Source: Acidimicrobiales bacterium
GTDB taxonomy: Bacteria > Actinomycetota > Acidimicrobiia > Acidimicrobiales > SZUA-35
Direction: 5' to 3'
Assembly (NCBI GenBank): GCA_020629155.1
Contig: JAHDDW010000006.1
Location: 112,403-153,551 of the forward strand
DNA length: 41,149 nucleotides
Made by a program: the position numbers and the translations under genes. Below the pieces are notes generated by a model. It made no database searches. It had not been told where the DNA came from and was given only the letters and a program-made list of their open reading frames with translations. Position 1 is the stretch's first letter; each line of letters starts with the position of its first letter. Positions 1-41,149 of this stretch are shown piece by piece.

Positions 1-183
1 CTCACCGTTTCGCACTTGGACAGACTTTGCAGTAAAAGCAGGATTGAGTGCTTCGCCGCCTAAAATACTTTTTTCGTGGGCTGCTCCGAAAGCGCCGTAC
101 GCCTCGATCAAAGCGTCAAATTCGGGGGTCTGCGGTGCTGGTCCTGTGCTCTCATCATCATAGAGTAGTGCCATAAATTTCAT
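1..183 (-). CDS. YciI-like (DGPF-type) protein, C-terminus cut by window edge
   Basis: The reading frame starts at ATG 183 and runs off the left edge after 61 codons. A purine-rich GGAG lies about 8 bases upstream of the start. The N-terminus MKFMALLYDDES and the later segment KSILGGEALNP are typical of YciI / YCII-related proteins, small ferredoxin-like-fold proteins of about 110-130 residues whose substrate is generally unknown. Members often sit beside ECF sigma factors in actinobacteria, but no neighbour is visible here. Only the first half is present, so the family call rests on the N-terminal pattern. Confidence 0.7.
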   Translation of the reverse strand, partial: MKFMALLYDDESTGPAPQTPEFDALIEAYGAFGAAHEKSILGGEALNPAFTAKSVQVRNGE

Positions 184-345
184 TTTTTTCTCCTTGGATT
201 GGGTTAGCAGCGATGCTGCCATAACTATACGTCGAACGAGAAAGCCAAAGATCGACAGGTGATTCAAAAAGTTTAGAGAAAAACGTTACTAGCCGATGGA
301 AAGAAGAGCACGCTACTTTGTTTGTTTGCGCTATAGGATGTAAAC

Positions 346-1008
346 GTGGGATATTCAGAAAAAGAATTAAATGCAAACGAAAAGATCATCCTAGATCTTC
401 AGCCGCACTGGTGGTTCTTCTATAAGCAAACATTGGCGATAGTTGGATCGCTCGTGCTGCTTATTATGGTCTCTGTGTTAGACATCCACGTTGTCTTGAC
501 GCTTATTGCGTTAGCGTTGTTTGCGTTCAGCTTGGGTTGGCTAGCAGTTCGATATCTGATTTGGGCGAAAACTAACTTTGTAGTTACCACTGATCGTCTG
601 ATTAACAGGTTTGGCGTTCTGAACCGTCAAGGTATCGAAATTCCGTTAGAACGTGTAAACACGGTGCTTTTTTCGCAGTCTTTGTTTGAACGCATGATAG
701 GTTCTGGTGATCTGACGATCGAGTCTGCTGGGGAGCAAGGAACGCAAAGTTTTTCTGATATCCGCAAACCATTGAATGTGCAGAACGAAATTCACCGTCA
801 GATGGAAAATAATGAAAATCGCAAATTTGATCGTATTAATGCACAAAATAGTACCAGTGTCGCTTCACAGAAAACAGTAGTTCAGCCTGCTGCGCCGCAG
901 CTTTCTATTCCCGATCAGATAGCAAAACTTGACCAGCTGCGTCAAGGTGGTGCTCTCTCAAAAGAAGAATTTCAGACGAAGAAGCAAGAACTTCTCGACC
1001 GGATGTAG
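346..1008 (+). CDS. PH-domain membrane protein with C-terminal SHOCT domain
   Basis: A 220-residue protein with a GTG start; an AGGA lies just upstream. Two hydrophobic helices occupy about residues 27-70. They are followed by a bacterial PH-like (bPH2/YdbS) domain around residues 75-150, recognised by the pattern VTTDRLINRFGVLNRQG and the 'IPLERVNTV' strand. A linker rich in Gln/Ala leads to a C-terminal SHOCT motif (about 190-220: DQIAKLDQLRQGGALSKEEF), a short helical module thought to mediate oligomerisation. Proteins with this layout are membrane anchored with the PH domain facing the cytoplasm. The specific role is unknown. Confidence 0.8.
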   Translation: MGYSEKELNANEKIILDLQPHWWFFYKQTLAIVGSLVLLIMVSVLDIHVVLTLIALALFAFSLGWLAVRYLIWAKTNFVVTTDRLINRFGVLNRQGIEIPLERVNTVLFSQSLFERMIGSGDLTIESAGEQGTQSFSDIRKPLNVQNEIHRQMENNENRKFDRINAQNSTSVASQKTVVQPAAPQLSIPDQIAKLDQLRQGGALSKEEFQTKKQELLDRM

Positions 1009-1066
1009 CCAAAGGCGGCATTGCCTACAAAAAGCTGTGTGGCAGGTGTTTAAGTTATGAATAAAG

Positions 1067-2494
1067 ATGTTACCTTTGAAGTCTATGTCTATGATTCCTG
1101 CTGCTCAATATTCGATCGTTCTTAAACTACGCCTTCTCAACGTTCCTGGCGTCTTGGGGGAGGTCGCAGCTGTAATCGGCGAAGCAGGCGGCAATATCTA
1201 CGCTTTTGATGCTTTTGAAGCGTGTGGTGAATACCTTGAGCGTGAGATCGTTGTGAACTGTTCAAACGAAGAGAACCAAACACACATTATCGAAGCAGTC
1301 CAGAAACTCGAAAAAGTCGAAGTGCTCGATAGCTGGGACCGCACGTTTAAACTACATGAAGGCGGCAAAATCGAAGTTATCTCTGCAACAGACGTTGATG
1401 ATAACGATGAGTTGTCAATGGCCTATACCCCTGGTGTGGCCAGAGTGTGTTTAGCGATCAACGAAGACGAGTCAGTTGCTGACACCCATACGATCCGCAA
1501 GAATACGGTTGCTATTGTCAGCGATGGCACCGCAGTGCTTGGCCTTGGCGATATCGGTCCGAAAGCTGCAATGCCAGTTATGGAAGGCAAAGCATTATTG
1601 TTTAAAGAGTTCGCTGGTGTTGATGCCTTCCCGCTTTGCATAGATACAAGCTCGCCACAAGAAGTTATCGAAACAGTCGAACGTCTAGCGCCAAGTTTCG
1701 GTGGGGTGAACCTCGAAGACATTGCGGCTCCTGGTGCGTTTGAAATCGAAGAAGCTTTAAAAAAGAGTCTTGATATTCCAGTTTTCCATGATGATCAGCA
1801 TGGCACTGCAGTAGTTGCGTTGGCAGCATTACAAAATGCGTTGAAAGTCGTTGGTAAGTCAATTGAAGATATCACTGTTGTTATGACTGGCCTTGGAGCT
1901 GCCGGGATTGCGGTCGCAAAAATGATGTTGCAAGCGGGCGTCGGTGACTTTATCGGTGTCGATCGCCAAGGTGTGGTTTATGAAGGTCGTGATGGTCTTA
2001 ACACAGCGAAGCAGTGGCTAGCAGAAAATTCAAATACGTCATTGAAGAAAGGTTCGCTAAGTCAAGTTATGGCTGGCGCTGATGTCTTTGTCGGCCTAAG
2101 TGGTCCTGGGGTTATCACCGTTGATGATGTGAAAGCTATGGCGGCTGATCCAATTGTCTTTGCTATGGCGAACCCTAACCCTGAGATTCAGCCAGAGCTA
2201 GTTGTTGATCTTGTAGCAGTTATGGCGACAGGACGTAGCGATTATCCAAACCAAATCAATAATGTGCTAGCTTTCCCTGGTATCTTCCGAGGAGCTTTAG
2301 ACGCGTATGCTACTGATATCACAGAGAATATGAAATTAGCTGCAGCTAAAGCTATTGCTGAAACAGTTACAGATGAGCAGTTAGCAGCTGATTTTATTAT
2401 TCCATCAGTGTTTGACAAAGAAGTAGCGGTGAAAGTAGCTGAAGCAGTAGCGCAAGCTGCAAAAGATGACGGAGTTTCACGACAAAGAGGCTAA
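1067..2494 (+). CDS. NAD(P)-dependent malic enzyme with N-terminal ACT domain
   Basis: A 475-residue protein that oxidatively decarboxylates malate to pyruvate. Residues ~15-90 form an ACT-like regulatory domain (LLNVPGVLGEVAAVIGEAGG). The catalytic part follows, with the malic signature SDGTAVLGLGDIG, then the 'PVMEGKALLFKEFAGVDAFPL' region (split here as PVMEGKALL and FKEFAGVD), the metal-binding segment FHDDQHGTA, the Rossmann motif VVMTGLGAAGIAVA and FAMANPNPEI. Length fits bacterial short malic enzymes plus ACT. Three in-frame ATGs lie near the 5' end (1067, 1085, 1091), so the exact start is unsure. It appears to be monocistronic. Confidence 0.92.
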   Translation: MLPLKSMSMIPAAQYSIVLKLRLLNVPGVLGEVAAVIGEAGGNIYAFDAFEACGEYLEREIVVNCSNEENQTHIIEAVQKLEKVEVLDSWDRTFKLHEGGKIEVISATDVDDNDELSMAYTPGVARVCLAINEDESVADTHTIRKNTVAIVSDGTAVLGLGDIGPKAAMPVMEGKALLFKEFAGVDAFPLCIDTSSPQEVIETVERLAPSFGGVNLEDIAAPGAFEIEEALKKSLDIPVFHDDQHGTAVVALAALQNALKVVGKSIEDITVVMTGLGAAGIAVAKMMLQAGVGDFIGVDRQGVVYEGRDGLNTAKQWLAENSNTSLKKGSLSQVMAGADVFVGLSGPGVITVDDVKAMAADPIVFAMANPNPEIQPELVVDLVAVMATGRSDYPNQINNVLAFPGIFRGALDAYATDITENMKLAAAKAIAETVTDEQLAADFIIPSVFDKEVAVKVAEAVAQAAKDDGVSRQRG

Positions 2495-2550
2495 AGAATT
2501 TAGGCTGTCTTTATTTATTCGTTTTGTATCGAATCGTCTTGCAAGAGAAC

Positions 2551-2559
2551 TGCTAAAAT
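2551..2559 (+). promoter_or_regulatory. candidate extended -10 promoter
   Basis: TGCTAAAAT matches an extended -10 (TG-n-TAnAAT). It follows a perfect 10-bp palindrome TCTTGCAAGA at 2537-2546 that could be an operator. No convincing -35 is seen. It would start a leader RNA of roughly 100 bases ahead of the membrane protein at 2673. Confidence 0.4.
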
Positions 2560-2594
2560 CTGTGTGGTAACGCCCCGAGCGAAGCGGAAGTGCC

Positions 2595-2622
2595 AAGGGC
2601 ATCATACTAAGTAGATGCCCTT
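2595..2622 (+). terminator. hairpin in the leader between the malic enzyme gene and the next gene
   Basis: A perfect 9-bp stem (AAGGGCATC with GATGCCCTT) closes a 10-base loop and is followed by only a short T/A stretch. It could end malic-enzyme transcription or act as an attenuator in the leader of the following gene. A smaller stem (CCG/CGG around GCGAAG) lies just upstream at about 2570-2585. Confidence 0.5.
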
Positions 2623-2672
2623 TATAATAAAGAGGTTAAAATTTGATGTATTCTCTAGTTTGAGTTTCAGAA

Positions 2673-3251
2673 ATGTGCTTTACTGTGGTTGGGATGGAAA
2701 CGGCAGGAAAAACTTCTAGAACAAGACACCCTCGTGAGATTCCGCTGCCTCAGCGGTCGTTGAAAACGCAGACGTTTCTTTCTATGGGAGTAGTTTATTG
2801 CGTTAGATGGCTCGTCTCGCTAGGCGTTGCAATGCTGGTATTTGTTCTTGCCGCAGGGTCGGCAGCTTCAAGCGAAAACGGATTTTGGGGGCAATTCTCG
2901 TTTTCTAGCGCAGCTTCGCTAGTTCGAGTAGCGTTTGCTTTTATTCTAGCTCTTAGCGTTACTGTCAGCATGAATGCGTTCCTTAGCGCTTTGGCAATTA
3001 TCAAGTTCGCAGAGCCAGGCAACAGGTTGTGGGCGTTTGCGTTAATGTTTACTATGCCGCTACTGACAGCTGGTGTTATGTCTGCGTTCATGCCGCTCAG
3101 CAGCATGGTAACACCTGGCGTTATTCTTTTCTGTGCTGCTGCGATAGATCTAGCTACGATGTTGTTTATTGCGTGGCGTATTTATTTGAAAAAATCGCCT
3201 TTCGCAAAATATAAATTAGTAGATTCAAGCGAATACCAGCCGCTCATCTAG
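2673..3251 (+). CDS. four-helix membrane protein of unknown function
   Basis: A 192-residue protein that I do not recognise. The first ~35 residues are basic and polar. Four hydrophobic helices follow: GVVYCVRWLVSLGVAMLV, the segment VRVAFAFILALSVTVSM, LWAFALMFTMPLLTAGVM and VILFCAAAIDLATMLFI. The C-terminus is charged and cytoplasmic-looking. The second ATG (2694) is also a possible start. The gene stands alone behind a structured leader and is convergent with the small gene at 3271-3528. No catalytic motif is visible. Confidence 0.65.
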   Translation: MCFTVVGMETAGKTSRTRHPREIPLPQRSLKTQTFLSMGVVYCVRWLVSLGVAMLVFVLAAGSAASSENGFWGQFSFSSAASLVRVAFAFILALSVTVSMNAFLSALAIIKFAEPGNRLWAFALMFTMPLLTAGVMSAFMPLSSMVTPGVILFCAAAIDLATMLFIAWRIYLKKSPFAKYKLVDSSEYQPLI

Positions 3252-3270
3252 AAATATCTCTTGTAGCGTT

Positions 3271-3528
3271 TTATTGCTCGCTATCTTCCCAAACAGGAGT
3301 AGCCATATCGATTTCAGAGCCCAAGCGGATGTTAACTGCCTGGTGAGTATCACTCACATCAAAAACAATACGCTGGCCAGGGCGTAACATGCGAAACACG
3401 GTGCCTTCCATCGCTCTTGGAGCTAACTCATATTCTTCAAGGTTGACGTCGTCTAAGACAACACCATCTTGTGTGGTTGGATCATATGATTTAATAACGC
3501 CTTGCATAGGTGCAATACTATCAGCCAA
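3271..3528 (-). CDS. small cold-shock/OB-like conserved hypothetical protein
   Basis: An 85-residue acidic protein starting at TTG 3528. The stop of the upstream aldo/keto reductase lies 27 bases before it, so the two are probably cotranscribed. The pattern GVIKSYDPTTQDGVVLDD then MLRPGQRIVFDV resembles the first strands and the 'G-x-x-V-x-F' strand of cold-shock/OB folds, but the RNA-binding aromatics of true Csp proteins are not obvious. A nucleic-acid-binding role is therefore only a suggestion. An internal ATG at 3506 gives a shorter alternative. Confidence 0.6.
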   Translation of the reverse strand: MADSIAPMQGVIKSYDPTTQDGVVLDDVNLEEYELAPRAMEGTVFRMLRPGQRIVFDVSDTHQAVNIRLGSEIDMATPVWEDSEQ

Positions 3529-3555
3529 CTTGGCTTGTTGTTCCTGCTTCGTAGC

Positions 3556-4608
3556 TTAAAAAGGCGCTGGGTGTTGTCGAAGTAGGCTATTGATTTCGTC
3601 TAAAATCTCGGGTGAAAGTTTCAGATTATAGGCTTCAATATTTTGCTTCAACTGTTCTAACGATGTTGCGCCGATGATGGTTGACGTGACGCTTTCTAAC
3701 TGATAAACCCACGCTAACGCAAGCTCCGCAAGTGGAATGTCATGGCGTTGTGCAAGATCATAGTAAGCATCGACTGCGTTGTTTGTTGCTTCAGTGTCAC
3801 GGAAAAGGCGTTGCGGGTCTTCGATAGCGCGTCGAGAGTTCTCTGGAACGTTGCCGTTGCGATATTTGCCAGAAAGCACGCCACGGGTCATAGGCGACCA
3901 TGCTAGATAAGATACGTTGCTAAGGGCACAACTTTCCATCATGTACGGCCAGTCTTTGATGTGTAACAGGTTGCATTCGTTCTGGATTGATTCCATCTTG
4001 GGCAGGTCGTGTTCTTTGGCCAGTTGAAGATACTGGCTTAGACCCCATGGCGTGTCATCAGAAAGACCACAAGCCCGGATTTTACCCGCTTCTCGACACG
4101 TTTCTAGCGCTTGCAAGATTTCGAGCATCCCTGCGATTTCTTTTTCGCTATCTATCGTAGAGAGGTCAACGGAACCTGGCCAGTGCTTCCCGAAATGGGG
4201 GTGCGGACGGTTTGTCCAATGCAGCTGATACAAATCAATATAGTCAGTTTGGAGTCGCTGCAATGATGCGTCGACTGCTTCAATGACCGAAGCGCCAGTT
4301 ATTGCTTCACCGTCACGGATCCAAGGGAGACCAGGGCCAGTTATTTTCGTAGCGAGAATAATGTTTTCGCGTTTGTCCTGATTGCGAGCTAGCCAATTGC
4401 CGATGATCGCTTCTGTCGTGCCAAATGTCTCTGGAGTTGGAGGGATGGCGTACACCTCGGCGGTATCGAAAAAGTTGATGCCCTGTTCCAAAGCGTAGTC
4501 AATTTGTTCGTCGGCTTGTTGTTGATTGTTTTGTTTGCCCCATGTCATGGTCCCTAAACAGATTTCTGAAATGTCTATGTTGCTTGTTCCAAGTTTTTTA
4601 TAGCGCAT
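3556..4608 (-). CDS. aldo/keto reductase, Tas-like
   Basis: A 350-residue NADPH-dependent oxidoreductase with the (beta/alpha)8 fold. The catalytic set is visible: Asp48 and Tyr53 in NFFDTAEVY, Lys88 in ILATKI and His130 in LYQLHW. The ends match E. coli Tas in both length and sequence pattern (N-terminal YKKLGTSNIDISEICLGTM; late VTSTIIGATSLEQL). The physiological substrate cannot be read from sequence. The gene ends 27 bases before the small OB-like gene, suggesting a two-gene operon. Confidence 0.9.
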   Translation of the reverse strand: MRYKKLGTSNIDISEICLGTMTWGKQNNQQQADEQIDYALEQGINFFDTAEVYAIPPTPETFGTTEAIIGNWLARNQDKRENIILATKITGPGLPWIRDGEAITGASVIEAVDASLQRLQTDYIDLYQLHWTNRPHPHFGKHWPGSVDLSTIDSEKEIAGMLEILQALETCREAGKIRACGLSDDTPWGLSQYLQLAKEHDLPKMESIQNECNLLHIKDWPYMMESCALSNVSYLAWSPMTRGVLSGKYRNGNVPENSRRAIEDPQRLFRDTEATNNAVDAYYDLAQRHDIPLAELALAWVYQLESVTSTIIGATSLEQLKQNIEAYNLKLSPEILDEINSLLRQHPAPF

Positions 4609-4734
4609 CGGTGCTCCTTTGAGGTTGCTGTAAGCCTAGCAGCGAGGTTTGCCCAGTTTTACGCAGATTCATCAGGACGTTAGTAAAATTGTGGTGATAT
4701 CTGTTTGTAGTGGTGTTACAATATGATCCGTTAT

Positions 4735-4811
4735 GCTCCCGTAGCTCAGCTGGATAGAGCAGCGGATTTCTAATCCGAAGGTCGCAGGTTCAAATCCTGC
4801 CGGGAGCGCCA
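4735..4811 (+). tRNA. tRNA-Arg (anticodon TCT)
   Basis: A complete cloverleaf: acceptor GCTCCCG/CGGGAGC, D stem GCTC/GAGC, anticodon loop TTTCTAA (TCT), T stem GCAGG/CCTGC with TTCAAAT loop, discriminator G and an encoded CCA. Its 3' part from 4765 is duplicated at 16146-16193, marking it as the integration target of the element that follows. Confidence 0.97.
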
Positions 4812-4812
4812 C
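4765..4812 (+). repeat. left attachment-site repeat (inside tRNA-Arg)
   Basis: 48 bp from the anticodon stem to one base past the CCA end, identical to 16146-16193. Because the integrase gene lies beside it, this is the left end of the element and the tRNA is kept intact. Confidence 0.93.
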
Positions 4813-4845
4813 TAAACAGAGGCTTTTGTCGAGGCGAAGAAATTA

Positions 4846-4921
4846 TTGTTCCCGTCTATTGTTCCATAAGATAAGGTATTCTTAGCTATCGGTTGGAATT
4901 AAAGAGGTCAGATGGGAACAA
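4846..4921. promoter_or_regulatory. integrase arm-type sites, left end
   Basis: TTGTTCCC at 4846-4853 and TTGTTCC at 4859-4865 (13 bp apart), plus the inverse GGGAACAA at 4914-4921 that overlaps the integrase start codon. A further TTGTTCC lies at 4943-4949 inside the gene. The same arrangement recurs near the right end. Overlap with the start suggests that integrase binding may also repress its own gene. Confidence 0.65.
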
Positions 4922-6219
4922 AGAAAAAAGATCTTGAATATATTGTTCCTGTCCGATGGAACACTAAAGAAGGCCAACAAACTAAATGGTATATCCAGCT
5001 TTCTTACGGTCGAGATCCTGTGACGAAGAAGCGTCGCCGTAAACGATTCGGACCTTACCTAACGTATGAAGATGCGGCAGACAATTATTATGAAGTCCTA
5101 GCCAAAGCGCACAAAGAAAAAAAGGGTGAACCCAAACGAAACACCTCGTCGTTAACTTTTGGAGAGTTCGCCGAACAATTTATTAAGTTCAAGCGAACAG
5201 GTGAAGATCCATGGAAACGCAAACGAGGACGCAGTCGAAACAGAAAATCTAGAATCTTAAAAGCCTCAACTATACAGGGTTACGAATCAATTCTTAAGAC
5301 CCACATTTTGCCAGAAATAGGGGATAGGCAGCTAAACGAAATAAACGACGAGGACTTAGACGATGTTATCGATTTTGCAAGCTATCACAGAAAAAGCGAT
5401 GACAGCGAGGAAGAGAGACAGCTCTCAGGCACGTCACTCGAAAGAATTTACGCGCTGCTGCGACTGATGTTTAACCTAGCTATGAAAAAGAAACTGATTA
5501 GCGTTAACCCTATTCTTGCTGTTGAAGCACCCGAAATAGAATCATTCACAGCTAAACTTTGGACCCCTAAAGAAAAAGCTCTATTTCTTGAAGAGATCAA
5601 AAATTATAGGCTTTTCGCAGCCTATTGGTTGATGATCACGCACGGGGCTAGACGATCCGAGGTGGCGGGCCTGAAATGGTCCTATGTCGAATTAGAAGCT
5701 GGGGCCATGACATACCAAGCGCCTATAGTTGTTGCCGACGAAGGAGCAGAAGACACGCTTAAAAGCGGTTCAGAAGAAAAAACTATTTGGTTGCCTCCGC
5801 TGACTGTTGAGGTTCTCAAAGGGCACAAAAAATTATGTGAAAAGGAAGCAAGTAAATTCAATGAGATAGGAACAAAGAAGACTAATGAAATCAACTCTGA
5901 GTTTCTTTTCAGGCAATGGACAACTGGTAAACCAGTGCGGGCGGATACGCTATCCCAATATTTCACAAGAAAAATAAAACAAATGCAAGCACAGGGTATT
6001 GAGATCAGCACAATAAGGTTGCATGATAACCGTCATGGTGTGAGCAAAACAATAAGGCAGTCATCAGACAACTTAGTCGCTTCTCGAATCTTGGGGCATA
6101 AGAAACCTTTAACCACTGAGCAGCACTATGGGCACACAGATCTTGAAGAGCAGCACGAACCCTTGCAAGCAGTAATCGATGAAATAACAGAATCAGGATT
6201 TATTCCTCCCACAAGCTGA
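4912..6219 (+). CDS. int: tyrosine-type site-specific integrase
   Basis: A 435-residue recombinase that would integrate and excise the element at tRNA-Arg. The N-terminal ~75 residues form an arm-binding (AP2-like) region rich in Lys/Arg (GRDPVTKKRRRKRFGPY). A SAM-like core-binding domain spans ~80-200. The catalytic domain shows Arg247 (GARRSEVAGL), His371 and Arg374 (LHDNRHG), His396 (ILGHKKPL) and the nucleophile Tyr406 (EQHYGH). The start is ATG 4912, preceded by AAAGAGGTC. It lies 100 bases from the tRNA end, the normal place for a tRNA-targeting integrase. Confidence 0.96.
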   Translation: MGTKKKDLEYIVPVRWNTKEGQQTKWYIQLSYGRDPVTKKRRRKRFGPYLTYEDAADNYYEVLAKAHKEKKGEPKRNTSSLTFGEFAEQFIKFKRTGEDPWKRKRGRSRNRKSRILKASTIQGYESILKTHILPEIGDRQLNEINDEDLDDVIDFASYHRKSDDSEEERQLSGTSLERIYALLRLMFNLAMKKKLISVNPILAVEAPEIESFTAKLWTPKEKALFLEEIKNYRLFAAYWLMITHGARRSEVAGLKWSYVELEAGAMTYQAPIVVADEGAEDTLKSGSEEKTIWLPPLTVEVLKGHKKLCEKEASKFNEIGTKKTNEINSEFLFRQWTTGKPVRADTLSQYFTRKIKQMQAQGIEISTIRLHDNRHGVSKTIRQSSDNLVASRILGHKKPLTTEQHYGHTDLEEQHEPLQAVIDEITESGFIPPTS

Positions 6220-6327
6220 CTTTTGGCAACCAGCCTAGACCTTGGACCAAAGGGGAGACTGAGAGAGCAGCAGCCGACACGTTAGAGGCTAAATCTTTGG
6301 CTAGTGAAAAGTTGCCGCAACCTACGA

Positions 6328-7368
6328 TCAAGGCGAGACCAGTAAATCAAGGTAAGAAAAATCTTTGCTTTCTTCTTTTACGTAAAAAACTAGATCCTCT
6401 GCATAGAAATCGCAACCGCGAAAACGCAGGCCTACAAAGCCGCCTTGCACACCACCCACACCTTCACAATCAATGTACCAAGACTCATTAACACGAATCA
6501 GACACTCACCGCTGTTTATCCTAAAAAAATATTTCCTAGCAAGCGGTTCTGACCCATGAGGATTACACTCACAACCCTTCAAACGGCCAGACTCTTCATC
6601 AAGCTCGGGAGAGCAGCAACGATTCTGTTTATGAACTTTTTTGTAGAAAACAATTTCAGAATAAGCTTTATGTAGATTCATCGGCAAAGCAGAAATTCTT
6701 TCACGGCCATCATGCGAGAAGCGGAAAACTTCTTCTGCATAAAGTTCTTTATTGTTGAAGATCTTTCGTAAAAAAACTTGCATAATCTGGCCTCTGAGTT
6801 TGTAGACGCGACAGTTGTCGAAACCGCCGCCGTCAGCCCATGCTTTCGCTTTTGGGTTTTCGCTCAAATAGTTTTCCGCTTCTCGCCGTGAGCGTTCGAT
6901 TTCTTCTGAAACTATTTTTTTGTGCAAAATATCGATCAGCTGGTGTGACCATATGCGGGCCCTGTCTGGAAGTCTTAGCAAATGACTTATTCCGTGTTTG
7001 GAGGCTTGGTAGCTGAAAGCGTCAGAGGTCAAGCCAGATATTAAAGCTGCTTGTCGAGTCGTTAAGCCCGTCCTTAATATCATTGAAAGATCAGTCGTGT
7101 AGCCCTTTTCTGGGAGGTCGTACTCTGACTGATTAAGCCAAGCCTTGATCGTAGGTTTATGCCACACATAACAACCAGCAACTTTGTCGCAAATGCAAGG
7201 TTCTGGAAGTACTCCCCTCAACTTACCTGACAGTAAGTCTCTACGTAAATGACGACCTGAAACGTCTACGTCAACGCTCGCCAAAAGTTTTCCGAGCTGA
7301 TCGCTGTTGATGAAGTCTTCAATATTCACTGATGTCCGTTGTCGGAAAAACTGCTTATTTGTGTTCAT
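6328..7368 (-). CDS. element protein of unknown function with HTH-like segments and Cys clusters
   Basis: A 346-residue protein if started at ATG 7368; earlier in-frame ATGs would overlap the excisionase gene and have no better ribosome site. I do not recognise the family. A segment near the middle (LTTRQAALISGLTSDAF) looks like a helix-turn-helix, and paired Cys occur in CICDKVAGC and in NRCCSPELDEESGRLKGCEC, which may bind zinc. It is transcribed opposite to, and divergent from, the excisionase gene (61-base gap) and convergent with the integrase. This position fits a regulator of the integration/excision decision, but that is inference. Confidence 0.7.
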   Translation of the reverse strand: MNTNKQFFRQRTSVNIEDFINSDQLGKLLASVDVDVSGRHLRRDLLSGKLRGVLPEPCICDKVAGCYVWHKPTIKAWLNQSEYDLPEKGYTTDLSMILRTGLTTRQAALISGLTSDAFSYQASKHGISHLLRLPDRARIWSHQLIDILHKKIVSEEIERSRREAENYLSENPKAKAWADGGGFDNCRVYKLRGQIMQVFLRKIFNNKELYAEEVFRFSHDGRERISALPMNLHKAYSEIVFYKKVHKQNRCCSPELDEESGRLKGCECNPHGSEPLARKYFFRINSGECLIRVNESWYIDCEGVGGVQGGFVGLRFRGCDFYAEDLVFYVKEESKDFSYLDLLVSP

Positions 7369-7429
7369 ATAAGAAGGATAGCTTGTAATTATCGTAGAAA
7401 ACATAAACCAATTTCGAGAAAGATAAAAA

Positions 7430-7624
7430 ATGGAAACATCAAAAAAAGTTATGTCAGTCAAAGAAGTAACAGAATATTTAGGAGTCTCACAGAGCACGGT
7501 CTATGAAAAATGTGCTGAGGGTTCGCTTCCGCATAAGAGGCTTGGTGGTCGTATCCTGATCGTTAAAAAAACTATCGATGACTGGCTCTTGAGCGATGAA
7601 CCAAACGAAAGAGAAGTCGCATAA
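7430..7624 (+). CDS. excisionase-family small HTH protein
   Basis: A 64-residue protein with the winged MerR/HTH_17 pattern: MSVKEVTEYLGVSQSTVYEK, then RLGGRILIVKKTIDDWL. Such proteins act as excisionases or plasmid/phage regulators by bending DNA at attachment sites. It is the first gene of the rightward cluster that includes the helicase-like ATPase 48 bases further on. It is divergent from the gene at 6328-7368, so the shared 61-base gap must hold both promoters. Excisionase is the most likely role given the nearby integrase. Confidence 0.82.
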   Translation: METSKKVMSVKEVTEYLGVSQSTVYEKCAEGSLPHKRLGGRILIVKKTIDDWLLSDEPNEREVA

Positions 7625-7637
7625 TATGTCTCTGCAA

Positions 7638-7672
7638 AAAGCACGCAACCCCTACCGAAGCAGAGGTGCTTT
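7638..7672 (+). promoter_or_regulatory. inverted repeat enclosing the ribosome site of the helicase-like gene
   Basis: AAAGCAC (7638-7644) pairs with GTGCTTT (7666-7672). The right arm ends directly before ATG 7673 and overlaps the GAGG ribosome site (7663-7666). Folding would hide the site, so this may limit translation of the ATPase. Confidence 0.45.
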
Positions 7673-9328
7673 ATGAGCTTACCACAAAGCCCTTACATAG
7701 CAAACCAACCTGCAGATGACTCAAGAGAGTATGCCGATTGGCTTGCGAATCAGCAGCCGCCTGAGCTCGACGAACCCGAACCTAAAGAGGTGGATGAAAC
7801 TCTGTTAAATAACGACCCTAATTTAACAGTGGCGCAACACTTGGAAAATATGCGTAACCATCTAGAGGAAACGCAGCATATCACCGTTAAAGAAGATGTA
7901 CGAGCAGAGGCACCTGACGGTTCTTCTCTGGACGAAAAAACGCTAAAACTCCCAAATTGTCCAGAGGTCCCCCCAGACAATCCTTCGTCTGAGGAAATAG
8001 ATTTGGCTGATTTCGTACCCGTTCACTACCCAGAACTGCAAGAAAGTTTTTTCGACACACCTTTGTTAGAAGTCGTTGCCAATAACTCTATGTGCAGCGG
8101 CTTGTCGCCGACGGCTGGGACGTTTCTTTGGGTACAGACCGTTGCGGCTGTGCGACCCCATCAAGTCGTCCTCGACCAAACCAACGGGGCCGACTATGGA
8201 TCGCTCAACTACATCGTGTGTTGGGTCGCCGAGACAGGTAGCGGCAAAACTGAAGGCATCAAGATGATTCGAACGCTAGCTGATCTACCTCACGATTTTA
8301 AACAAACAAGTGTCGCTTCTGGTCAAGCGTTAGAAAAGATCTTCGCTCGTAAGGAGATCACTAATGCAGACGGAACCGTCTCTGACGCTACTTGCTATAA
8401 CGCATCAATTGTGTTTGAAGAAGGGAGAGAACTTTCAGCAAGGATCTACAACCGAGAAGACACAACACAAACCACACTGTCTAGCCTGTGGAGTGGAGCC
8501 GCAAGATCGACAGAAAAAGCGTCTGGGGAGAGCCGTGAGGTCAAGGCTATGTGTTATTCCATGGGGCTTATCACCGCCATCCAGCCAGAGTTTTTTCATG
8601 AGCTGGTTTCATCCGCTGAACAAGGTTTTTTCGGTCGGCAAGCCATTGTGGTGCCACGTCAAGTTTACCCAGACGAAACCCTGAAGATCCAAGAGGTGTC
8701 GACACGTTTTAATGTTTGTAGGCCGCCAGAGGTAAGGCACCAAAACAAAATATTTACACCAATAAAATTTGACGACGAAGCTAAAGAATTTTTTGACGAA
8801 AAGAAAAAACAAAGCGTTGAGAATTCAAACTATGGGCTAGCCTACAAGCACACAAAACACGACGATTTCAACCTAAAAAAAACGGCAGGTATCTTGTGTT
8901 ACGCACATGCTTGCTACGACAAAAAAAGGGACTGTGTTATAACGATGGAGTGGGTTGAGAGAGCGCAGCGATTCATGCAGGTGGCTATCGACACTCGTGA
9001 AATGCTGATGTTGAGGTCTGAACACATCTCAAGACGCGAGCAGATGGAGGCTTACAGCAACCGCAGTTCATATAGTTCGGGGGATTATGGAACTCCGATT
9101 AAAAACCTCGAAAACGATCGCGAACAATTAGAAGAGATTTTTAAGGCTCAAAAAAAGTTTGCTAAATACTTTACGCAAGGCCGATCGGTGACCAAAAAAG
9201 TGATTGACGAAAAAACCAGTGGCAGCTACAGGAGGAAACATCAGCATCAAATCAAAATTTTGGTTCAGCATGGATTCATCATCGAAAATGGTGATGACTA
9301 CAAATGGTTGGGAGATCAAAACCTGTGA
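7673..9328 (+). CDS. P-loop helicase-like ATPase (DUF3987/D5-type), replication module
   Basis: A 551-residue protein. The first ~110 residues are acidic and probably disordered. The ATPase core follows, with Walker A at 186-193 (AETGSGKT) and a Walker-B-like SIVFEEGREL around 245-254. The C-terminal ~70 residues (GRSVTKKVIDEKTSGSYRRK onward) look like a winged-helix DNA-binding domain. The layout is that of DUF3987 and D5-type helicases in plasmids, phage satellites and integrative elements, which load at the element's origin. No primase motif is visible. The gene overlaps the following DnaB_N ORF by 25 bases, so both are probably cotranscribed. Assignment to a named family needs a profile search. 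Confidence 0.75.
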   Translation: MSLPQSPYIANQPADDSREYADWLANQQPPELDEPEPKEVDETLLNNDPNLTVAQHLENMRNHLEETQHITVKEDVRAEAPDGSSLDEKTLKLPNCPEVPPDNPSSEEIDLADFVPVHYPELQESFFDTPLLEVVANNSMCSGLSPTAGTFLWVQTVAAVRPHQVVLDQTNGADYGSLNYIVCWVAETGSGKTEGIKMIRTLADLPHDFKQTSVASGQALEKIFARKEITNADGTVSDATCYNASIVFEEGRELSARIYNREDTTQTTLSSLWSGAARSTEKASGESREVKAMCYSMGLITAIQPEFFHELVSSAEQGFFGRQAIVVPRQVYPDETLKIQEVSTRFNVCRPPEVRHQNKIFTPIKFDDEAKEFFDEKKKQSVENSNYGLAYKHTKHDDFNLKKTAGILCYAHACYDKKRDCVITMEWVERAQRFMQVAIDTREMLMLRSEHISRREQMEAYSNRSSYSSGDYGTPIKNLENDREQLEEIFKAQKKFAKYFTQGRSVTKKVIDEKTSGSYRRKHQHQIKILVQHGFIIENGDDYKWLGDQNL

Positions 9329-9948
9329 CCCCCCTGGACACAAGGACAAAAAAACCAGAAATTGTCCACACTCGACAAGATATCGCCCACTCAGGTGGAC
9401 AAAAAAGCGTGAAAACTCCCAAAATGTCCATGGGGTTGTCGATCCACGACACAAATAAGGATGCAAAAGGTCCACCAAATGTTGAGGGTCCACCAGTCCA
9501 CCAGCGAGATTGCGAATCGGTGGACCTGTGGACCTGCCTAGCAACCGAGCGAGCATTCATAGGATGTTTACTCCTTAGATGGTCAATGCAAACGCAAGCG
9601 ATTAAACACTGCGCTCAAGCAAGCAACCCCCTGTGGTTAACAGATTTAACGTTGCGTGAAATATTTACAGCTATCACCGAAACTCATGCACAAGGCGAGA
9701 CTGTTGAACCAATCGCAATAAGCCAGAAGCTACAGACAGGCGACCGTATAGCACCCGTGACCGTTACTGAACTGATGCAAATAGAAGCATCAATGAACTA
9801 CTCGCCGACCAGCTACAAACAGTATGCAAGCCGTCTGAAACAGCTACACGGCAAACGTGTTCTAGCACAGCGACTACGGCAAGCAATGCAAGACCTACAA
9901 CACTCAGAAGCAAACCAGATTCTAAAACAAATATGCGAACAATGCTGA
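9304..9948 (+). CDS. stand-alone DnaB N-terminal-domain protein (start uncertain)
   Basis: The longest frame has 214 residues. From about residue 81 (ATERAFIGCLLLRW) through LTLREIFTAITETHAQGE it matches the helical N-terminal domain of replicative DnaB helicase, the part that contacts primase and forms the trimeric collar. There is no RecA-like motor domain. The first ~75 residues are low in structure and are encoded by a stretch packed with GTCCAC motifs, so the true start may be later, for example the ATG for MSMGLS (about 9424) or a GTG near 9520. It probably partners with the ATPase upstream or recruits host primase. Confidence 0.7.
   Translation: MVGRSKPVTPLDTRTKKPEIVHTRQDIAHSGGQKSVKTPKMSMGLSIHDTNKDAKGPPNVEGPPVHQRDCESVDLWTCLATERAFIGCLLLRWSMQTQAIKHCAQASNPLWLTDLTLREIFTAITETHAQGETVEPIAISQKLQTGDRIAPVTVTELMQIEASMNYSPTSYKQYASRLKQLHGKRVLAQRLRQAMQDLQHSEANQILKQICEQC
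9364..9533. repeat. cluster of GTCCAC/GTGGAC motifs
   Basis: Full GTCCACC copies lie at 9470-9476, 9488-9494 and 9496-9502; inverse GGTGGAC at 9394-9400 and 9519-9525; six-base GTCCAC at 9364-9369 and GTGGAC at 9528-9533. Near matches occur at 9426 and 9442. Seven sites in 170 bases within a replication module suggest protein-binding iterons or an operator. Confidence 0.55.
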
Positions 9949-9977
9949 AAACCTACCGAACACAGGAGCCGAACGTT

Positions 9978-10427
9978 ATGACCAAGAAATGGACGAAAAC
10001 AGAGCGTGAAACCGCTGGAATAGAAGCTTTACGGATGCGTATGCGTGGAATGTCGTTCGCTGAAGTCGCTGAACAGCTTCAATGCTCAAAATCGACTGCT
10101 CACGCTATCTATCGAGAAGCTTTAGACGCTATGAGACCGCACGAAAAATTTGAACTGTTCCGTAGCCGACAGTTAGCGGAACTCGCTTCTTTGAGGGAGA
10201 CCGCTATGCGCAGCTTGGACCAGGTCGAGGATGAAGGCACTGTCGATCTCACGAAACTGGAACGCCTATGCAGCACCGTAACTGCGTTGCATAAGCGTGA
10301 GGCTTCTCTGTGCGGTTTGGACCGTTTCGACCCTGCGGAAAAGACGCAGAAAAGCAATCTCGGGTTGGATGAGCGTATCCGTGGTTTGTTGTCTGAGATG
10401 GATGAGCTGGATACAGGTTTGATTTGA
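9978..10427 (+). CDS. HTH protein resembling phage terminase small subunits
   Basis: A 149-residue protein started at ATG 9978, chosen because AGGAG lies about 9 bases upstream; an earlier in-frame ATG at 9933 has no such site. The N-terminal third carries a clear HTH (GMSFAEVAEQLQCSKSTAHAIY). Long helices follow, and then a REASLCGLDRFDPAE segment like the 'LLGLDAP' end of many small terminase subunits. No large terminase or other packaging gene is present, so a DNA-binding regulator of the element is as likely as any packaging function. Confidence 0.7.
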   Translation: MTKKWTKTERETAGIEALRMRMRGMSFAEVAEQLQCSKSTAHAIYREALDAMRPHEKFELFRSRQLAELASLRETAMRSLDQVEDEGTVDLTKLERLCSTVTALHKREASLCGLDRFDPAEKTQKSNLGLDERIRGLLSEMDELDTGLI

Positions 10428-10497
10428 AGGTCTGTCAATGAGGTTTCACAAACGCACTCATGTTTAGGATTGCGTAAGCCGATAGATAAAAGTATGT

Positions 10498-10543
10498 CTA
10501 GTAATTTCTTGTTCCGTCTAGTATCATTAAGTATCGGCTAGTA
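10498..10543 (+). repeat. three CTAGTA repeats at exact 20-bp spacing (operator candidate)
   Basis: CTAGTA begins at 10498, 10518 and 10538. The 20-bp phase puts all three on one face of the helix, ending 20 bases before the antitoxin ATG. A -35-like TTGCGT (10471-10476) with a 17-base spacer leads to TATGTC next to the first repeat, so binding here would block the promoter. Confidence 0.6.
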
Positions 10544-10562
10544 ACGGCAGGTGGTGCCTGGT

Positions 10563-10757
10563 ATGAATGCTTTAGCTTTATTACGATCAAATAAAAGCCT
10601 TAGGGCACAGCTTTCGCAAACTCTTCAAGACAACGCTTCCCTTAAAGAAACTCTTGCAGTCCTGTCAGACCCTGCCCACCAAATCGCTTTGCAAGAATAT
10701 AGAGAAGGCGGCTTCGACGGCGAAAAAATGACTATTGACGAATTTATTAACAGCTAA
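10563..10757 (+). CDS. antitoxin of a Txe/YoeB-like pair
   Basis: A 64-residue, mostly helical acidic protein. ATG 10563 is preferred over GTG 10551 because the AGGTGG at 10549-10554 is correctly spaced for it. The C-terminal half (REGGFDGEKMTIDEF) looks like the toxin-binding tail of RelB/Axe-type antitoxins. It ends 6 bases before the toxin start, and the phased repeats upstream fit autoregulation by an antitoxin-toxin complex. The N-terminal DNA-binding fold cannot be named with certainty. Confidence 0.7.
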   Translation: MNALALLRSNKSLRAQLSQTLQDNASLKETLAVLSDPAHQIALQEYREGGFDGEKMTIDEFINS

Positions 10758-10763
10758 AATTCT

Positions 10764-11030
10764 GTGGATCTCATCTTCTCCAGCAATGCACGCAAACAGC
10801 AAAAACAGTTACGCAACAATAAAAAAGCTTTACAAAAGATAGCTTCTTGCCTCCGTTCCATACAAAGCTCACCAACTCGTTTCTCTAAAAATCAGAAACC
10901 TTTAAAAGGTGAATACACAAACGTTACTGGCTGCTGGTCCCATAGGGTCGACCGCAAAAATAGAATTATTTATAAACCTAACAAAACTGAAATTCATGTG
11001 CTCAGTGTTTGGGGCAGGTACGAGCAATAA
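10764..11030 (+). CDS. Txe/YoeB-family mRNA-interferase toxin
   Basis: An 88-residue protein with a GTG start. The C-terminal pattern GCWSHRVDRKNRIIYK then IHVLSVWGRYE matches the Txe/YoeB family (G-x-W-S-R-R-I...HRLVY...GHY), ribosome-dependent RNA cleavers of the RelE fold. The usual penultimate His of 'GHY' is replaced by Arg (GRYEQ), and the 'HRLVY' His by Asn, so activity may be altered. Together with the gene just upstream it forms a type II toxin-antitoxin module that would stabilise the element. Confidence 0.85.
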   Translation: MDLIFSSNARKQQKQLRNNKKALQKIASCLRSIQSSPTRFSKNQKPLKGEYTNVTGCWSHRVDRKNRIIYKPNKTEIHVLSVWGRYEQ

Positions 11031-11039
11031 AAACTACGT

Positions 11040-11795
11040 CTACGTTTCTACCCAGAACGCCCGGGCGAGTCTCGGCTGGGTTACGCAGTCAGGTAGTCCG
11101 AGTACTAGCGCTGCACCTGGATACGGCGGCACGTCCTCAGGTTGGAAACCGTAGGCCGAACCGAGACTAGATTTCAACAATTCAACGGTTGACACTTTAC
11201 ACGCCACCCGCACACCAAGGTTTGCTTTCAACGCAGCAGGCACAGAATCCACATACCCCGTCTGAGACGCGCCGACAACATACACGCCGACAGCACGCCC
11301 TAACCTAGCCAACGTCACCAAACCTGCTTGACGCTGCCTCAACTCCGCTTTCGCCTGCTTATCAGGCAAATCTAAGTCAAGCGTTAAACATTCCGCTAAC
11401 TCATCTACTAGCAGCAGAACACGGTCTTTCTCAGGCCACATACGCAACCTTTCAGTCTTCAACTGTTTCAGCCTTTGAGCGCAAATGTCGTTCACTTTCG
11501 CAATCGTCTCAGTCGAATCACTCGGGCTGCAAGATATCTCGTCAAACAAACTTGACCAAGGTAGTAGCTCTAACCCTTCTTTACAGTCGATACCAAAAAA
11601 CTGGTACTCTTCATGCTGCAACACGTTCAACAAACTGTTAATGTAAGAGGATTTGCCGCCGCCTGTAGCACCCGAGATCAACCAATGACCTAGACGCTGA
11701 GGATCAACTGTCAACGGCTCACCGCTTGAATACGTGCCTATCGCAGGCAAATACGTTTGCGTTTCTAGTTTTCGTTTCTGCAATAGTTTAAGCAT
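11040..11795 (-). CDS. FtsK/SpoIIIE-type DNA translocase motor (Tra-like)
   Basis: A 251-residue ATPase. Walker A lies at about 42-49 (GATGGGKS) and Walker B at about 126-132 (VLLLVDE), followed by GVYVVGASQ, a typical FtsK/TraB arrangement. ATG 11795 is chosen because AAGGAGA lies 7 bases upstream; an earlier ATG (11819) has none. In AICEs a single protein of this kind moves double-stranded DNA between hyphal cells. Here the membrane part sits in the overlapping gene just upstream. The C-terminal DNA-reading gamma domain of FtsK is not seen. Confidence 0.85.
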   Translation of the reverse strand: MLKLLQKRKLETQTYLPAIGTYSSGEPLTVDPQRLGHWLISGATGGGKSSYINSLLNVLQHEEYQFFGIDCKEGLELLPWSSLFDEISCSPSDSTETIAKVNDICAQRLKQLKTERLRMWPEKDRVLLLVDELAECLTLDLDLPDKQAKAELRQRQAGLVTLARLGRAVGVYVVGASQTGYVDSVPAALKANLGVRVACKVSTVELLKSSLGSAYGFQPEDVPPYPGAALVLGLPDCVTQPRLARAFWVET

Positions 11796-12360
11796 GGCTT
11801 GTCTCCTTGGTAGTAGCATTTTTTACGGTCAATAAGCCATCTGTGAACATTATTTTGAGTTGCCCACGATGGCTAGACGCTTTCAGGCATTCAATCTCGA
11901 AACTGTCAACCAAAGATGTTTGAGCCGCTATCACACTTGCTTGCTCTTGCAGGTCTACTAGTGTTTGACCGACCGCTGGACGGGCTGATAAAGAAACTGA
12001 TTCGCCGCTGACCTTATATAGCACCCCTAGTTTTGGTGCAGCCATCCAAGGCCTATTTAAATGTCCATCATCAAGATCTAAGATTTGTTTGCGTTGGACT
12101 TGTGCCCACAGGACAGGCCACTTACGTTTAAGCAACAGTACTTTGCGGTGACGGCTATACACATCTAATTTAGCTAATAACGCTACGTGGATTATCACGC
12201 CGATCGGCAAAATAAAAAAATGAAAACCAGCCAGCCAGGCTATGCCGCTCAATAAAACAACAGGGCTACCTATCGCAGCTAGAACCATCCACCTGAGCGA
12301 TAGAAACAGCCACATCACCCAACGGTGACGTCCTGCGACTAGCGAGAAGACGTAAATCAT
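11788..12360 (-). CDS. membrane partner of the FtsK-like motor
   Basis: A 190-residue protein with two hydrophobic helices near the N-terminus (WMVLAAIGSPVVLLSGIAWL and FFILPIGVIIHVALLA), then a soluble region. It overlaps the motor gene by 8 bases in a different frame and overlaps the upstream gene by an ATGA, so the three are translationally coupled. Its size and layout match the N-terminal membrane portion that is normally fused to the ATPase in TraB/FtsK-type transfer proteins. The role as membrane anchor of the motor is inferred from this. Confidence 0.75.
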   Translation of the reverse strand: MIYVFSLVAGRHRWVMWLFLSLRWMVLAAIGSPVVLLSGIAWLAGFHFFILPIGVIIHVALLAKLDVYSRHRKVLLLKRKWPVLWAQVQRKQILDLDDGHLNRPWMAAPKLGVLYKVSGESVSLSARPAVGQTLVDLQEQASVIAAQTSLVDSFEIECLKASSHRGQLKIMFTDGLLTVKNATTKETSHA

Positions 12361-12626
12361 TTTAGTAACCTAAAAGCCTCATCGACGATTTCTTCAAACA
12401 CATCAGCGGCGTCTTCATGCTGACTGTGTAGCTTAAAAAGCTCTTTAAGGTCTTTCGTTTCGCTGTATGCATGTTCGACTCGATAGCCCAGTTTCTCGGC
12501 TGCGCCGTCAAACAGATAAACGAACAGTTTCGGGTCGCAATCGATGCCAGCGCTACCAGGTTCAGACAATACCGATTCTGTTGTGAAAACGTACGTCAAG
12601 CCGTTTTTACTATTTCCTTTAACCAT
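12357..12626 (-). CDS. small acidic element protein, unknown
   Basis: An 89-residue protein with a GGAAGG ribosome site. It has no recognisable motif; the C-terminal half is helical and acidic (EDAADVFEEIVDEAFRLLK). Its stop overlaps the start of the membrane-partner gene (ATGA), so it belongs to the transfer operon. Confidence 0.65.
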   Translation of the reverse strand: MVKGNSKNGLTYVFTTESVLSEPGSAGIDCDPKLFVYLFDGAAEKLGYRVEHAYSETKDLKELFKLHSQHEDAADVFEEIVDEAFRLLK

Positions 12627-12666
12627 TTTATTTTGCCTTCCATAGATTATTTTTTTGTTTAAAAGA

Positions 12667-12710
12667 TGGGTCGTGCAGCCCTAGGGCCAGCTAAAAAGCT
12701 GCACAACCCA
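12667..12710 (-). terminator. rho-independent terminator after the rep gene
   Basis: Read on the minus strand, TGGGT-T-GTGCAGC pairs with GCTGCAC-G-ACCCA (12 pairs, one mismatch), followed by TCTTTT. It lies directly after the rep stop and ahead of the small transfer gene. The loop holds AGCTTTTTAGCT, which can form its own small stem. Confidence 0.75.
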
Positions 12711-12716
12711 CGATCT

Positions 12717-14111
12717 TCACGCTCTAACAAGCATCCCGTTTGTGAGGCGTTTAAATTCTTGCTTGTTTAGTGGTGTGATATCCCACCGTTTTAAGCCTTT
12801 CTCGATGCTGGATGCATGCGGTGTTATACCTGTCTGTTTCTCGAAGAACTTGATGGCTTCCTCTGGACCTGATGTCTGCCAGCAATGCATAAACATAGCT
12901 ACACCGTCAGCAACGAAATGCAGCAGCCTCCACAGCTCCATAGACAGTTCGCCTTCTGCTATTCCGCCGTGATCTCGCTCAGCTATCTCCTCGTCTGTGG
13001 CTGGCTCCTCATCTATAAGCCGTTTAACCAAGCCACGGCTATACGAAGAGAACCGCATCCCTTTCGTCCCAGCCAGATAATCGCACCAGACAGCAATAGC
13101 CCACGCCTCACCCTGTATAGCGGCATCAGCCAACTCAGAAACAGAGTAAGAATCTTGTTTCGCTAGCTTGCGGTCATTACGTGTAACCTCAAGCGAGATT
13201 TTTGATAGATAGTCACCAATACCTGCATGACCCCACACCACACGCAAATCCTGCGCTTCAAGACTGATATTGCGGCCAGTGTTCTTGCGGACTTGTTTAC
13301 CCCAAGTCGACATGATCGTGTCCTCGATAAGAGACCATTCGTCTGGCTTCTGGTACTCATCTACCCACGCATCGAGGAAAAATAGGATGTGATAGTGGAC
13401 GTGCCACCCATACACTTTTGAATACGTTATTTCAGTGACTTTGATGTAACCGAAACCATAACGGTCACGGAGTTTACGGAACCCATGACTGCTACGTAAA
13501 CCCTCCCACGACTTCGCCATCTGCTTTGCTGCTTCTTTAAGAGTCGCCCCTTTGCGGTGCGGCTGCGTTAACGTACAAAACAACGTCCCATTCGGGCTAT
13601 CAGAACTACCGAGAGCTTGATGCGCCTTGTAACATCCATCAACAATGCGTGAACGCTCAGGCAGAATTTTACAAGCACAACACGGCTGCCAAACCGAGCC
13701 GCAACGCTGCAAACCAGAAGCATACACACCGCCAGTATCATCATCACGCTTCACCACAACACTAGAACCCGACTCGATAGGAGCACGACCGCACAACGCA
13801 CGACGATCAACATTTGATTCTTCCGACAGCTCGCCAGCTTCTATAGCTTCCTTACGCTGCTTCAACAGCACAGCACGAGTAAGATTTTTAATCGAAGCGA
13901 TCCGCTTCTTCACACCAATAGAAGACATGTCGATTGATTTCTCACGACTAATCGCATCCTTATCAAGCGAGCTTCGCTCGACAGCTGGGCTTGCCTCGTT
14001 CGAGAGTGCAACGCTGACGCTCTGCGCTCCTTCGCCTACGGCTACGGTGCTCGACACCTCTCGACGGCCTACGCTACGCTGTCCTATTGCTTTGCTGGTT
14101 GAGTTGTCCAT
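12717..14111 (-). CDS. rolling-circle (HUH) replication initiator
   Basis: A 464-residue Rep protein. The first ~130 residues are low in complexity. A Cys-rich segment CGSVWQPCCACK (about 137-148) matches the zinc-like motif of actinobacterial plasmid Reps. Motif 1 is FCTLTQP (~178-184), motif 2 (HUH, metal binding) is HVHYHILFF (237-245), and motif 3 is GDYLSK with Tyr301 as the likely nicking residue. Such proteins nick the double-strand origin, and in AICEs they drive replication after excision. It follows a 354-base gene-free stretch that probably holds its promoter and origin. Confidence 0.9.
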   Translation of the reverse strand: MDNSTSKAIGQRSVGRREVSSTVAVGEGAQSVSVALSNEASPAVERSSLDKDAISREKSIDMSSIGVKKRIASIKNLTRAVLLKQRKEAIEAGELSEESNVDRRALCGRAPIESGSSVVVKRDDDTGGVYASGLQRCGSVWQPCCACKILPERSRIVDGCYKAHQALGSSDSPNGTLFCTLTQPHRKGATLKEAAKQMAKSWEGLRSSHGFRKLRDRYGFGYIKVTEITYSKVYGWHVHYHILFFLDAWVDEYQKPDEWSLIEDTIMSTWGKQVRKNTGRNISLEAQDLRVVWGHAGIGDYLSKISLEVTRNDRKLAKQDSYSVSELADAAIQGEAWAIAVWCDYLAGTKGMRFSSYSRGLVKRLIDEEPATDEEIAERDHGGIAEGELSMELWRLLHFVADGVAMFMHCWQTSGPEEAIKFFEKQTGITPHASSIEKGLKRWDITPLNKQEFKRLTNGMLVRA

Positions 14112-14465
14112 GATGTTAAATCCTTTTGCTGAATAAATCTTGTAAAAAGTTCTTTACGGGGTCGCTGTTAACGCCTACACGCGCGTGACTCAAATCAATG
14201 CCGCTGGTATACGGCCACTCAGTTGAATTACTCACGTACGGAAGGGTGTGTACGGTTTGTTGTGTCGGGTTTTGTGACCCTGTCACGTCTGCTGCTGGTC
14301 GGCTTCTAGGTCAAGCCCTGCACGTCCTGCGGAGCACCTAGACGCTAGTTGAACGCTCGCATCGCACATCCAAGTTCTTCTGCTAGCCACGGGGCTTTGT
14401 AACCCCAAAAACAGGTAAGGGTGGGCCACCCTCGCCGTTGAAGGTGACCCACGAATCGGATGTGT
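14112..14465. other. gene-free stretch, candidate origin of the element
   Basis: No ORF is supported here. It contains a perfect 15-base palindrome AGGGTGGGCCACCCT at 14418-14432, a GGGG...CCCC stem just before it, and an inverted repeat GGCTT/AAGCC at 14301-14317 around CTAGGTC. Position next to the HUH rep start suits a double-strand origin plus rep promoter; no known nick site was recognised. Confidence 0.45.
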
Positions 14466-14828
14466 TTAGGCTGCTAGCTTCGAGTCTTTCAGGGTTTTCG
14501 TTGACGCTGGTTTAGCGCCGCCGCTGTTAGTTACGTTGTCGGCTAGAAACGTTATGCCTGACCCTGTATCAGACGACCAGTACATCAAACGTAAATTTTC
14601 AATCACTGGTTTAGCGCCGAGTGTTAACGCTGGGTCTTCTTTCGAGCTGAAACTAACTTTTTCAACGTCGAAACTGCCAGCATTGTCAATTAGAATTTGA
14701 GCGACGTATTTCGTGTGCCCTTTCTTGTCGCCTTTCTCAATTTTCACTATCTCACCTGTCTGCTTGTTAACTTTCGGCTCGTATTTCAATAGCGATTGCA
14801 CATCTAAATCTATGTCGTAGAATTTCAT
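14466..14828 (-). CDS. small element protein, possibly Pra-like
   Basis: A 120-residue protein with an AAAGGG ribosome site. It is mostly beta-strand-like, with a charged stretch (KVNKQTGEIVKIEKGDKKGH). Position upstream of rep, length and the 'KQTGE...' strand order recall the AICE replication/excision activator Pra, but similarity is weak. An OB-fold single-strand-binding role is another possibility. Neither can be settled by eye. Confidence 0.6.
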   Translation of the reverse strand: MKFYDIDLDVQSLLKYEPKVNKQTGEIVKIEKGDKKGHTKYVAQILIDNAGSFDVEKVSFSSKEDPALTLGAKPVIENLRLMYWSSDTGSGITFLADNVTNSGGAKPASTKTLKDSKLAA

Positions 14829-14892
14829 TGGTTACCCTTTCAAAGGTTCGTTAAATTAATGGTTAGGGGTTTGCTCTATTAAGTTTTGTTTA

Positions 14893-14918
14893 CTTGCAAG
14901 CTCTGATTGTCTTGCGAG
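14893..14918 (-). other. inverted repeat between two operon genes
   Basis: CTTGCAAG and CTTGCGAG pair at 7 of 8 positions across a 10-base loop, without a T-run. It may slow or partly stop transcription between the small genes and the Pra-like gene. Confidence 0.3.
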
Positions 14919-14921
14919 TTC

Positions 14922-15176
14922 TTATTTGATTACCGTCCATAGCGCAACGAAAACCATCGCATACAACGGGACTGATAATGTGATCATGGCGGCCAGCTCT
15001 AACGGTTCAAAAGCTGGTTTGCGGTGTTGCTTGTGTGGCTTTAAACCATGGCCGTGGTGTTCCTGCACACCTCGACCTAAGCCAGCGTCGAAAGCGAGTT
15101 GACGGCGTTTACGGTTGCGATCATTCAACTGTTGGTCACGTTGAGTTGTATGGTATGTCGGCTGTTCTAAAATCAT
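14922..15176 (-). CDS. small His-rich protein with C-terminal membrane helix
   Basis: 84 residues. The N-terminal half is polar and rich in His/Arg/Lys (EHHGHGLKPHKQHRK). The last ~25 residues form one hydrophobic helix (MITLSVPLYAMVFVALW). Its start overlaps the previous gene by ATGA, so it is in the same operon. Tail-anchored small proteins of this sort accompany transfer genes in AICEs (Spd-like), but no family is recognised. Confidence 0.6.
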   Translation of the reverse strand: MILEQPTYHTTQRDQQLNDRNRKRRQLAFDAGLGRGVQEHHGHGLKPHKQHRKPAFEPLELAAMITLSVPLYAMVFVALWTVIK

Positions 15177-15367
15177 CTAAGCCTCCATGTGCGGATAGCT
15201 GCGACAGAGAAAAACACGACCAGGAAAGCGTTACCTGCATCTAGAACAATTCCGTCGTAGCGAAAAAAATTGAAGATGGATAGCAGCACAACGAAGACGC
15301 TCCATCCCATTTTGAGAGCGATAAGCCGACGGTATTCGTCAGCCACATATTGATTTTCGTTACGCAT
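15173..15367 (-). CDS. small two-helix membrane protein
   Basis: 64 residues with two hydrophobic segments (MGWSVFVVLLSIFNFF and AFLVVFFSVAAI). It overlaps the upstream 54-codon gene by 8 bases and the downstream gene by 4, so expression is coupled. The function is unknown; it may serve element transfer or spread. Confidence 0.6.
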   Translation of the reverse strand: MRNENQYVADEYRRLIALKMGWSVFVVLLSIFNFFRYDGIVLDAGNAFLVVFFSVAAIRTWRLR

Positions 15368-15524
15368 GGTGTATCTCGATACCTGCGCCTAGTTTGGTGC
15401 TTAAAACGTTTTTGATTTGATTGGCCGTGAGGTGGCTGCAATCGTAGGTTGCGTAAGTTTTTGATAACTCGATTAACTCGTCACGGTCGTAAGACTCGTT
15501 GACACGCAGTAATATATCTAGCAT
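15360..15524 (-). CDS. first gene of the reverse operon, 54 residues, unknown
   Basis: Starts at ATG 15524 with GGAG about 8 bases upstream and begins MLDILLRVNESYDRDEL. It is helical and charged with no hydrophobic segment. It is the first gene after the promoter at 15612-15642 and overlaps the next gene by 8 bases, which supports it despite its size. Confidence 0.6.
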   Translation of the reverse strand: MLDILLRVNESYDRDELIELSKTYATYDCSHLTANQIKNVLSTKLGAGIEIHHA

Positions 15525-15611
15525 GGCTGGCTCCTATTATCGGTAGGTGTTGGCTTAGGACTCATCGAGTGTTGGTAGCACTCTTTGGGTCCGTCTTATT
15601 TATGTACATTG

Positions 15612-15642
15612 ATTATACTAACATAGATTAAAGGGATGTCAA
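15612..15642 (-). promoter_or_regulatory. promoter of the reverse operon, 19-bp spacer
   Basis: On the minus strand: consensus TTGACA (15637-15642), a 19-base spacer, and consensus TATAAT (15612-15617). The over-long spacer between perfect boxes is the arrangement used by MerR-type activators. TAGTAT at 16-base spacing is an alternative -10. Confidence 0.65.
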
Positions 15643-15677
15643 CCCCCTTAAGATAATTTGTTTGATATCATTAAAAT

Positions 15678-16013
15678 ATGCCTGGAAAACCTGAAAAAAT
15701 TGATGACGCAGAAAGCCAAAGACTAGCTAAATTGCGAAATGAAGGGCCAATCAAGCTAGATGCATGCTTGAATCAACAAATAAAAGAGATGCCCATAATC
15801 GACCAAGTCGCAACCCTTTCCAACACAGGACGATTAATGCTTTATTATGAAGCCGTAGGGAAAGCGAGATTAGAAGGCTACTCGTGGAAAGTGATATCTG
15901 ACGCAGCAACAGGCAAGAAGGAATATAAAGACGGTCAAGACCTACATAGAAACTATAAATCTTTCTGTAAAAATAACGGTCTTGAGCCTGTGAAGATCCG
16001 CAAAAGTAAATAA
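15678..16013 (+). CDS. element protein of unknown function
   Basis: 111 residues, charged and helical (ATGKKEYKDGQDLHRNYKSF). It is divergent from the reverse operon and shares its 150-base control region, a position where element regulators (KorSA-like) are often found. However, no classical HTH stands out. It ends exactly where the right arm-type sites begin. Confidence 0.6.
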   Translation: MPGKPEKIDDAESQRLAKLRNEGPIKLDACLNQQIKEMPIIDQVATLSNTGRLMLYYEAVGKARLEGYSWKVISDAATGKKEYKDGQDLHRNYKSFCKNNGLEPVKIRKSK

Positions 16014-16128
16014 TTGTTCCCTTTTCTTGTTCCCAAACGAGCGATACTGTACGGAAAATAAGAAATAGCCTGGAAATTGATATGCTTATAAATGTAACTA
16101 TAAGAACTGTAAAGAATATATGGGAACA
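16014..16128. promoter_or_regulatory. integrase arm-type sites, right end
   Basis: TTGTTCCC at 16014-16021 and 16027-16034 (13 bp apart, as on the left) and inverse GGGAACA at 16122-16128, 17 bases from the right att repeat. No other feature was found in 16035-16145. Confidence 0.65.
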
Positions 16129-16145
16129 TAGAAATTCGTGAGCGT

Positions 16146-16193
16146 GATTTCTAATCCGAAGGTCGCAGGTTCAAATCCTGCCGGGAGCGCCAC
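16146..16193 (+). repeat. right attachment-site repeat (tRNA-Arg 3' fragment)
   Basis: Exact copy of 4765-4812. It has only the anticodon loop, T arm and acceptor 3' strand, so it is not a functional tRNA; it marks the right end of the element. Confidence 0.93.
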
Positions 16194-16216
16194 ATGATCG
16201 GCTGCGATAGCATTTG

Positions 16217-16615
16217 ATGTTGGCTAATGAACTTAAAAACAAGCTCCAGGAAGTTTTTCACAGATATCAGTCGGTTACCCTCGCTGTAATCTTCGGGTCA
16301 ATTGCCACTGGCACACATACAGCAGACAGCGATCTTGATATTGCTGTTAAGGCTCGTTATCCAGGTCTGAATGATGAGGAAAAAAAGAACCTCATCGGTG
16401 ACTTGGCGGCTGCATGCGCTAGACCAATAGATCTTGTCGACATTGATACAGCTGGCTATCCGATTGTGCAGCAAGCCCTTCGAGGAGTTCTCATTGTTGG
16501 AACACAAACAGAGTATGCGCAGGAACTATGTCGTAGCCTCGTAGAGCAGGAAGATTTTGGTTATCTGCATGAGCGAGTCCTCAAAGAAAGAAGAGAAGCA
16601 TGGATAAACAAATAG
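16217..16615 (+). CDS. mntA: MntA-type nucleotidyltransferase antitoxin
   Basis: A 132-residue minimal nucleotidyltransferase. The signature GS-x10-DxD is present: Gly27-Ser28 (FGSIATGTHTADSDLD), Asp39 and Asp41. The late segment RPIDLVDIDTAGYPIVQQAL is typical of MntA. In type VII systems MntA adds AMP to a Tyr of the HEPN toxin HepT and so silences it. ATG 16217 is preferred over TTG 16214. It lies 24 bases outside the right att repeat, so it belongs to the chromosome, not the element. Its toxin gene is reduced to a stub. Confidence 0.85.
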   Translation: MLANELKNKLQEVFHRYQSVTLAVIFGSIATGTHTADSDLDIAVKARYPGLNDEEKKNLIGDLAAACARPIDLVDIDTAGYPIVQQALRGVLIVGTQTEYAQELCRSLVEQEDFGYLHERVLKERREAWINK

Positions 16616-16662
16616 TCACGCAGAAACTAGAATCCTTGCTTTTTCTTCATGAAGGGGCTTAG
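16600..16662 (+). pseudogene. hepT: truncated HepT toxin remnant
   Basis: An ATG overlapping the end of mntA opens a 20-codon frame beginning MDKQIVTQKLESLL, the usual start of HepT (M-D-x-x-x-...-K-L-E-S-L). It then runs into the 3' end of the opposite-strand gene at 16627 and stops. The RxxxxxH-containing HEPN core is absent. The toxin has evidently been deleted, leaving the antitoxin alone. Confidence 0.65.
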
Positions 16663-17148
16663 CATCGTGGCGGCGAACCAGAGCGAGCCGAAAACAAGCA
16701 GTGGATGCCAGAATGCTGGACTCCAACGCTCTAACAGCTCATAGTGGAGCGCTTTGCCGAATGCGGTCGCTGTTATCAACATGGCGCCTACTTGCCATTT
16801 CGGGTTGTAGCGAAATAAGCCGACAGCTTCGCCGCAGTATGTGACTGTCGCTGGTATGCACAATAGCCAGATCATAAAAGGATCCCAGCTGTTTGGCCAA
16901 AACGGCACACCTGTTACAGCAGCAAGAGCGGCAAAAATACCAAGTGGATAAAGCGCCGCGCAACGCCTGCAAACATGGCGGTGCCCAACTTTGACACAGC
17001 GCGTCCCATAGTCTTTATAGTGATGATGCGCCAGCCACATGTTGCGGCGACTAATGATCTCCTCTTCACGTTTGCCGATTTGACGAAGGCGTTGTTCTAC
17101 TTTAAGAAGCGTTAAAGCGTTGTTTGTCTCTTCAGAAGAATCAGTCAT
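16627..17148 (-). CDS. DUF2085-like membrane protein
   Basis: A 173-residue protein. A charged helical N-terminus is followed by His/Cys-rich segment HHHYKDYGTRCVKVGHRHVC and CRRCAALYPLG, which resembles the C-x-x-C-x-G/A core of DUF2085 proteins. Three to four hydrophobic helices follow (for example IWLLCIPATVTYCGEAVG and PLLVFGSLWFAATML). The cysteines may bind metal at the membrane surface. Its 3' end overlaps the hepT remnant, so the deletion that removed the toxin may also have reached this gene's tail. Confidence 0.65.
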   Translation of the reverse strand: MTDSSEETNNALTLLKVEQRLRQIGKREEEIISRRNMWLAHHHYKDYGTRCVKVGHRHVCRRCAALYPLGIFAALAAVTGVPFWPNSWDPFMIWLLCIPATVTYCGEAVGLFRYNPKWQVGAMLITATAFGKALHYELLERWSPAFWHPLLVFGSLWFAATMLSPFMKKKQGF

Positions 17149-17172
17149 GGGTAGCCATCAGAAAAGTCATCT

Positions 17173-19287
17173 TTACTTCGGGCCTACAGAAATGTTAGTA
17201 ACTTTGCCGTCGACAACAATATTGACAAGTTGGTTGCGTATTTTAATGCCTTTGACTTCGAGGTACCCAATTTCTTTAGGCAGCACAGGGCTGAGATCGG
17301 CAACACCACGTCGAGTCGCAGGGTCTAAACCAAGCAGTCCTCGAAGAAGCAGAAACGGCGATGCCGCTGACCAAGCTTGCGGTGAACACGACGCTGGATA
17401 CGGCATAGGTTCTGCAAACTCGGCGTGGCTAAACCCGCCCATAACCTCGGGCAGACGACCTTTGGAAAACGAACTGGCTTCTAGTAAACCTAAAATAATT
17501 TTGTGTGCTTCTTCGATAAAGTCATACCGAAGCAAACCTGCAGCAACAATAGCGCTATCGTGTGGCCAAACCGACCCAGTATGATAGCCAGTCGGGTTGT
17601 AGGACCCTGTGCAGCTTGACATGGTGCGAATACCCCAGCCTGTGAACATATCTGGTGACATAAGTTTTTGCGCGATGATAGCGGCTTTGTCTTCATCGAC
17701 GATGCCTGCCCATAGGCAGTGGCCGATATTGCTTGTTAACGAATCGATTTGGCGGCCTTCGCCGTCTAATCCAACAGCAAACCATTGCTTGCTTTCGATC
17801 CAGAAATCATTATTAAAGCTCTGTTTAAGGTTTTCAGCTTTTTTCATTAGGTCTTCGTATTTTTTGCCTTGCCCAAATTTTTTGTCGAGAAATGCTCGGG
17901 CTTTATACGCCGAATAGACATACGCCTGGATTTCACAAAGTGCAATTGGCGCTTCTGCGATAGTGCCGTCCGCGAAGCGGATGCCGTCACCTGAATCTTT
18001 CCACCCTTGGTTGGAAAGTCCATTGTCTGATGATCGCTTATAGGTCACATAGCCGTTGGAGTCAATACCGTATTGTTCAATCCAATCAAAGGCTCTATCA
18101 GCATTTGGTAGTAGCTGTTCGACAACTTCTGGGTGGGTTCCCCAGCGGTCAAGTTCGCCTAAAAGCATCAAGAAAAGCGGTGTAGAGTCAGCTGATCCAT
18201 AATAAACATGGCCACTGTCGAGAGAGTCAGAGGTTGCGTTCAAGAATCGTATTTCATGCAAAATTTTGCCGGGTGCCTCATCGGTTTCTGCATCAATTTT
18301 TGTTCCTTGCAGCCTCGCTAAGCGGCGTAAAACGTTGGCCGCTAACGATGGGTCTATAACCATTGTCATCCAAGCGGTTATCAGTGAATCGCGTCCAAAA
18401 AGTGTCATAAACCAAGGAACGCCGGCTGCTATAACAGCTTCGTCGTGGTTGTCGCTGTCGTAGATTCGTAGCGAGGCAATATCGGTGATCGATGTTGCGA
18501 CAGCGGAATTAAGTTGGGCGTTATCGCTTGTTATTGTCGGCAGGTTTTTCTGCCAGTTCTCAAGTTTGCCAAGTGGAGAGAAGGGTTCATGCAGCTCGGT
18601 TGGGCCTGCCTGATGGCTTCCTAACCAAGGGGCGGCGGTAACTTCAACTTTCCATGAGCCGCCTGCGGGAAGAAGCGCCTCCCATGTGATGCTTTCAGGG
18701 TCGATTGCATGTGCTTCACGATTTGACGTCACTTTCAACGCTACGTTGCGGTCATCAAGGGGAGTGATCCATAAAGATTCTCCCTGCACTTTGCTATCAG
18801 CCGTTTTTTCTGTGAGAGAGGTACGTCCTTCTTTCACAGCAAAAAGACTTTCAAAGCCTCCTTCGACCCGAAGCGTAACGTTATGTGTGCAGTCAACGTT
18901 ACTGTAGTTGCGTATTTCGATTGTTTCTTTAAGTCCACGGCTAATATAGCGTGATCGCACAACGGTAAAGGGGCTGTCAGCTTCGCGTTCACCTCCAAGA
19001 TAGCGCCCTACAAATTGGCTTTGAAAGCTGCTTTCTTGGCTTTTGCCTAAAAACTCAACAGTGTGGCCGCTGATATCTAGTACAAACTTTTTTAAGAAGC
19101 GAGTGTCTTGAAAAAAGAGCCCTTGGGCTCCTTCTCCAGTAATGTCGCCGTTATCTGACGAGATAGAGAAGCAGCGGCCATCAACAAGCGTTGTTAAAGG
19201 GGTAAGCGTTTTTAAAGGAGCGCTTTCACCTTCGAAACTCCAAGGCGTTTCGCCTGATTCGGTTTTTAGTTCAGGTTCTATAAACAA
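17173..19287 (-). CDS. glycogen-debranching-type amylo-alpha-1,6-glucosidase
   Basis: 704 residues, TTG start with AGGAG 6 bases upstream. Residues ~28-220 are the GDE N-terminal domain (GLFFQDTRFLKKFVLDISG). From about 260 to the end lies the (alpha/alpha)6-barrel catalytic domain, with the conserved GVPWFMTLFGRDSLITAWM and YHTGSVWPHDSAIVAAGL segments. Such enzymes hydrolyse alpha-1,6 branches in glycogen or related oligosaccharides. Many family members have no tested substrate, so the exact sugar is open. A palindrome 20 bases upstream suggests a repressor. No signal peptide: cytoplasmic. Confidence 0.88.
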   Translation of the reverse strand: MFIEPELKTESGETPWSFEGESAPLKTLTPLTTLVDGRCFSISSDNGDITGEGAQGLFFQDTRFLKKFVLDISGHTVEFLGKSQESSFQSQFVGRYLGGEREADSPFTVVRSRYISRGLKETIEIRNYSNVDCTHNVTLRVEGGFESLFAVKEGRTSLTEKTADSKVQGESLWITPLDDRNVALKVTSNREAHAIDPESITWEALLPAGGSWKVEVTAAPWLGSHQAGPTELHEPFSPLGKLENWQKNLPTITSDNAQLNSAVATSITDIASLRIYDSDNHDEAVIAAGVPWFMTLFGRDSLITAWMTMVIDPSLAANVLRRLARLQGTKIDAETDEAPGKILHEIRFLNATSDSLDSGHVYYGSADSTPLFLMLLGELDRWGTHPEVVEQLLPNADRAFDWIEQYGIDSNGYVTYKRSSDNGLSNQGWKDSGDGIRFADGTIAEAPIALCEIQAYVYSAYKARAFLDKKFGQGKKYEDLMKKAENLKQSFNNDFWIESKQWFAVGLDGEGRQIDSLTSNIGHCLWAGIVDEDKAAIIAQKLMSPDMFTGWGIRTMSSCTGSYNPTGYHTGSVWPHDSAIVAAGLLRYDFIEEAHKIILGLLEASSFSKGRLPEVMGGFSHAEFAEPMPYPASCSPQAWSAASPFLLLRGLLGLDPATRRGVADLSPVLPKEIGYLEVKGIKIRNQLVNIVVDGKVTNISVGPK

Positions 19288-19306
19288 GACAACTCCTAAA
19301 TAACGT

Positions 19307-19320
19307 GTAACTCGTGTTAC
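19307..19320. promoter_or_regulatory. palindromic operator candidate
   Basis: GTAAC-TCGT-GTTAC, a perfect 5+5 inverted repeat in the 80-base gap between the debranching enzyme and the lipoprotein gene, lying 20 bases before the enzyme start. It could serve either divergent gene. Confidence 0.45.
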
Positions 19321-19367
19321 CGTCGGTAAAGAAAGGAGCTTTCTTAGCCTAATCCTGCTAGAAATGA

Positions 19368-19700
19368 ATGTCTATGATCTCTTTGTCTTCTTTTTTTAAA
19401 CCAGCGTCATTGATCGCTGCACTTTCTATAACTGCTGTTGCTTGTTCTGACGGCCCTGGAAATGCTGCTGATCTGCAAGAAATACTTGAACTTTCTGAAC
19501 AAGTCGATACGTCACAGGCCGAATGTATCGCTAGCGCAACGTTTGATAAATATGGTGCCGACGAAGAAGCTTGGAAAGCCATTTCTGAAGCAGATGACCT
19601 TGAGTCTCTCACAGTTGGCGACGCAAAAGAAAAAGTCGTTGGGTTCAAAGATTTCTTTGATGGTACGATTAGCGATTGTCTCAGCTCTAGGCCGCAATAA
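19368..19700 (+). CDS. small secreted lipoprotein, unknown
   Basis: 110 residues. A hydrophobic N-terminal segment (ASLIAALSITAVAC) ends in a lipobox-like AVAC, so Cys27 or thereabouts would be lipidated and the protein held outside the membrane. The mature part is acidic and helical with a conserved-looking pair of Cys (QAECIASATFDKYGAD ... TISDCL), a spacing seen in small actinobacterial secreted proteins. No enzymatic motif. It overlaps the convergent MauE-like gene by 14 bases. Confidence 0.65.
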   Translation: MSMISLSSFFKPASLIAALSITAVACSDGPGNAADLQEILELSEQVDTSQAECIASATFDKYGADEEAWKAISEADDLESLTVGDAKEKVVGFKDFFDGTISDCLSSRPQ

Positions 19701-20058
19701 GCCCTACCATAGCTGCGGTCAGCAGCACAATATTGCGTACGATCGTAAGGTAGTTTATTTTTCCTGAGGAAACTGCGCCGAAACAGGCGCATGTTGGGTT
19801 GGTTCTGTGAAGTAACGCGAGTAGTAAAATAATTGTGTAGATGCTCAAAATAGTTGTTGCTAAAGCAAAACCAGCTAGAGGGAAAAATACTAGCAACATA
19901 GCGACAAGTGCGTCAGCGGCGATAGCTAGCAGAACAACTAGGCTGCTATCAGGCAGAGCTAAGGTCGTAAAATCTTGCTGTGTCTTGCGTCTATCAACTG
20001 TTTTAGCCACAGCTGCAAAGGTGAAAACGCTAGCAAGCGCAATCTTGAGGATTACCAT
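19687..20058 (-). CDS. MauE/DoxX-like membrane protein
   Basis: A 123-residue, four-helix membrane protein with AAGGGG just before ATG 20058. The motif PTCACFGAVSSGKINYL followed by VRNIVLL matches the MauE family, whose members help form or supply reductant for disulfides in exported proteins. The Cys pair in CACFG is the expected functional element. No amine dehydrogenase genes are nearby, so a general thiol-redox role is more likely than methylamine use. Confidence 0.8.
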   Translation of the reverse strand: MVILKIALASVFTFAAVAKTVDRRKTQQDFTTLALPDSSLVVLLAIAADALVAMLLVFFPLAGFALATTILSIYTIILLLALLHRTNPTCACFGAVSSGKINYLTIVRNIVLLTAAMVGLIAA

Positions 20059-20157
20059 CCCCTTAGGATAACAAACTGATAGAGTTGTGACTCATTCCAG
20101 TAAGTAGCCTCACCTAAATCGCTTTTCAACGTGTCGAAAAAGTGCGAGTATAGATTC

Positions 20158-20427
20158 ATGGATGTTGAAGAACTTATTGAAGCGTTTCAGTCACAAATTC
20201 AAGGTCAGCTTGTAGAAAAAGGTCGTGTCAGCGACCATCTGCTTGATCTTCGGCTAGCCGCTGCTGGAGATAGCTATTTAACAGCAAAGATAGATTCCTA
20301 TCTTGGATCTGTCCCTGGGGTCACAACAGTGTCAGCCCAATGGTGGAGAAAAACGCTTTCTGATATTCAAGAGATGACCGCATCAGCAGTGCTTTCCCTT
20401 GATGTTCCTGTTCTAGCCGACCACTAG
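20158..20427 (+). CDS. small hypothetical protein
   Basis: 89 residues from ATG 20158; a GTG at 20131 would add nine. It is helical and acidic at the start (MDVEELIEAFQSQIQ), with a later VSAQWWRKTLSDIQEM. No family is recognised. It overlaps the RNA methyltransferase gene tail to tail by 4 bases. Codon use looks like that of neighbouring genes, which supports it being real. Confidence 0.55.
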   Translation: MDVEELIEAFQSQIQGQLVEKGRVSDHLLDLRLAAAGDSYLTAKIDSYLGSVPGVTTVSAQWWRKTLSDIQEMTASAVLSLDVPVLADH

Positions 20428-21731
20428 ATGTCTTTTCGAGTGAGCGTCACGACGCACTCGACATGTTTTGTGTGTGGGAAAAGATCAAACGGTTGAATAG
20501 CGATTATTTCATACTGATCAGTAAGAAAATCAATGTCTCTTGCCTGTGTCTCGGGGTTGCATGAAACATAGATGATGCGTTGCGGTGCAAACTGGTTTAC
20601 TTGTTTGAGGAAATCTTCGCTACAGCCTTTGCGTGGCGGATCTAACACTAACGTTGTTTGCGCTGCGGCATAGTTTATTTCTGCAAACAGGTTTTCTGCC
20701 GAAGCGGCAATGAATCGGGCATTGTCGATAGTGTTATGCGTCGCAGCTTTTTGTGCCATTTCGATAGCTGCGCTAGAGATTTCGATACCTGTTACATCGA
20801 CGAAACTGCTTGCCAAGCTCAGCGCGAGAAGGCCTGACCCGCAATAAGCATCGAGAAGAAATTGTTCTGTGCCAGCTGTTGCCTGGCTCTCAATATAGTC
20901 AACAAAAAGTGGCAGAATATGCGGATTATTTTGAAAGAATTCGCCAGCTTTGAAAAAGAATGTCACATCATTAACTGTTTCTTGCACAATCGCCCGTGGG
21001 TTTGTTTCAACGCCGTTATCGTGTTGGCGGAGCAATAGGGTAGCACCTTTTTTGTACGAGCCAGCCTTTTCAGCAACGTCATTTCGAGCGGCTGGCAAGG
21101 CTTCATTTATTTGATCAGTAGCGATAGGGCATTGCGCCACATCCATAATTTGTCCACGTCGATAGAAATTTGTGAACCCTATGTTGAGTGGCTTATCTGG
21201 GCGAGGTTTCTTGAAATGTGGCGTTATTTTCGAGCGGTAACCCCAAAGACGTGGCGACCCGATTGTTGTTGTAACCTCTGGCGCGTTACTTGTTTCGGCA
21301 AATAGGTCAGCAACAACTGAGGTTTTCCAAGCAAGCTGACGTTCATAGTCGAGGTGTTGTAGCTGGCAGCCTGCACATTCTCCGAAAAGTGAACACTGCG
21401 GATCTACTCGCTGAGGCGATTGCTTAAAGACACTGACGAGGTCAGCTTTTGAATGGTCGTCTTCGTTTCGCCACACTTTTGCTTCTACCGTTTCGCCAGG
21501 CAACGCAAAAGGAATGTGTATCGGTCGTCCGTTGTCGTAAGCTATGCCTACACCTGTTGATGTTAAAGCTTTTACTTCAACCTTGATATGTTGCTGGTGT
21601 TCGTAGGGTTCAGCGTTTTTTGTTTCAGTCAACAGCAGATCTTTCTCGGCGATGTCAAGTATCGACTTAGCATATCGGACGTTGGCGCGCAGCAGGCCCT
21701 GTATATCGAGGCGATGTGCAATAGAAGACAT
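20424..21731 (-). CDS. RNA m5U methyltransferase, TrmA/RumA (RlmD) family
   Basis: A 435-residue SAM-dependent enzyme that methylates C5 of uridine in rRNA or tRNA. The N-terminal part is a TRAM-like OB domain (GVGIAYDNGRPIHIPFALPG). Then come the iron-sulfur cysteines CSLFGECAGCQLQHL, the SAM site LLDAYCGSGLLALSL, DPPRKGC and the catalytic VSCNP Cys. These features fit RlmD-type enzymes more than TrmA, which lacks the cluster. The target base cannot be told from sequence. It is divergent from purC with a 47-base gap. Confidence 0.88.
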   Translation of the reverse strand: MSSIAHRLDIQGLLRANVRYAKSILDIAEKDLLLTETKNAEPYEHQQHIKVEVKALTSTGVGIAYDNGRPIHIPFALPGETVEAKVWRNEDDHSKADLVSVFKQSPQRVDPQCSLFGECAGCQLQHLDYERQLAWKTSVVADLFAETSNAPEVTTTIGSPRLWGYRSKITPHFKKPRPDKPLNIGFTNFYRRGQIMDVAQCPIATDQINEALPAARNDVAEKAGSYKKGATLLLRQHDNGVETNPRAIVQETVNDVTFFFKAGEFFQNNPHILPLFVDYIESQATAGTEQFLLDAYCGSGLLALSLASSFVDVTGIEISSAAIEMAQKAATHNTIDNARFIAASAENLFAEINYAAAQTTLVLDPPRKGCSEDFLKQVNQFAPQRIIYVSCNPETQARDIDFLTDQYEIIAIQPFDLFPHTKHVECVVTLTRKDI

Positions 21732-21778
21732 CGCCTTAACACGATCGAAAACGATTTTTTAAAGGTAGTCTGGAGTAT

Positions 21779-22729
21779 GTGGTTGCTGAAAAAACGTTAG
21801 ACACGCTAGATCTCGATTTGCCAGGTAAATTTTCTGGCAAAGTCCGTGAAGGTTGGCCGCTGAATGACGGTCGTCGTCTTCTTCTCACAACTGATCGTTT
21901 GAGCGTGCTCGACAAAGTGGTTGGCATCGTGCAATATAAGGGGCAGATACTAAACCAATTGGCTGGCTGGTGGTTCTCTCACACAGAAGACATTATCGAT
22001 AACCATCTGCTCTCACTGCCTGATCCTAACGTCGCCTTGGTCAAAGATTGCACGCCGCTTCCTGTCGAAGTTATTATGCGTAGCCGCTTAACAGGTAGCA
22101 CCTCAACGTCTATTCTGCCTCGTTATTTAGCAGGTGAACGTCAGCTCTACGGGTATACATTGCCAGACGATTTGACTCCTCATGGTCTGCTCCCAGAGTT
22201 TCTTTTGACGCCAACGACCAAAGAACAAGACGGCGGCCATGACATGCCTATAACCAGTGAAGAAATAGTTGCTAAAGAAATAGTTTCTGCTGACGTCTGG
22301 GAAAAAGTAGAAAAAGCTGCGCACCTTCTATTCCAGCGTGGCGTCGAAACAGCTGCCGCTGCTGGCTACGTACTAGCAGACACAAAATATGAATTTGGTA
22401 TTTCCCCAGAAGGTGATGTGCTTCTTATCGATGAAATACACACGCCTGATTCGTCTCGCTACTGGTTGAAATCGTCGCTTGAAGAGCGTCTAGCACAAGG
22501 GCTAGAGCCTGAAAGCTTCGACAAAGAACCGATCCGCTTGTCATTTCGTGCGATTGGATACAGCGGTGATGGCCCTGTGCCTGCATTAGACCCTGTCGTG
22601 TGGGAACAAACCTCACAGCGCTATATCACGCTTTACGAAGGTATTACAGGGCAAAGATTTGTTCCTGGATCTGTACCTTTGAAAGAGCGAATTACAAAAA
22701 CTTTGCAGCCATTTATGGAACCAAACTAG
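21779..22729 (+). CDS. purC: phosphoribosylaminoimidazole-succinocarboxamide synthase
   Basis: A 316-residue enzyme joining aspartate to CAIR to give SAICAR in purine synthesis, using ATP. The start is GTG 21779 with a close GGAG. The signatures are GKFSGKVREGW near the start, EVIMRSRLTGSTS, and LADTKYEFGISPEGDVLLIDE followed by HTPDSSRYW. Length matches the longer, yeast-ADE1-like version. It is the first gene of the purine cluster, and purF starts 17 bases on. Confidence 0.95.
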   Translation: MVAEKTLDTLDLDLPGKFSGKVREGWPLNDGRRLLLTTDRLSVLDKVVGIVQYKGQILNQLAGWWFSHTEDIIDNHLLSLPDPNVALVKDCTPLPVEVIMRSRLTGSTSTSILPRYLAGERQLYGYTLPDDLTPHGLLPEFLLTPTTKEQDGGHDMPITSEEIVAKEIVSADVWEKVEKAAHLLFQRGVETAAAAGYVLADTKYEFGISPEGDVLLIDEIHTPDSSRYWLKSSLEERLAQGLEPESFDKEPIRLSFRAIGYSGDGPVPALDPVVWEQTSQRYITLYEGITGQRFVPGSVPLKERITKTLQPFMEPN

Positions 22730-22745
22730 GAGAATTTGAAACCAT

Positions 22746-24179
22746 ATGGAACACTTTGAACCCTATGACGCAGATAGTCCAAAAGAAGAGTGTGGCGTTT
22801 TAGCTATCTCCTCGCCTGGGCGTGAAGCTGCACGTAATGCTTTTTTCGGTCTTTATGCTTTGCAGCATCGTGGCCAAGAAGGCGCTGGTATTGCTGTCTC
22901 TGATGGTCATGCAGTGCGAGTCCATAAAGCGCAAGGCCTCGTAAGTCAGGTATTTACTCCAGAAGACTTGGGGCCTTTAACAGGTTCTATGGCAATTGCA
23001 CATACCCGTTATTCAACAACCGGTTCAAATAGCGATCGTAACGTGCAGCCGTATGTTATCGAAACAATGCATGGCCCTTTGTCGCTTGCGCACAACGGCA
23101 ATTTAGTTAATACCGATAGTTTGCGAAAGAAGCTGCTTGAAGACGGCGCTGGTTTGCAATCTTCTACCGACTCTGAAGTGTTAGCGCTGATGCTTGCTGC
23201 AACAAAAGGTGAAACATGGGAAGAACGTTTACGCAACGTTATGCCTAAATGGGAAGGCGCTTTCTCGTTAGCGTTAATGTCTGCTGGGAAGATAATCGCG
23301 GTTCGTGATCCTCGCGGTTTCCGTCCACTTAGCGTTGGTAAAATGCCTGTTTCTGGGTATGCCGTCGCTTCGGAAACTGGAGCATTGCTGACACTTGGCT
23401 GCACAGATATTCGTGAAGTTGAACCTGGTGAAATCATTGTTATTCAAGAAGATACTTTGGTCAGCTACCCAGATCCAGGCAAACCACAAGAACAGGCACG
23501 ATGCACGTTTGAACATATCTATTTCTCTCGACCTGATGCTGTCTGGGATGATTTATCAGTGCATAGCGTTCGACAGAAACTAGGTGAAGAGTTAGCAAGA
23601 GAATACCCAGTCGACGCCGATGTTGTTATTGCCGTCCCCGATTCTTCGATGCCAGCAGCTATTGGCTATTCTGAAACCTCAGGCATTCCTTACAACGAAG
23701 GGTTCGTCAAGAACCGTTATATCGGTCGAACATTTATCGAGCCAACAACTGAGCTGCGCAAACAAGGCGTTGCGTTAAAGTTCAATACCTTACCTGAAAA
23801 TATTCGAGGGAAACGCGTTGTTGTCGTCGACGACTCAATTGTGCGTGGCACAACATCTGGCCCTATCGTCCAGCTGATACGTGACGCTGGTGCCACTGAA
23901 GTGCATATGCGCATTACGTGTCCGCCTATTAAGAACCCTTGTTTCTTTGGTGTTGATTTCGGAACCTATGAGGAGCTTCTTGCATACAAAATGGAAGTTT
24001 CAGAAATGTGCGACTACATAGGAGCCGATTCGTTGGGCTTTATTTCGGTTGAACGAATGATGAAAGCATTAACAAAAGATGACGGGTATTGTAATGCTTG
24101 TTTCACAGGGGTGTATCCTGTCCCTGTACAACTTTCTTTAAGCACATCTAAGCAACGATTCGATGGAGTCATACAGTGA
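22746..24179 (+). CDS. purF: amidophosphoribosyltransferase
   Basis: 477 residues; transfers ammonia from glutamine to PRPP, the first step of purine synthesis. A 15-residue propeptide precedes the nucleophile Cys16 (EECGVLAI). The glutaminase domain shows YALQHRGQEGAGI and LAHNGNLVN; the PRPP loop is VVVVDDSIVRGTTSG. Cysteines in RCTFEHIYF, RITCPPIKNPCFF and YCNACFTG fit the [4Fe-4S], oxygen-sensitive type found in Bacillus and actinobacteria. It overlaps the next gene by GTGA. Confidence 0.96.
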   Translation: MEHFEPYDADSPKEECGVLAISSPGREAARNAFFGLYALQHRGQEGAGIAVSDGHAVRVHKAQGLVSQVFTPEDLGPLTGSMAIAHTRYSTTGSNSDRNVQPYVIETMHGPLSLAHNGNLVNTDSLRKKLLEDGAGLQSSTDSEVLALMLAATKGETWEERLRNVMPKWEGAFSLALMSAGKIIAVRDPRGFRPLSVGKMPVSGYAVASETGALLTLGCTDIREVEPGEIIVIQEDTLVSYPDPGKPQEQARCTFEHIYFSRPDAVWDDLSVHSVRQKLGEELAREYPVDADVVIAVPDSSMPAAIGYSETSGIPYNEGFVKNRYIGRTFIEPTTELRKQGVALKFNTLPENIRGKRVVVVDDSIVRGTTSGPIVQLIRDAGATEVHMRITCPPIKNPCFFGVDFGTYEELLAYKMEVSEMCDYIGADSLGFISVERMMKALTKDDGYCNACFTGVYPVPVQLSLSTSKQRFDGVIQ

Positions 24180-26485
24180 ATAAGTTACATGTCCTTCTAA
24201 TAGGCTCAGGGGCTCGTGAACATGCGATTGCCGAAGCTATAGCCAAATCGCCACGCCTAGGATCACTGGCGGTTGCTCCAGGTAACGCTGGAACAGCTGC
24301 ATATAACGTCATTCTCAATACAGAAGATCACGATGATGTGGTTGAGTATTGCGAAGCACAAAATATTGATCTTGTAGTAGTTGGTCCTGAACAGCCTCTT
24401 GTTAACGGCTTATTTGACTATCTCAAAGGTGCTGGAATACGTTGTTTCGGCCCTTCTGCTGCGGCTGCTCGTCTTGAGGGATCAAAAGAGTTTGCGAGAG
24501 AGTTCGCAGCTCGCCACAACATTCCAGGCCCTGTGTATGCTTCTTTCACTGAATCGGCCGACGCGCTTGCTTGGCTAAAAGAGTTTGATCGCCCTGTAGT
24601 GGTTAAAGCTGACGGTCTTGCTGGCGGTAAGGGTGTCATTATCCCTGAATCATATGAAGAAACTGCTGCCGCAATAACTGGGTTTCTTGACGATGGCACG
24701 ATGGGCGAAGCTGGTCGAACGGTTCTCCTTGAAGAACGCATGGAAGGCGAAGAGCTATCGCTATTTGGTATTTCAGATGGCTCTGGCGTTTCTTTCTTGA
24801 CGACGGCACAAGATCATAAACGTGTCGGCGAAGGCGATACTGGCTTAAACACTGGCGGCATGGGCGCTTTTGCTCCTGTCCCAGGATATGAAGACAAAGA
24901 AGAAGCACTTGTAGAACAATTCTTGATCCCTGTTGTCTCGGGTATGGCTGCTGAAGGGACACCATATATCGGTGTGCTTTATGCTGGCATAATGATGACT
25001 GAAAGTGGGCCAAGACTCATTGAATATAACTGTCGATTTGGTGACCCTGAAGCGCAAGTTGTTCTACCACTTATTGCATCTGACCTTCTCGACCTATTTG
25101 ATGCAGCAGCCGATGGCGACCTTGCTCGTTCTCCGATGAATATGTTGAGCGAAACGACAACAGCTACTGTTGTTCTAGCCGCAGACGGTTATCCAGTAAA
25201 GCCAACACAGGGTATAGCGATTGAAGAAATAGCTACGCCAGACAACGTCATGGTTTACCACGGCAGCACAGAATGGGAAGATGGCCGTGTTCTTAGCACA
25301 GGTGGCAGGGTGCTCAGTGTTACTGCTGCTGGAGTGGACCTCGCAGATGCGTTAGAAGCAGCATACGAAATTGTTGACCGTTATACGGGGAACGGCCTGT
25401 TCGCTCGGTCTGATATTGGCTGGCGTCATCATCAGCGTGAACTTGCTGAGCCTGCTAAAACTAGAACCACTAGTGCATACGAAGATGCAGGCGTTTCTAT
25501 AGGCGCAAGCGATGAAACGACGGAGCGGATTTCTGAAGCTGTCAAAAGTACACATAATGCTAACGTGCTTGCTGGTTTAGGAAGCTTCGGCGGTGTCTAT
25601 GATTTATCGCAAGTCGCTGCGATGGATCATCCGCTACTTGTAGCAAGTACTGACGGCGTTGGCACAAAAACTATTTTGTCTGAAGAACATGATACATGGG
25701 AAGGCGCTGGCGCTGACATCGTTAATCATGGGATAAATGACGTGTTGGTCCAAGGTGCGAAGCCTTTATTTTTCCTAGATACCGTCGCTTCTGCACAGCT
25801 TAACCCTGAAACGGTGGGTCGAGTTGTTGACGGCATGGCTCAAGCATGTCGAGAAGCTGATTGTGTTCTTCTCGGAGGCGAAACTGCTGAAATGCCCGAC
25901 GTCTTAACAGCTGGAAGTGTTGATATCGCTGGCACCATGGTTGGTATCGTTGAGAAGAAAGATCTTCTCCCTCGTGAAGGTATTAAACCAGGACATGTAC
26001 TGATTGGTCTTGCTTCGTCTGGTTTGCACACAAACGGCTATTCATTAGCCCGCAAAGTTGTTTCAGGGATGGATTTGTCAGAGCCTTTACCTGGTGGTCG
26101 TGGGACATCGCTTGGCGATGCTTTAACAGCGATTCATAGAAACTATATTGATGCGTTATCACCTGCTTTAGATGCTGGTTTGATCGATGCGTTAGCTCAC
26201 ATAACTGGTGGCGGTCTTGTAGATAATCTTCCACGCGTGCTGCCGAAAGGTTTGGGTGCGTCTATCAACACGTCGTCATGGACATGGCCTGCGCTCTTTA
26301 AGTTTCTGGTAGCGCAGAGCGGCATCACACATGAAGAAGCCTATCAAGTCTTTAACTTGGGTATTGGTATGGTTGCCGTGGTCGCTCCAGATAAAGTTGC
26401 GCAAACGCAAGAAGCAATTACTGAGCGTACCAAAGTTATCGGACAAGTAACCGATAACGAAGGCGTCAGCTTCTATGAAGGCTAA
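24176..26485 (+). CDS. purDM: fused GAR synthetase - AIR synthetase (PurD-PurM)
   Basis: 769 residues, GTG start with GGAG upstream. Residues 1-~425 are PurD: LLIGSGAREHAIA, ATP-grasp segment KADGLAGGKGV, LNTGGMGAFAP and EYNCRFGDPEAQVV. From about 434 (coordinate ~25475) PurM begins: YEDAGVSIGASDETTERI, STDGVGTK, GGETAEMPD (567-575), LASSGLHTNGYSLAR and HITGGGL. The two enzymes catalyse GAR formation and FGAM-to-AIR closure, steps that are not adjacent in the pathway. They are normally separate in bacteria. The gene overlaps purF by 4 bases and purN by 11. Confidence 0.96.
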   Translation: MNKLHVLLIGSGAREHAIAEAIAKSPRLGSLAVAPGNAGTAAYNVILNTEDHDDVVEYCEAQNIDLVVVGPEQPLVNGLFDYLKGAGIRCFGPSAAAARLEGSKEFAREFAARHNIPGPVYASFTESADALAWLKEFDRPVVVKADGLAGGKGVIIPESYEETAAAITGFLDDGTMGEAGRTVLLEERMEGEELSLFGISDGSGVSFLTTAQDHKRVGEGDTGLNTGGMGAFAPVPGYEDKEEALVEQFLIPVVSGMAAEGTPYIGVLYAGIMMTESGPRLIEYNCRFGDPEAQVVLPLIASDLLDLFDAAADGDLARSPMNMLSETTTATVVLAADGYPVKPTQGIAIEEIATPDNVMVYHGSTEWEDGRVLSTGGRVLSVTAAGVDLADALEAAYEIVDRYTGNGLFARSDIGWRHHQRELAEPAKTRTTSAYEDAGVSIGASDETTERISEAVKSTHNANVLAGLGSFGGVYDLSQVAAMDHPLLVASTDGVGTKTILSEEHDTWEGAGADIVNHGINDVLVQGAKPLFFLDTVASAQLNPETVGRVVDGMAQACREADCVLLGGETAEMPDVLTAGSVDIAGTMVGIVEKKDLLPREGIKPGHVLIGLASSGLHTNGYSLARKVVSGMDLSEPLPGGRGTSLGDALTAIHRNYIDALSPALDAGLIDALAHITGGGLVDNLPRVLPKGLGASINTSSWTWPALFKFLVAQSGITHEEAYQVFNLGIGMVAVVAPDKVAQTQEAITERTKVIGQVTDNEGVSFYEG

Positions 26486-27068
26486 CTTGCCTCGATTGGC
26501 AGTTCTTGTTTCAGGTAACGGCACTAACCTGCAAGCTGTGCTGGATGCCTGTGCAAGTGGTGAGATCCAGGCTCGTGTTTCTCTTGTGCTTTCTAATAGT
26601 CAGAAAGCGTTTGCATTGCAACGTGCAGAACGCGCTGGTGTGCAGACCCTTTACTTGCCTCGCGGCGATATGGAAAGAACGGCATACGATAAGGAGTTGG
26701 CCTATAGCGTTTCATCAGCTGGAGCAGACCTTGTCGTCTTAGCTGGCTGGAATCGACTGCTTTCGTCGCATTTCGTTTCGCATCACGTGACAGTTAACTT
26801 GCATCCAGCATTGCCGGGCACATTCCCTGGGTTGGGAGCTATAGAACGTGCTTTTGCTGCGTGGCAAGACGGTGAGATAGAGCACAGCGGTGTCATGGTG
26901 CACTATGTCCCTGACGAAGGCGTCGACGATGGTCCAACAATCGGCACACAAAAAGTTGCGTTCGAAACTGGCGATACGTTAGAAACCTTCGAAGCTAGAA
27001 TGCACGCTGCTGAACATACACTGCTCGTTTCTTCAATCTCTAAAGCATTAACAAACCTAAAATTTTAG
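26475..27068 (+). CDS. purN: phosphoribosylglycinamide formyltransferase
   Basis: 197 residues. Transfers formyl from 10-formyl-THF to GAR. Visible motifs: VLVSGNGTNLQAVLDA at the N-terminus, catalytic Asn108 and His110 in VNLHPALPG, and Asp147 in VPDEGVDDGP. Its start lies 11 bases inside the end of the purDM gene in another frame, so translation is coupled. Together the two genes give the same enzyme set and order as vertebrate GART (GARS-AIRS-GART). Confidence 0.95.
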   Translation: MKANLPRLAVLVSGNGTNLQAVLDACASGEIQARVSLVLSNSQKAFALQRAERAGVQTLYLPRGDMERTAYDKELAYSVSSAGADLVVLAGWNRLLSSHFVSHHVTVNLHPALPGTFPGLGAIERAFAAWQDGEIEHSGVMVHYVPDEGVDDGPTIGTQKVAFETGDTLETFEARMHAAEHTLLVSSISKALTNLKF

Positions 27069-27275
27069 TACTAGCTGCATGAACATGGTTTGTTGACTCT
27101 CAGAACCGTGAAGCCACGGCTGGTCAGCTACCGTCACACGCTGCAACCTCAATATCGAATTAAATTTTTCATAGCTTTGTGAATCAGTCAGTTGTTGCTG
27201 GCTGAGGACGCTACCCTGAAGGGCATTACATGTCGTTGTCGCCTCAACAGACACAAAGTATGGAGGGTATTGGCT

Positions 27276-28733
27276 ATGGATGGAATCAATCACCAAATTC
27301 TAGGTGGCCTTGAGTCACTAACATTTGATGATGTTTTGGTGGTCCCAGGGTGGAGTGAATTGTTGCCTGCCGAAGTCGACATTGCTACTACCTTAAGAGG
27401 TATAGGACTCGCGACGCCGCTGCTATCTGCTGCGATGGATACTGTTAGCGAGGCGCCACTAGCTATTTCACTGGCTCGTGAAGGTGGCATAGGGATTTTG
27501 CACCGCAACATGACGATCTTAGAACAAGCCGAGCAGGTCGATCGTGTGAAACGAGCGCAAGCTGGGATGATCACCGACCCAGTCAGTTTGTCGCCAGAAG
27601 CGACGCTGGCTGATGCCGAAAAACTGATGAATCATCACAGCATTTCTGGCGTGCCGATAACAGAGCAAGACGGTCGTTTGGTCGGCATCTTGACAAATCG
27701 AGACATCCGTTTTTGCACCGATGACCAGTACGAAACAGCCGTTGATCAGTTTATGACATCAACAGAGTTGGTGACCGCACCTGTTGGCACATCGTTGGAA
27801 GATGCCGTTGCTATTTTGCATAAACACCGAATCGAAAAACTTCCCTTAGTCGATGACGCATTCATTCTTCGTGGGTTAATCACTGTGAAAGATATTGACA
27901 AGCGAATCGAAAAGCCAAACGCAACACTAGATAGCGAAGGGCGGCTACGAGTTGGTGCTGCTATTGGCGTTAGCGATGTTGCTGAGCGTAGTGAAGCGCT
28001 TGCCGCTGCTGGCGTCGATATGTTGGTGATCGATACGGCACATGGCCATACCAAAGGTGTTGTTGGCGCTGTTTCTACGATAAAAGAAAAATGGCCTGAG
28101 ATTGTTCTTGTTGGAGGCAATGTTGTAACTGCTGAGGGTGTAAAAGCGCTCGTCGAAGCAGGTGCTGACGTTATTAAAGTTGGTGTTGGTGCAGGCTCTA
28201 TTTGTACAACCCGTGTTGTTGCTGGTGCAGGCATGCCGCAAATGTCGGCTATCTATGAATGTGCGCAAGCAGCGCATGAACACGGTGTGCCAGTGATCGC
28301 CGACGGGGGAGTAGTCACCTCAGGCGATATTGTGAAAGCATTTGTCGCTGGTGCCGATGCTGTAATGCTAGGAAACCTTCTTGCAGGCGTTGACGAATCA
28401 CCAGGCGAGCTTGAACTAGTCGATGGGGCGATGTGGAAAACCTATCGAGGTATGGGTTCTGCTGGTGCGATGCGTGGCCGAGCAGCTGATCGCTACGGCA
28501 CAGCACAAAAATCTGGTAAACATGTGGCTGAAGGTGTCGAAGCACGGGTTCGTTATTCTGGATCGCTAACAGATTTAATCGGCCAGCTTGTTGGTGGTCT
28601 GCGGTCAGGTATGGGCTATGCGGGCGCGGCGACACTAGAAGAGTTGCGTACGCAGTCAAGGTTGACAAAAATAACTGGTGCAGGTTTGCGTGAAAGTCAT
28701 CCTCACGATGTTCATGTTATGCGAGAAGATTAA
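27276..28733 (+). CDS. guaB: IMP dehydrogenase
   Basis: 485 residues from ATG 27276, chosen because GGAGGG precedes it and the protein then begins at the usual place ([11 protein letters not shown] follows within 20 residues); longer frames add an unrelated tail. Converts IMP to XMP with NAD. Two CBS domains lie between about 90 and 210 ([20 protein letters not shown] and [19 protein letters not shown]). Active-site Cys310 is in GSICTTR. The 207 bases upstream hold a CCGTG/CACGG stem but no recognised riboswitch or strong promoter. Confidence 0.96.
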
Positions 28734-28832
28734 ATAGCTACCTCTAGAATTCAATGTGTCTACAAGAAGATTGTGTGCTATGGTAAAGCGTGAAACTGTT
28801 TATAGAAGTTTGTTGATGTATAAACAAGAAGT

Positions 28833-28860
28833 TTGACAAATTCAATTTCGTTTCAATAGA
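28833..28860 (+). promoter_or_regulatory. candidate promoter of the thioesterase gene
   Basis: Consensus TTGACA (28833-28838) with AATAGA at a 16-base spacer (or ATAGAA at 17), about 50 bases ahead of ATG 28912. The -10 is weak. Confidence 0.4.
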
Positions 28861-28911
28861 AAAACCGCTATTCCGCATCACATACCATACATACGAGGTA
28901 AAAAATCCGCT

Positions 28912-29310
28912 ATGGCTCACCGCACGCCCATTAAAGTTCGTTTTTGTGATCTAGATCCATATGGTCATGTCAACCACTCAGTTTTTTTGTCGTATTTTGA
29001 AGTTGGCAGGGCTGACGCTTTGAAACAATCAGGTATGAGTCTGATCTCAGCATTAGAGACCGGGGTTCAATTTGTGATTGCTCGTGCCTCTGTCAACTAT
29101 AAGGCTCCTGTAACTACAGATCATGAAGTGTTCGTGACTTCTCAAGTTGCGCTTAAAAGGATCAGCACAATGTGGAGTCAACAAATTGTCGACGCAAACG
29201 GCCAACTCTTCGCAACGGCTGAGATAAAGACCGCAGTTACTGATACTTCAGGCAAGCCTGTATTGCTTTCGGAAGATCTAAAACAACGCCTAGAATGGTT
29301 AACCTGCTAG
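28912..29310 (+). CDS. acyl-CoA thioesterase, 4HBT hot-dog family
   Basis: 132 residues. The 4-hydroxybenzoyl-CoA-thioesterase signature is clear: VRFCDLDPYGHVNHSVFLSY, with the catalytic Asp in the 'DxDxxGHVN' motif, followed by the long central helix FEVGRADALKQSG. The family hydrolyses acyl-CoA thioesters in the cytoplasm; the acyl chain is unknown. It has its own promoter candidate and no obvious operon partner. Confidence 0.9.
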   Translation: MAHRTPIKVRFCDLDPYGHVNHSVFLSYFEVGRADALKQSGMSLISALETGVQFVIARASVNYKAPVTTDHEVFVTSQVALKRISTMWSQQIVDANGQLFATAEIKTAVTDTSGKPVLLSEDLKQRLEWLTC

Positions 29311-29363
29311 TTTGCAAGAAAATCCTACAGGCTTTCGCTAAACAATTTATTGTCTCTACCGAT

Positions 29364-29391
29364 CTAGGTTCCACAAGTTCGTTTGACCTAG
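29364..29391. promoter_or_regulatory. inverted repeat before the LAFTG protein gene
   Basis: CTAGGT (29364-29369) and ACCTAG (29386-29391) separated by 16 bases, ending 12 bases before ATG 29404. It could be an operator or a leader stem. Confidence 0.35.
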
Positions 29392-29403
29392 GACATAGAG
29401 ACC

Positions 29404-30750
29404 ATGACAGAACGCAAACCTTCACTACTATCGATAGCCAGAGTGCTGCTGCTTGGCGTTGTTGCCACGGCCGCTTCTTTTTCACTGGCTGGCACTGCAT
29501 CGGCAGAACAAGGCGCTCCAACAATTTCGCAAGTCGACCTTGAACTAGAAGGTGCGCCTTTGACTCAGGTTGCACCAGCAGAAACTGTGCTCGGCGATGA
29601 CACTGGTGTGAAGATTGTGTCAGCAACAATCGTAGATAATGGTAGAAAAAAAGTGGCTGAAACCGATGGAGCTATCCCAATCGGCAGCACAATTGCAGTG
29701 TCAGAACAGCGAGGTTACGAACGACTTTTTTCGGCTCCTCTACAGGTAAACGACTATATTTTGCTTGTCGAAACAAATGGTGACGCTACGATAACGTTGA
29801 CGGGCTTAGACGAATTTGGTCTTCCTAGAGCTGGCAGCGAGAAATCACTGCAATCTTTCCAATGGGACACAGGTATCGAGGCAGCAGATGGAGAAACCTA
29901 TTGGGTGTCTGTTATCGCTGCAGATTCACTAGCAGGTTCACAAGGTATACGCACGCAAAGCGATGCTGCTGACGTGCAGATATTGCCTTTGAAGGTGATA
30001 GCAGATGAAGAGATACTTTCTGATGAGACACGAAAAGCGAGGGAGCAGGCTGGGGAAGAAAAAAAGGAAGCAGAGTCTAAAGAACCAGTTGCACTTGTTG
30101 GAGAAATAGCATTTAACGCTTCGGCTACAACGCAAAAAAGTTCAGATTCTTGTGCCGGTGAAGATGTGTTAAGCATCGAATCGCAAACAGAAGTCGCATT
30201 CTGCTATTTAGTGACCAACACAGGATCTTCACCTTTAACAGATGTACGTTTTAGCGATGAAAACCTCAACTTGCTAGATGTGTATCTTCCTCGGGTAACA
30301 GGAAACGATCTGCTTTTCCCAGGGGAATCTGCTGTTTATACTACAACGCTAACTTCGTCTGAAGTGAGTACTATTTTCACGCCGAGAGTTTCAGCTGCGG
30401 TTGCAGATGAACAAGGCTCTATACAAGAAAACGTAGCTAAAGCGGTTTCTGATGATGCTGTTCAACTTGAAATAGCTGGTTCTGGTCTTCTTGGGGAAAC
30501 AACAGTCGCTGGGTCGGTACAAGACGGCCAGCAGCTAGATGAAGTATTGCCGAAAGAACCTGTCACAGAGGCAGAAGCCTCTCCAACAGGTGCAGCTACA
30601 GATGAGATCCCAGAAGTAGAGGCACCTACTGCACTTGCTTTTACTGGCATAGAAACAACAATCATCTTGCTAGTATTGGCCGCTGGAGCCTTATTTTTCG
30701 GTAACACAGTGCGTTTGGCTGCTGCGAAAGAAAAAGATATACTCACATAG
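29404..30750 (+). CDS. exported surface protein with LAFTG sorting signal
   Basis: 448 residues. A signal peptide covers ~1-35 (ARVLLLGVVATAASFSLAG then TASAEQ cleavage). The mature part is strand-rich with a charged KEAESKE linker near 225, followed by a domain with two Cys (SDSCAGEDVL ... EVAFCYLVTNTGSSPLTDV), an Ig/DUF11-like fold seen in surface adhesins. The C-terminus has LAFTG, a hydrophobic helix (IILLVLAAGALFF) and a short charged tail. LAxTG is the signal for class E sortases. Function is probably structural or adhesive; the sortase is not in the window. Confidence 0.8.
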   Translation: MTERKPSLLSIARVLLLGVVATAASFSLAGTASAEQGAPTISQVDLELEGAPLTQVAPAETVLGDDTGVKIVSATIVDNGRKKVAETDGAIPIGSTIAVSEQRGYERLFSAPLQVNDYILLVETNGDATITLTGLDEFGLPRAGSEKSLQSFQWDTGIEAADGETYWVSVIAADSLAGSQGIRTQSDAADVQILPLKVIADEEILSDETRKAREQAGEEKKEAESKEPVALVGEIAFNASATTQKSSDSCAGEDVLSIESQTEVAFCYLVTNTGSSPLTDVRFSDENLNLLDVYLPRVTGNDLLFPGESAVYTTTLTSSEVSTIFTPRVSAAVADEQGSIQENVAKAVSDDAVQLEIAGSGLLGETTVAGSVQDGQQLDEVLPKEPVTEAEASPTGAATDEIPEVEAPTALAFTGIETTIILLVLAAGALFFGNTVRLAAAKEKDILT

Positions 30751-30827
30751 GCTTCATGCCTAAGGAGTGCTAGGGCTAACCTACATAGGCGCTTGTTGCT
30801 GCTTGTGCGGTGCGGTACTATGGCCTG

Positions 30828-32441
30828 ATGGTCCGTAGTATGTCAAAAATTTTCGCAGCGCTTGTTCTTGTCATTTCGTCAGTTGTTTTCTTTCCAGGAG
30901 CTTCAACTGCACAGGTCGAAGCGACACAGCCGCTAGGTTCAGATGCAGACCAGATATGGGATGTTGCAGATGCTGACCCTAGCGTGCGACATACTGGCGC
31001 TATCCGTGCTCTTATTTGGGATATCGATGAATATGAAGGCAAAATATATGTTGCTGGAAAGTTTCTTAACGTTGTAGCGCCAGATGGCGCGACCTATGAA
31101 CGCCCGTACCTAGCGGCTTTTGATGCCACGACTGGGGCGTGGGTGGAATCTTTCCAACCACAGTTAGATGGCGCGATTTATTCGTTGGCACTCACTGATT
31201 CTGGCCGTTTACTTGCTGGGGGAGAGGTCACAGGCGGTGTTGTCTCGATCGATCCTTCAACGGGCGCTGTTGACGCTGGTTTTGCTCCTGGTATCAAAAA
31301 TAGTTGGGGAACACCAGCAGTGTTTGACTTGGAAACAAAAGGTGATGTGACCTATGCCGCTGGACGTTTCGCGAAAGCTCAAGGAACCCAGCTGTTAAAT
31401 TTAGCGAAATTCTCAACGCAAACAGGAGCGATTGATACAGCGTGGACTCCAACAGCAGAGTTTGACTTGGGGACACCACGCATTGGAGGTCAGCTTGTAT
31501 ATGGCATCGAAGTCGATGAGTCTCGTGATCGTGTGTATGTCACAGGTAAGTTCGGGTCAATCAACGGAAATACTGACGCAGCGTATTTCGCAACGCTAGA
31601 TCAAGCAACAGGTACACTCAAAGACGTTCCGCAGGGGTTGCCAGTCGGCACGCTGAATCATCGCGATTCGTTCTCTATGTGGCAACATGATGTTCGCTAT
31701 CGCGGTGACAAAGTCTATATAGGGGGACAGGCCCACCAGACACTCATTTTGAACGCAGACGATTTATCTCCTACTGCTTCTTTTTTCACGAACAGAGGCG
31801 TTGGAGACAGCTATGCTGGCGGCGATACGCAAACCATTTTTCTTGGGAAGAACACATTATGGGCTGGCTGTCATTGCTGGGGCTCTGTGGGGCCCTATGA
31901 GTTAGGTTCGTACAACGCAGTTCATGCCGACGGACGTCAGGCATATAGCGAATATGCGCAATGGGTGAAAGATTTTGCAACGATAGATCCTTTTGGTCAA
32001 CAAAAAGTGCATGGCGCCTACGGTATCGATTTAGCAACAGGCAAGTTGAGCGAACAACAGTTTAATTTGAAAGGTAAAGGCGGCGCTTGGGCTTTGTTTG
32101 AAGCGAGTGACGGCAGGCTTTGGATGGGTGGCCATTTTCAGCCACGGATCGGATCGAAAGACAGCGGTTTGGCCCGATTCTCGCCGCAAGGCAGCGATGA
32201 ATTGCAGCCAGTTGCAGAGTGCAATGTCGAAACTGTTGACGGCCAATTACATGTTTCTTGGCCAAGTGCTGCAAACGCTGAAGACTATGTGGTGTATCGC
32301 AGCGTCAACGGGTCGCGGCAACACTGGCGCGGGAAAACGAGCAACCTGCAATTCGTTGATTCGTCACGCGCAGGCGACATAGTCTATTTCGTGGCCTCAA
32401 AAAGGGGTAATGAAAAAGCCGCACGAAGTACGTGCAGCTAA
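30828..32441 (+). CDS. exported repeat protein, beta-propeller type
   Basis: 537 residues from ATG 30828 (an earlier ATG at 30810 is possible). Signal peptide: FAALVLVISSVVFFPGAST, cut near AQVEA. The body holds repeated blades of the form 'GKIYVAGKF...LAAFDATTG', 'VTYAAGRF...LAKFSTQTG', 'RVYVTGKF...FATLDQATG' and 'LWMGGHF...LARFS', resembling delta-60 / DUF5122 propellers. Residues ~465-537 look like a fibronectin-type domain (LHVSWPSAANAEDYVVYRS). Secreted, probably binds a ligand or matrix; no catalytic site seen. Confidence 0.75.
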   Translation: MVRSMSKIFAALVLVISSVVFFPGASTAQVEATQPLGSDADQIWDVADADPSVRHTGAIRALIWDIDEYEGKIYVAGKFLNVVAPDGATYERPYLAAFDATTGAWVESFQPQLDGAIYSLALTDSGRLLAGGEVTGGVVSIDPSTGAVDAGFAPGIKNSWGTPAVFDLETKGDVTYAAGRFAKAQGTQLLNLAKFSTQTGAIDTAWTPTAEFDLGTPRIGGQLVYGIEVDESRDRVYVTGKFGSINGNTDAAYFATLDQATGTLKDVPQGLPVGTLNHRDSFSMWQHDVRYRGDKVYIGGQAHQTLILNADDLSPTASFFTNRGVGDSYAGGDTQTIFLGKNTLWAGCHCWGSVGPYELGSYNAVHADGRQAYSEYAQWVKDFATIDPFGQQKVHGAYGIDLATGKLSEQQFNLKGKGGAWALFEASDGRLWMGGHFQPRIGSKDSGLARFSPQGSDELQPVAECNVETVDGQLHVSWPSAANAEDYVVYRSVNGSRQHWRGKTSNLQFVDSSRAGDIVYFVASKRGNEKAARSTCS

Positions 32442-32499
32442 TTCAACTTCCGGTACATGATTTCGAAAATCTGGCTCTACTAAAATAGTGGGCGGTAGA

Positions 32500-32739
32500 T
32501 TATTCGCTAACCTGATTAGATTTGAGGGTTGTGATAATATCATCCAAAATAAAATGGAATTTTCGTGATCCAGGTAGTCGACTGGCTGGAAGCCTGCCAT
32601 CGCCAGCCATTGTGAGCACTGTGCGAGGGTTTAGATCAAGCAATTCCGCCACTTGAGAACTAGAAAGAATTGGTGGGTAAGCTTCTCTTATTGCGTCGTA
32701 TCCGTCATTTTTATCCGTCATATAAACGATACTATCCAT
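32500..32739 (-). CDS. small HTH (excisionase/MerR-like) DNA-binding protein
   Basis: 79 residues with the HTH_17 pattern: PPILSSSQVAELLDLNPRTV then GRLPASRLPGSRKFHFILDDI. The second ATG (32721) may be the real start. It is divergent from the TadE gene with only 5 bases between longest frames, so it is well placed to regulate the pilin-like cluster. No integrase is near, so regulator is preferred over excisionase. Confidence 0.75.
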   Translation of the reverse strand: MDSIVYMTDKNDGYDAIREAYPPILSSSQVAELLDLNPRTVLTMAGDGRLPASRLPGSRKFHFILDDIITTLKSNQVSE

Positions 32740-32744
32740 AATAT

Positions 32745-33347
32745 GTGCTTAATTACTCAGAGCAGAAACACCCAGTTAGTAAAGTAGCGCTGAAAGAGGT
32801 CGATGTTTATGACGTGAGATCTCTATCAAAACGGCAAAGTGAAAAAGGCGCAAGCATGGTTGAGTTTGCTTTGGTGTTTCCTGTTTTCGTCTTCTTTATT
32901 TTTGCGATAATCGATGGCTCAGCTGCCTTTCATTCGAGAAACACGATGGGCGCAGCTGTAGCAGATACCGTTAGAGGTGGTGCTATTTCAGGTCGTGCAA
33001 TCGATAGCGACGAAAAAATTGTGAAAGGCATTATCGCCAGGAGTGACAATGCATTGGCAACAAATGTGCAGCGTATAGTCATATTTAAAGCGGATATGCG
33101 AGATCCTAATCCAACAGATGATTGTAAAGCAGGAATAGCAAGTAGCGAATGCGCTGTCTACGAAAAAGATAACTTTGATTCTCCTGTATGTTTAGGTGGC
33201 TGGTGCCCTCCTGATCGTAACACAGATGATTGGATTGGAGTTTGGGTGTTAAGCGAATTTGAAGGTTTAACAGGTATGAACCCTTTTGATTTCTCCTGGA
33301 CGGACCGTGCTGTAACAATAGTCGAACCAGAGAGGCATATCCCATGA
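32745..33347 (+). CDS. TadE-like pseudopilin 1
   Basis: 200 residues from GTG 32745; GTG 32814, preceded by AGAGGT, would give 177 and a more usual TadE N-terminus. The class signature KGASMVEFALVFPVFVFFIF shows the prepilin-like site (Gly before the hydrophobic stretch, Glu at +5). The exported part has four Cys, including CLGGWCPPD. TadE-like proteins are minor pilins of Flp/Tad systems or related secretion. It overlaps the next gene by 4 bases. Confidence 0.82.
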   Translation: MLNYSEQKHPVSKVALKEVDVYDVRSLSKRQSEKGASMVEFALVFPVFVFFIFAIIDGSAAFHSRNTMGAAVADTVRGGAISGRAIDSDEKIVKGIIARSDNALATNVQRIVIFKADMRDPNPTDDCKAGIASSECAVYEKDNFDSPVCLGGWCPPDRNTDDWIGVWVLSEFEGLTGMNPFDFSWTDRAVTIVEPERHIP

Positions 33348-34009
33348 TGATGCGTCGTACAGATAAACAAGAAAAAGGGGCAGCAATGGTTGAGCTAGCA
33401 ATCATTGTTCCTTTGCTACTGATGATTGTTATAGCAGCGATAGATTTAGGAGATGCGTGGTTTCGATCTAGTGCTGCACAATCGGCTGTGCGTTCTGCAT
33501 CTGTCGTGTCATTTGACGCTGGAAATGAACATGATCATGATCTGCGTGTACTCAGATCAGTTATTTCAGAACTTGAGAATCGCGGTATAGAAAATATCCG
33601 AAATGTTATTATTTATGATGCCGATTTCAACAAGAAAGGCAATGGTGGTGGTAAGGGTAAGGGGGGCAATAAGAATCCTGTGCCAATAGGCTGTATTAGC
33701 AATTCGTATGCTGTTTCCGGGGTTGATGGTTTATGCATTAACTATGGTCGTGATTTTTTGTCAAAACTATTTACTGAAGAAGTTGAAGCTGAATTCGTTA
33801 ATGGTGATTGTCAAGCGTCAATAGACAAACACTGGTGTGCACAAGAGCGAGGAATTGCCAGCAACGGTGGTCTTGTAAACCCTGATGGTAGCTATTCAAT
33901 CGGCATTTATGTCGTCGCAGATCAACCAACGATGACGGGCTTAATGCCAGGATTCACAGAGTATACGATAACAAAAAATGCTGTCAACAAAGGTTGGAAT
34001 AATGATTAA
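33344..34009 (+). CDS. TadE-like pseudopilin 2
   Basis: 221 residues. Begins MMMRRTDKQEKGAAMVELAI and continues with the same single N-terminal helix as its neighbour, so the two are paralogs. A Gly/Lys-rich loop (NKKGNGGGKGKGGNKN) interrupts the exported domain, and four Cys follow. It overlaps the upstream gene by 4 bases and the TadG-like gene by 8, showing one operon. Confidence 0.82.
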   Translation: MMMRRTDKQEKGAAMVELAIIVPLLLMIVIAAIDLGDAWFRSSAAQSAVRSASVVSFDAGNEHDHDLRVLRSVISELENRGIENIRNVIIYDADFNKKGNGGGKGKGGNKNPVPIGCISNSYAVSGVDGLCINYGRDFLSKLFTEEVEAEFVNGDCQASIDKHWCAQERGIASNGGLVNPDGSYSIGIYVVADQPTMTGLMPGFTEYTITKNAVNKGWNND

Positions 34010-36047
34010 ACCTAAGTCCTTGATGAGAAGTGAGAAAGCACAAGGAAGTGAACTTGGTCAAATACTGCCTATGGCGGCCTTTTTGGTTATCCCGTTGCTG
34101 ATTGTGTCTGCGTTTGCTGTCGATTTAGGTTCTTTTTATCATAGAGCATCACAGTTGCAGTCAGCATCTGACTTGGCTTCTTTAGCTGGCGCTGACCTTA
34201 AGTCACAAGGTGTAACAGAAAGCGAAGTTCGTGATGTCGTCGAAGTAGTTCTCCAAGATAACGGTATTGACACAAACAAAGTAAGTGTTAGCGTCAACTT
34301 CTCTGGTGATGAAGTTGAAGTAATTTTGGAGGACAACGATGTTCCTGTTTATCTTGCATCGTTATTCATGGACAACGCAGAGATTAGACGTAGCGCGACA
34401 GCAGTTAAAGGGTCGTGTGCTGGTGATTGTGATCAGCCGATTGTTATTTCACCGCCTCTGGGTGCATTGCCAACAACAAGCCAAGGCGATGGCACTGCTC
34501 CTTTAGCTGTTACAGCTGATGATGGCACAGAATACATTTTTGCATTGAACCATCATCTATCTTCGAACCAAGAAAGTACCATTCGTGGTTTCCCTATGGT
34601 TCCTCAGTTGATTTGCGTCGATATAGAAGCTTTGGCATTCTGTCCAGGCTACCCTAGAAGGGTTAACACGTCGACAAGCGAGATGACTCGTCTTGCCTAT
34701 AGCGAAGCGACAAATGAAGTTTGGTATCCAATTCAGCGTCCAAGCTATGTTAACGCTGTTGAAGATTTCGACGCGAGAAGCGTTGGAGCTACAACCTATC
34801 TTGGTATGGGGTGTATCAGCTTAGCAACGCTTGGTGATTGCGGCGAAATGAAAGTAGGCGCGACGGTGCCTCACGGACCTGAAGGACTTCTTAGCTTTGC
34901 TGGAAAAGTTGATCATGGCCACATGTCAACGCAGATTTACGAAATTGATGGTCTGCTTTATATGATCGACGGTGATATGAACGTTCATTGCAAAGACCCT
35001 GCAACACGTGGAGACTGCGCAGGCTTTCCAGTTTCGACACCTTCATCATGGGTTTCGATTAGCAATGAAGATCTTGTTGGAAACCCCCCTGGTAGCGACC
35101 CTGGAGCTGCCAATCTTCCAGCTGGTTTCGATTCATGGTATAACAAGAGTGGTTTCCAACCTATTCTCGTGGTGTCAGAAAACAGATTGTATGGTTCATG
35201 GCCTGCACAATCTGGAAACTATTCAATCTGTTTCGACATCGTAGCAAGAGCAGCGTGCGCAGGGTTCTCCTCACGTGTGATAGCTGATTATCCGAACGCT
35301 TTCGGCCCTGGACTGTTTGAAGACTTAGATAGCGCAGGTAACCCAGATGGTTTCTGTTCTCCGAACTGGAGAGAGTCACTTGTCTGCGTTCGATCTGACG
35401 GGTCTTTGCGCGATCGCAGTGCGTTAGAGCCGCATCTACAGCCTTCAAACAAATTTGTCTATATCGAGCCGTTTCGTTTAGGCAGTAAACTCTTTATGCC
35501 AGCGCCACAGGAATATCTTGACGAAACCGACAAGACAACTGACGGTCGAACCTATTGTGTTGATTTAGTGACGAACAATCCTTGCTCTGGAGGAGACCTT
35601 GGGGCTGGTGTTCGACAAGACCCTCAGCCATATGGCTATAGTCAGCTGTCAAACCGTAACTGTCTGATTTCTTTAGGCCATTTGGGTGAGTTCTCTACCT
35701 TTGATCCAGACACTCTAGCGCCTTGCCCTGCAGGCGATGGGCTGATAGAAGTTTTCCCTTGCGACTGTGGTGACGGTACATTCTTCTGGGGTGAGCTAGC
35801 GTTCGGTGCTGATTTCTTAGCTAATTTCGATTCGTTCAGTGTCGATGTGACTGACGCTGCCGGAACGGTGCTTATCGACGATGCAGACCTTCTTGCATCT
35901 AACGGTCGTCTCGATTTGTCTGATCTTGATACAAGTTTAACATCGATCTTCATTAAGTATGAGTCTGATATAAGTCCAGCAGTGACTACGGCAAGTCCTA
36001 TTGAAGGCACATTCTCTATAACGGAGAGAGCTACACTCGTTGATTAA
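34002..36047 (+). CDS. TadG-like protein with large Cys-repeat exported domain
   Basis: 681 residues from ATG 34002 (AAGG upstream). N-terminus: GQILPMAAFLVIPLLIVSAF, the TadG-type helix, then ASDLASLAGADLKSQG, the usual Tad N-terminal region to ~140. The rest is an exported domain with a repeated motif C-x-D-x(6-7)-C-x-G: ICVDIEALAFCPGYP, VHCKDPATRGDCAGFP, ICFDIVARAACAGF and YCVDLVTNNPCSGG, each preceded by a 'lxxLYxxx' strand. This looks like disulfide-closed propeller blades. The C-terminal module starts FWGELAFGADFLANF. Function is unknown; a pilus-tip or surface protein is inferred. Confidence 0.78.
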   Translation: MIKPKSLMRSEKAQGSELGQILPMAAFLVIPLLIVSAFAVDLGSFYHRASQLQSASDLASLAGADLKSQGVTESEVRDVVEVVLQDNGIDTNKVSVSVNFSGDEVEVILEDNDVPVYLASLFMDNAEIRRSATAVKGSCAGDCDQPIVISPPLGALPTTSQGDGTAPLAVTADDGTEYIFALNHHLSSNQESTIRGFPMVPQLICVDIEALAFCPGYPRRVNTSTSEMTRLAYSEATNEVWYPIQRPSYVNAVEDFDARSVGATTYLGMGCISLATLGDCGEMKVGATVPHGPEGLLSFAGKVDHGHMSTQIYEIDGLLYMIDGDMNVHCKDPATRGDCAGFPVSTPSSWVSISNEDLVGNPPGSDPGAANLPAGFDSWYNKSGFQPILVVSENRLYGSWPAQSGNYSICFDIVARAACAGFSSRVIADYPNAFGPGLFEDLDSAGNPDGFCSPNWRESLVCVRSDGSLRDRSALEPHLQPSNKFVYIEPFRLGSKLFMPAPQEYLDETDKTTDGRTYCVDLVTNNPCSGGDLGAGVRQDPQPYGYSQLSNRNCLISLGHLGEFSTFDPDTLAPCPAGDGLIEVFPCDCGDGTFFWGELAFGADFLANFDSFSVDVTDAAGTVLIDDADLLASNGRLDLSDLDTSLTSIFIKYESDISPAVTTASPIEGTFSITERATLVD

Positions 36048-36061
36048 TTTATGTGGGAATT

Positions 36062-37515
36062 ATGAATACAAGGGAACAAAAAAACAGAGGTGGGGCAGAT
36101 TTTGCCGATGGCAGCGTTTGCTGTAGACCTAGGATCGTTTTACTATAGAGGATCACAGTTGCAGTCGGCGTCAGATCTAGCGTCGTTAGCTGGCGCAGAA
36201 ATGCAGTCGCAAGGAGCTTCTGAAGCTGAGATTCGTGACACGGTCAACGACGTTTTGGAAAGCAACGGCGTTGACTTAGGAACAGTTGATGCTGACATTT
36301 TGCTGTTCGCCGACCAAGACGAAGTGCAAGTGTCGTTGAATGACAAAGACGTATCGCTCTACCTTTCATCGTTTTTGTAGACGAAATAGAAATTAGCCGT
36401 GATGCGGTTGGCCTAGTGATTTCGTGGCATGACAACTCAGCCGGTTATCGTTGATGATAAAATCTATGTTTTTGATAATAACCTCAAAGTGCATTGTTAT
36501 GATCCTGTCGAAAAATCTAAATGCTCTGGCTATCCAAAGAAGCGCGACAGTTCGTGGAACCGCACAAGGAACCAAGACCTTGTCGGCAATAGGCCTGGCG
36601 TTGATCAAGGGCCAACAACAACCTCTGGTTGGGCTCCCGACGAAGGCTATGAACCACGTGCGCTTGCAGCAGAAGGTCGTATCTATTTGTATTGGCCAAC
36701 GAAAGAAGGCGTGAGACTTCTATGTTTCGACCCTTCATCTGACGGCCCATGTAGCGGTTTCGGCACGCCTATTGCACATAGTATTCCACGTTTCTGGCCT
36801 GCTATTTTTGAGAACCTTGATTCATCGGGTAACCATAATGGTGTTTGTCTCTATCAGACTGATAACACCGTGCCCTGTGTTGACGAGAACGGAACTGTCT
36901 TTACTCGAAACGATTTAAATGCATCGTTGCCCTCTCACTGGCATCGTACCTATAACACACCACTTCGCATAGGTAATCGTCTATTTGCTGGCGCTCCTTG
37001 GCAGAAAGACAGCAATAGCGCTACCGCTTGGTCTAAAACCTACTGTGTCGATTTGATAACTGGCGCTTCATACGGTGTGCGTTCCGACCCTCAGGCATAT
37101 GGCTACGATCAGGTTCCTAACCGCGAGTGCGTCATGTCTGTAGGACATATTGGTGCGTTCTCGTCGTTTAGTCCTGAGGATTTACAGCCATGTCGTTCTG
37201 GTAGCGGTCTGATTGAAATTTTCCCTTGTTCGTGCGATGGAGAGAATTTCTTTTGGGGTGAGCTCGCCTTTGGCGCTGATTTCTTAGCTAACTTTGATTC
37301 TTTTGAAGTGACGATTAAGAATGATGTGGGAGTGGTGCTCGTGCCAGAAACAGACATGCTTGACACAGGGGGGGCGTCTTGATCTGTCATCGTTAGATCC
37401 TACGCTAACGTCGGTTCTTGTTGAATATGAATCTGAAGTAGACGCTTCGATCATTTGGACTGAACCTATCGACGGTTCGTTCTCTGTGACCGAACGTGCG
37501 ACTCTTACGAAGTAA
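36062..37515 (+). pseudogene. decayed tandem copy of the TadG-like gene
   Basis: Aligns to the preceding gene over its N-terminus (GQILPMAAF...SDLASLAGAEMQSQG) and whole C-terminal half (VHCYDPVEKSKCSGYP to FSVTERATL). Damage seen: an extra A in A7 at 36078-36084 shifts the frame before GQILP; an in-frame 33-base loss removes the membrane helix; one T is missing in the T5 at 36372-36376; a deletion of roughly 170 codons with frame change lies near 36425; one G too many in G7 at 37368-37374. The longest open piece is 36429-37382. It still encodes two C-x-D...C-x-G units. Confidence 0.85.
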
Positions 37516-37535
37516 CAGCAGGGGCAGAACGCAAG

Positions 37536-37565
37536 TGTAGCAGCCCTGCGGTAAGGGCTCCTACA
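37536..37565. terminator. hairpin after the tad-like cluster
   Basis: TGTAG-C-AGCCC pairs with GGGCT-C-CTACA around an 8-base loop, 10 pairs with one C-C mismatch. No T-run. It lies between convergent gene clusters. Confidence 0.45.
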
Positions 37566-37614
37566 CCGCATGACGCTATCGCAATAAAATTATTTACCAG
37601 CCAGTTATCTAGCT

Positions 37615-37634
37615 GATAGGAAAAGTCTCCTATC
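37615..37634. terminator. hairpin after the SCO1664-family gene
   Basis: GATAGGA and TCCTATC form a perfect 7-bp stem with a 6-base loop; no T-run on either strand. It lies 32 bases beyond the end of the reverse operon. Confidence 0.4.
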
Positions 37635-37666
37635 GAAGCGCACATCGCAGTGTGCAAGATGTTTAC

Positions 37667-38377
37667 TTAGACAAGTGGCCAGGGCCAGCGATAGCCGTCG
37701 GTGTCGTCAGGTGGTAACCTTCCATGGTCAACTAAGGCCTTAGCTCGCACAACCAGTGCATCTTGCTCAAGCGGCGAAAGTAGCGCGCCGAAATGTTTGT
37801 CGACAGCCTCTTTGGTTAGCTTGGAAAGTGCTGCTTGTGTTTGTGGAGGAAAAGGGGCGTCGATAAAATCCCAGATAACAGTGCGAAGTTTAAACTGATG
37901 ATGAAAGGTCAGCCCATGGTCTATGCCGACAATTTTTTCGCCGTTGAGTAGGCAATGCCCTGATTTGCGGTCGCTATTGTTGGCAACAAAATCAAAGAGA
38001 CAAATTTTTTGTAGTACTTCGTGATGCTGCTCATGTTCTTTCAACGTGAAATAATGTTCTTGCGGGTCGACATGAAGAAATTTTTGCAGCGAACCTACAC
38101 CGAGCGGCCCGTCGTATTCGATTGTTTCTGGAACAATATCCCATCCTAAGAAGCGTGAAAGTTCATAGGCAGCTATCTCTCGTTTGTAGAGTCCTGGAGG
38201 GAAATCAGAAAGTGGTTTCTCTCCTTTCAAAGGTTTATAGACTCCAAGCGTTTGCTCTGTGTTTTCATCAGCCTCGCTAGCAGTATTGAAGGCAACAAGA
38301 AGTGTTGCGTTCGAGCTGTGCGGCAGACGTCCAAGAACCTCAGCAGATGTTGAACCTATAGCTTCAGAAAGTAACAC
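37667..38377 (-). CDS. SCO1664-family protein (kinase-like fold)
   Basis: 236 residues, GTG start. Typical opening LGRLPHSSNATLLVAFNT and 'YKPLKGEKPLSDFPPGLYKREIAA' (given here in parts: VYKPLKGEKPL, FPPGLYKREIA) resemble the PI3/4-kinase-like fold of this family, with Lys in VYKP as a nucleotide contact. Later FVANNSDRKSGHCL and VGIDHGLTFH match catalytic and metal loops of such kinases. The substrate is unknown. It is the last gene of a three-gene set conserved across actinobacteria. Confidence 0.88.
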   Translation of the reverse strand: MLLSEAIGSTSAEVLGRLPHSSNATLLVAFNTASEADENTEQTLGVYKPLKGEKPLSDFPPGLYKREIAAYELSRFLGWDIVPETIEYDGPLGVGSLQKFLHVDPQEHYFTLKEHEQHHEVLQKICLFDFVANNSDRKSGHCLLNGEKIVGIDHGLTFHHQFKLRTVIWDFIDAPFPPQTQAALSKLTKEAVDKHFGALLSPLEQDALVVRAKALVDHGRLPPDDTDGYRWPWPLV

Positions 38378-38402
38378 TCAGTTAGGATAGCTTCTAGAGC
38401 GT

Positions 38403-38876
38403 CTAGTTCAAGCGTGGGCAAATATGGTCATTGCCTTTAGGTAGGCCGCATAGTTTGCAAGGTGGTCGGCTAGCAGCAAGCAAAATTTCAGTTGTCTTAA
38501 CAAAATTTCGAGCTTGTTGCGCTGAAAGGTGCACTTTGAAAGATTCAGCTTCGGTTTCGTCGTTCTCGTCGGCCACATACGGGTCAACGATCAGAACAAC
38601 TTGGTTAGTAGGCGCATGAACGCCTATCCCTAATTGGCCAACAGCCCACAAAGGTTCAATAGGTTCAACAGGCGATGTCATGGCGTCTTCAACCTCCCCT
38701 GGGGGAAAGTCTTGCAAAACTTTTTTAAACATCTGGGCGATAGCAACGATCTGTTGCTTTTCTGCTTTTAATGTGATGTTGCCGCTGTAATCGCCCAGTT
38801 GTAGATAGAAAACCCGTTTTCCTGGTTTGCCGATCGCACCTGTTGCCAAATGTGTTTGTTCTCGAAACTCTTGCAT
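38403..38876 (-). CDS. DUF3090 family protein
   Basis: 157 residues. The pattern ATGAIGKPGKRVFYLQLGDYSG and the C-terminal CKLCGLPKGNDHICPRLN with four Cys/His are characteristic of DUF3090; the tail may bind zinc. The start ATG shares a base with the upstream stop (TAATG), showing tight coupling with the phosphomutase gene. Its biochemical role is not known. Confidence 0.88.
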   Translation of the reverse strand: MQEFREQTHLATGAIGKPGKRVFYLQLGDYSGNITLKAEKQQIVAIAQMFKKVLQDFPPGEVEDAMTSPVEPIEPLWAVGQLGIGVHAPTNQVVLIVDPYVADENDETEAESFKVHLSAQQARNFVKTTEILLAASRPPCKLCGLPKGNDHICPRLN

Positions 38877-39505
38877 TAAAACATCGCGCTTTCGTTAGCA
38901 GAACTGTTGACGAAACAGACAGTTGGCTTCATCTGGGTGTAGCTGATAGCTGAAATAGAACACGGGTCTATGCGGATACGTTGAAACAAATCAAGGTGCG
39001 TGCCTAATGCATCGGCAACGGCTGCTTTTATGGGGTCGGCGTGGGCTACAAGAACAATAGTTTCCCCTTGATTTTGTCGAACAAGACGGTGAATTGTTTG
39101 CACAAAACGTGTTTGCATTTGTTGTATAGACTCGCCATCTGGAAACATAAAACTGCTCGGATAATTTTGAAGTTGCGGCCAAGTTCGGTGTTTATAAAGT
39201 TCAGCTAGTTCTGCGCCTGTCCATGAGCCATAGTCTGTCTCTAACAGCCCTGGTTCCTCGGTGATCGCACTACCAAGCTGTGTCTGTAACGCCTCAGCTG
39301 TTTCTATAGTTCGTTCCATCGGTGATGCGTAGATTGCTGAAACTTTTTGTGTGAAATGGCTGATTCTCTTGGCTGTTTGCTTCGCCTGCTCTTTACCTTT
39401 TTTGCTTAGGGATAAACCTGGTGCTCGCCCAGGAAGAATTTTGCCTGTTGTTGGTGTATGGCCATGGCGTACAAGCAAAACGTTAGTAAAATTTTCATCT
39501 GACAT
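38876..39505 (-). CDS. MSMEG_4193-family putative phosphomutase (histidine phosphatase)
   Basis: 209 residues from ATG 39505, chosen because GAGGG lies 7 bases upstream; a longer frame to 39562 is unlikely. Catalytic VRHGHTPT near the start gives the phospho-accepting His, and VLVAHADP near 165 supplies the second. It belongs to the histidine phosphatase superfamily and acts on phosphate esters; the name 'phosphomutase' is by family convention only. It is the first gene of the conserved trio. Confidence 0.88.
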   Translation of the reverse strand: MSDENFTNVLLVRHGHTPTTGKILPGRAPGLSLSKKGKEQAKQTAKRISHFTQKVSAIYASPMERTIETAEALQTQLGSAITEEPGLLETDYGSWTGAELAELYKHRTWPQLQNYPSSFMFPDGESIQQMQTRFVQTIHRLVRQNQGETIVLVAHADPIKAAVADALGTHLDLFQRIRIDPCSISAISYTQMKPTVCFVNSSANESAMF

Positions 39506-39633
39506 CGGGTCCCTCGCAATGCTAGAAGGTTGAGATTTCATGTTATAGGAGATCTTTACCAATTATTCTTTGCTCTGGGGTTGGTTGATAATCATTAGCG
39601 TGGCAGACTCAATACCTGGTAAACTAATTTAGT

Positions 39634-39706
39634 GCCTCCTTAGCTCAGTCGGTAGAGCGCATCCATGGTAAGGATGAGGTCGACAGTTCAATTCTGTCAG
39701 GAGGCT
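39634..39706 (+). tRNA. tRNA-Thr (anticodon GGT)
   Basis: Acceptor GCCTCCT/AGGAGGC, D arm GCTC/GAGC, anticodon stem CATCC/GGATG with loop ATGGTAA, T stem GACAG/CTGTC. CCA is not encoded. Confidence 0.95.
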
Positions 39707-39717
39707 CTTACATCCAA

Positions 39718-39791
39718 GGTGACGTAGCTCAGCTGGTAAGAGCGCTCGACTCATAATCGGGAGGTCGTGGGTTCGAGTCCCACCGTCACTA
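39718..39791 (+). tRNA. tRNA-Met (anticodon CAT), elongator type
   Basis: Acceptor GGTGACG/CGTCACT (first pair G-T), anticodon loop CTCATAA, T stem GTGGG/CCCAC. The D loop AGCTGGTAA and the absence of the initiator's three GC pairs in the anticodon stem favour elongator Met. It lies 11 bases after tRNA-Thr. CCA is not encoded. Confidence 0.93.
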
Positions 39792-39820
39792 CCTGTAATA
39801 CCTGTTCAGAGGGCTAATTT

Positions 39821-41053
39821 TCAGCCTTCCCAAAGATAGCTCATCGGGACAACCCAGATTTTTTCTTCTATTTGTCTAGGATGCTCAGCTGTCGAAAGTA
39901 TGATACCACAATGAAATTTTTCTTGTAGCTTAGATTTTAAATGCCTAAGCCCTTTGGCATCTTTATCTGAAACATTCTTACCCGCTTTAACTTCTACCGC
40001 TGCCACTGACCCTTCAGATGTCTCAATGACAAGATCCACTTCTATTTGATCTTTCGTTCTGAAATGGAAGAGTTGTGCCTGAGCCTCACATGTCTGGAGA
40101 TGTGTCAAGAACTCGGCTATAACAAATGTTTCTGTCAAGTGGCCCAACTTGTCGTAGGTGATCAAAGAATCTTCTGAAAGATTTAGCAACGTGCAAACCA
40201 ACGATGTGTCGACTATATGTATTTTTTTGTTGTCTAGCTCTCTTTTGGTGACGTTGCTTCGCCATCCTTTCAACGTTGCCACAAAACATAGTTTCTGAAG
40301 CGTTTCTAAGTAGAGGTCCACGGTCGGGACGGAAATGTTTGTTCTGTCTGCCAACATTTTCTTTGTTGGTTGATCGCCTGTGAAGCTTGCAACAACTTTA
40401 AGAAACGATTTGAAAAGTTCAGGGCGAGGTGTTTTGTCTGAGAGTAAGGCGGCGTCCCTTTGGACAGCATGTTCGATGTAGGCGTGAATTCTCTGATCCC
40501 GAGCCTGAGCAGAAAGGTTGACAAAAGCAGGAAATTTACCCTTGTCGATTCTTTTAATAAGGTCCTTTTTGCCCTCCTGATATGAAGGAAAAGAAGATGT
40601 CGAAAGAGCTGTAAATAAAGTATCTACGATGTTGTAGTTTGAATTGTTTTCAAGTTCTGCTTGACTGAGGCCGTATAGTTTGGTTCTTGCAGTCCGCCCT
40701 GATAGTGGATAGCTTAACGTGTGTACGTTGGCTTCGGCAGAACCTGCGATCATGTACTGTCCAGGTTTGTTAGTAAGGTCTCGGTCGATTGCTCTTTTAA
40801 CAGCCCATAGTATCTCTGGAAGTTCCTGCCATTCGTCGATCAAGACGGGTTTCTCAAGACGTGCAAGTATAAGATCTGGATCTGAGGCAGCTGCTTCTTT
40901 CTGCGATGGAATCGAAAGGTCTAAGACTGATTTCGCCAAACTGCTCAAGATAGTAGTTTTGCCAATAGAACGCGGCCCTACGAGCATGACGCTAGCATGC
41001 GAGGGTAGTAGCTCGTCTGTTAGTTTATGGCCGATAGCTCTTTCGTATAGCAT
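39821..41053 (-). CDS. AAA ATPase with DUF4143 domain
   Basis: 410 residues. N-terminal ATPase (AAA_14): Walker A GPRSIGKTT at about 26-34 and Walker B PVLIDEWQELPEI near 70. The middle holds a winged-helix part (KKMLADRTNISVPTVDLYL). The C-terminal DUF4143 domain has FRTKDQIEVDLVIE and AAVEVKAGK, which resembles the PD-(D/E)xK nuclease core (D ... E-x-K). Such stand-alone proteins are common as multi-copy accessory genes; their role is unsettled, with toxin- or defence-like functions proposed. Tandem repeats lie just upstream. Confidence 0.88.
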   Translation of the reverse strand: MLYERAIGHKLTDELLPSHASVMLVGPRSIGKTTILSSLAKSVLDLSIPSQKEAAASDPDLILARLEKPVLIDEWQELPEILWAVKRAIDRDLTNKPGQYMIAGSAEANVHTLSYPLSGRTARTKLYGLSQAELENNSNYNIVDTLFTALSTSSFPSYQEGKKDLIKRIDKGKFPAFVNLSAQARDQRIHAYIEHAVQRDAALLSDKTPRPELFKSFLKVVASFTGDQPTKKMLADRTNISVPTVDLYLETLQKLCFVATLKGWRSNVTKRELDNKKIHIVDTSLVCTLLNLSEDSLITYDKLGHLTETFVIAEFLTHLQTCEAQAQLFHFRTKDQIEVDLVIETSEGSVAAVEVKAGKNVSDKDAKGLRHLKSKLQEKFHCGIILSTAEHPRQIEEKIWVVPMSYLWEG

Positions 41054-41071
41054 CTTTACACTATAACAAAT

Positions 41072-41149
41072 TAAAATAGTTTGTGTTTTGACGCTAAAAT
41101 AGTTTGTGTTTTGACGCTAAAATAGTTTGTGTTTTGACGCTAAAATAGT
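41072..41149. repeat. 23-bp tandem repeat upstream of the DUF4143 ATPase
   Basis: Three identical units (41072-41094, 41095-41117, 41118-41140) and nine bases of a fourth, cut by the window edge. Each unit begins TAAAATAG and ends TTTTGACGC. The array starts about 20 bases before the ATPase start codon, in its promoter region. Confidence 0.9.

Follow-up and report, generated by a model that had tools for sequence, protein, structure and literature searches.

Tad pili are widespread, and the ligands of their tips are mostly unknown. In the Kil pilus of Myxococcus, four gene clusters give partly redundant tips, and KilLMN is a three-gene minor-pilin set homologous to TadE/F/G, with exchangeable heads (PMC12075869). 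Work on Caulobacter crescentus presents CpaL as an orphan Tad minor pilin that is encoded outside the pilus cluster and carries a vWA head (PMC12607857). In type IVa pili, PilY1/PilC displays a seven-bladed propeller at the pilus tip (PMC13190605, PMC8179133). Modular pilins such as PilB of Streptococcus sanguinis, which represent another type of type IV pilus, bear vWA or lectin modules; the survey of such pilins began from the IPR012902 motif and may miss Tad-type heads (PMC8179133). Among the matches listed in a literature search for TadG or the Tad pilus combined with beta-propeller, whose scope leaves out most subscription journals, no paper was recognised as describing such a protein, and no entry combined TadG with beta-propeller; the entries listed for Tad genes in Acidimicrobiia or Acidimicrobiales, in one search the best 15 of 104, likewise included no paper recognised as doing so.

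Here, we analyzed a stretch of 41,149 nucleotides from an Acidimicrobiales genome (C20:112,403-153,551), henceforth the window. It contains an operon that, in our assessment, probably encodes a TadE, TadE, TadG minor-pilin tip complex of a Tad (type IVc) pilus, with the TadG propeller as the exposed head (Table 1). We favor this interpretation because the operon follows the KilLMN plan, TadG resembles CpaL, and PilY1 provides a precedent for a propeller at a pilus tip. What is new here is the head carried by this modular Tad minor pilin, along with the split layout of the genes; the general kind is known.

Table 1. Pilin genes, TadG domains and the decayed TadG copy in the window (window positions; residues in the 689-residue frame of TadG)
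Feature	Coordinates	Strand	Description
TadE-like minor pilin 1 (TadE1)	32745..33347	+	200 aa, GTG start; PF07811 E 1.7e-13
TadE-like minor pilin 2 (TadE2)	33344..34009	+	221 aa; PF07811 E 2e-10
TadG-like modular minor pilin	34002..36047	+	681 aa; PF13400 E 3.9e-10, open frame
Pilin head of TadG	34056..34406	+	residues 27-143; AlphaFold2 model, PF13400
Predicted beta-propeller of TadG	34455..35714	+	residues 160-579; model, VIA-align, Cys table
C-terminal mostly beta domain of TadG	35775..36044	+	residues 600-689; fold not placed; model
Decayed tandem TadG copy	36090..37515	+	three fragments; three-frame reading, tree

The original prediction of two TadE-like proteins and a 681-residue TadG-like protein in a tight operon holds. 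All three open reading frames score over the curated Pfam cut-offs (for PF07811, 50.9 bits in TadE1 and 41 bits in TadE2 at a cut-off of 22.9; for PF13400, 40.3 bits over TadG residues 27-73 at a cut-off of 22.3). The genes of TadE1 and TadE2 share 4 bases, and the ATG at 34002, which gives the 681-residue TadG, overlaps the TadE2 stop; because the adjoining genes overlap, a single transcript is likely. An alternative in-frame ATG at 33978 yields a TadG of 689 residues, and residue numbers refer to this frame throughout (8 is to be subtracted for the 681-residue protein). PF13400 was matched in 9 of the 10 rows of alignment A1 at E up to 1, the remaining row being a headless decayed piece. A promoter scan returned 5 sites compared to 8.5 in shuffled sequences, and terminator-like sites numbered 12 compared to 4.4 in shuffles, mostly within genes. 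A phage origin was rejected, given that the two TadGs scanned had no significant match in PHROGs (best E 0.053).

In classical pilins, the cleavage motif of the prepilin type includes a Glu at +5. Prepilin-type heads were identified in TadE1 (...EKG/ASMVEFALVFPV) and in TadE2 (...EKG/AAMVELAIIVPL), both with Glu at this position. TadG also has a prepilin head, in which Glu+5 is absent, an observation that speaks against its place in a tip complex.

The gene plan is that of KilLMN, namely, two smaller pilin-like subunits and a large one with a C-terminal head, encoded by adjacent genes, the TadEs being identified by profile only. Further likenesses to KilLMN are an exchangeable C-terminal head on the largest subunit, the presence of several sets per genome and the many predicted disulfides; in contrast, the KilN4 head is described there as having no PDB structural match, whereas the head of the window TadG is a predicted propeller, and Kil is tied to predation (PMC12075869). 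CpaL similarly combines a pilin module with a bulky head and is predicted to reside at the tip together with two small minor pilins, but its head consists of vWA and beta barrels (PMC12607857); the window TadG has no VWA match in Pfam at E up to 1.

The AlphaFold2 model of TadG (pTM 0.60) begins with a head formed by a long helix (29-76), a second helix (81-94) and strands (102-143); residues 160-579 follow as a mostly beta region, and residues 600-689 make up another beta domain. The latter, with pLDDT of 72-90 by blocks of ten, is barely covered by fold matches. The model was built on six sequences and has a mean pLDDT of 71.6, which weighs against the tip complex. When aligned with VIA-align, residues 160-577 matched E. 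coli YncE (3vgz) best in the PDB (Z 24.7, rmsd 3.6, 296 residues); WDR5, G-beta and further propellers ranked behind it, and Z was 8 or more for 920 of the 974 aligned chains. These top matches, YncE, WDR5 and G-beta, are seven-bladed propellers. The model thus predicts a beta-propeller for the Cys-repeat region, which, judging by its best matches, would have seven blades. The original prediction had left this exported module unplaced, noting that its repeats resembled disulfide-closed propeller blades. A known fold is now predicted, with no function assigned to it, and the resemblance to such blades agrees with this fold and with the conservation of the Cys pairs, from which we infer the bonding.

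No match in Pfam, NCBIfam or PDB sequences was found across TadG residues 140-689 at the thresholds used, and a weak match to PQQ_2 over the propeller appeared in 1 of 10 members (E 0.79). The likeness to PilY1 lies in a Cys-rich tip propeller with predicted disulfides (PMC13190605, PMC8179133); however, PilY1 is reported not to be a pilin (PMC8179133), whereas the window propeller is fused to one and has no PilY1 match in Pfam. The PilY1 propeller profile PF05567 did not match the window TadG at E up to 1 and is absent from the six families matched among 10 TadG members, and PilY1 does not appear among the fold matches listed, the best 50 of 974, an absence that says nothing for or against a shared fold. 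Instead of a binding head, the pilin could conceivably display an enzyme, such as a glycan-degrading or quinoprotein-like one, given that tetrathionate hydrolase, endo-arabinanase and glucose dehydrogenase are on the Foldseek list. However, that list is a mix of unrelated propellers with 6-11% identity, the sequence searches just mentioned yielded no enzyme over the propeller, and D420 is the only polar residue besides Cys in the 16 columns that are invariant across ten sequences. Accordingly, we regard an enzymatic head as very improbable.

The C-x-D...C-x-G repeats, of which at least four had originally been noticed, are real and more numerous. TadG contains 18 Cys residues that fall into seven main pairs (213/222, 279/288, 338/347, 418/427, 460/470, 527/536 and 562/583), located within or bordering the beta region 160-579, and two further pairs (147/151 and 595/597). 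The spacing inside the main pairs is 9-10 residues in six of the seven and 21 in the seventh. On average, 420 residues and seven blades would accommodate one pair per blade, which is nevertheless unproven because successive main pairs lie between 35 and 80 residues apart, an unevenness that also counts against the tip assignment. Conservation was scored in 27 sequences, after 8 of the 35 rows had been dropped as fragments of under 300 columns. In the order from 213/222 to 562/583, the pair is complete in 26, 24, 26, 26, 27, 27 and 27 of the 27 sequences, half present in 0, 2, 1, 1, 0, 0 and 0, and falls into a gap in 1, 1, 0, 0, 0, 0 and 0; in no sequence are both cysteines of a main pair replaced. 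Such conservation suggests that the Cys pairs of the propeller are disulfide-bonded. A profile search of the genome gave no match to VKOR or Thioredoxin_4, which is another point against a tip complex of this kind.

The two further pairs are distributed differently. Both cysteines of pair 147/151 are present in every one of the 19 pilin-linked rows that extend this far, and none of the other 8 rows (seven proteins without a pilin head and the G003 fragment) shows the pair in the aligned columns. For 595/597, all 20 pilin-linked rows have an intact pair, and it is broken in 6 of the 7 rows that lack a pilin head. The two pairs occur together in each of the 19 pilin-linked copies in which both could be scored. 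Judging from this pattern in the alignment, these four cysteines might connect the linker of the stalk with the far end of the propeller region.

As originally noted, TadA, TadB, TadC and TadZ are missing from the window: none was found among its ORFs (phmmer, 1e-10), and all T2SSE and T2SSF matches in the genome lie outside it. The lack of secretion machinery is not, however, a property of the organism and was ruled out as such by the presence of two motor sets in the genome, each of which includes the Tad ATPase, TadA (T2SSE), that had been proposed as a search target. One set, located at C20:66,688-72,732, consists of RcpC (PF16976, E 1.4e-7), TadZ (our name for a ParA/MinD-like ATPase), TadA, TadB and TadC (both T2SSF). 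No TadE or TadG is found beside this set, and the operon starts about 72 kb downstream. The other set, located on C56, is accompanied by a TadE (PF07811, E 3e-18) and a TadG (PF13400, E 5.7e-8) of its own. A Flp pilin is encoded on C33 (E 2e-9), with another, under the cut-off, on C5, and the only match to an A24 prepilin peptidase is on C1; all of these genes sit apart from the operon and from the motor sets. Hence the genome has no complete tad locus that would include the operon, which is either about 72 kb away from a motor set or on another contig. Searches for complete tad loci will label such operons orphan or secretion-free.

The layout in relatives bears on which motor the operon would serve. 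C20-type TadA, defined by a best identity of 66% or more (a cut-off of our choice), is present in 43 of 61 genomes, including the genome analyzed here, and the locus was inspected in 21 of the 42 relatives, namely, 20 chosen from the best TadA hits plus L142. The order RcpC-Z-A-B-C is found in all 20 of the former. In none of these 20 was a full-size TadE or TadG detected beside the C20-type set (profiles at E 1e-3, in stretches spanning 12.7-18.5 kb), and small pilin-like ORFs of 76-154 aa are present at the locus in 5; three such ORFs that were scanned, from three stretches, match Flp, two of them under the cut-off. The original prediction would have counted a complete Tad locus adjoining the operon in relatives against itself, and this arrangement was detected once: L142 (G039), in which TadE-TadE-TadG is directly followed by RcpC-TadZ-TadA-TadB-TadC, is the only case among the 68 ORFs of 400 aa or more with a TadG head in which the fetched stretch also contains a motor set, and its TadG has a C-terminal module that differs from the propeller. 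Shorter TadGs lie beside C56-type motor genes on C56 (329 aa) and in G002 (343 aa).

No other single locus connects operon and motor as well as L142, whose motor proteins resemble those of the C20 set more than those of the C56 set (TadA, 66 versus 54%; TadB, 47 versus 30%; TadC, 51 versus 40%; TadZ, 32 versus 30%). This locus, the only linked one, argues against the operon being an extra tip for the C56 system instead of the C20 motor, or for both, as does the fact that C56 carries a TadE and a TadG of its own. The C56 motor set is present in the same genome and could serve the operon, which is also an argument against the reading that we prefer, and Kil tips are interchangeable on one pilus (PMC12075869). 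On balance, we find service to C56 improbable.

Genes with a TadG head and C20-type TadA co-occur, although this association is confounded by descent. Of the 61 genomes, 40 have both a TadG match and C20-type TadA, 7 have TadG only, 3 have TadA only and 11 have neither; put differently, C20-type TadA is present in 40 of the 47 genomes with TadG compared to 3 of the 14 without. Among the 39 high-quality genomes, the respective counts are 28, 1, 1 and 9 (28/29 versus 1/10), with a Fisher p of 4.6e-7 that overstates the support, these being related genomes. The exceptions are G052, which encodes two propeller TadGs and no C20-type TadA, six further genomes with TadG and no C20-type TadA, all under 90% complete, and G045, G036 and G037, with C20-type TadA and no TadG match.

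The heads of the TadG proteins are diverse. The fetched stretches comprise 66 from relatives, the window, five others from the same genome and L074-L076, and contain 68 ORFs of 400 aa or more with a TadG head; most of the stretches were chosen for their similarity to the window TadG, and the proportions are not population values. In an all-against-all BLAST comparison, the C-termini of these ORFs formed groups of 19 (propeller), 47 and 2, and no two sequences from different groups were linked at E 1e-5 over 100 residues. Of 298 genomes of the order, 19 were found to have the propeller, and of 296 sampled from the phylum, one, which is the genome analyzed here. A scan with the alignment yielded 8 named loci, with the propeller present in four (L070-L073) and absent in L074-L076, and a scan of contigs with the window TadG alone recovered no relative. 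The model of the other C-terminal module, taken from L074, is not reliable (mean pLDDT 43.7).

At least two TadEs are encoded within 3 kb upstream of 39 of the 68 ORFs (5 of the 19 with the propeller and 34 of the 49 others), one TadE is found in 4 and none in 25. The three-gene unit is not universal because 13 of the 19 propeller TadGs (12 from other families and one, G001, from the same genus) have no TadE detected within this distance and some are in tandem (L067, L110 and L123). In L061, one of two TadEs lies on the opposite side of TadG. The frequent lack of TadE speaks against a tip complex and would be compatible with TadG being only anchored in the membrane by its pilin-type helix, the propeller serving as a surface receptor or enzyme and never entering a pilus. 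The same propeller also occurs in proteins without a pilin head, namely, two with LAxTG-like C-termini, recognised by eye (L109 and L122), one with fn3 and PKD-type domains (L117), one with an SdrD_B-like domain (L119) and one with a weak dockerin match (L113). However, the propeller TadG is accompanied by two TadEs in the window and in several family members, and the co-occurrence of TadG-head genes with the Tad motor is not what would be expected of a mere anchor. We therefore consider such an anchor unlikely, if less so than a role with C56 or an enzymatic head.

Under the tip complex that we favor, the three pre-pilins would enter the membrane, be trimmed by the A24 prepilin peptidase encoded on C1, and form a starting complex beneath which the RcpC-TadZ-A-B-C motor of C20 would add Flp subunits, the products of the C33 and C5 genes. 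By analogy with the Kil tips, CpaL and PilY1, the propeller would then bind a ligand at the pilus tip, be it a surface glycan, a protein or a neighboring cell. Within the order, the tip operon may have been cut loose from the motor locus and subsequently duplicated, lost or fitted with another head. A more general model, which we offer tentatively and hold at somewhat under even chances, is that Tad pili of Acidimicrobiales combine a conserved motor locus with roaming tip cassettes. These would include a new tip family with a seven-bladed propeller that has a disulfide in every blade, is common to other exported proteins and is locked to the stalk by 147/151 together with 595/597; gain, exchange and decay of cassettes would re-tool the binding of the pilus. 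As a defined domain that can be expressed, the propeller head lends itself to a direct search for its ligand.

With a separate tip operon, several heads and a fossil beside the live copy, tip exchange becomes countable across genomes. The fossil follows the operon in the window. The cluster had originally been delimited at 37515; the operon does extend to 36047, but an intact cluster up to 37515 is ruled out, the remainder being a decayed second TadG outside the intact operon. Its three fragments are 54, 43 and 52% identical to the window TadG. The membrane helix of its head is 11 residues shorter, the reading frame stops after the head, about 180 residues are gone, and the tail is in a different frame. 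A tree of 11 rows groups this copy with the window TadG as its sister (support 99/98), and on the strength of this position, it is read as a local duplicate that died.

The stretch directly downstream of the live TadG gene holds a decayed tandem copy of it (see the table), which is the fossil of a second putative tip gene adjoining the working one. Two other genomes carry propeller TadG genes split between frames, and these reflect either decay or assembly errors.

Decayed, split and fused Tad genes
Feature	Stretch	Positions	Remark
Tandem TadG copy, decayed	window	36090-37515	sister of live TadG
Propeller TadG gene in at least two frames	L063 (genome G003)	1482-3364	
Propeller TadG gene in at least two frames	L118 (genome G221)	7212-9260	
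TadB with fused N-terminal vWA domain (Pfam VWA_2)	L009	7538-9352	C56 set
TadB with fused N-terminal vWA domain (Pfam VWA_2)	L142	12416-14827	relative's C20-type set
TadB with fused N-terminal vWA domain (Pfam VWA_2)	L169	9755-11812	relative's C20-type set

The Cys-paired propeller also occurs in proteins that lack a pilin head (loci L109, L113, L117, L119, L121, L122 and L124), several of which possess surface-protein domains; in those scanned, the propeller region gave no Pfam match above the cut-off. Despite the conserved Cys pairs of TadG, neither VKOR (PF07884) nor Thioredoxin_4 (PF13462) was matched in the source genome.

Two further proteins encoded directly upstream of the operon (window 29404-30750 and 30810-32441) are probably exported. 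One matches DUF7507 below the Pfam cut-off and ends, as read by eye, in LAFTG followed by a helix; the other shows weak matches, all below cut-offs, to the propeller families DUF5122 and DUF5074.

Among the motor genes, TadB is fused to a vWA domain in the second Tad set of the same genome and in two C20-type sets of relatives; the TadB of the C20 set itself comprises 357 aa, without this domain. Elsewhere in the window, GARS (PurD) and AIRS (PurM) domains are joined in a single 769-aa protein (24176-26485), the gene for which adjoins other purine synthesis genes.
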